A stretch of 64,000 nt of DNA from Branchiostoma lanceolatum (lineage: Eukaryota; Chordata; Leptocardii; Amphioxiformes; Branchiostomatidae): positions 10,538,596 through 10,602,595 of the forward strand of contig NC_089740.1 in the NCBI RefSeq assembly GCF_035083965.1, read 5' to 3'. A program made the position numbers and the translations under genes. The notes under the pieces were generated by a model. The model was given only the letters and a program-made list of their open reading frames with translations. It did no database searches and had not been told where the DNA came from. Positions 1-64,000 of this stretch are shown piece by piece (position 1 is the stretch's first letter; the number at the start of each line of letters is the position of its first letter).

Positions 1-95
1 GTGTGTCGTCTTAGACTGGCTGAAATTTCCTGTACATTGTTACTAGTTAGCTGTAGGTACAAATGTGATGATTTCTAACTTGTTTGTCGTCCTAG

Positions 96-1348
96 GCTGG
101 CTGGAAGTCATGCTGGACAGGAGATTGAACCAAGACGACAATCGCGGCCTGCAACAAGGCCTGCTCGACAACAAACGTACGCCAAACCAGTTCCGCCTGC
201 TCTTGGAGCGTCGCCACCAAAGGACCTCTTCGCCAAATGGTGGCGGCGGCAAACAAACGGGGGTGGACTACCCCTCCTTGACTTCCCACTCTGTCTCACA
301 ACTTTTGAATCACCCTGTATATGCCTTCATACGGAACAAGCTGCCCGGGGAGGGCCCGGCGGGAGACGTCAAACTGTCGGGGAGCGTGCAACCCCTGGTG
401 AAAGCCTTGCCTTGTGACATTCACTTTGTGAACTTGAGGACGGTGCAGGCCATGGACGCGCCGGCGCCCACACAGGAGGCCGTCCTGCTGCTACATAGGA
501 AAGGGTTCGACTGCAGTTTCCCCGCCAACGGACTCAGCTGCTCTACAACTGGGGGAAAGGTGGGCTTTTTTAGCTGCATTCTGTTCCTCTGTATATAATT
601 TGGTAAAGGTCTCATAGCCTGTTTGAGGCCGTAGAGGCAGTGGGTCGCTAGTCCAGCTTTTTGGCTTGTATTAGTTGTGTTTTTCTTTCCCTGATTGTAT
701 TTTTTAATGTTTGTGCCCAGGGATATCTGAAAAACAGATCAGTACATCTGAGATGTACTCTGTTTAGATAAATAAAATTGAAATTGGCTGCATTCTGTTA
801 CTCTCTTACTCTGTGTAAAAGTCCCATAGCCTATGTGAGGCCGTAGAGGCAGTGGGTTGCAAGTCCACTGTGTCTTGGGTACGGTATTGCAGGACGGAGC
901 CGACCTCTCCTTCCACCACCCTTTTACCTCCCCAACCAAAGTCAGGTACCCATTTTCACACCTTGGTGGAGTGAAGTATGTCGTGTAAAGAGCCTTAAAT
1001 TGGAAATTTCCAAGGACACAACGTCTAGCCAGGAATACAAGGAGTAGCCGTGAACTTTCAATCCCTTCTCTGTTAGCCTAACCATTCGTCCATCGATGCC
1101 ACTGCATTGTATTGTGTGTGCCGTGTCGTACATATAGTTTTTGTTAAAATGAACCTAGTTGTAAAATGACCTTTTTTATTCTTTTTTACACTCAGGTTCA
1201 ACTAGAAGATCTGTTTAGGGACCTGGACTTGACAGACATCAAGGCGACATCGTTGTCCCTTATGTACGATGGACAAGTGCTAAACAGTAAGTCAACCCTG
1301 CAGCTGGACCCTATGGAAATCAATGCCTACCGGATCAGGCTGGATTAA
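96..1348 (+). CDS. MAN2A: Golgi alpha-mannosidase II, C-terminal end (two last exons; gene runs off the left edge)
   Basis: Exons 96-559 and 1196-1348; the intron has a GT donor at 560 and a CTCAG acceptor, phase 0. The protein is the C-terminal beta-rich part of a glycoside hydrolase family 38 mannosidase, the Golgi enzyme that trims two mannoses from GlcNAcMan5GlcNAc2 in N-glycan maturation. Recognisable family stretches are DRRLNQDDNRGL, DNKRTPNQFRLLLERR, YPSLTSHSVSQLLNHPV, CDIHFVNLRT, LLLHRKGFDC and the terminal LDPMEINAYRIRL. The catalytic domain lies upstream, outside the window. The exon at 96 begins at the second base of a codon, so the previous intron is phase 1. MAN2A1 and MAN2A2 cannot be told apart here, and an invertebrate gene may be co-orthologous to both. 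A glycine run near residues SPNGGGG is a lineage insertion. Confidence 0.92.
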
Positions 1349-2935
1349 ACCAGTTTCAACTAGATCATACCCGTTTCAACTGGATTGAACCACTTCAAAC
1401 TGGATTGCTTGGTGGAAAGGGTGACTATTCATTCCTAGGGTGGCATTTCTGCTGGAAATTTTAGGAACAGATGTGAACATTTAAACTATGGCAATAGAAG
1501 CAAATGTGAATCTTATAAATATGTAGACTCGATTTCTCTTGACAGCAGGCTTGTCCGAGATAGGCCTGTATACTAGTCAGCTTTTCTACAGAAGGAGATG
1601 CAATTTTTATGGCAGTCTAGCTATCGTGGGAAGACAAGATTTGATAAGAGCATTCCAAGGGGGTGGGTCGTACTGGTTCTGTCTCTCAGGTATTTATAAA
1701 TACATCGTCACTGCACTAATGATGAAGGGGCTGTCTCAAACTTAGTTTTTTTTTCTCCTAACAAAATTCTTTTGCCAGTTCTACATCATAATGTGCAGTA
1801 TTTCTTTATTGACCAGAACACCCCTTTCAGTTAAAATAAGCTATTCCATCCTACAGTTTTTGGACACGGGACTAGTCTAGTAGCAGTCTATCTGGGGGGG
1901 GGGCAGAAACTTGTATTTTGTTTGGAGGAAAAATCGAAGGAGAGACAGCCCCATCTCATAGCATTTTTAAAACAGGATATAGCAAGGATTTAAGAATCAT
2001 GTGTGTAACACACCATCTAACAGGTCCAATAAGCAATTATCCTTGCATTTATAACTCTGCAGGTATAAGTTATGTAGTTAATATGCAGATTGTACATTTT
2101 TGCTACATTTTACCAGCAGGCATCATAGCAAGCTTTTTAAAGGAGATATATTATTAATATGACAACACATATTTTACTAGAAGCATTTCATGAAATGGAA
2201 CACCTCCTTTCTGCCATTTGCAACTTTCTTCCTCACTTAAGGTAGAAAGAACAGTTTGAATTTGTGACAATATGAAAGACATGTTATATTATGCACTTTG
2301 AAGTTTCAACTCCAATTCAATTTTTATTGACTCAAACTATAAAAGGCATATTATTAACCTTATCAATGATAAACATTGTCACGTAAAATATTACCTAAAA
2401 GTACAACAGCATATACAATGTACTGAGTGTAATGTAGACACTTCTTGCAGTGATATCAAAAAGAAAGGAAAACTTTGGAAGCAATAATTGGACTGAAAAT
2501 TTGGCTTCCATGCTGCTCAGTAGAAATGTTCAACCTGAGCATACAAAAATGTGCAATAGGCAAAAGGTGTTTTCAAAAGGTGAATGTTGTTTTTGCTTTA
2601 CAACATTAAGTCATTCCAGCTAAGTATTTATCCGCCAGCAACCATGGGCAAGATTGGAAAACAAGATTTATTAGATTTTTCATTTCTGTTCAGTATTTCT
2701 TGTGCTTTGTGAAAATTTATGTATCCAAGAAGCATTTCTGTCTTGTTTGAGAGGGTTTTTTTTGGCGTACGTTCATTTTCTTTTAACAATTTGAGAGGGG
2801 AAAAATCTGCCCTCTGTTTATGTATGCCAAGAAAGTTTGTGGCAAGATTTTGAAGGTCGGCAGATTTATATACTGAACAGTTGTTTCTTTGTTTAGTTAC
2901 ATTTTGTACTTCTATTCACATCTGTGCCTAGTTTT

Positions 2936-3056
2936 AATCTCCAAGCAGATGTTGGGGTATAAAATGGTATCCCCAAGTTGGGGTAGAGTTACTGCCAGAA
3001 GTAAACAGCAGGTTAGAAAATGTTAAGATTCCTAGCCCAACATCTGCTTGGAGATT
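2936..3056. repeat. 121-bp MITE-like element with perfect 21-bp terminal inverted repeats
   Basis: Left end 2936-2956 (AATCTCCAAGCAGATGTTGG plus G) is the exact reverse complement of the right end 3036-3056. The interior carries GGGGTATAAAATGGTATCCCC, itself a near palindrome. No coding capacity. No clean target-site duplication is visible. It sits in the presumed mannosidase 3' UTR. Confidence 0.75.
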
Positions 3057-4247
3057 TCAAGTATCTAGTTTTGCTTTAGTTTGTGTGCATGAAATGAACT
3101 ATAATTGTTGTTTATTTCTGCTTGTTACATTGCATATTTTGAGCACATGAAGTTTATGATTAGCATAACGTTAGATTGCTTTAACTTTAGTAATTAGCTG
3201 TGATGATTGATAACGAGCAACAAAATGATTTCTGTGTAGTAAGCGGAAAAGCAGGAATTGATTTTTCTGTGAAATTTTCTATTTTCAAATTGTGTTACCT
3301 TTAAGGGATGACATACAGTCCAAGTTTGAAAACTTAAAGTTTTCTACTAAGCATAAATGTTCATGCATGACTTACGAATGTGCTGCTGCTTTCTGTATAA
3401 AATTTGTGGATAAAGCTAGCCCTAAATTTGGTGCCAGGTTTTCTTGTGGTTGTACAGTCATATGTAATTTGCATTCCATGTAGAGATTGATCTGCTACGT
3501 CTAACTTTATCAACTATTGTGGGTGATGTTTTTGGGTGGATGGTATGTTTTGTAGGCAATGTATACCATTAAGAAAGTTAAGATTTTGTTTCGCATAAAT
3601 TATATATGTATCATATGATTATCATTTGGCTTCATACAAATCATATTCTGAGTATGTACAATAAGTTTAGATGGTAAACATACTTTCTGATTTTCAATTA
3701 TCCTCAATAGCACAGATTGCATATTCGAAAGGGCTTGAATTAAAGTGTTAAAATTTTATTTTCCTTTGAATAATCCAAAATCATGTGATGATGCAGTAGG
3801 GCTTAAAACGATGTTTACTGTCAGTTTTGATTCAAAAGATTGTTGATTTCTTTTCTTCATCAAATGATTTTGTTATGATTTGCGCAGTAATAATTTTAGC
3901 AAATCTGATAGGTTACCATTTGGGTAAAAGTTGTGCTCTTTCTTTGATTGATTCTAATTTGATTTGTCTTTATGCATTTTCCAATGTCTCCAAAACACCT
4001 TCACTGCATTTTATATGTAATACCATTGATACAGTTAGTCAAACCTGCCAAAGGCAACATCTTATCAATGGGAGACTTAGAATATTTTTTGGTTGGACAG
4101 AGATGCTTAAGGAGTGTACCATCTAGTAGCATAAGGAGGGGGGGTTCCAACCTTGACGATTGACAAGTTTCTTAAACTTTAAGCCATTCCATTTCTCTTT
4201 TGTACAAGGACAACTTTTTTAACCAAGTGTCCATACATTGCATTTCT

Positions 4248-4488
4248 TAAGGTTCCCTTTCCACTAGATGGCAATTGCTGAGTAACCATACAACGACCAA
4301 AATTGGATTTGTGTAACCCTTGATTTCATGATTGGAATATGATGCAAGTTCAGAAGTATGATGATCATCCTAAAGACAACAAAACACACAAAACATAAAA
4401 AGATTGGTCCTTATCTGTGAATTCTTTAAGCAATCAGTTGAATTTTAGGTTACTCAGCGTTCGCAGCTTCTAGTTGAAAGGGAATTTA
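4248..4488. repeat. Imperfect inverted repeat, ~40-bp arms (MITE-like)
   Basis: About 4248-4287 (TTCCCTTTCCACTAGATGGC through GAGTAACC) pairs imperfectly with about 4447-4488 (GGTTACTCAGC through TTGAAAGGGAA). The arms are separated by ~160 bp of AT-rich sequence without coding potential. Confidence 0.5.
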
Positions 4489-5586
4489 TAAGGTGTGTAA
4501 CATCTAAGCTATATAAGCCTGACAGTTAAAATAACCCTATGTAATTTTTGGTACCAAAAAACAACATGAGAAAAAGAGTCTGTCTTGTTGATAGCCAATA
4601 TCTCTTGTCAAACTTGTAAATCAAGACTTTATCCTTTGTATGTCTTTATGTCTTTATTGAAGAAAATCCATACTAGCAGGATACAAACTTCGTATAGATT
4701 TTACCGATTCTTTAAGATTTCTTTGCACATCTTGACCCTTTGCTGCTCTGCCTTGTTCATAAATCAAAGTTGTATGCGTTTTACATAATATTTGTACAGG
4801 AGGCGAGTTCTAGATGTTAGGTCTTCTCTATCATATATAGGTCGTAGGTCATGTACATTTCTCTGGAACAGTCTATTTTTGGATGGGGAAGGGAGGGAAT
4901 CAGGGGAGAGGAAAAAATAAAGAATAAAGCAATATAGATGGTGTCTGTGTCTTTTAATGTGTGAAATATTCATTTTTATCATATACAAAACAAAATTCAT
5001 GTCATACAGAAAAATGCACTATGCATGTATACAGTCATGTAGACTAAGTACATGTATTGTTCATTGAAGACTTGATTTGGAAGCCCATAGAATTATGTAG
5101 AAATCCATGATCCATGATTGAAGTTATAAAATTTATATGCTATTATCTTACAAATTTAGAGAAATGCATAGGACAACAATTCTATGCAAAGTTTTAAAAT
5201 GTTAAAATACATACTGTATATAAATGGTAAACATCTACCATAGAAACTTGAAAACTTAATATTAACCACTCTCCACATTGACTATACAAAAAGAAAAAGG
5301 CTCAGCCCCATCCCATGGATGCAGGGTAGCCATCAATGGATTGAGCCATTCCTTCCAGTATCCAGACTTGATTCGACCAGATTCATAATCTCACCCGTGC
5401 CTGTGCCTGGCTGGATCCAGATTCACATTCAATCCTGGTTATAATGAATGAGGTCTATTGCTAACAAGGCTGGGATCCAGACTAAATGTAGGATCAAGAA
5501 CAAAGTTTGAGATCGTATTCACAATGATTGTTCTCCCAGGGGGGTCACTGTCACTACTAGACCAGGCTGCTCTCCCCGGGGGGTCA

Positions 5587-7610
5587 CTATTTGCGTATAA
5601 AAGCAGGCATAAATGTGAGGAGTGCAGCGAACACCAGGATGGCCGTACCCAGTGCGATCTGCCACCACTCGTTAGGGATGAACTCTGGAAGGAACGAGAT
5701 TGTCAAGTCACGTCTTACTTAACCCCACTAGTTTTCAGCAACATATGGAGTCTCTAAACTCTAGAGACTCTAAAATATCATCAGGAGACCCAAGGTCAGG
5801 TACAAGTGGACCAAAAGAAGATGAATTTCAGCTCAGTATGCAGTAGTATTTTCCAAAACATACCTCTTTTTGGAATGTTTTTAATTATGACAATTATTCT
5901 CTACTACCAAATGACTGCACTGTCGACAAAGGCACCCATTTTAACTTTATGAAAAATACATTTTCATCAATTTCCTGTCATAGAGTTAAGATCTTTTGGA
6001 CGGAAGGGGAAATTTTTTTCTGTCCCGTTACAAGCAAAGCAATTTTCTGTCCTGGGACAGAGGTACATGTAAGGGTGCTGGAGACAGCCCTGCACTGCAC
6101 ATGCACACTTCAACCGTGAACTTGCTTATTGATTGGTACAAAATATCTGATGCTCACCTGGTTCATCCACACACACGAGCGGTCCCACGGTCAGGTACCC
6201 CTCGCCTTCTCTCGCTGTTAACGACACGTTCACCACGGGAAGAGCCGTCAAGTCCGTCAGGTAACCCTCGTCGGTCCGCCAGACTGTGTCGTTGGCGTCA
6301 CAGTTACAGGATTGGTCAGGACTTGGCTGGCAGTTTTGCTGGACGCCGCACCCACACTGTCCGGTCCGTCTGCCGGCGCCGCCCCAGGAGTACATGCGAG
6401 TGTTAGCTGTGGTCTCCCACCAGGATACGTTTTCTGAAACACAAGATTATGGTATTGTATTACAGATGGTCGTTGATTACCACTAGAAATGTCACTTTAT
6501 ATAGAATTATTAGGTCAATTGCCTCAGATACAAACACTGCTACTTTACAGTCAAGTAATTTTTTCCGAAACAAAGAAAAAATTTTCTATAAAACTTTGAA
6601 CTGAAGGCAGCTTAAAAAAGGAGAGATCTTCAAATCTACCCTTAATTTTACCTGACGCCTGACGGTATTCTGAGGTGCTATCAAAGTTTTTGAATTCTCA
6701 GATGTAAACATCTGAGTGTGTGATATACTGAAATTTGGTGCTGTATACTTATATGTTGATCACCTTGTACAAATAAAAGCAGGACCTGTTCTTTTATTTC
6801 AGCACATACTTTCATCCAAAATATGTTGAACCCTAGTTGTGAAGCTTTAATGTTTATGGCTCTACCCACCTGCAAGTTGAAGTGGACTGTTCCGACACTC
6901 ATATCGTATGAACTGTTGACATCTGGCCGACTTCTGTACAACAGCCTGGATCTGCTCCAAACTGCCCTGGTAGGCAACCTGGAGGTGAAAATCACCTGGA
7001 AAGTAAAGAAGAAGAGAGTGAGAATCATGGTCTACATGCGCCCCCTAGAGGCCTAGTAGAAAACTGCAGCATCACCTCAAAAGTGGATTTAAGGCTTGTA
7101 GTTTAAGTGTTTACCTCCTGAAGACACTCTTCTTCTGTCCTCACTGCTGTGGTGAAGAACTGTCATCGTGTCCAGACCCGAGAAGTCGCAGTACACGTTG
7201 AATTCCGCCAGGGGGCCTTCCTGTCCGTCTACATCCAGACTGTAGGAGCCACTGTCTTCTGCACCGGACAGTCTTGTAGCCAGACATGATTCTTTCTGTG
7301 ATGACACTGTAATGACTGTATCAGCAGATACAATACGATAAAATACAAGTAATGACGCAAATATCATGATAAGAAACGGCAAAAAACGTATCCTTACATA
7401 CAGATTAAGGAAAGACCTCTAAAACACTTGCACATACATGTAACGGGTACATGTAAAGGAATTAACAAGCATTGTACAAGAAGAATAAAAGTAAGAGCAA
7501 GAAGCAGGTAGTGTTTGCAAGGAAACGTTTTGCCTACCTTGAGGGGATACGATGGCCGAAATAATTGCAATCTTCATCAGAAGTAAACTGTTGCATCCGT
7601 ATGGAAACAT
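5587..7610 (-). CDS. Small single-pass membrane protein related to the contactin-associated (CNTNAP) fibrinogen-like region
   Basis: Five exons on the minus strand: 7610-7538 (start and hydrophobic signal peptide, MFPYGCNSLLLMKIAIIS), 7315-7115, 6995-6870, 6433-6158 and 5717-5587 (stop). All introns are phase 1; total ~268 residues. Exon 2 (CLATRLSGAEDSGSYSLDVD ... FNVYCDFSG) matches the start of the fibrinogen-like region of neurexin IV/CNTNAP proteins. Exon 3 has SLEQIQAVVQKSARCQQFI and exon 4 VSWWETT, MYSWGG, GQCGCG, CNCDANDTVW and EGYLTDLTALPV, all in CNTNAP order. The last exon encodes one transmembrane helix (WWQIALGTAILVFAALLTFM) with a tail of about six residues. Laminin G, EGF and discoidin modules are absent, so this is a stand-alone module on a membrane anchor. 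The last acceptor (TTAAG) lacks a good pyrimidine tract and is the weakest splice site. The alternative acceptor for exon 2 is at 7306. Function unknown; adhesion or recognition is a guess. Confidence 0.75.
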
Positions 7611-8080
7611 TTTGCTGCTGTTTCGAGTTCAGAATACAAAGTATTTGACGACTCTGTAGCTCGCTGCAGTGCTAAAAGCAATCCTAACCCACCGTACGTC
7701 CTCCTCTCAACACATTTAGACTTCTAAAAATCACATAAAATCCATAAAAAGGCGTCTTGCGATAAAAATCGGGCATCACGTTAGAAAAATCACGGAAGTG
7801 TTTTGTTTCCTTGGTGTTTGTACACACCTGTTAACTTTTGAGAGCAGCAAAACGCGATGAAAATATGTGAAGTACTACTTACTACTTACCGAAAGATACG
7901 GACAGTTGTTAGTTTAATGGTTTTGACGACCAAATTGTTTTCCTCCATCAAACGACTTTGAAATGTTGTAAGCTTAGGCATTTAGTATGTTTTTAACTAT
8001 GATACAAAAAATCACATGCGTTTTGTTGCGGTACAGGTAAACTTCTATGAAGGTCAGAGGTCATCTGTCCACCTGTGCAA
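7611..8080. other. Intergenic stretch, no gene seen
   Basis: Upstream of the minus-strand CNTNAP-like gene, so it should hold that gene's promoter and 5' UTR. No core promoter element could be assigned with confidence. Confidence 0.35.
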
Positions 8081-8404
8081 CAGATGGAGTCACAGCGTCA
8101 TCTTTCAGTCTTCATCAATACTGCAGTATGAAATACAGTACAGTGTACCAGTATGCCATGGTTATCGTTTGTTCTAAATAATGCCCTATCAAAAAGAGTT
8201 CTTGACGAATTCGTTTTCCTTTTTGAATTCGTATCTTTCTAGATATAATGTCGGATTCCATAAAATTGTTTTAGATGATACTTTGAGCTGGGTTAGTGAC
8301 TGCTTTCTAGAAGAGGGTGGCGAGAACTACTCGTATGTGGCATACTAGTATTTCATACTGCAGTACTGACAAGGACTGAAAGGTGACGCTGTGACTCCAT
8401 CTGT
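8081..8404. repeat. Foldback/MITE-like element with ~60-bp inverted arms
   Basis: 8081-8140 (CAGATGGAGTCACAGCGTCA onward, including CTGCAGTATGAAATAC) is nearly the reverse complement of 8345-8404 (GTATTTCATACTGCAG ... GCTGTGACTCCATCTG). The ~200-bp interior has no coding signal. Confidence 0.7.
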
Positions 8405-9801
8405 TGTCTTGTACAGACTGGCTTACTGATGTGTTATGTGTTTGTAGCAGTCTGAAATGGCAGATTTAAAGTACTAGTAAGGTTCTACATCTTTTCACCT
8501 GTAAAAAGTAGGTATTTTCAGGCAACATAATCGTTCTTTGGCAGTGTTTTCAGTAAACCTGTCCATGAGCCTGTCTATAGTGTGTAGGTATGTCCATGGT
8601 ATATGATATTATTGTCTGGCGTCCAGATATTTATGATATAAGAAGACGGACAGCTAAACAAAAGGCTGCAGTTCTAGAAGAAAGCCGATGATGTCTACAC
8701 AATGATTAACTTATACTTATTACGGACAAAGCTTGATGTGTTCATGAATATAGGTGGCGCTTTGACGGATGTGACATGAGATCCACACCCGCACTTAAAA
8801 TGTATCCTTTCTGTGCCAATGCGTGTTCTGAAAAGTGTTATAGGTCATTCTAAATGTGTGTGAAGACTTTCAGGCCTGTTTGGCAGTGTGATTACTGACT
8901 TTTTGTCTAATACCTTGAATATTTGTGCAATTCAAAAGAGGGCAGTATATACCCTTTCAGAGCCTAACCTGCAGTACCGCTCCCAGCCGTATCCAGAAAA
9001 GTGACAAAGGAGACCGCCAAATTGCCAAATTTCGGTATTTTCGGGAATGGGGAAATCGTGAAAGACTCGCAAAGGGGTTTGAAGTTTTTAAGCTTCTTTG
9101 ACCTTGAACTTAGAAATGCAATCACCGAGAACAAAGAACTATGATATTTAAGACATTTCGCCAAAACCCCAATGAGATATTAATTCCGATGATATAAATT
9201 GTATGTTTTCTTTGCAATTTACCAGTAGAAGCGGTCAAGTGTACGTGTATTTCGTGTACTTGTCACTTTCTGAAAGGCTACCATATTTAAATCTAAGTCG
9301 TATTTGATCAAACAAGAAGATGTTAAAGAAATGTAACGAAGTTTTTGTTCCATTCCCATGTATTGGTGTTCGAACTTTGCATATCTTGATGTTTATGTGC
9401 ATTTTTGGAATAAACGTTTTAAGGGAAGTTGTTTATGTTTTTGTATTCATTTCAAATAAACTTCAGCCGGGAAGGCGTGTTGTTTTCTTTAGTTACCTAC
9501 GATAGCAAATGAGGTGCAGTCTAATCATGATCACCGTTGTGTCAAAAATTTACATCAACATAATTTACCCATCATGCCGCGTTTTGTCTCTGGACCACGA
9601 GTGAAAGAGACCGATTGTGGAAGTAGTGTAGAATGGTGTGACTTAAAGTATGGCGTCGGTCCTAATCATAGTTAATCACTTCCCTTCAGGAGATAGAATA
9701 GAATGGATTGCAGGCTTAAACGCTTGTAAGTGAGTCTGGGGAGTCAAATATAGATAAATAAGAAATTTATGTACAATGATACAATACACAAACTTTAGTC
9801 C

Positions 9802-9807
9802 TTTATT
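9802..9807 (-). terminator. Poly(A) signal AATAAA downstream of the orphan terminal exon
   Basis: Plus-strand TTTATT reads AATAAA on the minus strand, 60 bp past the TAA stop at 9867-9869. The spacing suits a genuine 3' end. Confidence 0.45.
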
Positions 9808-9866
9808 TTAGTTGCTTGTATCTCTTTCACAACCCACTCATGGTTTAATAGTACGTATCAGAAGTG

Positions 9867-10022
9867 TTAAGTTTTCGACAGTTTCTTCAAATACGCCAGC
9901 GATTTTTCAGCCAACGTAGCCATCTTGTCAGACTTACAGTACGTCTTGACAGACGACGTTGGTAGTTCTAAAGACACAGCATAGTAAAATGTATCATGAA
10001 GCTCTCTGACAAGGCTCTGAAT
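9867..10022 (-). CDS. Orphan terminal exon of an unidentified minus-strand gene
   Basis: Fifty-one codons plus a TAA stop are open behind an acceptor reading AAATTTTCAG. The peptide begins IQSLVRELHDTFYYAVSLEL, contains SVKTYCKSDKMATL and ends LKKLSKT. It looks like a helical, basic C-terminus; I do not recognise the family. Together with the poly(A) signal at 9802-9807 this resembles a real last exon. No matching upstream exon is evident between it and the GPCR at 12349, and any upstream exon would have to lie beyond or within the right arm of the inverted duplication. It could therefore be a relic stranded by the rearrangement. Phase 0 is assumed. Confidence 0.4.
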   Translation of the reverse strand: MQSLVRELHDTFYYAVSLELPTSSVKTYCKSDKMATLAEKSLAYLKKLSKT

Positions 10023-11399
10023 CTGAAAATTTTATTTGTGGTTTAACATTGTGAATTGTTTATGAAGCAGAAGTGTAACACCAGTATTTCAGCAACAAAA
10101 GTCACTGACCTACTCTAATAAACTATATCTATGGAACCAGAACGTCAAAAAGTGCAGCATATCTCATGTAAACTGCATTTTCCCGATAAACCGACCAAAT
10201 GTTTCTTCATGAATAGATTATGCTAATGACTACCATAGCATTCACCGTAATCCAAAACCAATCAGTGTTATGAACCGAAATTATAACTATTAATGGCGAA
10301 TGGAACAAAAACTTCGTTACATTTGTTTAACATCTATCTTCTTGTTTGATCAAATACGAATTAAATTTGAATATGGTAGCTTTCCAGAAAGTGACAAGTA
10401 CACGAAATGCACGTACACTTGACCGCTTCTACTGATAAATTGTAAAAGAAGCATGCAATGCATCATAGGACCTGATGTTCTATCAAGGTTTAGGCGAAAT
10501 GTCTTAAATATCGATCGTAGTTATTGGTTTTTAAAGATTGCATTTCTAAGTTCAAGGCCAAAGAAGGTTGAAAACTTCAAACCCCTTTGCGAGTCTTTCA
10601 CGATTTTCCCATTCCCAAGAATACCGAAATTTGGCAATTTGGCGGTCTCCTTTGTCACTTTTCTGGATACGGCCGGGAGCGGTACTGCAAGTTGGGCTCC
10701 AATAGGGTATATACCCCCCTCTTTTAAATTGCAAAAATATTCAGGGTATTAGACGAAAACTTAGTAAAAACACTGTCAAACAGGCCTGGAAATCTTCACA
10801 TACATTTAGAATGACCAGTAAGACTTTTCAGAACACGCGTTGGCATCAAAATTATCAATTTCAGTGCGGGCGTGGAGCTCATGTCACATCTGTCAAAGCG
10901 CCACCTATATTTATGTTCATATCAAGTTTTGTCCGTAATGAGTCAGTTAAGCATTATGTAGACATCATCCACTTTCCTTGAGAACTTTAGCCTTTCACTT
11001 TACTATATCCTTCTGCTTATATTATGAATATCTGGACGCCAGACGACAAAATCATATAACATGGACATACCTACACACTATTGACAGGGTATATGGACCG
11101 GTTTACTGAAAACACTGCCAAACAACATTACGTTGCCTTGAATTACCTGTTTGTAACAGAAGAAAAGACGTCGAACCAATTACAAGTACGTTTAACTGCC
11201 ATTCCAGACTGCTAGCTACAAACACATAAAGCGTTTTCAGTAAGCCAGTCTGTACAACCAGTCTATATTTTACAAGTATGGTCTTGCTGCATCATTCTGT
11301 TGTCTTGTGTCCACTTATTTGTCACATAAGTGAATAGACAGTTGAGTTAAAGACAAAAGGTATCTAAGGAATGCAGATGATGTCTACAGATATATTAAG

Positions 11400-11800
11400 A
11401 TACGTAAAATTACGTACAAGACGTGACGTGTACATGGATGTAGGTGGCGCTTCGACGGACTTGACATGAGATCCACCCCGCACGTAAAATTGACCCTTTC
11501 TATTCAAACGCGTCTTTTGAAAAGTATTAAAGGTCATTATAAATGTATGTGAAGACTTCCAAATCTACTTGGCAGAGTATTCGCTGGCTTTAAGTCTAAT
11601 GGTTTAATCTTATCGTATTTCTACTCAAAGGGAGTGTATACCCTATTGGAGCCTAATCTGCAGTACCGCTCCCGACCGTTTCGAGAAAAGTGGCAAAGGA
11701 GACCGTCAAATTGCCAAATTTCGCTTTTTTCGGGAATCGGGAAATCTGGAGAGACTCGCAAAGGGGTTTGAAGTAGTGAGGCTTCTTTGACCTTCAACTT
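11400..11800 (+). repeat. Third copy of the CTGCAGTACCGCTCCC interspersed repeat
   Basis: Shares with the inverted-duplication arms the order GATGATGTCTACA, TAGGTGGCGCTT, GACATGAGATCCA, CTGCAGTACCGCTCCC, AATTGCCAAATTTCG and GCAAAGGGGTTTGAAG. No protein-coding potential was found in any copy. Confidence 0.65.
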
Positions 11801-12348
11801 TGAAGTTGAACCTTGTGAGTCACCTGGCGAAAGTGAAAAGATCTTCTTTTTCGTAGGAACTTTTCAAGCCTATGTGCGAAAAGAAGGTATCAAAAATGAA
11901 GTACTTCGTTGCTCTCACTCAACGGTTCCTGATTTCTGCCTGAAACGATTTGAGAATATGTGAACATTTGCGCAACGTTTAACAGTTTATAGTTATGCTC
12001 CGAAATTTGTAAATATGCCCCTTAATTCCGAGTAAGGTCGTGAACTTTCTGAACGACCGTCGTACATATATAGCGCTCTTATCAAGGCGTGTATTTACCT
12101 TTCCGCCCCGCAACAGCATGTGTTTGTTTTGTATCATGGGTTAACGTCATAAAACTGTTCGCCTATTTGTACAAACTCCCACCCTATATCACACAGATTA
12201 CCATACTTCGGTCGCTGCAGAAGCCTTCAGTTATTTCGCGTTGGTAGACAGTTCTGGACTTCGCTGTTAGGCAAGCTACGCTCATTTCTTCCTTCATAAA
12301 GACTGAAACTGGAACAGGGATCACACCAGAAACTTTTCAGAAATAGAC
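11801..12348. other. Upstream region and presumed 5' UTR of the FFAR4-like GPCR
   Basis: No ORF of note. The ~150 bp before the ATG at 12349 become GC-richer, consistent with promoter and 5' UTR. No TATA box could be assigned. Confidence 0.35.
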
Positions 12349-15259
12349 ATGGCGAACATTACAGGTGTTACGGACGTGTCTTATTTTCACGACAACGACG
12401 ACATCTTCGGGAACCGGAGCTTCTTCACGTTCTTAAGCGAGTTCCGACGATCCCAGCCCGAACTCTTGTACGTGGAGGCGACCATACTCATCGTCATTAT
12501 GGTAAGGTGGTTTGTCGTGATTTCTGTACATTTCATTTTACACTTCAGTTTTAACCTGGTGCATTGGAGACGCGAACGCCGTTCATTTGTTTTGAAAAAT
12601 TGAAGGAGTGACTGTTCAATGGTAAACAAGCGTCGTCCTATTCTGTACGCTTGTTCTTCATTCACTAGCTTGTGATAAGCAGCATCTGGATACAAAATAA
12701 ATAAAAAATATATTGATGGGAGTAAGGTCCGCGGTTGACCGATCGGCCATTGAGTTAGCCCTTTCACACAGGTCGTCGAATTTTAAAATCGCCAGAGACT
12801 TGAACGTGCCTTACACCTGGGAAGTTCCCCATCTCATTAGCTAAGGGACCTGTGAACATCGGCCGATCTCTTAAAGTCTCACAATTATCGAGAGAACACT
12901 GAGAACACCGGGAGTATACTTGCCGAAAATGTCATGTAGAGCTCCCAGGCTAATAGGACGATCGATTTTCGTCCTGCGTGACAGTTCAACCACTCTGTAC
13001 TTTGCACTTGTTTCATTGTTTTCTTACATAACACAAGCGTACTGGTGCCAAACAAACGCCAAAGCTGGTCTTTGTAACACACAACTCGTCTTGTCCAGGG
13101 CGTTATTTGTCCTCCTCTCCAATTTCAACATGCTTTAGAAATCAAAGGAACATTTTGTGACTTGGAACAAAAACAACTTTCATTTGCTCGTAAATCTTGG
13201 TCTTCCCTTAATTAAAAAATTTGTCACCTTTGTCATTAGGAAAAATACGCTCTACAAATTTGAAGTTTTATGGACTTACATGTCAATACCAATTCCCAGC
13301 TTAGTTGATTTTTAATTGAATAACGTGAAAGAAGTAAACCATGCACCATTTTACAATGTTTGCACACTGACAATGTTGTGTGGGTCTTTAATAAGTACAC
13401 GTCTCTTCTGATCGTCAAGTTTATCGCATTTGTATCGTGACTCATGAGAATTTCCCCGTGCATAACGCCAGTGATTTTTCAGCCTTAGTATCACATTCAG
13501 TGACACCAGTTTAGGTCATTTAGACAAATCCTGTGTTATCATATCAACAGTAACTATGCTCCAATATCAACAGTTCCATGTTAGGCGCGACACTGTGTCA
13601 ATGTTCATAACTGATCCAGGTCCGTTCAGCTGAGCAAATTAGTTGTCACCGAATGACAAAACTACCTCGCAGGTTAAACCAATAAAAAGTAAACAAATGC
13701 CCCTGCTAGCATGCATAGAAATATATACATCTATTAAGAAAACTAGAAATACGTTTCTGCATCAGCATATACGAAAAGATTCTCGTTTTATCATAATATA
13801 CTCGTATGTCGGGGATATGATTTGTAGGAATGAACCATACCATACGTGTCGTTATTGAGTACCGTTTATGTCAGGAAGATATAAGTTTGTCTATATTTCT
13901 AAATCAGTCACAGTTTTGGTGTTGAAGTTGACTTGTCAGAGTGATTTATAGCGATCTGGCAAAATTCCAAGATTGTGCCTTCATCAGTATCAAGTAACTC
14001 GGTCGTACGTTAGCGCCGTCTAGTAATCCATGAAGGTACTGCAGCCTATTTGGTGATTTTTCAGGGTTTGTTAGAATCATTTTTGTCCTAGTACCAATGT
14101 TGATATATGCAGCTATGAGATCATTGTGTCTCTCTTTTATATTTACATCCATTAAAGAAAATTCTACTCTTTAATTTTTAGAGTTCGTCTATCTCAAGTT
14201 TCGGCATGCTTATTGACAATTTTCACTTCAATGCCACAGATCGCTGCCTACGTCACCAACATCATCCTAGTCCTGGTCCTGACCCGAGACCGACAGATGC
14301 ACAACTGGACCAACTACCTGATCGTCCATCTGTGCTGCGTGGACATCCTTTTAGTCAGCGCTGCTCCTTTTATTGTTGCTGCACGGGTCACTCAAAGCTG
14401 GCCCATGGGCCCGGGTGTGTGTTACGGATTGATGTACACTATGACGCTGTCCGCTACTGTCACCATGTGGACCATGGTTCTCATCAGTATCGAACGTTGC
14501 CACACAATCGTTAAACCATTCAAGAGAGGATGCATGTATGACAAGCGTCATTTCGCGGGGACGTTGGCAATAATTTGGGGAGCTTGCGGTCTGTATTGCT
14601 TGCCGATTGGACTATTTTTCAAAGAAAGGACTTTTACTTTAGTTGGTGATGACGTCATAATTTGCACGCTGGTGTGGCCTGCTGTGGGGGCATCGTACGC
14701 TTTTACCATACCGACTCTCGTTCTTACGTTTTGTGTCCCCCTGGTCATCATTAGCGTCAACTATTACAGAGTGTTCAAAACGTTTTGGAAATCGCGTGCT
14801 CGGCTGTCAAAGACAAGAGACATGCCACTCCCTTCGCTATCCACCGACGGTCCGTCCAAAGGAAATGACTCTCCAGCGAGCGTTGGGAAACACAAAAGAA
14901 CTTTGCCTCGTCAAACAAGCCATGCAAACGTTGCGACTTCGAACAGAAGCAGCAGAGTCAAAGCTACAGCGTTCTCGGGAAAGGACGTCCGAGTTGTAAA
15001 GGTCCTGGTCATGCTAGTGGTGGCGTTCTTCATCATGTGGCTTCCGGTTATGATCATGATTCTCCTTATACAACTAGACGGAAATAATTTCCAGGAACAC
15101 GTTCTGAAATCCCATCATTTTGTGGCTGTTCTGAGTTTCACTCTCTGCAACGCCATCCTCAATCCTGTGTTCTACGGACTTCTTAATCAGAGCAATAGAA
15201 ATGGCGTGCGGAAGTTATTCAGCAGGTCAAGGTCGCGCAGTAGGTCTCATCGGACGTAG
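12349..15259 (+). CDS. Rhodopsin-class GPCR resembling free fatty acid receptor 4 (GPR120)
   Basis: Two exons, 12349-12501 and 14240-15259, phase 0, 390 residues. Exon 1 gives an N-glycosylatable N-terminus and the start of TM1 (LLYVEATILIVIM). Exon 2 gives TM1 Asn58 (AAYVTNI), TM2 (LIVHLCCVDILLVSAAPFIV), TM3 ending in ERC at the E/DRY site, TM4, an ECL2 stretch DVIICTLVWP that matches FFAR4's ISICTLIWP, TM5, a long basic third loop, TM6 (FFIMWLPVMIMILLI) and TM7 with NPVFY. The tail is short and Arg/Ser-rich (SRSRSRSRSH), without a palmitoylation Cys. Arg100 in AARVTQSW aligns with FFAR4 Arg99, which mutagenesis ties to binding the fatty-acid carboxylate. The intron within TM1 is 1.7 kb. The start is the first ATG of exon 1 (GACATGGCG). 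Other lipid or peptide receptors of this class remain possible, but FFAR4 is the closest I can name. Confidence 0.85.
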
Positions 15260-15329
15260 CTAGAACTCAGACTGTTCTTTAAAATGTTTATATTTGTTGT
15301 GATACAATGATTATGTACGAAGTTAGGTT

Positions 15330-15650
15330 TACATATACGAATGTAGGCGGCGCTTCCACGTCCGGCCACGGATGTTACATCGGCTCCTCGCTCAAGCCAA
15401 AGAATCCATCATTTTTATGTCAACTCGTGTTTTGGAAAGTCTAAATGCATGGAAAGAAGCCTGGACTTTATTTGGAAAGCTTTCACTGACTTTAAGCCTA
15501 TCGTCTTGTATATTTTCACATTATTATAAGTGGGGACGATATGCCCTAGCAGAGCCTAATCTGCAGTACCGCTCCCGGCCGCCTCCAGAAATTCGTTCTT
15601 TTCCGGAACTGGGAAATTGTGGAAGGCTCGTGAAGGGTTTTAGTTTCTTA
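15330..15650 (+). repeat. Fourth, more diverged copy of the CTGCAGTACCGCTCCC repeat
   Basis: Contains TAGGCGGCGCTTCCACG, CTGCAGTACCGCTCCCGGCC and a diverged AACTGGGAAATTGTGG block, in the order of the copies at 8.4-11.8 kb. It begins directly after the GPCR stop and probably overlaps its 3' UTR. Confidence 0.6.
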
Positions 15651-15656
15651 TCATTT

Positions 15657-17860
15657 ATACCAGCTATCTAAAGGTTTATGACTATGACATATTTTAATTT
15701 CTTATAATTATAATTAATCATACTTTGTCAGCTTTCAAACCCTGAATGTTTAATTTGGACTTTCCGCATTTCCTGACCGGTACCTACAACACACTGCTAT
15801 CAGACGATTGTCTTCACTTTAATCCCCACTACTAATTTTCTCGGTATGGTAATGCATAATAAAAACATTGCCTGTCGTAAAAACGACTCTTCTTTATTGT
15901 TCTTTTAATCGGACCCCATAAAATGTTGTTTACAATGATTATAAATTCCGATACTGGTACAGACAGGCACAGAGAGCCTCAGTCATTGAATAATTCACAA
16001 TAGACACGTCAGAAAATACCGGATGGAAACAACCAATCAAAAGAATGTTCCAGGAATTCTTCACTCACACTACCCGAGCTGTTACCTTATTTGGTCGAGT
16101 TTCCTTGGTTACGTTATGACGTTATTATTTAAGTTCGTGCTGGAAATGAAATACCACACGCACTATTCTTTATACTAGTAGATGAGAGAACCCGGCCTTA
16201 CATGGTACGGTGACCTTGTGCGCCAGCAGTAATTCACGACAAAGAACTGGTACAGCGACGCGAGAGAACGGTACACATCCAGAAAACAAGACGTCGTACG
16301 ACGAAGTCGTACGCCGTTGTCACAAGTCCAGAAATATTCCCATTGTGCATGGGGTCTAGTTCACGACAGAGCACGAGCCAGCCGCCCTCCCCACAGCAGA
16401 ATGGGAAACCTGGCGACCACTAGAACGTCACTGGTGCTGCTGTGGGGTCTGTGCTACTGTCTGCCGGGTGCATCGGTGACGTCAGGTGTGTAACTAGCTA
16501 GTTATCCATGAAAATTAGTGGAATACTGCAGTCATAAAGGTGTGGTGTTAGACACAATTATTTCGTCAGCCATTTAAGCTATTTTGTAGTCTTACTTTAG
16601 GATGTCGACTTTTGATAAACCCAGAAACAGACAACGTAACTTTGCACGGACTGCGCTCTGTGTACTTTGCAGAAGTTCTGCTTTAAAACTATAAGCCATA
16701 TGCACAATACACACAGCATACTTTGCGATGATAGTTTTCAAGGTTCATATATGGCAAAACGGCTGCTAAGGGGCTTAGATGAGCGGTTATGTGTCATTAT
16801 AGGTGTGACGTAGCCTTAAAACAGCACTCCAAGCCACGCCTTTCTCCGCTGATTGAGTCTGCAAAAGTATGTGGTAAACAGGGTTCCGTGATTCTAGATT
16901 TCAACGAGAACATGCAATACTGGGCATTACTTCCTTCATTGATGAACCTACTACGTATGCTCATCCCCACATACTTTTTTGTTACTCCCCTCTTGTTATC
17001 GTCAAATACTGACAGAAAGATGCATAAAGCCATAAATGACCCAAAACGTGTGCCGTGAGAGAGGACCTCACCACCAGAACGCACACGGCAGAAATTTGTA
17101 CCAGCTATCGAAACGTTTATAACTATGAAGCATTGAATTTCTTAATCATCCTTTGCCAGCCTTCAAACCCTGAGATGTTTAATTTGGACAATCCTATACC
17201 GGTACCTACAACATACTGGTATCAGAAGATTTTCTTCATTTTTACCCCTACTACTATGTTTTCTCGGTAGGGTAAAGCATAATAAAAAGATCGCATGTTG
17301 CAAAAACGAATCATCTTCATTTTCTTTTAAATGGACCCCATAAAATGTTGTTTACAATGATTAGAAATTCCGAAACTGGTACCGACAGGCACAGAGAGCC
17401 TCAGTCATTGAATAATTCACAATAGACGCGTCAGAAAATACCGCATGGAAACAACCAATCAAACAACAACACGCAGCATTCTTTGCGATGATAGTTTTCA
17501 AGGTTCATATATGGCAAAACGGCTGCTAATTATAAGGGGCTTAGATGAATGGTTATGTGTCATTTTAGGAGTGATGTAGCCTTAAAACAGCACTCCAAGC
17601 CACACCTTTCTCCGCTGATTGAGTCTGCAAAGGTATGTGGTAAACAGCGTTGCGTGATTCTAGATTTCACGTGGTAATTGGCATTACTTCCTCCATTGAT
17701 GAACCTACTACGTATTCTCATCCCCACATACTTTTTTGTTACTCCCCTCTTGTTATCGTCAAATACTGAAAAAAAAGATGCATAAAGTCATAAATGACCC
17801 AAAACGTGTGCCGTGAGAGAGGACTTCACCACCAAAACGCACACGGCAGAAATTAGAAAA
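15657..17860 (+). repeat. Duplicated block A-exon1-B / A'-B' around the first exon of the lectin GPCR
   Basis: A (15657-16044) repeats as A' (17097-17466), with landmarks TACCAGCTAT, CGGTACCTACAACA, CCCATAAAATGTTGTTTACA, CAGGCACAGAGAGCCTCAGT and GAAACAACCAATCAAA. B (16710-17096) repeats as B' (17469-17860), with landmarks TTTGCGATGATAGTTTTCAA, TATGGCAAAACGGCTGCTAA and CCGTGAGAGAGGAC. In the first unit a ~660-bp segment (16045-16709) carrying exon 1 of the GPCR separates A from B; in the second unit A' and B' abut. Confidence 0.8.
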
Positions 17861-20800
17861 CGGTTTTGAAAGTCAATTCATTTAGTCATTTCTATACATG
17901 ATTAGTTCAAACAACAATACCACAATGCATAGCGACGTCCATCATGCAAATATACGACGTCGTTGTGATGTGAGAACTCACTGAAAATCCTCGCCAGAAT
18001 TTTTATAGGCTCGCGAAACTACTAGCGGGAATCATCGTACGGCACGTTTTTGCACGGGTTTAAAATGCTCAAAGTATGAAGTTATTACGTAAATGTGCTA
18101 AATTATGTTAGTAAATGTTACTACCATAAAGATTTCAGCATTTTTCATTTCCATATCTTAGGCCCTAATTTTGCTTTGGTTTCCTTTAACGAAGTTCTTT
18201 TCACACAACCATGCGATATATACCGCGTCATTTAGCGGTTGGAAGTAGTACCAGCAATGTTGCCATGAGGAAGATATCAGAAGGACTACCGAAACATTGT
18301 TGTTGCATACCTTGTACTGACTAAGTTAGCAACTTTCCTTGCTGTTTCTGCAGCAGGGTAATTCTTTTACAGGGAGGGGTTGCTAACCCTTCCCCTTCAA
18401 CAAGCACAGATGGTTATCTTCTGTGTATGTTTGACTTCCAGTTCGTTTCGATCGAGCTGGCTTAACGATTCTGCATCCTCGTCCCCAGGTGCATGGCTGT
18501 CACAGGATCCGTCATGGGTTGTGGACTCCGCCGGCACACCGTTTGTTGGGCGCGTAATGACATATGACGCCGCAAAATCCTTGGATGGGGACACTGGGAC
18601 CTACTGGAACCCGATAGTAAGCCCTACACCAATGAACTACAACGACTGGTCCATCACACTTGACCTGCGAGTGCCCCGAACCCTGACCCGCATCGCAGTT
18701 AACAGCTTCGGAGACAACACCCATGACATCGCAGCCTTCACGTTGCAGAAGTCGCAGGTTGGGAGTCCGTACAACTGGGAGGACGCCGTGTATGTCACTA
18801 ACGTGCAGGGAGGGACGGACCAGCGCCAGGAGTTCGGCGGTTTCCAGGGAACAGCGCGGTACTGGAGGTTCGTGGTCACGCTGACCCACTCGGGCTGGCA
18901 GCCATGGCTCAGGGAACTGAACCTTTACGGAATCACACCAGGTAAGGGGAAATGTGCCATGTCATTCGTGTTTTGTAACCTATAAAAGGATATTCTCAGG
19001 ATCGGGGCCTCCTAGTTACCAGCTAATTGGAACCAGGAACTCAACTGTGCGGCCGCTACCAGTTGCAACGTTGAGCTACAGCGGCCTGGCCGAAATATTG
19101 GCTGGTAAACATCTCCTGGTTGTGACGGTTAAAAAAACTTGTTAACGATGCGTGACTCACGCAGATACTTACACATACACATACATCTACTAATAATATT
19201 CTTCTCAGCTGGTCCAGATCTAGATATCGTCGATAATGTTGCCTTGGGGAAGACGTCGTTCCAAACAAGCACACTTGACGGGACGGACGGTGTCGCCAGC
19301 CTTGCCGTAGACGGGTTCACCAACACCTACATATACGGCGGCATTGGGACCTGTACACACACCCGGGAAGAAGCTGATCCCAGCTGGTGGGTGGATCTTG
19401 GCCAATCGTATGTGATTAGCAGGTACGTATGACTGTAAATGTAGAAATGTTAGCGGTGGCTTCATGTTCGCGGGGGTTTTCACGTACGGCGACCGGTTCA
19501 CCGCGAACTTAAAACCACCGCGAACATTTTTGTCTAATACTGTAGCAGTATTGGATGACAGCGCTGTCGCGAACCGCGAACACTCCATTTCCTCTTAGCG
19601 CGGAATTAAAACCACGCGAACTTAAGTGCATTTACTGTATTGACACAAATTGCAGGTATTTAGTAGAAGATGACATATTCTAATATCTTATGTCATGCTC
19701 AAATATTGGTGAACAGTGAATTAAGAAAACTTCTGTGAAGTCGTTTGTTTCAAGAGAAGAGAAGAGTGTAGATTTACATTAGGTCCAGCACTTTGTTTTC
19801 TTTTTGAAATATACATGTACTGCAGTTAGCTCTCTTTAAATTGCCTGCGCCAACTTTCATCACGACTTGTGTTAGCGCCACCAGGGTTTTTCTTAAAATT
19901 TAGTTGGCAACGACTTTTCAATACTGAAGTAAGATAATCATTTTGACATCGCTTTTATTATTGACAATACTCGTATCTACAGAGTGGTCATCTTCAACCG
20001 CCAGGACTGTTGTTCGGAACGACTCAACCCATTTAATATCCACATCGGGGATTCCGACCAGATCACCTCGAACCCAAAGTGTGGAGGTGATCATGAAATT
20101 GACGTGTATCAGCCGTCACTTTCCATCCCGTGTCAGGGGATGGCGGGGCGATACGTGGGCGTGCGTCTTGCTGGTCCCTCTCGAGTCCTGACCCTGTGCG
20201 AAGTTCAAATTTTCAGAGGTAGGTGTTTGCAAAGAAGGTAATATTTAAGGTGCCGTTTGTACGTACGTTTGTTGGAAAAAACGAAGACCAAGATGGATAT
20301 TTGCTGCGGGTTTGTGCTGTACATAGCGAAACGTCTGGTTCTGTAGAGCAGAGAGTAAGTGCTGTAGGTTTGTTGTAGGCAAATAAAGATTATAGGAAGA
20401 GAGACATCTTGCAATCATATGCATTTTTCATCTACCAGACTGTCAGGTGGGAGATGGGTTTTCCTACCGTGGAATAGTCTCTGTGACCATGTCAGGCTGG
20501 ACGTGTCAACGCTGGGACAGTCAGACACCACACGAACACACCGAGACGCCGGCTAATGATCCGGCATCCGGGCTGGAGCAGAACTACTGCCGGAATCCGG
20601 ACGGTAAATCCGGAGTTTGGTGCTACACTACGCAGCCTGCCGTGAGATGGGAGTTTTGTGACGTACCAGTCTGTGGTGAGGCCTGCATTTGTTTCCTACG
20701 ATTTTGGACAGACAATGACGACGTGGCACTGCACTCAATTTTTCATACCTTATTTCAACAGTGCCACGTACAGAGAACATTATACCCATTTCTATACCTG

Positions 20801-23800
20801 GGTGGGGTGAGAAAAGTCAGCCTGCACTTTTACGCTTATTTTATGGCACTTTTTTTTGCGACCCACCCACAAAATCAATCATGGTGCTCATTGTACAAAG
20901 GTATGATCATAACAAATAAAGTATCATTTGAAAAGAAAATATATACAAGCATTTCAATGATGGTATATAACATGATGCAGAATTATTCAAAACAAAGGAC
21001 ATGTAATCATAGAAAGCTTCGGCAGTTTCTTCTTCTTCAAGCTACCCACATTAATAGACTTGGTGCTAAACTTATGAACGGAATATCATTATGCATTGTA
21101 AAGACCTTTTGACTTGAGTATATAGAGATGACATCTGTGCGCGAATCAATTTTCGTTCGTCTCCAAAAAAAGGTTTCGACCATACTGTAAATCGTACAAA
21201 GCAGCTGTAAAATAGCTAATACATGCCGTGAATTGCAAAAAAGATATTCGGGAAACGGATAGTAATGTCGTAGTGTGTCAAAGCAAATTCTAGAGTCAAA
21301 GAAGACGTGAAAGAAAATAAAATCTATTATTCGGTAGACCATGGTTTCTCATTTATGTTTTATTCTATTTTCTCTGATAGCTGATAAGCGGCTGCGCGTC
21401 GATAGTCGTTGCGGACAAAAGTGGCCTTCAGCGGACGGTTACCCCGCTGAATGTGACCCTTACGGTCCCAGCCCATGCTGCGACGCCACCCTAGGCCTAC
21501 TTGAGAAGTGTGGTCTTTCTCCACCTCAATGTTACTGTCTGGATTGTGTCGACTACAGAAACATAGGTTTGTAAAGCCCCTATCTCACTAGACCCGCGAC
21601 AAGTTGGCGACTTCGCTGCGACCGCCGAGCGCTCAACGAATTTCAGCAATAAAGGACGAATCTTTTTACGCTTTGTTTGTTTACTTTTCTTTTTAGTAAC
21701 AGTTGTTTTGACCTGATATTCCCATTATAAAGTCAAGGGTAACACAACTCCAATTTAGGATGCAGCGAGGTCGCCAACTTGTCGCGTGTCCATGCGGTGA
21801 TACAGGGGCTTGAATAATACACACACAAATGTATACGTACAAAAATTCGTGTAACGGCTGTGAAATTTGAGCCAAATACAATTAGTGGTAATTATTTGGG
21901 AATGATGACGTCATGCAGCTATAGATTGCGCGCTCCGTTTGAACCAGAGAACCAGAGAGTTGGAGACAAGACGACGTGTAATAGTATCTCATCTCATCTT
22001 ATCTTAACAAATCAACTTGCTGAGGTCACGATAAGCAGATGGTGCATATGAATATTTGTAATGATGCATTTTGATTCCATTCCTTTCTTTCTTTGTCTCA
22101 GTCAAAGTCAACAACGAAATCTGTCCAAATGGAATCATCATTGACAAGGCCCAAGCATGTGATGGCAGAGACGACTGTGGAGACGGTACAGACGAACAAA
22201 ACTGCTGTAAGTAGAAACGCGGAAAAGCAGTGCTTGGTATGCATATGATCTCGGGAATGCAGATGTAAATACAATGACTGTGTTGGTTAGGTCTCCGGCA
22301 CTCTTGATCGATTCGAATAATGTATATAATTTGGTGTGTTTGCGTTTGATATTTTTTAACAACCCATTGTAAAAACTGTACATAATTCAGAGAGGCACCG
22401 ACCATTCCTTGTGAATGTAAGTTTGTCTTTCAAATAGAATAGAATAAATAAAAAATGAAATAGATGAAATTGCTTCAATATGTAGGACTCGTGTTTTACT
22501 ATTGAATAAAATGTAGCTTCCTCCATCCAAGTGTGTTATTCAACACAATTTCAGGTAATTACTTGCGGTTGACCTGCTACTTACAAAGAATGTACCATCA
22601 TGGTAGCTTGCAGTTGTTGTCCTTTGACTTTTGAAATTTTGAAATCTGTGAGGCCTTCAAATTTGGCATAAGATAGAGTTATAAACATTCAACGTTTAAA
22701 AAGCAGCAACGGAATGGGTACCTGTTGATTGCAATTATTAGTGCTCTAGGCGCGGCAATACCTTCAAGGCATTTTCCCAAGCAAAAACTTTGTAAGATGT
22801 TTTTATCAAGCTTACATCCGCCTATCGGTGTACGTTTATCACCTACTGGTAAACAATGTAGAAACATGAAGTCTCAATGCTTTAACACAGGTGAGCGGCA
22901 AGGCATGAAAAGCTGCACCAACGGACAATGCATCCTTTTATCCGAGGTCTGTGACAGGAATAGCGACTGCGTGGATGGCAGTGACGAGCTATCTTGTCGT
23001 GAGTCTAGTCGATACCCTTTTTCTTGTATTGTAGCACTTTCTACCTTCGGCTACCCTTTTTTTACCGTTTGCCAAAATGTTTTAAAGTGCTGAAGATAAG
23101 GGGTTGCACTAAGTCATCATTTTTTAAACTTGATGGGTCTTCTTTCTGTCTCTCTTTACAATCCAGAAAATCCCTTGCTGTTAACTAGAACAACTGAATA
23201 ACTGACTTTGTGACCCTCAGCTCTTTCGGCCTGTCACAATGGAGGCCTGTTCCATCCGGCTACTCGATGTGACGGTAGAGATGACTGTGGGGACAACAGT
23301 GATGAGGAAAACTGCGGTAGGTCTCCAGAGATGTATACACAGATAAGCCACTTTAATAACATCTCATATCAATATGTCAATATATCTCATATCGTTACTT
23401 CCGACAGGTGGTTGCCCGGCGACGGCTGACTGTTCAATGCAATATATTTGTTACGAAGAGTACAAGACACAATAACGATGTGCCGTAAAACAAGACTGAA
23501 CCTGAAGACCTTTTAACAACTTACAATTAACTTGCAATAGCTGTGGATATGATGTACAAGAGAATTAGAATCTACAACGTAACACTTCATGTCCACAGAC
23601 TGTTACTACCTACAGGACAAAGGCGTGAGTTACAGGGGCCGTGCAAACCGGGATGGATTCTGTCAGCTCTGGACATCTCAGTACCCCCACGCCCATAACC
23701 ACACTCCCCAGGCCTACCCATCGGCAGGGCTGGAGGGGAACTACTGTAGGAACCCGGACGGGAAGAACAGACCGTGGTGTTACACCGTCGACCCTTTCAA

Positions 23801-26800
23801 CACGTGGATGTACTGCGACGAGGTCTTCGCCTGTGACGGTATGATCAGCACTTCATGAGATGCTCAATTGGATGCTCATTTGCATAATTGTCAACTCATT
23901 ATGTCAACCATCAATTAAGTTGCCTACATACTGAAAATGACGACTATCTGTCAATCACTTCCTGAGTTTGTCATGTTTCAATTTTTTTAAACAAAAATGC
24001 CCCATGGCAGGAGCAAGGGTGCTAATTTCATTCAATGGCATACATGATCTGTTTCCCATTTTCAGCCGTACCGACAAGTTGCTTCTTCACCAACGATAAC
24101 GGAAGAAGCTACGCAGGGCGCATAGATAGGTAAGATGAAGGCTGGGATGTTTTTCTATAGTAGTTCCCCCGGTAGACAGTTACACAGAGCATTGCACACA
24201 AAGCTTTGTTAAATCATATCATCTTTACTACGAAGAACCCTGGTTACATGTAAGGTTTTGATAGCCGGGGTGCCGCCCTACTCCTTGTTAATCTTCCGCT
24301 AGTTTGCCAGCGCGCGGGAAGTATGGATGCAGCGGAAAACTAACTTGGACACCCAGTATATGGCTTTGACTTCTACCAAGAGCAGATGAACTTACTGCCA
24401 TTTTAGGAATCATAGCATTTTCGCCTTAAATGTACCTGCAAATAAGATTTTGCTTTGCCAACGGGCGCTTAACAAAAACTTGGTTAGGACAAGTGCGAGT
24501 GTTGCTTTATACATAAAAGTTGTTTGAAATGAAAGTTTGTAGAATGGATTCAGAACATCATATAGAACATTTCCCTAACATTGACAAACATTCATTGTTT
24601 GCTGGTTTATCGTCTTTGGCAGACCCCACCTCGTGGGACTATATCCCTAAGCAGTGTTCCGGCCAAGGAATATCCTGTGAGGGAAAATGCGGATGGAGTT
24701 ACAGTGCTGTTTTTTCGTGCCAGTGCGACCAGGACTGCAGCTTTTACGGCGACTGCTGTAGAGACTTTCAGTACGTAGTTTTCAAACTTTTAAGGTATTG
24801 TAGATAGTTAAACTTTGTAGCAAAAAATATAACAGTCCAACATGGTGGAACCTTACGGAGAGGATCCGCCCAAGGGGCCGCTCCCAGGCCTAGGTACTTA
24901 AACATAGAGGATATTTACAAATATAGATGTATATATATATATAGATAGATGTAGATACATGTAGATAGATAGAATATATATAGATATATAATATACAGAT
25001 ATAGAACATATTATATATGTATATATGTATACAGAAAGAGAGAGATTTAAGATAGATAAAGATAGATAGATTTTTGATTTTTGACGGCCCATCGTAGATT
25101 GATAAATATGCTGGTGTGTACAAAAGATTTTCTTTCATAGAAAATACAAAATGATTCTTTGTCCTCATAACAGAGAAGTGTGCAGCATCAACACGCCAAC
25201 TCAAACGTCATCGGATCATCACCATCAGAAGTGGAAGTGTCTGCAGGGCTATCACGACGGATATTCGTATTGGTTGGTTGCTGCCTGCCCGGACGACTGG
25301 TTGGATGGCGTCACAAGAGATCAGTGTTTGAAACAAGTTGATCCTTATGATCAGGACGAACTGCTCTACCGGATGCCCGTCTCTTACAAAAATCAAGTCT
25401 CCTACAGAAACATCTTCTGTGCTTTGTGTAATAATGTAAGTATGGAAGATGTAGCTACGTGGAAAGCCGAACGCGTGTGCACTGGGTTGACCAATTCCTC
25501 TGCACATCTTTCTCCAGCTACACAATCATACAACAACATCATCACCAACATCGAAACCACGTATGAATATTGTGCTGGAAGTGAAATGCTGGAATTCGAT
25601 CCTGAATATGCGAAGGCAAGGCGATGTGTTCCCCATGAGGTCGATGTGTCGAATGTAAATTGCAATGTAACTGCCTGCGTGTCCTACCAGCTGTTACTGA
25701 GCAAGAGTGATACTAAGATCTACAAAAACATTCACTGTGCTCTTTGTGAAGGACTTTCCATTAAGGCAGCCACAAGTTTATATTGTGCCGGTGTGGGTAT
25801 CCGCACCAGTTTTTGCTTCCCATACTGTATCTCATTAACTCATCTGTTTAACTTTAATGCTGATGAGAGTCCTGAAAACAGCCCCGAACCTTGCCCTCCC
25901 AACTCTCTGTACGACCCATTTGTAGACTCGTGCCGACCTTTCTCATCCATGCTCATAAGTAACGGGTCAATGAACCAAACATTCCATTTCCAAAACTGCA
26001 GCAGGCCCATTCTGAATTTCACTTCCGAAGAGTTTGAAATCCTTCCCAATGGTAGTGTCCACCTGGTCAGCTCTAACGTGTCCTGCCCAGCCGAGCAGGT
26101 GGCCATTCTGAACACAACAGCATCGATCTGCGGGGACTGCCTACTCGAGTATTTTTCAAACGACACGCGCGGAGGACAACTAACCGGAGATGCTGACCAG
26201 AGTTGGTTAACCCTGGGTCTTGTAATAGTGTCTGACGTAGCCGTGTTTGGTTTCATAGTTCATAATGTAAGGACTGGCCAGTGGAAAAAAGTCCCGACCA
26301 GGCTGAAGGTTCAGATGATGTCATGCATGGCAGCTGCTGAATCGATGTTTGTGGTACGTGGGTTTGTTCCTCAAGGACCCATCTGCACAGCCTATGCCAT
26401 ACTTCTGCACTACCTTATGCTGACGGCATTCACGTCAATGAACGCACTATCTGTAGATCTCTTTCTTACCTTTCGTGATGCTCAAGAAAGAGCGGAACTG
26501 TACAAGTATCTCTTGTACACCTGGCTGGTGCCAGTGCCTGTTGTTCTTATCACAATGATTGTGGAATTCGGTAGTTCTGTCTGGGTGGGTTACGAAGAGC
26601 ACTGTTGGATCGGGAATCCAGCAGCCAGTCTGGTGTCATTTGGGGTTCCTGTCTTGTGTGCCCTTATGGTCAATGCTGTCTTCATCATTCTTGTCTTGCT
26701 GGCAATACGGAAGTCATTTCAGATAGCCAACGCTGCTATGTCGCGCTCAAACAGCAGCAAGGCCTGGGTGTACATGCGTATCTCGTTCCTGACGGGGTTC

Positions 26801-28009
26801 ACCTGGATTTTGGGATTCATTTTCCCTTTCGCCAACAGCAGCGGTCTTGAGTACATCTTTATTGTGCTGAATGCTTCTCAAGGCCTACTGCTGACACTAC
26901 TCCTGACATTAACGGGGACGGTGGTGCAGGAATGGAAGTCCGCGATCTGGGTACGTCTTGGTCTGGCTGAATCTCACCAGAACAATGGACAAACCGCCGC
27001 TACCAGCACCAGCAACCAGCGGGCAACCAGAGGGAAAACTGAGGTAACGGCAGGCAGCAGCGGCTCTGCTACAGAAATACCCATGAAAGTTATGACCGAT
27101 GTAGAAGGGAACAGGGCACGCCTTCATCTGGGTGAGCCTAATCAGGACAATGGACGAGCTGCCACTGCCAGCGACCATCAGGCCAGCGGAGGGGAGACTG
27201 AGGTAACGGCAGGTGGAACCAGCTCTGCTACAGACAAATCCATGACAACATTGGCCGATGTACATGTGGAGGAAAACATGCAACCTAGTCAACTAGACGA
27301 AGCTCCTGGGGAAAATGGGCAAACTAACACTGCTGGCAACCATCAGACCAGCGGAGGGAAGACTGAGGTAATGGCAGGCGGAACCAGCTCTGCTACAGAG
27401 AAACCCATGACAACTTTGGCCGATGTACATGTGGAGGGAAACATGGAGCCTACTCAACTCGATGAAGGTTGTCAGGACAATGGGCAAACCAACACTGCTG
27501 GCAACCAGCAGACCAGTAAAACCGGCCCTACTATAGATATATCAGTGAAAACTCTGGCTGATGTACATGTGGAGGAGAACGGGGTAGCCATTCAACTCAA
27601 TGAAGGTCGTCAGGACAACGGAAAAACCAGCACTGCTGGCAACCGGCAGACCACCGCAGGGGGAACTGAGGTAAGGGCTGATGGAACTGACTCAGCTACA
27701 GGCATGACAACCTTGGCTGATAAACATATGGAGGAGATCAGGGCACCTCCTCAGCTGGACGACGCTCGTCAGGAAAATGGGCGAGCCGCTTCTGTTGGCA
27801 ACCAGGAGACAACCGCAGCTGGAACGGAGGCAATGGAAGGGGACACCGACACTGCAAGCAACTCACAGATCCTCGTGTGTGGAGTTGGGGCAACAGCAAG
27901 CGGCACCGACGTCGCCATTGAGATACCCATGAAGACTTTCGTCGATGTTGAAGAAAACAAGACTGAAGAAAGTCGTTCGGTCTGCGCTTCAGATCGAGAG
28001 GAAAATTAG
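16401..28009 (+). CDS. Multidomain lectin GPCR: discoidin, F-type lectin, kringles, LDLa, somatomedin B and a class B-type 7TM
   Basis: Twelve exons: 16401-16485 (signal peptide), 18489-18941, 19209-19422, 19983-20218, 20439-20675, 21381-21566, 22102-22206, 22750-22998, 23221-23316, 23599-23838, 24623-24770, 25174-28009. Phases agree throughout; total 5085 nt, 1694 residues. Order: F5/8 C domain; F-type lectin with the complete fucose motif HX26RXDX4R (His of CTHTREEADP, then RQDCCSER); kringle 1; a Cys-rich hevein-like module (CDPYGPSPCCD ... CVDYR); LDLa (CDGRDDCGDGTDEQNC), second LDLa, third four-Cys LDLa; kringle 2; somatomedin B (CDQDC ... DCCRDF). The last exon adds two CALC repeats (YRNIFCALCNN, YKNIHCALCEG), seven helices from residue ~1094 to ~1342 (TM3 Cys, ECL2 HCWIGNP, TM6 FTWILGF, TM7 NASQGLLL) and a ~350-residue tail. 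No GPS cleavage motif was seen, so it is nearer Methuselah-type receptors than classical adhesion GPCRs. Almost all module borders are phase 1. Ligand unknown; a fucosylated glycan is a reasonable inference. Linking exon 1 rests on phase and the signal peptide only. Confidence 0.85.
18305..18415. repeat. Fragment of a dispersed repeat (SINE body)
   Basis: TTAGCAACTTTCCTTGCTGT ... GCAGCAGGG ... ACAGGGAGGGGTTGCTAACCCTTCCCC closely matches 40215-40290. It lies just upstream of the discoidin exon and accounts for the extra open frame before that exon. Confidence 0.5.
18985..19105 (-). repeat. tRNA-derived SINE head (fragment)
   Basis: On the minus strand it reads TGTAGCTCAACGTTGCAACT, GGTAGCGGCCGCACAGTTGA, GTTCCTGGTTCC. 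This is an A-box-like start shared with the SINE at 40388-40450. It lies in the intron between the discoidin and lectin exons. Confidence 0.5.
19432..19645. repeat. MITE-like element with TACTGTA/TTTACAGT-type ends
   Basis: The ends GACTGTAAATG and CATTTACTGTA are inverted. The interior is full of CGCGAAC and TTCGCGG words (TTCACCGCGAACTTAAAACC, CCGCGAACA). It lies within the intron that splits the lectin domain. It resembles the element at 60783-61010 in its ends and its GTGAACTTA-type words. Confidence 0.55.
21574..21811. repeat. MITE-like element, ~50-bp terminal inverted repeats
   Basis: The left end AGCCCCTATCTCACTAGAC, then CGCGACAAGTTGGCGAC and CGCTGCGA, is mirrored by the right end TCGCAGCG-like block, GTCGCCAACTTGTCGCG and GTGATACAGGGGCT. 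Intronic, non-coding. Confidence 0.75.
24066..24129 (+). pseudogene. Orphan first half of a third kringle (64-bp exon-like relic)
   Basis: Between good splice sites (TTTTCAG and AG/GTAAGA) lies AVPTSCFFTNDNGRSYAGRIDR, the N-terminal loop of a kringle. It would leave the frame in phase 2, whereas the next exon (24623) needs phase 1. Splicing the two gives a stop within about nine codons. I find no second kringle half in 24130-24622. It is either a decayed kringle or an alternatively spliced poison exon; it is omitted from the main model. Confidence 0.6.
24917..25065. repeat. (GATA/TATA)n microsatellite
   Basis: Runs of TATATATA and ATAGATAGAT over ~150 bp in the last intron of the lectin GPCR. 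The minus-strand open frame of alternating Ile and Tyr is a by-product. Confidence 0.85.
26957..27975 (+). repeat. Coding repeat: six ~46-57-residue units in the cytoplasmic tail of the lectin GPCR
   Basis: Each unit starts L(D/N/G)E or similar, then (Q/E)(D/N)NG(Q/R/K), AGN(H/Q/R)Q, an optional TEV(T/M/R)A, SAT and (T/K)TLADVHVEEN. Units begin at LGLAESHQNN, LGEPNQDNGR, LDEAPGENGQ, LDEGCQDNGQ, LNEGRQDNGK and LDDARQENGR. Unit 4 lacks the TEV..SAT middle. The repeat is low-complexity and hydrophilic, with Ser/Thr that could be phosphorylated. Confidence 0.85.
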
Positions 28010-30875
28010 GCTAGTTTCTGAATGCGGTACGGGAAGGAAACTATCAGCGCTATGAAGACAAAGTGCTTGACATGTCGACATGACGGGACCAACAACAAAT
28101 CACAAAATAGTTGCCTTACATAACCAACTTTGCTTCTCTCCAACGCCTGAATTTGTCTCTTATAAACTCATATATTGTGTAACATTATATGAGTTTATCA
28201 TAAATGTGTTGTTTGCATATGCTTGGTTGAGCCTTGAAGTCTATGCAGTTGCATGTCACTTACAATTTACCCCATTACTTTTTCCTTTAACTATCCAATA
28301 TGGTGGACAATACACCATGAGTGCAAACCCTATGACGCATACTTCAAAGGGAATTTTTCGCTCCCGGTAGAGTGTTATACTTGACTGAACTGTGAACAAC
28401 GAGCATTGATATGCCATTGTGACTCTCACCAGTATCTAATGTGCTACTTCGAAACTATCATTACCCACTTCGTTACAAGTAATTGACAAACACACTTTAA
28501 AAAGGGTCATGAAAACGAGATTGTTGACCCTGGGTACTTTTCACCTTCTCTTATTACGGCGCGTTTGTCTTTTGTTTGCCCAACACCTAGCAACAGCTGT
28601 GAATGTTGGCACAGCCCGAATTTGTAGATAAGGCTGTAAATAATCTGCTCTGCCTCGGAAAAAATTATCATATTAGAAAGTCGGGTAAATGGTCCATGCA
28701 AATGGCAGAACTATATCATACTTTAGTTAAAAAGAAAAAGATTTATACCATACTGATCAATCATATGTTATGAAGGAGTCCATATAGTACATTCAAAAGT
28801 GGCCAAAAACGTCCACTATATCATCATTAGTTATCTTTTTAGTGTGTCCAATCACATAGGCATCATATTAAGTACGTTAGTGATTGTTTAATAAGCTATC
28901 TACAGCATCAAGAAACTTTTTCTATTAGCCAGTTGCTTTATTTAGTGTTCTGCCATAAACAGTATGATAAAGATGTAGGTGTGTGTATATGTTTGAGATA
29001 AGTGTCAAAGACCGAGGGAATTATGCGTAACATGAGAAATGACAGACCAAAAGTAGTAATAACCTTTTAGATAAAACATAATACACAGCAACAGTTGCAA
29101 ATATTATCGTAACCATCAAATATCACTTCATGACTATTAATGTGTAATATATATTAAGAATGTGCGTTGTTGTAGGATATAGATTATCATTTATAATGTT
29201 TATGTGTAATGCATGTTATCTACTGTGATATGGAATCTAGTGTCATCTCATCAATGGTCGACTGCTAAAGAGTGTCAACGCGTGACGTCATAGCCGACAT
29301 GTTGTTTGGTGAGGTCAAAACGTGACGTTACAGCCGCCATATTCGTAAGTGACGTCAGACCCAAGATATTGCATGTGCATCTTGTCAAATGTCATAGCGC
29401 TCCTGAAGCTTGTACAGATTCGAATTTAACTGCCAACTTTTAAGTTAAACCATCCAACATGGCGGGCAATGCTTACGTCATTGTCAAGTGAGTCCAGACG
29501 CCCTATAGATGTTGACCACGTGTCATCTGTACACAGCGGGAATATAATCTTTTCAGTTAAGTGTAAAATTGGACGTCACTAGTATGTATCAAGATACCAC
29601 TATGAGGAAAGGGGGGGCCATATAATGCACTACGAGTGTAACGAGCAAGGAGACAGAAAAAACAAACAAATATGCAACATGCGAAAAATCTAGTGATGTA
29701 AAATTCAAGGATATCAACTATGCAAATGTAAAGATACAAAATGGTGAGCCCTTGCGTAACACGATAACACAATGTATTTTATTTCACAAATTATACAGTC
29801 GTCTTCACCAAACAGATTATTTTGGCCACCCTCGGCCGGTACCCCTTAATACCTTGTGACCCGCTTGCAATTGGTTCATAGAGTACAAGCTAGCCCCCAT
29901 ATCATGTATCAAATATTTGTGATTTATCATGCACTATTCCCTGTATGATGCTACATGATTTTATAAGCTTTTGAGCAAAATATTATGGAATCACATGCTA
30001 AAAGCAATTGATTGTAATGTTTTGGGCACATGTTCAATTTGTAAACAACAGTACTTGATGTAGAATACATAGCATGACGTCAATTTCTTTGAAATTCTTG
30101 CACTTTTTTTCGTCGTGATTTTATCGCCTTTTTCCAGAGCAAAGTGTATATGTTGTTCGCTTAAACTTTTCTGGTGATTTAAAAATCTTCCTCAGTCAAT
30201 GGCTTGTCCAAATCAACCTGATATCTTATTTTAAATTACCTTATTAGGGAGTAAACTTATGGTTAGAAGAAGGTGCTTGCAGCATTTTAACAGAAATATT
30301 CCACGTCGCTGGCTAAAAGCTAACAGACATCAATTTCCCCAAAGAAAGATACATAGAAAAGGCAACTTATCACTGATCACATTTTTATTGCTTTCTTGCT
30401 GTCATACACAAATAAGGACGGTGTAACACGTTTTGTACATGATTGCGGGGACTGGTATAACGTTAAAACTTCGCTTGTCGTGACTTCCTGTCATTCGTTA
30501 AGTTTTAGGGGAAAGAGGCTCCTCTATTCATAGAAATGAAGACAAAAGGCGTGACATATTTCTATAAGGATTAATCATAAAAATAATACTTATGAATAGA
30601 AAAAAACTCTTTCACAAATTTTGCATCAAACACACACATGATATTAAAAAAATCACAAATACAAATCGCTATCAGAATCGTAAACACGTTTTCAAAATAT
30701 TTATAAACATGGTGCCTACAGACGTAATGCATTGGTTTTCATATGCAGCTCTATCGGTCTGGATTAATTGGTTCTACTTATCGGTCAGACTAATAAGGAT
30801 CTACTCTGTACAATTATTACGCTTCATAACCACATGGGAAGATTGTCTACTGACCTACTTTGATTTGTCCCATGT
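28010..30875. other. Gene desert: 3' UTR of the lectin GPCR followed by intergenic AT-rich DNA
   Basis: No exon with plausible coding and splice signals on either strand. CG-containing CGTGACGTCA/GTGACGTCA words cluster at 29280-29360. No poly(A) signal could be assigned with confidence. Confidence 0.45.
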
Positions 30876-30876
30876 T

Positions 30877-31112
30877 CCAGCCAGCAAATACGCAACAGTT
30901 CAGTAGCAGGTTGCAAAACCACAAAACAGCAAAACTAGACTTCTGATGCTTTAAACAAACACACGCAAAAAATAACAATCTCTTGGGTTAGTCACGTGTT
31001 CCATCCAGTAAATACGCAACAGTAGCGGGTTGCAAAACAACAAAACAGCAAAACTAGACTTCTGATGCTATTAACGAACACGCGCAAAAAAGACAAATCT
31101 CTAAGAATTGGT
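30877..31112 (+). repeat. Direct duplication of ~110 bp
   Basis: 30877-30985 and 31001-31112 share CCAG(C/T)(C/A)A(G)(C/T)AAATACGCAACAGT, GGTTGCAAAAC(C/A)ACAAAACAG and CAAAACTAGACTTCTGATGC, offset ~125 bp. It lies just past the 3' end of the LRR-Ig gene. Confidence 0.7.
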
Positions 31113-31309
31113 TCAAGACAATCACAAAAACTCCGGATCCTAATGTTTAACGGAGGTATGAGATCGTCGATTTCCTGTTGGGTCTGCATGTGTAGCCTCC
31201 TTTACATGCCTTCTGGGCGGCGCCGGCGTTTTTTTTTGGGGGGGGGGCAAATCGTAATTGCCGCCCAGGCAGTTCTTGATACTTTCTAGAGCATCTCACA
31301 TATATAGAG

Positions 31310-33503
31310 TCATTCACACCCCTGTTTTTCATACGCAGGAGATTCTTTGATCTCCGTCTTTGTTTGGGTGAGCATATAGCAGTCAACACATGGGTTCTCG
31401 ATCTCACTCTTCTTTCCTCCTGTGACGAGCAGATCTTGTCGGAGAACAGCAAGATCCTGGATCTGCTTGGCTCCCTCCTTAGGTCGTGGACTCCCCTGCT
31501 CTAGTGCTCTTCTTCCCAGCCCGCCGCTGTAGGTCACCAGTACAGATGTTGACCAGCGCCGCTTTCTGTTTTCCTGCCCGTATTGAGGGTTGTCGAAAAC
31601 CTCGGCGTGTTCTGTATCTGACCGCTGTTGTTTCACGTCCCCTTCGCCGTATGTGTGTTCTGTATCTGGCTTAACGTTCCCCTGGCCATATTGAGGGTTG
31701 TGGAAAATCTCCGTTTGCCTCGCCCGCCCTTGAGGTTTTTTGTCGCTGGCGGACGGTAAGGATGCAACATCCTTGTCACGAATTACGTCATAGTGGGGGT
31801 CAAGTTCACGAGTCGTCAGGTTGCCGGGCTGCTCGGGTCTTTTGTGACGGATGAGCCAACCTACCAGGAGGCCGACCAGAAGGCTAGCGCTGCCGAAGGT
31901 CATCCCCGTGTAGATCAAGTGTAACATGCAAGGATACTGGCGTGCAGCTGGCAGTAAGGAGGGTGAAGTTTCCATCGGCATCTTCTTCGTACTTGTGACG
32001 AACCCTGGAAAATCTCTGGACGACCTATTTTCATTTTCTTCTCTTCCGTCAACAGTTGTCAAAGAACGGGAGTGGTTTGCTCTTCTTACGTTGGTCAAAG
32101 ACAAACTCAGGTTGACTGGGAAACTACCCACCGGGTACGTTATGACACAGCGATAAGCACCCTCCGTCCATTGCATGAGGGCCTTCCGGCTCATGAGTAG
32201 CTTGTATGTCGACTTGCCCATGAAGTTGAGGGTGAAACATTGTGCTGGCTTGCTAGAACATTCTGTTCCGAATGAGAGAGAATGACCTGCTGGAGTCACG
32301 TCATGTTCCCAGCTGATGGTGATGCCGCTGTTAGACGTGTTGGATGATGCGCTGGTGTTGTTTCCTTCTGGGCCGACCCAGCTGATGTCCGGCTGCTGCT
32401 CCCAGTAGACCTCACACAGGAGAGTGGTTCCGTTGTCAGTCCGGGAAACCTTGGCTATAGGGATTGGACACGACATGTCTTCCCTGGCCACCTGTGAGAT
32501 TTTCTTCCCGGAGAGATGTGGAGGGTAAGTGCAGTAGAGGTTGTCTGTTCTCTCGAGAACGGCCATCCCCTCAGCAGTCTTCAAGCTGTTCAGCGCACAG
32601 GTGCACCGAAACGGGTTTCCCCAAGCGAAGCACAGGTGCACCGAAACGGGTTTCCCCAAGCGAAGCACAGGTGCACCGAAACGGGTTTCCCCAAGCGAAA
32701 ACAAACTTCCCGCGAAGAGCCATGATCGTTTCGTGCCTTATAGTGGGTAGGAGGTTACTATTCAGATGAACAGTCACCCTTGGAGGTAAGATCTGTAACC
32801 ACCCCGGGCTAAGGGTCTGGAGCATATTGTGGCTGAGGTCAAGACGCTTTCTTATTGGTATCAGGTCAAAAGCGTTGGCTGAGACGTTGGATATCTCGTT
32901 GTGGTTCAAGTCTAGTTCCAACAGGCTGGATAGTCCTTCAAAGAACCAAGCCTCGATTGAGCAAATCCTGTTGTGACTCATGTCCAGAGATTGGAGATTT
33001 TCGAGGGACCGGAATGCTCCCCTCTTGACGTTTTTGATCTCGTTTCGACACAGTTGTAGTTTCTCCAAGGCCTCAAGACCTTCAAACCAGATTCCAACGA
33101 CCTGTACAGAGTTTCCATTCAGTGACAGCAGGCGAAGAGAAGCGAACGTTGCAAATGCCCCATTCCTAATGTCCCGAATGTGCCCACCACTCAGCAAAAG
33201 GCTCTCCAACATAGGCAGGGTTGGAAGGTGATTTAATGTTCCGTTGCTATCATAGTGTCCTATCAGCTTCAGGACATGTACTCCATCCTGTAAGCAGGAA
33301 CTAAGTTCCTGGTTGGAACAATTCGATCCGGTCACGTTGCAGTCAACACGCTGGTGACACGATTCTGCACGCTCCTGACCTCTATAGGGGTTGCCGCACC
33401 CGATCTTGTGTCTTCTTGGACAAAGTCGTTCACAAGACGGGCAAGCCTGCGACGAACCCAGCATGAGCAACACGACAAAGATGGATGTCTTTGGTCGGGC
33501 CAT
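31310..33503 (-). CDS. Intronless LRR-Ig transmembrane receptor, reading frame broken by a 35-bp triplication
   Basis: The first frame (33503-32571) has a signal peptide (FVVLLMLGSSQA), a Cys-rich LRRNT and about six leucine-rich repeats (LRLLSLNGNSV, LEKLQLCRNEI, LQSLDMSHNRI, LLELDLNHNEI, KRLDLSHNML), then enters the LRRCT at NPFRCTCA. The second frame (32704-31310) resumes in the LRRCT (ALNSLKTAEGMAVLERTDNL), followed by an Ig-like domain (LLCEVYW ... GAYRCVITYP), a Ser/Thr-rich stalk, a transmembrane helix (GSASLLVGLLVGWLI) and a ~160-residue tail with two NPQY motifs plus DPHYDVI and HTYGEG. Tandem 35-bp copies at 32596-32697 shift the frame, so the assembled allele encodes a truncated, secreted-type LRR protein ending HLCAEQLEDC. 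Intact codon structure on both sides argues for a recent event or an assembly error. LRR-Ig receptors are expanded in lancelets, and an immune or recognition role is plausible. Confidence 0.85.
32596..32697. repeat. 35-bp tandem repeat, ~2.9 exact copies, inside the LRR-Ig coding sequence
   Basis: The word GTGCACCGAAACGGG recurs at 32601, 32636 and 32671, exactly 35 bp apart; each unit ends CCCCAAGCGAAG. The copies are identical. Two extra copies add 70 bp, so the downstream frame shifts by one. One or four copies would keep the LRR and Ig parts in one frame. Confidence 0.9.
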
Positions 33504-33652
33504 ATTGCCGAGAATCTACAACCCTACATTTTCACCATTACCAAGAAGCCAGAACATATAACTATAAATAAACAAATACAAATACCAACAAGTGTATGTA
33601 TGTAAGTATGTCTTTGCTGTGACCTGTTTTCAGTTGTACTCAGAGTCTCAAA

Positions 33653-34021
33653 ATGGCCGCCGCATCAGGAAAGAGGTCAATGGGGCAAAAAAGTAAGAAA
33701 AAGGTCTTGATTCAATCTATATCAGACCAAGATAGTTTAGTCTGTGTACCACAAAGTCTCACTGTCCGGGACTCTATGGAGCCCCTACCCCCTGAGTTCG
33801 TGGCCGTTCTTTCTAAAGACAGGAGGGCTGATTTAAAAATGAGCAGAACCAATAGGAGCTCAGGATTCTGTATCACTATGAAAATCAGTCAAATTGGAGG
33901 TCAGGATTCTTCGTATAGTGCTTTAAAAGTGGAAGGCCTCTACGGGTGTAATTTAGTCCGGGTAAATCTGGTACAGATGCAATTTCTAGGACTACATTTC
34001 AAACACACACATCTCTGTTAA
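33653..34021 (+). CDS. Possible short gene or first exon, divergent from the LRR-Ig gene
   Basis: A 122-codon open frame starts in a strong context (CAAAATGGCCGCC) only 150 bp from the LRR-Ig start. It begins MAAASGKRSMGQKSKKKV and later has SLTVRDSMEPLPPEFVAVLS. No known domain is recognised, and the second half looks non-coding. It could be a real first exon with an unseen donor, or chance. Confidence 0.22.
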   Translation: MAAASGKRSMGQKSKKKVLIQSISDQDSLVCVPQSLTVRDSMEPLPPEFVAVLSKDRRADLKMSRTNRSSGFCITMKISQIGGQDSSYSALKVEGLYGCNLVRVNLVQMQFLGLHFKHTHLC

Positions 34022-37000
34022 CTGTACAAGGTCTGAAAACGCTTTCCTAGTACAAAAGGCATTATTTGGCAGTTCAATCAGTCTTGAAGAACAGTCTAAC
34101 CCCGCCCGCACCATCACCCAATATGATGCCCTGTCTGTTTTCGTGGTTACAGTTCCCACAGTTTAGTCCTTCCGAGCCTGGCTGGAGGTCTGTCGGCCCT
34201 AGTCCGGGGCCTCCCTCCTCCCACTTTGCCCCTTATAGTGTTATAATAGGATAACGCAAGATGAAGATGAACAGTCGTCGGTGTGGTGCAGATCCGTTAT
34301 TACGTCGACACCTCGTCAACCGATGTTTGTAAGTCCTCAGCCCCCTACAATGATGAGAAAAGGAGACCATGCCAATGGCAATTCTAAGTCAGGGTATTAT
34401 GTAAAGGAAGGGTTTTCAACTTTTTCCTTTCATAAGAAGTGCATGCGTTTGACTGTGTGTCTATGTATACAACCTGATTGCTTCATCTGCACTCGAATTA
34501 TCCCGAACTGATAAAAAAGTATGTATATATCGTGTGCATTTATACATACCGATATGCTGAAACATAAATCACATATCACATATAAATCATATATTGGAAG
34601 TTGAAGACTAAAAAACATTATGGAAGATAGAAAACTCTTGGTACAGAAAGAGAGACCCGCCAAAAATGATGATGCAAAAACAGTATGATATTTTGCAACG
34701 CGCTTACAAACGCTGCATGTTAAATCTATATACATAGGTTATGTATACAAACTTAGGAATTTTTGAAATTCTAAGCTCATGTCTTTGTGAACAATTTGCA
34801 CTGGTCAAATACTTCTTCTTTCTCTTCTTCACCGTTTCTCCTTTTCTTAGATGAATAAGAAATTGCAATCTAGAAACTACGAAAAAACAACACATTTGTT
34901 AGATCTCGGCGCAGACAATATCAAATAATTTCAATCACATACCTCCAACCAATTAGCCTAAACATTAGTCGCTAGATTATAGATATTATTAGTATATCAA
35001 TATGTATAGATATCTGACCCAATTTCTATGGGCACGTGTGAAGCCAGGAATGGGTGAAAGGACAGGTTGTTGAAAGCCGATATTGCCCCCTGTCCCGGTT
35101 CTACATGGTTGCCAACGATTCTTATAGCCTACAATCTGCACTGTCGTAAGATTTCTTGCATATTCTGTTTTTCATCGTGTGTTTTTTTGCTAAAAAGTGA
35201 AAAACTACAAAAACGACACATTTCTCAGATCTCGCCGCGGACAATATCCAATATTAAATTTCAATAACTTATTCCCAGCCATTCAGCCTGAATGTAATTC
35301 ATTAATTGGTCGCTCGTGAAGATTTGTTTTACATTTTGCAGGTGCTTCGAGTGACCAGACCGACGCTGTGATTGTTTCACTTTTTTTGAAAACTTTTAGT
35401 GAAACGTATCTAAAATGGCAATTACAATATATTCATATCTCGACGCGATATCAATTTATCATTTCCATCAAATGCGTGTCACCAACCCTTCACGCTTAAA
35501 GATCGGTCTATCGCAGATTTAAACAAATATTTTTACGTGCCAGGATTGACAACAAGCTCGATTGTTTGAATTTGTTAGTAAAATTTGAATGCATGATCAT
35601 GAGTAACTGTACCGGTAATCCATTCTGAAGCTAAGCCGTTAGCATTACGTTACTTTCTTCTTTATGCTTTATGATATGAATCAGAAAAAGTTTATTGCAA
35701 ATTCTTGCCCTAATGCTAATTTTAAGTAACAGGGAAAAGACTATCAAACAATGGAGAACAATACAACATGTGACTACTTTAGTTTGAATGCTGACTCGAA
35801 GTTTGAAGTATATTGTTCGGCTAGACTTTGTTTATATGAGACAGTCGTTACGCTTTTCCCAACACTGAGTGCTAAGCAGAGAATGCAGAGTGTACCATCT
35901 TTAAAGTCTTAAAATGATTAAGAAACGATTAGAGTTTCCTACCTGTACTGTATAAACGCCTCACAGCGCGGCCACACTTGTCGCAGGCCTTCGTACTATT
36001 TCAACGTCGTAGAAGTTTCAAATAGACTGTTACAGTACCAACCACGGGTAACAGAGCTGGAATTTGCACGATAAACGCACGACTATCCTAATAGTGTGAT
36101 CGTACGACGATCCCACGACGAATGAAACGTCTTAGATGCATAAGGTAAGAACGTCTTAGCATTTCTGGTGATTTGTCAGGGTTTACCCTTTTATGACATC
36201 ACCTGCTTGCGATCTACCGATGTGACCTACTGAGCATGCTCAGTTAATCCGTCTGCTTTTCCTGGTCATGACGTCATGAATAATCAAGCACGCGGGCAGA
36301 GGAAGGAAGCTGTTCAAATCCTATCGCATTATATGATATTTTGATGGCGATTAGGAGATCCAAAATTGACATTGACTGTCGGGTTTACAATACCCACACA
36401 CCAAATATCATCGCAATCAATCCAGAGGTTTTCAAGTTATTCCGACGGACACGTACATCATGCACGCACACACGCACAAACGCACGCACACACACACGCA
36501 AACAGAGTACAAACTATACCTCCCATTTTCATGGAGGCAACAGCCTTAAACCTACGATGTCTCGAAGAAATATATTACGTTTACTCGCAAATGGTCCATC
36601 TCTTATTAGTAGTACTGCGTAGTTGTGAGTCAAGGAGTGGTTTCTAATGTTCTCCTTGTACGAGGGCCCTTAGAAGTACTTTTGTCGTAGTCAGTACTTT
36701 AGTGTGCACTTAAGTTGGTATTCGGTTCCACGGCGTGTTTCAGTAAATGTGCTTTGAAGTGTGGGATATCTTGAGAAGGCAGTAGACCATGTGAAGTATT
36801 GAAGTAAAGGTCCAAAAAGAATTAAGTAAGCATATAGATCACTTTAATTCTGTAAGATTTTTCAAGCGCTCTGTTCGCTTGTTGAATGCTTCACAAAAAG
36901 CAAGCAATGACACTGACTTTAGGATGCTGGTTTGCCATGGCGTTTACTACACATATAAGTGACATTCAGAATCTATTTCCTAACATAGCAGTAACAATAG

Positions 37001-40000
37001 AACAGTGTTGATGGCAAAAAAACTAGCAAAATTGTAACTTTTGTTGATTCGAGTTCAGTTCATTTGTCTGACATGTTTCTTGATGTTGTGTAAATATGTA
37101 GTTTATGTCTTCATTATTCAAATCAAGGCAGCTGGGTTAATTGTCCCCTCAACTTAAAAAGTTGATTTCCAAGAAAGCCCAGTATATACAGAACATGTTA
37201 CATTCAGTCATTAAGTGGGATAAACAGAATCCGATGTGTCAAAACAAAACCGTTGTCCATAATTCAAAGTCTTAGCCGTTCCAAGGTCAAACTCAATAAC
37301 GGTCAAACGATCTGGAGGTCATTAGCTTTTGAACTAGAGGTTTCAATCCAAAAGAAGTTTTACATGCATCATGCTTTCCTTTTTCTATTTCACCAGTATA
37401 AATACATGAATAAGTACAATTCTGAAGCGTTCGTCATGCCATGGGGGAGGGGGGGGGGGGCTCTTAAAAGTGGCACACGAACCCCAAAACCGCTACTCCT
37501 TCGTTCAAGAGGGGTCACTTAATGATTCTGTGTACTTATCCGGGTGCATATAAGAGGAAAACCGCTCTGAACAACCGGCGTCCAATCACCGCTAAACAAA
37601 CCAGCGGGCACAAGGGCCCTACAGCCCGCTTTGAACCACGCCCATGGCACGGTGAGAGGCAGACAAGTTGATTTTTTGTCGTCCTGCAACAGAAATGAGT
37701 TGGCAGAATGTTTTTGGCTGGAGCGAAACACGAACGTACTTCGCAAGACAAGGTTTGTATCCTAATCTTCTTTCCCTTTGTAAGAGTGTCAGTAAATGTT
37801 AGTAAAGTCCCTGTCACACATAGCCGACCGTGGCTTCCCGGACTCATGGTTGGGAGTTAGTCGTCAGCAAGGTCATCTGTGGTTGGGAGTTGGTAGATGA
37901 GGTTGCCTGCTAGTCTTTAAAAGTCGTGTGCGCCAGCATTTTGACAATTCAGAGTCGAGAAAGTTATATTCTGCTTGTAGTATTGGAGCCAGAATAGGAT
38001 GAATTCCTGCCTACCTATCACCTATCTTGGTTGGGTAGTGGCCGGGAGCAAAGTCGTGAAAAGGTCCTAAATGTATGTCAGGGGCATTAAATGTTATGTT
38101 TGCATCAGTGTCTGCCATGATGATATAGGATAAACCAAGAATCGATATCAATGTTATTTTTACGCGTATCAAGTTCTTAAAATCTTTAAATATTCTCATA
38201 GCTGTTGCAAAACATTGCAAAACGTACATAGGATCCAGTGTCTTATTCAGCAGAAAAAAAGAGTTCGAATACATCTGAAAAGCCCTTAACGTTGACGCGG
38301 TCTGGTTGTCTTTTCATTCAGTGGCAAAGAGTTCCGCTCTCTGACCATTTTTGCTAGTTCTGTTATTCACATTTCTTTTGTATCTACATTGTACATAGCC
38401 TCGGACAACTGTAAAGTTCATAGCTAAGCGTTAATTGAGCACTGCATGGAAAAAGAATTGTGGTTTAAATTTTGTCCCGAAGAGAGCCCGGCCAAACTAC
38501 GGAGGACCAGATGCCAGGGTGCCAAGACATCGGCTCAGAAGAAAAACTTTTAACCTTACTTAATTAATCAAATACCTAACAAAAACGGTGCAAGCAAGGA
38601 GCCTCAGTGTTGGGTAAAATCTAAAGCCATATGCATAATTTCAGACAAGCACCCCCGTCAACCATGTTGGACCAGTCCATTGTTCTCTATGGGGTGGTGT
38701 AAATAATTGATAACATATCCACGTTGCGAGGCACGCTTGACTTGACATTGAGTTAAACGCTTTACAGTGTAGTGCCTTGTACTGTTGTGCTCTGCAGGGT
38801 CGTCGTAAAAGGTAGGACTTTAGCACTTGTTCTTTTCGCTTGTTTTTCCGTTGGTGTTGGCTTTGCAAAATACAGAAAAACGTTATGTTATATTTATAAA
38901 ACATCAGTAGATTGTTGCACAACACTTGTGGTATTACAAGAAATGAAACCTGTGGTAGAAGGATACAATGTGGATGATGCGTTTGGAATTAGCACCTTCT
39001 ATTCTTAGTTTGAAGGTAGACGGGCCTTCCCTTCTAGCATTGTTATTTTATGGTCCCTTATTTTATAGTCTCGAAGACAATTGTTGGTGCATGTTGTCGA
39101 GCAAGGTACTTTTGCAACGGATACAGAGAGAGGTGGGGTGAGGTTTGCAACGATTCCGATGGATTCATGTTACGTATATAGCAGAAAACTCATATCTATA
39201 TGTTATGTTTATAGCAGATGATGCATGCGGTGTGTGTTACAGGGTAAAGATATGAAGCTCTGTAACAGCCCCTGTCAGAGGAAACTCGACAGGCGGACGA
39301 GTCTGTGAGCTAGTTCTAAATGACATTTTCGGCGCCAATACGCCCGGTGTTCTCTTGATCATTGCGCATGCTTAGTTTCCATATATCGGCCGTGGTTCCC
39401 GAGCCCCATCCACAGTGAAAAATACGCTCGAGTTTCTGGCTATTCTATAATTCAGTTGGACCTTCTGACGATCAACAAAAACAGCCGAAGCTGTCGACTG
39501 TGTGGTCGTGACAGAGGCTTAAGGGCAGTTTCTTGGAGGCAGATCAGAGAATACAATAGCAATACAATACATGTACGTAGGAGAGCATTAATGTTTTGAT
39601 CCTGCTGTAATGGGGTATTGTACTCCTTTCATGTGAGTGTGATAGGCGGCAACCTTTATCTTCATCTCTTTCATATGGCTGCGTAGCTGCTAAGCATTTT
39701 GTTAAGCATTAGGACATTGTATCTTAGATACATCTTCAATGCGGTATTTTCATATTCAAGTGGGATCATTTCCGTTGAAGGAAATTGCTATAAAATGTTG
39801 ATGATAACAAAAAAAGAAGAATCCTAAAAATGATGAAATAATGAAACATCAACATTGCCGTATTTGCAAGCGAACCCGCTTGTCCCATCTAGAGGCCATT
39901 TGATTTCCTCCTGGCAAGAATACAGGCTGCAACCAAGGTTACAGAAGGAGCGCATTCTTATCTACAATGAAAAATGGTTGACATGACAGGTTGTGACGTC

Positions 40001-40204
40001 AAGACGTGAGTGCATGTTACGTACCAGTCAGGACAAGGTCTTTAAACAAAGGATGATAGTGTTTATCTGTTTTATAATTATGATTGCAATGACCTTTCAG
40101 GTCACAGACTCATCTTTCAACGTGTACAACAGCATTTGCTGATCATGCGTACACACGTGTATATACACGTTGTTACTTCTGTTCACCTTGTAGTGCCTAG
40201 TGGC
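34022..40204. other. Long intergenic stretch without a convincing gene
   Basis: AT-rich, with only short, compositionally biased open frames. It holds a CACACGCA microsatellite at ~36460-36505 (source of two false ORFs), a poly-G tract at ~37445-37460 and dispersed-repeat words GTCCCTGTCACACATAG and TTGGTTGGGTAGTGGCCGGGA at ~37806-38060. No exon pair with consistent phase was found. Confidence 0.45.
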
Positions 40205-40460
40205 ACATAGGTCAGCAAGTTTCCTTGCTGTTTCAGTAGCAGGGTGTATTTTTTACAGTGAGGGTTTCGGCTAGCCCTTCCCTTTAGCTTAGATTAGAAC
40301 ACGGAATCCCCATTTTATGTTCCTTCCAAAAGACGAGAGTGCAGCCCTAACCGAGATGTCATATCCCAGGATTTGAACCAGCTCTCCCAGTTAGCAACTT
40401 TTCAGAACCAGAAGCTCAACTGTGAGGCTGCAAACTAGTTGAGCTACTTGGACACGGGCA
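40205..40460 (-). repeat. tRNA-derived SINE copy
   Basis: On the minus strand the head reads GTAGCTCAACTAGTTTGCAG (A-box-like), then CCTCACAGTTGAGCTTCTGG and the B-box-like GGTTCAAATCC. The body matches the fragments at 18305-18415 and 18985-19105. Confidence 0.6.
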
Positions 40461-40949
40461 GTACTATAAACCTAGAACATTATACATAATGTCCTTGTGC
40501 AACCTGATAAACGATTGTTCCCGGCTGATTATATTACTCGTTATTTCTTTGAGTAGTCATAAAAATGACGATAATTATAACGAATATTACCTATTCAATC
40601 CATTGTGACAGTTGATGTACAAGAAGTCACGATATAATTCAAAGCAATCGATGAGAGAACAAACACCGTATTGTTCTCTCTTTATGATACAAGCACGCAG
40701 CGTTGTGTTGTTTGAAATGTCGTATTGGTAGACCCAGGACTATTTGAGACAAGTAGATTACAAACTACTCTAAGCTGTATGAACTGACCAAGCTCTTTTG
40801 AACTATCACTACTGTCATGTAACACAGTCAACGAGCTTCGGCCATATTTGTTAGTATCCAGAAGGTCGTATAATCTCAAAGTCGCTAAAACGTCTAGCGT
40901 ATTTTTCGACTGAAAATTCATTCTTTTCAGTAGGCATCCTTCCATCTTT

Positions 40950-41105
40950 TCAGATGATGGTAGCACTCTGGATTCGGCAGCTTCTCATGTGGCTCTGAAG
41001 TCCAATCCTGGCGTGACAGTCTCGTCCACAGTTTGGACATATGAAATCAGAGGAGTTCTGAAGCTGCTGTCTCTCTTTTCTTTTTTGTCTTCTTTGCTCT
41101 AGTTG
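40950..41105 (-). pseudogene. 3' end of a degraded non-LTR retrotransposon ORF (C2H2 finger tail)
   Basis: The frame reads QNSSDFICPNCGRDCHARIG and LQSHMRSC, then a stop at 40950-40952, preceded by a basic RQKRKER stretch. The CxxCGRDCxxRIGLxSHxRxC zinc finger is the hallmark C-terminus of a widespread class of LINE reverse transcriptases in invertebrates. The upstream reverse-transcriptase part is not intact here. The open frame at 41117-41329 (-) may be a shifted remnant. Confidence 0.6.
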
Positions 41106-41338
41106 GAGTTTTAATGTTATTGTTGAAAATAGTACTTATAGCTCGTAGACCGATCAATTTTCCTTCTGTGTGACTGGAGCTTGACGAATATCTTTGTTGA
41201 TGTTTTCTTCTTCAGATATGCTTCAGGGAGTAAAGTCCAGGCCTGCGTCAGAGCACGTTGATTGCTCCTCAGCAATGCTACAAGACGGACATTCTTTGCT
41301 TTACCAGTGGGAAGATCTTTAAGGAACACTAAAGCAAC

Positions 41339-41968
41339 ATGAAGGACATTGAAGACGAATCGAATAGCAACACTCGAAGAAACATTCTTCCCAAACCCAA
41401 CAACTTCAAACGCGTTCTACTCCGAGACAACGTCAGCGAAAACAAGCTCCTGAATATGCGGCTGGCGAATATCGGAAAAGAGCAGACGAAAACGGGCGCC
41501 ATGTTGGAAAACCAGCGGATATCTTTCCTGAAACGACAAGAAAGTAAAATATTTGCAGACAATAAACCGAGCTCTTACGAGTTTCCCGATTTGGAATCCA
41601 AGCCGAAGTTTATGTACGGCGCTCGTTTGCCCAGCGGGAAGCATGCCCCGAGCGGCGATAGGGCGAAGTTACCCGAAATTGGCCGAACAAACGCGAAGAG
41701 CCCTCGTGAAATCTCGCCGCGCCAAACAGCCGCGCAGCTCGAAAAGCGCGTGACATTTAACGGTCCACTTGTTCATACACAAAAGCTAAATCTAGAGGGG
41801 TCATGTGGAAAGAACGAAAAGGGACAACTACAAAACCGCAAGGCGGTGGAAGACCCCCGATTTGGTAAGCTAGAAGCGTCCCTGGTAGCGCCAAAGAAAG
41901 CCTCCCTCATTGGACTAGACTTGAGTCTGGAAGGGGACAGGGTACCAATACAGACGAAGAGGACATAA
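41339..41968 (+). CDS. Hypothetical single-exon protein, 209 residues
   Basis: Open from ATG in a good context (GCAACATGAAGG) to TAA. It is hydrophilic and basic, without signal peptide or membrane helix. It contains KPNNFKRVLLRDNVSENKLL, GAMLENQRISFLKRQ, SPREISPRQTAAQLEKRVTF and LIGLDLSLEGD. The composition suggests a largely disordered protein. An internal GTAAGC at ~41868 could be a donor, so the C-terminus may differ. No family recognised. Confidence 0.4.
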   Translation: MKDIEDESNSNTRRNILPKPNNFKRVLLRDNVSENKLLNMRLANIGKEQTKTGAMLENQRISFLKRQESKIFADNKPSSYEFPDLESKPKFMYGARLPSGKHAPSGDRAKLPEIGRTNAKSPREISPRQTAAQLEKRVTFNGPLVHTQKLNLEGSCGKNEKGQLQNRKAVEDPRFGKLEASLVAPKKASLIGLDLSLEGDRVPIQTKRT

Positions 41969-43426
41969 TAGCCATATTCGAAACAATATTGTTCATATGA
42001 TGACGTAATATAGCGTCCACCATCGCCATCTAAACAACATTGTAACTTTCCACAGTGAAAGGTGAAGAGACCACAACCTATCTTGCCAAGTTTCTGATAG
42101 GGATATGCTGAATGTATATCAAATTAATTGTTCTACAACCTACAGTGAAAAATAACTGTAATCGTGTGTATTGATAACATATAGATATATGGAATCTTTA
42201 ACATTTACCTAGGTCGCTATAGTATCTTGAGTTCGTGTCGTTCTGTAAGATGTCTAACGCACTTAAAACTTATGAAGCCATTGTGTAATGAGTAACCATA
42301 CAATGTATTTAAAGTCACGCCCTTTTTTCACGAACATTGTTTATTTCAAGCTTTGAGCCAAATGCCTAGTACTTAGAAACAATGTGTGGCATTAACTGCG
42401 AACCTATACTTGCAGAAGAAGAACAAATCTACAGCGTAACTACAGTTACAATTTAATATTTAAGATCACCAATCTTTGAAAGACAAGCTTCTACAATGAT
42501 ACAAAACCTATAGTAACTAGTCTATATTTTTTCAGTCATATACATCATGCTGGTGTCGATTAGGAAACCAGTGTGTCAAATCTAAATCCAATATTTACAG
42601 TATAGATATGTTTTTCCCTCACTAACGTTATGTCAAACCCTTCAAACTGAGGGTTTATCGTCAAAAAAACTTAAAGCATAATCATTGAGAAATACTGCTG
42701 CACAAAACCCGATCTTTAAGCATGTGTAAAGGTTCAATATTTTTCTTGTGAAGAAACAGAACCTTACCGATGTTTTAAAGTGTGCTTAAAGACCGAATTC
42801 CATGCAGGGAAAATTCATGGCTAAATGACTAGAAGTCTTTGAACACCAGTGTTCAGCGTTGTTATCTCAACATCAAAACTACTCGTTCATCCTCATGACT
42901 TCTGACAGGCGAGTAAAGCGTTACAGATATTATCTACGTGTGTTCCCTCTTAGCTAAATTGGCTATACCATGCTGCTGTCAAACAAAGCTATTTATAAGG
43001 CTTTTGCGTACTGATGAAGCTGTCAATCCTAGTTTTGTTGAACCAGTGTTGTCGCACGTATACTATTATGTCATGCTGCATGTCTTGGTTAAGTGGAAAA
43101 TAATACTGTTGTATGCTCAAATAACACTGGCTCTCTTGGAACTTAAAGTTTTCTCTATGTTCTGCAGATTTTGAATGATTGTATAATTAGGAATACACAT
43201 AAACGCATGTATCCAGTTTATACTTGTACATCTATGGCCTCCGCCTAGTCGGTCAAAATTGACCGTGGTAAAATCCTAAATCGCATCAACCCTATCCCTG
43301 AACGGTCTTATACGAGAATGGCAGTCTTTGTCACATAGCACACATCTGTAAGCTGATTCAGTTCTGTCATAAGTTTACCCACGTGAAAAGAAGAGACCCA
43401 ACATTGAGGTATCGTGCATGGTACTC
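41969..43426. other. Intergenic, nothing assigned
   Basis: Covers the 3' flanks of the converging hypothetical gene and the Cys-rich membrane gene. No coding or repeat structure that I can support. Confidence 0.35.
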
Positions 43427-44690
43427 CTAACAATCGTTCATCTCAATATCGGTAGAGGGCGTTAGACTGGGTCTGGCACTATCCGAGGTGCCTAGCCAGT
43501 TGGTGACAGACAGCAGACGGCGGCGGTCCGTGACGTCGGGGGACGGTCCCGGCTCCTGGGCGGGGTGAGAGGCAGTCTTCCCCGCCCGTGTGCGCTGCTG
43601 CGGCCCGGGCTTCCTGTGGCACGTACAGCGGCCACGGCATATGCAGATGACCAGAACTACCATGATGATGAGCAGGAGAGAGAGACACCAGCCGACTAGC
43701 ACCAACATGTGGATGTCCAGGGCTCTGCAAAGTATAAAGAAGCAAAATGAAGAGATAAGATAAAGCGATGAAATAAAGAATGAAGCCGTCTTCCTTGGGC
43801 TCAAATTGAAGCCCTGGTTTTGGTCTTCAAATTGAAGCCCTGTTTTTGGTCTTCAAATTGAAGCCCTGTTTCTGGTTCAAATTGAAACCCTGTTCCTGAG
43901 CTTCAAATTGAAGCCCTTTTCCTGGGTTTCAAATTGAAGCACTTTTCCTGGGTTTCAAAACTGAAGCCCTGTTACAGGGATTCAGTTTCAAATAATATCT
44001 CGTATCGAAAAAAAATACCGGTTTTATGTGAACTTAAACGTGAACGTAAACCCCAAGATTGAAACGTCAGCAGATCTAGATAAAATCATTTTGGTTGTGC
44101 AGCTAATCCAGCAGTATCTAATGAAACAATGCTTTCCTCGTACCTATAAATTGTTCATTCAAGAGATTCAGAGATTGACACATAAGAAACTTAAGAGGGT
44201 ATTGCAGCCAATGATACCTTCTTGACAATGTACAACCGGCTGAATTACGCAGTTTTAAAATCCACAAGAAAAATCAAGCTTGACTTTCGTCTTCCCGACA
44301 CCTACCCACATACCAAACATCATCATTACCCATCCAAAGGTTCTTGAGTTATGCTGACTATATATACAACAATCCGGAAACACAACCACGCACACAGACA
44401 CACCAAAAACAATATCTCCATTTTTCATGCAGATAACAAAAATATTTATACAATCAGGGAAAACTGGGACAGTCACACAAGACATACGTACTTGAGGTTC
44501 ATGTAGACATAGCCGTTGACGTGTCCGGCGGAGGTTGTGTTGGCTGACGGCAGGCAGCACTCCACCTTGTCCCCGACCAGGCAGCAGTGCGTCCGGCGCG
44601 GATCGTCCCCGTACCGTGGGCAGAAGCTCCCGCGGTGGGTCGCCCAACAAATCTCCGCTAGCTCCGGACTCAGGGGCATGGCGACTGGCT
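43427..44690 (-). CDS. Cys-rich single-pass membrane protein, shisa-like layout (3' two exons)
   Basis: Exons 44690-44492 and 43724-43427; the donor (AA/GTACGT) and acceptor (TTTGCAG) are phase 2. The ectodomain has a compact cysteine pattern: CWATHRGSFCPRYGDD, then THCCLVGDKVECC. The membrane helix is LVLVGWCLSLLLIIMVVLVI, followed by a juxtamembrane CICRGRCTCHRK with four cysteines (possible palmitoylation) and a ~65-residue tail ending DIEMNDC. Ectodomain CC pairs just before a single helix recall Shisa/VOPP1/WBP1-type proteins, but the match is too weak for a name. The first visible exon starts in phase 1 after CTCCTTTCTAG, so a signal-peptide exon should lie upstream (minus-strand direction, beyond 44700); I could not find it. 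Confidence 0.65.
43798..43995. repeat. Minisatellite, about seven ~27-29-bp units
   Basis: CAAATTGAAGCCCTG(T)TT..TGG(T) repeats with growing divergence toward the right end (CAAATTGAAACCCTG, CAAATTGAAGCACTT, CAAAACTGAAGCCCTG). It lies in the intron of the Cys-rich membrane gene. Confidence 0.85.
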
Positions 44691-44699
44691 CTAGAAAGG

Positions 44700-46151
44700 A
44701 GTCAAGTTGTGTTGGTGTAGCGTGAGTAGTCAAATGACACTGAATTTGTGACCCATTTCTGATTAATTAAGCCGCGGCCGTTGAATATGCAGCGATGTCA
44801 AGATGGGCCTTACACCTGACGAACTTTATAGAAAACATGCTGATTTGTCTGAATCTTCCAGACTATATAGAAATACATCTTCTACTATTTGGAGAGAATT
44901 TTTGAAGTACTTTCCAACGTAACTAGCCAAATAAGGATCTTGTATTGTTGCATGTTGCTATGTAGTTTTATGCTAGTTGAAGTCCAATGTTATATTGTAT
45001 TTAAAGCGATGTGTTATGTGTCCGCAATTGTACCGTGTTTTTATGAATCCAGGAATAGCTGATTAGACTTTCAGGTCTAATCTAATACATTTCTAATAAA
45101 ACATTAAAATCTGAGTGATTTCATTTCCATGCCACTTAGCAATCTTCCCTACCGATACAAGGGTGACCATCAAAGGTTACATTCGCACATATCTACAGAA
45201 AACAAAGTTTAGAAAAATAATTGATAATGAAATGCAAAATTGTCCTCATAGTTATCAAAACGTTTGTTTCTCACCTTGTAGTAGGTTGCTTGGAAATTAA
45301 CTTCACTGCGAAGATGGCCGAAATCTGCTTTACCGTCAGATTCACAGTCAAGCACAACTGTACAGTGTCGTATGCCGACACTCTAGATCTAGAATATCGA
45401 TCTCTTCAAAACAAATCCTGCTTGCACGTCAAGCGCAAAAACCTTCATTGATTTTGTGAGGTAGTCCTAAATAGACACAGAGGACTTTAAGCCCCATAGA
45501 GCGCTTTAATTAAAGTAGGCTAATTGAAAGTGTTATCTTCCCAATCCTCTACTGTAGTCTTCCCAATGAAGCCCGCCGTCACACATTCAGAACCTTCCCA
45601 CGACTTTGCTCCCGACCACTCCCCAACCAAGGTCCGCGCAAGAAGTGACATAAAAACCTACTACATTTTCAGAAAACAATCATAACAGGCACTGTTTCAA
45701 AATCATATCGCTTTTTTGGCGTATAACAAGACGTAAGAAGTGAAAGTGAAAATGCTATCGGACCAAATTTAGCTCAAATGAATAGTTCAATCAGTCTTCC
45801 ACTGGATGTGACAAAGAAGACAGACACTGTATACGGTATCTACTATCTACAGGTTTATTGTACATTGCAAGGGAATTTCCCCTAGCTCTTTTTGACAAGT
45901 ACGATGAACATATCTTCCAGTAACTTAAAAATCATCGTCTCTCTCTAAATACAGAGAGAATTTTATTGTGAACCTCATTAAAGAAAAACAATACATAATT
46001 ACAAACATCTACCGGGTATGTACAGTGTCTGGAAATACATTTCATTTGCTGATGTACAGTATGTGCAACATAGATTATGCAAAAGTTTTGAATACTTCAT
46101 ATTTACAGACATTCCAGGATTTGTACAAACATATAATTTTACATTGTATTG
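44700..46151. other. Intergenic or undetected 5' part of the Cys-rich gene
   Basis: No clear coding exon. 45560-45640 carries a dispersed-repeat segment (CCGTCACACATTCAG, GACTTTGCTCCCGACCACTCC, CCAACCAAGGTC) that also appears in diverged form near 37810-38060. Confidence 0.35.
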
Positions 46152-49100
46152 TCATCTAACAGCCTCTCTATAATCCTCCACTATCTTTTCAACGGTGTCA
46201 AAAGCCTTGGTAAAGTCCTGGTCGGTGCAGCCGTGCTTCCAGTACCAGTGTAAGAAGGCCTTGGCGTCGTACTTCTGTCGTGCTTTGGTCAAGACGTGTT
46301 CTAGGTAACCGGTGACGCCAGAGTTATTTGTGCACAACGTCAACGACTTCTTCTCGGCATGACCTGCCAAGGAGTTCTTGTCTAAAGAAAGAAATGAGAA
46401 CAATGTCAAAATCATCAAGTTTGGAACTGAGCCTTACAATAACTAACAGTAATGCTTGACTATCAGTAATATTAAATGTAAGAAACAAAGTTCCGGACTT
46501 CTGCAATACTAATGATAATGATAACATTTTGCACCTGTGTATGTTGATTTTTCTAAAATGGGCATTTTTATATTCTACATTATCATCGTTCATCAAGGGT
46601 GTGGATTATTTTGGTTGACAAAATTTTTTTTCTTTAACAAATTTATGAATTGCAAAGTCTTAAATCTTTTATTTTAGCTCATCAAAAATGGGATACAAAA
46701 ATAGAATTCTATGGTGTTTCATTTTAGCTAAGTAAGTTTGATAAAACCTATTGGGTTGACAACTTGTAAAGGTAGTTATACTGGTTTTGTTTTCCCCTGC
46801 ATTGCACGAATGCTATATCCTAATAAACAAATAAACAAAACAAAGTCCTACTTGTCCAGAAGTCCACAGGGAATGGGTTCCAGTCAACACAGTTACACCC
46901 TGCGCGAACTTTCCTCTCCACGCCAGGCTTGTACCGGCGGAAATCATCTTTGCCGTCGCCGCGTGCCACCACAACAGCGGACAGCGCCCGGTCCCTGTGG
47001 GAATGCTGCTTTTTGTACATCTGGATCGAGTGAGCGGCGATGGCGTCCCAGCCCAGTCTGCTACCCATGTGGTGGCTCACCTGTGATGAGACCACAGACT
47101 TCAGTAAACATTGGTGTGAGACCATTTTTCAAAAATCTAAAACTTGGTCATACATGTACATACTCTAACTAAGATTAAGGGACATTCTCTTGGATAGGAT
47201 GTAAAGTTGGAGGCCCCGTGTTTGAGGGGAGCCTCACCAGGAGCGCATTAAAGATCACACTACACTTATCAAAAAGAGTATACTTAAGGGATCCTTCTTA
47301 GTTTGGGTGGATCAAACCTAATGTTCCAGTCTGGTCTACCACAGCTTATACTTATGGTACAAAACTGGTGTGTCATGCCTAAAGGCAGTTTACTGGTTAT
47401 ACAAAACAAACAAACAAACAAAACAAACAATTTTAAGCAAATGACTCTATTGATAATGACCAAAGTTGCTACATGTATTAGAGTATTAGATAGTGTGATG
47501 TTTGTTCACCTGTGCAAACTTGGTGGCAGGCATGGGACAGACAGACCTGAGAAGTTCCCATGGTTCCATGCCCAGGGGGATCCCTGGTGGGGGGGTGATG
47601 CTGTCTGTGGGCAGGAACAGACCTGAGGAAAAAAAAGAGATGTACATTTCAGACTAGCGATTGCGATCTCAGCGAAGAAGAAGAAGGTCTCCAATTTATA
47701 AAACCTCATTTAATTTTTCGAGTCAATCTATTGATGTTAAGTGACATTAACCAAAGTTGAAAAGTTCTGACTATCTTTTTTTTTATTAGGGAATATCCAC
47801 ATATGCACAGAAAAATTTACAGACTCTGATTGGAATGTCCTCCAGTAGAATTGCTGATTGTACTGGCAGAGATCCTGATCACAATCCATCTTGACAAAGA
47901 CTCTGATCACTATCCCTAATGGAAAAATAGGTTCTTTTACATGTACGTATAGAGGTTTGATGCCTGAAGCTTCCTTATACACAGGTCCAATCTACTCTCA
48001 TCAAAAAGTGTGGTGGGTTCTTTTACCTGGAGAGCTTTGATGCATGAGACCGGCTCCTCTATACAAACATATGCCCAATGGTTTAACAGCAAAACTTGCA
48101 GAAAAGTATTCGAAGAGAAAGAGTTCCAACCTGCGAGACAGTTTGAAATGTACTGGTTCATCTCAGGTATGGATATCTGTGCCTTGCTGCTGTTCTGTTG
48201 GTGCTGTAACTGGTACAGCACGTCATCATTGTTGAACAGCAGGACAGCATCGGCGTACTGCTGTACCCAGGACAGGCACAGCAGACAGTTGTAGTGCTGG
48301 AGGGGGCTCTCTCCGCCGGCATGGGGCGCGACAGCCACGGACATGAGGTAGGGGATGGGGAAGTGGTCTTTTAGGTTCTCAGTGATGTGGGCGCCTAGAC
48401 CTGTCGATGAGAAGAAAATATACATATTCAAAGTGACATATATGGAGCTCTATCAAACTGTCACACATTTATTCATCATTAATTATTACTTTTGATTTAT
48501 TTAATTGGACCCTCTGTAACATTATGCAATATAACATTATAAGCCCATATGGGCTGGGCGATTCGAGGTCATAAGACACTATAATAAAACTTCATCCATC
48601 CATCCATCCATCCATCCATCCATCCATCCTTCCATCCATCCATCCATCCAAACCCGTCCGTCCCTCCATCCATCCCTCCATCCATCCAATGATTCCATCC
48701 GACTAGTGCGAGTAGTAGAATTATGAGAGTTAATGTTAACGTAAGTTAGACCACACAAAAACCATAACGCTAGAACAACTGTACCTGATCCTGTCCCTCC
48801 ACTGAGACTGTGCATAACGACCATCCCTGAGAAACAGTCACACTGTTCCACCTCCCTCCTCACAGCCTCTACTGTCTGGTCCAACAACATGCAGCCTTCA
48901 GCCCGTGTCACTCCGTGGTATCCTAGCGCCCAGTTGGTGCCACGCCCTCTTTTTCCTGAAACAACACAAAATGTTAAAAATGAAGAAAAATAAAGGTGAA
49001 CTGGAAGTGTGTTGGGTTCTTTTATGTGCAGAAGTTTGATGCTTCAAACTCCCTAATAGGGTCATAGGCTTTATGTCAGCATCCAAAAGGAGAAATGCAA

Positions 49101-49507
49101 TGCCTCACATGTCTGAGCTGGGGCCGACCTTGGGATGGAACCCTAGATCCACCGAATTTGTTCAATATGGCCAAACAGCGCAGTTGCATTACCACTTGCG
49201 CGACGGAATACCAAGCTACAATCTTATGTACACTGTTCTACCTTAAGATAGACAAAATTTTCTGTTACTGTGATCATGAACACTTACCTGCAATCAGATT
49301 GCCTTCATCTAGGTTCTTTTTCTTCAACGCGAGTCCCAGTCTACGTAGTACCTTGGGTTCGCTATCTACATGGACTGAACGTAGCTTCTCATTCGTGTTG
49401 AAGAAAGGTATCCCCTCGTTTGTGTCCTTTAGCGGTAGAACCTCGGTCCACAACTGTTGTCCAATCTGATTCCCACATTGGCCAACTTGCACATACACAG
49501 TTGCCAT
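46152..49507 (-). CDS. Divergent tubulin of the zeta/epsilon/delta group (probably zeta, possibly delta)
   Basis: Six exons: 49507-49288, 48955-48785, 48400-48131, 47622-47510, 47080-46852, 46381-46152; 1233 nt, 410 residues, phases consistent. It starts [20 protein letters not shown] (tubulin N-terminal nucleotide loop), then [32 protein letters not shown] (tubulin GGTGSG signature), [16 protein letters not shown], and the C-terminal [12 protein letters not shown] and [16 protein letters not shown] in place of the acidic tail of alpha/beta tubulins. The absence of that tail and the N-terminal divergence exclude alpha, beta and gamma. [11 protein letters not shown] and NNDDVL point to the basal-body ZED module used in centriole triplets and basal feet. 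The start is the first ATG, in an AACATGG context. Zeta versus delta needs a tree. Confidence 0.85.
48594..48690. repeat. (ATCC)n microsatellite
   Basis: CATCCATCCATCC runs with minor interruptions (CTTCC, CGTCC, CCCTCC), in the second intron of the tubulin gene. A false WMDGWMDG open frame arises from it. Confidence 0.9.
49010..49215 (-). repeat. tRNA-derived SINE in tubulin intron 1
   Basis: The minus strand reads CGCGCAAGTGGTAATGCAAC (A box) and AGGGTTCCATCCC (B box), followed by a tail containing GGTTCTTTTA (plus-strand reading) that also occurs at ~47930 and ~48018 in other introns of the gene. Confidence 0.55.
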
Positions 49508-50672
49508 GTTATGATGTACATTTACATGTATGTACTATTGTTCATGTAATAGCTCTTTTTCAAAGCCACTACGTACAAGCCCTTTCACGGAAAGACACAA
49601 GGGATTGTCATTCTTTTACATGTAGTAGACTTTTCTGCACTGATGTTTTGGTTTATGTTTGTTCTCTCTTGTATATTCCTGTAATAGATACAAAAAATAA
49701 CTTGAATACAGGTAGGTTGCAAAGCTTGCACAAGTTATATTGATACAAAATGAGACACCATTAGTATGTATGGACAACTCTCAGGGGCTTGTCCATTGAA
49801 CTATGAAGAACAAGTTGTTTATTTTGCCTCTGTTGAACAAGGACATTTTTTCTTATGACTTAAGTTGGATGGTTTGTCAGGAGTTCTAGTTTGTGAACAG
49901 GTTGACTGTTGTAAAGAAAATTATGGAAGAGCTGAAGAACAATGGATACGGGGACAGCAAAAATGGGGATAGATCATTTGCAATAAGCCGGTTTACAGAA
50001 TAAACTGAAAATGTGCAATATGATGTATTGTAGGTGATATGTCAAAGGTCTCAGAAACATAAACATCTGGACATGTATTAAGTATGGTCTAGACAAGAAC
50101 TGTTCACAATTAAGTTAGGCTTAGGGGCCTTGAGTTAGACCTTGTGCATATGCAGCTCACACCGTGAACTGGCTTATAGCAACGAAAGATGTTCTAAAAA
50201 CAAAGAACTTGTAAACTTCAGACTAAGGTTAAACTGTGGTCTCAGACTCTCAGTTTTCGCATCGCAACAACCTTAAATTTTGGTTGTCACTAAGATTTTG
50301 CGCAGAGATTGGTCATCACAGACAAGTGGGAGATGTCACCATGGACAGACAGACAGATCAAGTTAGAGATACAGAAAAACAAAGGATACGTGGATGGAAG
50401 GATAAAGGAAAAGTAACAGGTAACCTCTGAACATCTCATAGAAGTTCTCTGTCATCATTCCGTAACCTCCAAAACATGGGGGAGGGGGGCACATTTGCCG
50501 CCCCTTGTTCTACGGTTCAGATAAGGAAAATGACGATACTCATCGCATCTGAGGCGTAAAGAAATATACCTGGGATGAAGGATGAGGGTTTGGAGTTAAT
50601 AGGGTTCGCTAGAAATGGGAACAATGGATAGAAAACGTGAAAGGATGTAGAGAACCAACAGAAAAGACCTAC
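49508..50672. other. Region between the tubulin start and a divergent short exon
   Basis: No recognisable gene. On the minus strand 50412-50500 there is an open stretch (MCPPPPCFGGYGMMTENFYE) ending in AGAG/GTTACC that might be an exon, but its phase does not fit the candidate exon at 50673-50730. 50150-50180 holds a CACACCGTGAACTGGCTTAT repeat word. Confidence 0.3.
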
Positions 50673-50730
50673 AGTCGGCCATGATGGCTTCCCACTGGTG
50701 TTCCGGGATATACGACTGTCCCTTTGCCAT
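50673..50730 (-). CDS. Candidate first exon of an unidentified gene, head-to-head with ACAA2
   Basis: ATGGCAAAGG begins MAKGQSYIPEHQWEAIMAD and ends GACT/GTAGGT, phase 1. It lies only 209 bp from the ACAA2 start on the other strand, the arrangement of a bidirectional promoter. No downstream exon could be joined with certainty. An acceptor AACAAG/GGGCGG would give W then AANVPPSPMF and a stop after ~22 residues. Confidence 0.3.
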
Positions 50731-50939
50731 AGAGGGAACGTAAAATATTTTAAAACTACTATCTATTCAACAGTTTCCAACAAATAACAATATAACTTGT
50801 AGATTTTACAATTTAAATACACAAGAATTACAAATATATGCTACAAATTCGTCGATGAAATAGTTTTATGATACTAAGTTTCTTTGGAAAGTTTCAATCA
50901 CCCCTACACGGACAATACTTGAACTATCCTAGATCCAAC
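50731..50939. promoter_or_regulatory. Probable ACAA2 promoter, perhaps bidirectional
   Basis: The 209-bp gap between the ACAA2 ATG and the divergent short exon is AT-rich and lacks a convincing TATA box at the right distance. Assigned from position only. Confidence 0.35.
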
Positions 50940-56670
<5,731 letters not shown>

Positions 56671-58860
56671 ACTGATCAGATGATCACGTCATGCTGTAAC
56701 ACATCAAGAAAAAATACTGCCCAACTAAAAAGAAAGTAATATATCTTGAAGCCTTGGGTGTTTCTGTATCATTCTTAGGCATCTCTTGAAGTAATCATCT
56801 CAATATGTCAGATATGTTTGCATCATATCACCGTTGATCTAAGCAGTAACAATTTGAATGCAGCAAAACCTGGCAAGAATACTCTCTTGAGTGTACAGAG
56901 TTGTAGTGGATATGTTTGCATCATATCGCCATTGATCTAAGCGGTAACAATTTAATTGCAGCAAAACCTGGCAAGAATTCTCTCTCGAGTGTACACAGTT
57001 GTAGTGAGTATATGTCAACCATTGTGAGAGTGACAACTTTGCAGTGAGGCTGCTTTTTGTCATGTTGTTGAAAGTTCATATTTGAAGTGTAAACTATTCA
57101 ATGTGACAACTATTTACAACTATTTATGTCTTTGCATTCATACTCTGTAGATATGCACAAGGATACAAACTGCTCTGTTGTATCAAACAAACTAGAGCTG
57201 TATGGAAAAGTACCTGTACATGTAGTAATCTTAGGTCCTAGTTCTAGTGGACTTGGAACTTGCAGGCTCTGCCAAGTTGAAACCATTCCATTGACAAAAT
57301 ACGCTTGTTGTCAAGTAGAGATATGTACTTATATGTACTACACAAGTGAAGATGTGAATGAAATACACACAAGTAGAGATATGTACAAAATACACAGCAC
57401 TCAAATATTGCAAGTAGTTTTTGCTCTACATGTGATTGTAGTACAGGCTGTAACAGTACCATCAGATATTGATGCCTTCACTTTGTGTCACAGTTTGACT
57501 ATAAAGCCTAGCTTCTAAGCTCATGGTAACTTTTGTCTTCCATAGTTGAATAGTGAAAACAACCTGATGACGGTCAAACCTAACTTAAGTTTATTTGAAG
57601 TCTTACATCTTGCACACTTACAGTACATTTGCATTGCTGTATCTGCTAGTCTTCTTTCCCCTCAACCTACACATGTATTTAACTGACAGACAGTATGTTA
57701 TATCCTGAAAGTGAATACCTCTCAATTATAATGATTTTGATTACACTCTACTGCCGTGGCTTATTGATATCAAAGATATGTGCCTCATTAAATCTGAAGT
57801 GGAACTTCCTGTGTGTCGAAGACTTCTTTTTTTTAAAGGCCCTCTATGTAAGATTTGGTCAATACAGAAAGTCGCAATTTTTCTACCATTTCTTTATATA
57901 GTATGTTGAATAAACATTGTAGAATGACATACCAGTATTCAGGAAGGAATGTTTAGACATCATTGCACCATATAAACCAGTTTAAAAACTGAACTTTCAA
58001 AGCCAGTTCGCAGTTGGGGCATTGTGGCCACACATGGCTTATCAGCCAACTGCCCAGTGGGGTGCCTGATTACAGTTCACCACACCAAACCTCTTTACCA
58101 GAGTTCTAGCAGTTTTGAACGGGGAAATTCGCTTTATCAGTTCCCTACAAACTTGGCTAATATATCTCATCCTCATTCAAAAAGATATGAGTGTTTTTGA
58201 AGAGGATGATCTTCATAACATCAGCTGTTATCTAGATCCACTGAAGTGTCGCTATTAAAGTAATTGGCCTATCCAGGGGTCCTGCCAGTGTACAGGAAGT
58301 GTTTGTTTACAAACAGTAGACCTGGGTTTGGGGTGGTGTCACAAACTTTTGCAGCTTGTTTTTGTACAGTTAAAAAACATCATACATGCCAGAAATAGAC
58401 GAATTAATGATGGAAATATGCTGAAAAGTGGTTGTCCATGTCATTTGTATTAGGATTTGTGCAAAAGAAAATTTTTGCGCCAAAATCTTTCATAGTGTGC
58501 CTTTAGATTGCAATTTCACAAAACACCTGTTTGAGTTTGGTTGGTTTGCTGTTGGTTGGAAAAATATATATATTGGAGATTAGTAGATTTGCACTGCTAT
58601 CAACAGACTGTTCTATCATTCATAATATGTAATTGGTGGACAATGAAAAGTTTAATTGGTAGAATCAAGAAAATATTTTGCATTTAACAACACCCCTCCT
58701 TAAAAGTGAAATAGACCAGTCGCCAATAACCGGAAATCGCAGTATCACGCGAGAGTTGGTTCAGGAAACGAGACGAGGGAGCGTGTCGTGTACTTCCGGT
58801 TCCACCTGGGAGGTGATTTTCCATTCTTGCAGGCCGCTAGCTCCTTCAAACTGCTCCAAG
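56671..58860. other. ACAA2 3' flank and SEC11 upstream region
   Basis: No coding exon. It contains the 98-bp tandem pair below. The last ~180 bp before 58861 (ACGCGAGAG, CTTCCGGTTCCACC) become GC-richer, fitting a housekeeping promoter; CTTCCGG is an Ets-type site. Confidence 0.4.
56811..57006 (+). repeat. 98-bp tandem duplication
   Basis: GATATGTTTGCATCATATC recurs at 56811 and 56909, followed in both by TTGATCTAAGC, GCAGCAAAACCTGGCAAGAA and TGTA/GAGTTGTAGTG-type ends, with a handful of mismatches. It lies in the presumed ACAA2 3' UTR. Confidence 0.8.
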
Positions 58861-61800
58861 ATGATGGATTTCGGCTTCTTGGACGATGTGCGCCGGATGA
58901 ACAAACGGCAGGTCAGAAACAGTCTCCCTGATCCTTTCCAGACTGAATGCTAGGGTCTAATTTTTCATTTGCAGTGATCGGCGAAAGATTCCCATATGGT
59001 ACCCTGCCCCCCACCCCACCTTCTACTGCACCCTAATAATTTTCTTCGCATAAATAATAAGACCGTCTAACTTGTTCTGCGAGTTTGTCAGTGCTTACTT
59101 GTATGAAACAGTGTTTGATACAGAGTTATGGTCTGCCTTTGAGCATGACGTATTTAGTGTAAGACTAAGTACTATTTTGTGAGATCTGCACGAAAAATCG
59201 CATTTAGGTGTAACACATGTTTATGTATATATACAGCACCAATGTACACGTGTCTGAATATTATATGGCTGTGTTGTTGATTCATTCAACGAAATCCTCT
59301 TAACGTCTCTATGAAGAAAGCATAATGACAGCTTTCAACACAGATGGCTCACATCAGTCACATGTGGCTTCCTACATGTAGTACTGTTTGAAAAATAGAT
59401 TTTTATATATTCAATGAAAAAAGGGTAGCTTAAGTTACATGTTGGCAACAAGGTCATTATGATTCCATAACGATTGTAAAATTAACGTTTGCAATTATCC
59501 ATAATGAATTTCGTTTTGGATATTTGTTAATATGAACGTTATGTTTGGTATACCTTTTATCTCATAATGATAATCATTATTAGAGACAGATAAGGAGCGG
59601 TCTAAACTGAATGAACATCGATGTATGTAGGACATGCTCCCTGACCGTAAACTCTACTCTACTCTATCATTAGCTTAATTGCTTTCAATGCTTTGTTGGA
59701 TGACGGAAAAACCTGACCTGCATCAATTCTCAGGAATTAAACTCTGTTAACAGCTGACACTGAATGTTATTGGTGGTTGACATGCTTTACTGCAGCTGTA
59801 CTACCAGGTGCTGAACTTTGCCATGATCGTGTCGTCTGCGCTCATGATCTGGAAAGGCCTGATGGTGGTGACGGGAAGCGAGAGTCCGATCGTAGTCGTT
59901 CTCAGGTTGGAAATTCTCGGAACTCCATTTAGAGTATATTCAGATTCATAATCATAGATTAATATGTACACTAGCATGTGTGTTGAATTGGAACCAGTGA
60001 AAATTTTTGGATGACCTACAGTTAAACAATTAAGAAATTGGACACCACAGTGTATTAGTGTTTTGGGCAAATCTACTGATTCTTTAAAACAGTTTACTAG
60101 TATACGTTTCTTATGTATTAATTCTTTTTTTTAAATCTGAAGTGAACTGAAAGTATGTCTAACCGTACAATGTAGCAATAGATAATAAATCAGACAGTGA
60201 GTGTGTCGGAGTGTTCTTAATTGCAGTGAGTTAATATTAACAAAAGTTTTTTTTTTTTCTTGCACCCCTCCAGTGGCAGTATGGAACCGGCCTTCCACAG
60301 AGGAGACCTGCTGTTCCTCACTAACTACCAGGAAGATCCCATTCGTGTGGGGGAGATCGTAGTCTTCAAAGTGGAGGGACGGGACATTCCAATTGTACAC
60401 AGGGTCATCAAGCTGCATGAAAAGTGAGGCTGACATCTGGTATTTTACTTACAAATTATTGTACAAGAAATACATGTTTTGTTTAATGTATCTTCAGTTC
60501 CTTTAGTTTCATTCTGGCATAGTTTTCTGTGTAAAACCAAATCATTTAGGGTACCTTATGTAAAGAACGCAACACACTCGTAGAGAAGAGTAGGGATAAA
60601 GAAAGTAAAAAGTGTGTGCTTGGCTAAAAATGCGAACAATGCAAGTTGCAGTACTACTCACTACTTGAAGCATCATGCTTCACCTTTGTTGGGGATGACT
60701 GGTTTACCTTTTCTTGATGCACATGGTACATGTATGTGCAAGGTACAATGAATGAATTGTCACAATCGTTGAATGAATAAGATATATAAATACTGTAGCA
60801 GTTCTTGTTTCTTTCACTGTAACTTTAAGTTCACTGTTTTCACTGTCACAGCTGGACCGTGAACTTATCATCACAGTGAAAAACCTATTTATGATTCCTT
60901 CACACATCCTTTCTGCAAGTCACTTGCTACCACTGTGAAGTTAAAGTTCAGTGAAAATGTCCATTTTTCTTACACCGTGAAATTTTGCTACCGTGAATTA
61001 CAGTATACATGAATAAGAGAAGATATGTAATTATACATTTTTCATCATTATTCATTTTTCTTCCGGTGAAGTAGAGGTAAAGGTCTTCCAGTACTTTTTA
61101 TACAGTTTAGCGGAGCGTATCATTCTTGAATTGTACATGAAGTCTTGTCTGTTGTTCTAAAACCAGGGAGGATGGCACTGTGAAGTTCCTGACAAAAGGA
61201 GATAACAACTCTGTGGACGACCGAGGCCTGTACGCACCAGGACAGCTCTGGCTCCACAGGAAAGATGTAGTGGGTAGAGCTCGGGGGTAAGGACTTACAT
61301 ACATTCTAAGGAATTGTTACCATCCTTAATAGATCATCCATTCTAGTAATCCATCCTCCAAAAATTGCATGAACTATAATTTCACTTTTCCTTTTCCACT
61401 TTTGTAGTTAAGTTGATACATGTAGTATTCTGAACTTTTCACTTATCAGCCCTCCTGACTATTAAAGCCCATTTTAGGAGCATATGCTCCAAAAAATTAG
61501 CTGGTGCTCCTGGAAATTTTTTCTTAGGAGCACAGTGCTCCCATAAAAAATGACATGTATATGCCTAAATCATGGACTGCTAAGTTAACTTTTTAAACAT
61601 TTAAAACATATTTTTCAACAGTTGACAACAGTCATGCCTGGCCATGGCTGCAGGTACAAGATTCAAGTCAGACTCTGTTAAATACAACAGTTGGCTATAA
61701 GAGATGGTGTGATTTGTCCTACTTCCCCAAGAATGGCCTTAAATGTCTTATTTTTCACCTATCAACGTAGATCTTTAACTTAGCTGGATTGTGCTTTTTC

Positions 61801-62924
61801 TTTAATTATCTAGCAAAATACATTATTTCAGCTTGTTACCATTAATTCATAGGAGTATTACTTGGTGTGTCCAAGAGACTTGCTTGTGTCCCCAATTTTT
61901 TAGTGACACTGGTGCGCCTAAATTTTTGCTGGTGCACCCAATTTTTTTGGGTTGGGAGCACAGTGCTCCTAGGTCAAAAAGTTAGTCTGGAGCCCTGCTT
62001 ATGGTAGATTTTCCCATTGCAATTTGTTCTACAAGATAGAGATGTGTGGTGGATTTCAACCCATGGGATGTGATATATGTACCTTTTTTTCATTGGACCG
62101 CTAAATTTTTATCCTGTTCATCTTGCATTTCTGCAAAGTTGCTTTTGCTAAGCTTTGAACAGACACTATTTTGATGCTTTGCTTAATGCAGGAAGTAAGA
62201 TATACATGTAGAAGGGTTTGTGTGATACACATGTAAATGTCTGTATTTACTTATCGAGTGTATTTTATCTGGTTCTCTTCTCTAGGTTTGTGCCTTATGT
62301 TGGGATAGTGACCATCTTAATGAACGACTATCCAAAATTCAAGGTGAGAAAAAATCTGTAATTGTGTCACAAGTAGTCTTGGTCAGTTTACTCTAGCTTC
62401 CATACTTGTTCTGTTGATATTGAGTAAAGAAACAGAGGTTTCAAACAGACAGGGATGTTAACCAGACTTAGTGTATGGTAAAAAGAAACTAATCTATACT
62501 AGAAAATTCTGCTATGTCAAATCAATGTATCATATGTGTACCTGTTATTTGTGTTTCAATTCTTTTTCTTGGGGCTTTTTGGATACAGTGTTAAACCAAA
62601 GGAATTTTCCCCTCTCAATGTGATAATAAGTGAGACAGTGAATGATATGAAGTTAAAACCATTTTGTTTCTTTATATTATAAAGAAACAAAATGGTTTGC
62701 ATGCAAGTACAGTCTGTCTTTTTTGTACCAGCTATTTTTAAAGAATTATCCTTCTTGTGACTTTTAGATACAGTGTGTTGTCCATACATTGTATTTTTAC
62801 CAAATATTTAAGTCTCAATTGTTATGTTTATTTTATGAATTTTCATTAACTTGATTTTTCCTCTGTTTTCCAGTATGCCATCTTAGCCTGTTTAGGCGCG
62901 TTCGTGCTCATACATCGAGAATAA
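58861..62924 (+). CDS. SEC11A: Signal peptidase complex catalytic subunit SEC11
   Basis: Six exons: 58861-58911, 59796-59905, 60274-60423, 61167-61286, 62286-62343, 62874-62924; 540 nt, 179 residues, the same length as human SEC11A. This is the ER membrane serine protease (family S26) that removes signal peptides from secretory proteins. It reads [20 protein letters not shown], then one N-terminal membrane helix ([18 protein letters not shown]), box B with catalytic Ser56 ([12 protein letters not shown]), His96 (IPIVHRVI), [12 protein letters not shown] with the conserved aspartates, [20 protein letters not shown], and a C-terminal hydrophobic segment ending LIHRE. SEC11-type enzymes use Ser/His rather than the Ser/Lys dyad of bacterial leader peptidase. 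The start is the first of two adjacent ATGs. SEC11A and SEC11C are vertebrate paralogues, so this gene may be co-orthologous to both. Confidence 0.96.
60783..61010. repeat. MITE-like element in SEC11 intron 3
   Basis: It begins AAATACTGTAG and ends GAATTACAGTATA. The interior repeats GTTCACTGT, CCGTGAACTTA and CACAGTGAA words in both orientations. It is akin to the element in the lectin GPCR intron at 19432-19645. Confidence 0.5.
61447..61997. mobile_element. Non-autonomous hAT-like element in SEC11 intron 4
   Basis: The ends CAGCCCTCCTGACTA (left) and, reverse-complemented, CAGGGCTCCAGACTA (right) are hAT-type termini. CTTAT flanks both sides (61442-61446 and 61998-62002). Two copies of the dyad GGAGCACAGTGCTCC lie near the ends, and the interior has no transposase frame. 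A canonical hAT duplication is 8 bp; only 5 bp are seen. Confidence 0.6.
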
Positions 62925-64000
62925 CACAAGGAGAATAGCTGGCTGTATTAAAGCATTCCTTAAACAACAAGTGTTAACAAGTGCAGTAGAAGACTCCAAA
63001 CTTTGTACAGCCATTCATTAGACGTCATGAATATGGCATGGTTCTGACATGAACTGTCGTGAAAAGTGGTCATTATTTTCATAAATGGCATGGAAAGTTA
63101 ACTTCCATTGCGAATGTCGTCCATAGCCTAGTTGTATTTGTAAACAAATTCAAGATCTCATATTTCTGTTTAGACCAAAAGAGATTTGAAATTGAAGCTT
63201 TAACAGCAGACCAAGATGTTATAGGTCTGTAAAGCATTGACATTGAAAGTGATGAAAATTGTAATCTCATGCTTACATTTGTAGTGGTCATGAAAATTGT
63301 AATTTCATGGTAATGTTCTTGAAAGTCACTAAAAGTAAAAAGACATAGGTTCCAGTTTAAAACGTTTCTCGCTGTCCACAATGTACTTGTACAGTAAATG
63401 ATTTGATTAGGCCTCATATGTGGTGTACTAGCAATATGTTCTGAAAGTGAAGAAGGTGTAAGAAGAATTAGACTAAGGAACATCAGTTGAAGGTAATGAC
63501 ATTTGAGTAAATTTTCACAATAATGGAAATGACAATTGCTTGGTGTTTTTTTTGCAGTACTTTGTATCCATGAAATAATGATTGTTTGGTAAAACCTCGC
63601 TTAAAGTTGCTATACTCAATGTTATAGAGAATACAGTACTGACTATTGATACAGTAGCTAAAAATGACCAATCAGAATCCTTTCTGTATTGACAAATCAG
63701 AACCTTCTTGTATTGACCAATCACAGCCCTCCTGTATTGACTGCCACAACCAATCACAGGCAATATTACAACATGATTGGTTGTTTATCTCAAGTTAGTA
63801 ATAGGAAAATATTGGTACATTTGAAGTGTTGATATGCTCTTGGCAAGTACAGTCACTGTGTTGCTCTCGGTGTTAAAGAGAAAATGCACAAAGAAAGTAC
63901 AAAACAGTTTAAGAAACTTTTCATCACAAGTACTTTTGTTGTCTCAACTTGAATGAGCATCAAGGAAATCTCGTGGGTGTTTGTATTGTTTTGTTCCCGT
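62925..64000 (+). other. SEC11 3' UTR and flank with CCAAT-rich short tandem repeat
   Basis: No coding exon. 63665-63765 repeats GACCAATCA(G/C)A(A/G)..CC(T)..TGTATT about four times at ~30-bp spacing, giving several ATTGG/CCAAT boxes. This could be a minisatellite or regulatory DNA of the next gene. Confidence 0.4.

Follow-up and report, generated by a model that had tools for sequence, protein, structure and literature searches.

The 64,000-nucleotide stretch of Branchiostoma lanceolatum DNA analysed here (the window) carries, on the forward strand at 16401-28009, a single in-frame 12-exon model running from an ATG at 16401 to a stop ending at 28009. The predicted product begins with a leader-like sequence, followed by an F5/8C domain, an F-type lectin, a kringle and a hevein-like Cys-rich module. 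Then come three LDLa modules, a second kringle and a somatomedin B (SMB) domain, and the C-terminal part consists of a stalk containing 22 Cys and two CALC motifs, followed by a 7tm_2 region and a 349-residue tail. The features are as follows:

16401..16485, + strand: exon 1, 28-aa leader resembling a signal peptide, with the start codon; entered in phase 0, left in phase 1
18489..18941, + strand: exon 2, F5/8 type C (discoidin-like) domain, phase 1-1
19209..19422, + strand: exon 3, N-terminal half of the F-type lectin, phase 1-2
19983..20218, + strand: exon 4, C-terminal half of the F-type lectin, phase 2-1
20439..20675, + strand: exon 5, kringle 1, phase 1-1
21381..21566, + strand: exon 6, hevein-like Cys-rich module, phase 1-1
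22102..22206, + strand: exon 7, LDLa 1 (Pfam LDLa), four-Cys variant, phase 1-1
22891..22998, + strand: exon 8, LDLa 2, six Cys, phase 1-1, best Pfam stretch aa 506-541
23221..23316, + strand: exon 9, LDLa 3 (Pfam LDLa), four-Cys variant, phase 1-1
23599..23838, + strand: exon 10, kringle 2, phase 1-1, Pfam kringle 5.7e-21 for the exon alone
24066..24129, + strand: half-kringle exon (21 aa), outside the main model, phase 1-2
24623..24770, + strand: exon 11, SMB as far as Cys 7, phase 1-2, competing donor 24794
25174..28009, + strand: exon 12, SMB Cys 8, 22-Cys stalk, two CALC motifs, seven helices, 349-aa tail and stop
27163..27516, + strand: 165-bp unit repeated in tandem (2.1 copies, 87% matches) within the part coding for the cytoplasmic tail

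Over 4944 nt the model contains one stop codon, the terminal one, and exon 12 sits in an open frame at 25106-28009. Depending on the exon-11 donor, the model measures 4944 nt (1647 aa, donor 24770) or 4968 nt (1655 aa, donor 24794), both multiples of three. A preliminary description of this DNA had proposed such a phase-consistent 12-exon gene, and its domain chain and reading frame largely stand, but its length of 5085 nt has to be corrected by 141 or 117 nt. A Pfam search of the joined protein (1655-aa version, donor 24794) gave, above the curated cut-offs, the modules named there: two kringles (1.2e-46), three LDLa (2.7e-11), SMB (9.6e-07), F5_F8_type_C_2 (3.7e-26), F5_F8_type_C (6.4e-16) and 7tm_2 (3.3e-18).

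Splice sites were scored with hand-entered frequency tables, and donor percentiles refer to all GT dinucleotides in 16000-30000. On this scale, nine of 11 donors reach at least 0.918 (exon 1, CAG|GTGTGT, 0.994), the remaining two lie at 0.819 and 0.785, and all 11 acceptors reach at least 0.869. The GC content is 0.46-0.60 in exons versus 0.39 in introns. The modules of exons 2-10 are flanked by phase-1 introns throughout, with the F-type lectin formed by an exon pair (1-2/2-1), which supports the earlier proposal that the predicted receptor gene was assembled by exon shuffling. The exon-1 leader was called by eye and by hydropathy (11-residue maximum 2.33), and a 19-residue hydropathy scan did not flag it. 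Duplicated blocks lie around exon 1. A tblastn search for paralogs within the window (E<=1) gave matches only inside the gene's own exons and at their edges.

The product of exons 1-2 matched PF00754 (1.1e-09). Matches of exon 2 to PDB were weak, three at E<=1; two were galactose oxidases at 0.025, and the other, a hexon protein (9.2e-04), looks spurious. For exons 3 and 4, six PDB matches were obtained at E<=0.01, of which four are named as lectin, FBP32 or fucolectin-related. The best was FBP32 (4.2e-45 for both domains together, 3.1e-24 for the better domain), and eel agglutinin 1k12 gave 3.2e-17. The other two were Sm-hPAF, the S. mitis platelet-aggregation factor; a review links F-type domains to Streptococcus platelet-aggregating toxins.

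The fucose motif of F-type lectins, H..RxDx4(R/K), is present as H-x26-R-x-D-x4-R (RQD), which starts at aa 230, spans exons 3 and 4 and aligns without gaps to its counterpart in the eel lectin 1k12. It should be noted that the review passage prints the motif with a spacing of x24, and its residue numbers 52 and 79 give x26. In comparison with eel agglutinin (1K12) and striped bass FBP32, the fucose triad His-Arg-Arg, the Asp and the adjacent Cys pair are aligned; here, however, the domain is part of a putative receptor. The cation motif h2DGx, in which a small hydrophilic x is expected, reads AVDGF, so that h2DG is kept and the last residue is Phe, and the position of Phe45 is occupied by Ile in the printed alignment. 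FBP32 homology and the fucose motif bear out the lectin identity given in the preliminary description, and the kept fucose residues support the F-type lectin as a candidate glycan-binding module.

Kringle 1 covers the entire Pfam profile (aa 331-408, profile 1-79/79), and its best PDB matches were plasminogen and HGF. Both kringles read NPDGK, and the acidic pair DxD/DxE is absent from the NPD..WC loop. This pair has a role in lysine binding. In the alignment of kringle 1 to plasminogen, kringle 4 of the latter has NPDADK and kringle 3 has NPDGK.

Exon 6 encodes the Cys-rich module of the preliminary description. A relative, not named there, was found for it: the N-terminal hevein-like chitin-binding domain of amphioxus PGRP3 (4z8i/4zxm, E 9.9e-06 and 1.3e-05), whereas the other two of the four PDB matches at E<=10 lay at 0.33 and 1.1. 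Exon 6 and PGRP3 share 23/53 residues, and all eight cysteines of the four-disulfide pattern are aligned with those of the PGRP3 domain (4Z8I; PMC4610682, as far as the consulted part of that paper describes it). In contrast, the chitin-contact residues given there (Ser51, Trp53, Trp55 and His62) are replaced by D, L, K and Q in a printed alignment that is gapped at this stretch, and the stretch contains no Trp. Exon 6 had no Pfam match, and its structure prediction alone (mean pLDDT 43.8, one sequence in the alignment) gave no usable model. Thus, the earlier suggestion of a glycan-sensing protein rests on one module, the F-type lectin, since the hevein-like module is without the chitin contacts and the kringles carry NPDGK.

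LDLa 1 and LDLa 3 have four cysteines each and LDLa 2 has six. The two four-cysteine modules, together with the orphan half-kringle exon and the duplicated blocks around exon 1, could point to a decayed or mis-assembled locus (a pseudogene or a merge). We consider this very improbable in view of 4944 nt without an internal stop, usable splice sites at 11/11 introns and module cysteines that are largely kept.

In the preferred model, the SMB domain is split between two exons, a feature that, like the half-kringle exon, the preliminary description does not mention. With donor 24770, the eighth SMB cysteine is supplied by exon 12, the domain aligns ungapped to the SMB domains of vitronectin and EndoU through Cys 8, and the eight cysteines with the CC-x6-C ending typical of SMB are present. 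With donor 24794, an eighth cysteine is also available, but 14 residues on. The Pfam score favors the former (41.4 versus 35.3 bits) and the splice percentile the latter (0.905 versus 0.785); the preferred donor, 24770, was chosen to fit the SMB spacing, and its splice score is poor. A third donor, 24774, was discarded: it is in phase 0, and the acceptor selected for exon 12 requires phase 2. If exon 11 is left unspliced, the frame gains a cysteine and ends …LLRYCR at a stop at 24805-24807; therefore, an SMB-terminated product is conceivable.

Between exons 10 and 11 lies the half-kringle exon, with an acceptor percentile of 0.989 and a donor percentile of 0.987. It could replace exon 11 in frame, giving an alternative product of 1619 aa, and the use of both exons leads to a stop at aa 684. 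Its similarity to the beginning of kringle 2 (score 49) was reached by 0/2000 shuffles, compared with 650/2000 for its similarity to kringle 1 (score 20). The exon alone had no Pfam match. A DNA-level copy of the kringle 2 exon was considered and rejected (best local match 7 bases), and inspection by eye of the following intron in three frames revealed no second kringle half.

Fourteen ATG frames of at least 20 aa occur in 23839-25300, and five of them reach downstream exons: 24035 and 24044 enter the half-kringle exon, 24529 and 24544 the SMB exon, and 25151 the 7TM exon. The ATG at 24035, which is mildly hydrophobic, could serve as the start of a short receptor that includes the half-kringle exon. 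These starts would suit two transcription units: exons 1-10 or 1-11 would encode a secreted protein of lectin, kringle and LDLa modules, and a shorter SMB-7TM or half-kringle-7TM receptor would have a start of its own. The boundaries of exons 2-10 are all in phase 1, and therefore a break there leaves no frame trace; moreover, unspliced exon 10 meets a stop 18 nt past its donor, and unspliced exon 11 the one mentioned above. We nevertheless regard two units as unlikely, though deserving attention. All five downstream starts are less hydrophobic than the exon-1 leader (11-residue maxima of at most 1.69 versus 2.33). No AATAAA or ATTAAA starts within 22506-30642, hence none follows exon 10 or 11, and the same absence leaves none close behind the model's own end. 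If donor 24770 is used, the SMB domain is completed only by the 7TM exon. Finally, kringle and SMB occur in the same amphioxus receptor expansion, according to the consulted part of PMC2246102.

The two CALC repeats noted earlier were confirmed in the stalk: they share a 27-residue core (score 57), a score reached by 0/1000 shuffles (mean 24.8, max 52), where the stretch limits were chosen by us and the local alignment stops at this core. The stalk (345 aa) had no Pfam or NCBIfam match and no PDB match at E<=10. A search for GPS/GAIN at E<=10 found no match in the whole protein or the stalk, with filters dropping most matches above about 0.1. Neither Methuselah_N (the arthropod form of the ectodomain) nor HRM, the hormone-receptor domain of the secretin family (class B1), gave a Pfam match at E<=10. 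Structure prediction for the stalk and 7TM region (mean pLDDT 39.7, one sequence in the alignment) gave no usable model.

The 259-aa helical piece matched Pfam 7tm_2 at 6.9e-20, with an alignment that begins only at profile position 75, and the hydropathy scan flagged four of seven helices, the other three peaking at 1.16, 1.48 and 1.51. Adhesion GPCRs made up 21 of the 22 PDB matches at E<=0.1, led by ADGRE5 (2.3e-13) and ADGRL2 (1.1e-12); the remaining one was protein dip1 (0.061). Accordingly, the class-B-like part of the earlier "class B/Methuselah-type" assignment is upheld, and Methuselah is only one possibility. A scan of viral contigs for anything related to the 7TM exon returned three pattern matches, but no relative. 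The tail repeat has related units on both sides, and five TLADVH-like units were counted with our own pattern.

Most of the modules described here are of adhesion or scavenger type. Together with the long, repeat-rich tail, this would fit a single gene whose product works in adhesion or scavenging, with a 7TM region that serves mainly as an anchor; glycan or matrix binding would then lead to attachment or uptake and not to G-protein signalling. The clear 7tm_2 similarity (6.9e-20) is kept beyond what an anchor needs, and we judge this version rather improbable.

Based on the above results, we lean, with a confidence slightly above even, towards one gene whose product is a plasma-membrane receptor with many domains, belonging to the kringle/SMB group of invertebrate class-B-like GPCRs. 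The one open frame, phase-1 boundaries, Pfam domains, F-type homology, SMB ending, 7TM matches and hydrophobic exon-1 leader suggest it, as do the published kringle and SMB domains of the ten amphioxus Adhesion-type genes and the SMB of Mth-like receptors; the donor 24770 splice score, the downstream ATG frames, the mean pLDDT of 39.7, the partial 7tm_2 match and the four flagged helices speak against it. We suggest the following way of action for such a receptor. The 12 exons would be spliced into one transcript. The N-terminal F-type lectin, with its F5/8C neighbour, may bind fucosylated glycans on microbes, neighbouring cells or matrix, and the kringles, hevein-like, LDLa and SMB modules could act as protein-binding spacers. 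The Cys-rich CALC stalk would relay binding or pulling to the seven helices; these presumably signal through G proteins, independently of the tethered agonist that GAIN releases in typical adhesion GPCRs.

The SMB and half-kringle exons are both in phase 1-2 and interchangeable, and the cysteine of either could pair with the cysteine starting the 7TM exon. A fucose-reading GPCR lacking a GAIN/GPS tethered agonist, whose membrane-proximal collar is switched by alternative splicing, is a speculative reading that we consider doubtful. If true, it would be a lectin receptor of a vertebrate relative that turns glycan recognition directly into G-protein signalling.

Fucose recognition is as a rule described in soluble lectins of innate immunity; expression of the full-length receptor would tie it directly to G-protein signalling. 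The gene would then also illustrate exon shuffling clearly, phase-1 modules having been added to a class-B-like receptor without the usual activation domain. Since the general receptor type is already on record, the main value of the locus is as a well-defined test case.

Among known systems, adhesion GPCRs (ADGRE5, ADGRL2) are the nearest solved 7TM sequences and likewise have a long modular N-terminus; in contrast, the predicted receptor has no GPS or GAIN match before TM1. Kringle is listed among the domains of choanoflagellate adhesion GPCRs. Friedrich & Jones 2016 (PMC4768249) reported SMB in Mth/Mthl receptors from B. floridae, S. kowalevskii and N. vectensis; these share with the present protein the 7tm_2-type region, SMB and the lack of Methuselah_N, which that paper does not report outside arthropods. 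That family is defined by a 7TM tree, and kringle has no occurrence in the main text of the paper. Nordstrom et al. 2008 (PMC2246102), in the consulted part, report no Mth receptors in amphioxus.

The same part of that work describes a ten-gene expansion of Adhesion-type GPCRs with kringle and SMB in Branchiostoma floridae, and names LDLa and discoidin among the N-terminal domains unique to amphioxus receptors. Kringle and SMB placed N-terminal to a class-B-like 7TM are common to that expansion and to our model, provided that the joined model is one transcript, and the gene may belong to the group of these ten genes. The preliminary description had noted that no named vertebrate GPCR is known with this domain order, which does not gauge novelty because kringle/SMB and LDLa/discoidin were reported in amphioxus GPCRs in 2008. 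F-type lectin and hevein-like domains are unnamed in the consulted text of PMC2246102, and its figure key lists a galactose-binding lectin domain and discoidin. Apparently new are the full domain order and the hevein-like and F-type identities, as well as, apparently, the split SMB and a half-kringle exon able to replace the SMB exon in frame. Because such receptors were reported from lancelets in 2008, the predicted protein appears to be an uncommonly elaborate representative of an established receptor group.

The receptor gene, encoding a lectin-kringle seven-helix receptor, was rebuilt from the sequence as a single 12-exon gene at 16401-28009 (+ strand), as the preliminary description had proposed. 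The frame runs from the ATG at 16401 to a stop ending at 28009, with one terminal stop. The length of 5085 nt given earlier was not reproduced; the rebuilt model comprises 4944 nt (1647 aa). Splice boundaries were picked on the basis of frame and consensus, and the gene model is real. Direct duplications surround exon 1 in 15776-17871 (one of 142 nt at 95%, another of 64 nt at 84%, each 1422 nt apart), and intron 1 contains four duplicated blocks (89-97%, about 760 nt apart). Immediately upstream of the gene, an open frame for a rhodopsin-type receptor was found at 14156-15259 (+ strand; 7tm_1, 5.1e-45).

Based on a Pfam search of the joined protein, run on a 1655-aa version using the exon-11 donor 24794, two kringles, two F5/8C-like domains, three LDLa modules, a somatomedin B domain (SMB) and 7tm_2 were annotated, every family above its curated cut-off. 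The F5/8C domain of exon 2 was clear in Pfam (1.1e-09) and weak in PDB (three matches at E<=1). The PDB search identifies the second of the F5/8C-like domains as an F-type lectin: among six matches at E<=0.01, four carry the names lectin, FBP32 or fucolectin-related, and the other two belong to the platelet-aggregation factor Sm-hPAF. Its H-x26-RxD-x4-R motif lines up with His52, Arg79, Asp81 and Arg86 of the eel lectin and with the adjacent cysteines, with residue numbers from a review (PMC5712786); the spacing is printed there as 24, while the residue numbers 52 and 79 of the same text correspond to 26. Conservation of the cation motif is partial. Judging from the sequence, fucose sensing by one module is plausible.

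Both kringles carry NPDGK at the site where kringle 4 of plasminogen, compared with kringle 1 only, has NPDADK; on this basis, ordinary lysine binding is not predicted. Two of the three LDLa modules, LDLa 1 (22102-22206) and LDLa 3 (23221-23316), contain four of the usual six cysteines each, which would fit the loss of one disulfide pair. The Cys-rich module of exon 6 gave no match in Pfam. In PDB, it matched the N-terminal hevein-like domain of PGRP3 in two entries (9.9e-06 and 1.3e-05), followed by two further matches (0.33 and 1.1), and the alignment to PGRP3 contained 23 identical residues out of 53, with all eight cysteines lined up. According to PMC4610682, these entries represent amphioxus PGRP3, whose hevein-like domain binds chitin, and a double change of Trp53/Trp55 abolishes the binding. 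The exon 6 module does not retain these tryptophans, and chitin binding in the PGRP3 manner is therefore not predicted.

Two candidate donors were considered for exon 11, which encodes SMB, and the reading frame is kept with either. With donor 24770, selected for its fit to SMB spacing, the domain reads CCRDFQEVC over the last intron, aligns ungapped to the vitronectin and EndoU SMB and scores 41.4 bits in Pfam, versus 35.3 with donor 24794, which shifts the eighth cysteine 14 residues on. Donor 24794 has the higher splice score percentile (0.905 versus 0.785, from hand-entered frequency tables). If donor 24770 is in use, the last SMB cysteine is encoded by the 7TM exon. Its selection for that fit and the better splice score of its rival weigh against this reading, as does unspliced read-through of exon 11, which supplies a cysteine of its own immediately ahead of a stop codon (24805-24807). 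An AT-rich repeat tract (24917-25031) lies in the intron that separates the SMB exon from the 7TM exon.

An additional exon lies outside the main model:

24066-24129, + strand, half-kringle exon with strong splice sites and the phases of the SMB exon

It is more similar to the beginning of kringle 2 (score 49, 0/2000 shuffles) than to that of kringle 1, where the score of 20 is reached by 650 of 2000 shuffles. Swapped for the SMB exon, it gives an in-frame protein of 1619 aa; both exons together lead to a stop at aa 684. Possible readings of it are a relic, an alternative exon, or a piece of an alternative first exon.

Each module in exons 2-10 forms a phase-1 unit, with the lectin as a 1-2/2-1 exon pair, so the frame by itself would permit a break between these modules. 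Without splicing, exon 10 runs into a stop 18 nt past its donor. Within 23839-25300, 14 ATG frames of at least 20 aa were found, five of which continue into downstream exons: the half-kringle exon is entered from ATG 24035 and ATG 24044, the SMB exon from ATG 24529 and ATG 24544, and the 7TM exon from ATG 25151. Their maximal 11-residue hydropathies are 1.69, 1.44, 1.07, 1.07 and 0.28, respectively. A short form from ATG 24035 would be possible on these grounds but is not favoured, because its start reaches 1.69 versus 2.33 for the exon-1 leader. No AATAAA or ATTAAA starts within 22506-30642. This is a weak argument against the gene ending after exon 10 or 11, since no such signal follows closely after the model's own end either. 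A single gene is most likely.

Beyond the gene, a leucine-rich-repeat protein is encoded at 31310-33515 (- strand; LRR_8, 2.6e-29; LRRCT, 4.1e-04) by two open frames overlapping out of phase at a perfect tandem repeat of 3 x 35 bp (32595-32699). Since 35 bp is not divisible by three, the overlap may reflect a frameshift or a fault in the assembly. At 47937-49043 (- strand), two frames contain fragments of a Tubulin/FtsZ GTPase domain (5.3e-12, and 9.9e-08, slightly below the cut-off), which are probably exons of a tubulin gene.

The stalk of the receptor (aa 704-1044) contains 22 cysteines and two CALC motifs sharing a 27-residue core (score 57, reached by 0/1000 shuffles). It had no match in Pfam, PDB or NCBIfam, and structure prediction gave no confident fold. 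GPS, GAIN, HRM and Methuselah_N were not found by Pfam at E<=10, a search in which the HMMER filters discard most matches above about 0.1. Adhesion GPCRs account for 21 of the 22 PDB matches of the 7TM region, and its Pfam alignment starts only at profile position 75. A hydropathy scan picks out four helices; the remaining three, positioned by eye, have maxima of 1.16, 1.48 and 1.51. The cytoplasmic tail is repeat-bearing and 349 aa long.

Similar combinations have been described. Nordstrom et al. 2008 (PMC2246102) describe ten Adhesion-type genes that carry kringle and SMB domains and arose by expansion in amphioxus; they name LDLa and discoidin among amphioxus-unique domains and saw no Methuselah receptors in amphioxus. 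Friedrich & Jones 2016 (PMC4768249) assign lancelet receptors to the Mth/Mthl family and note SMB in lancelet, acorn worm and sea anemone receptors. Other sources list kringle among the domains of choanoflagellate adhesion GPCRs (PMC12716839) and note that eukaryotic F-type lectin domains occur in combination with further domains, including FA58C, and that B. floridae exemplifies such mixed architectures (PMC5712786). The receptor looks like an elaborate representative of an invertebrate receptor group that is already known.
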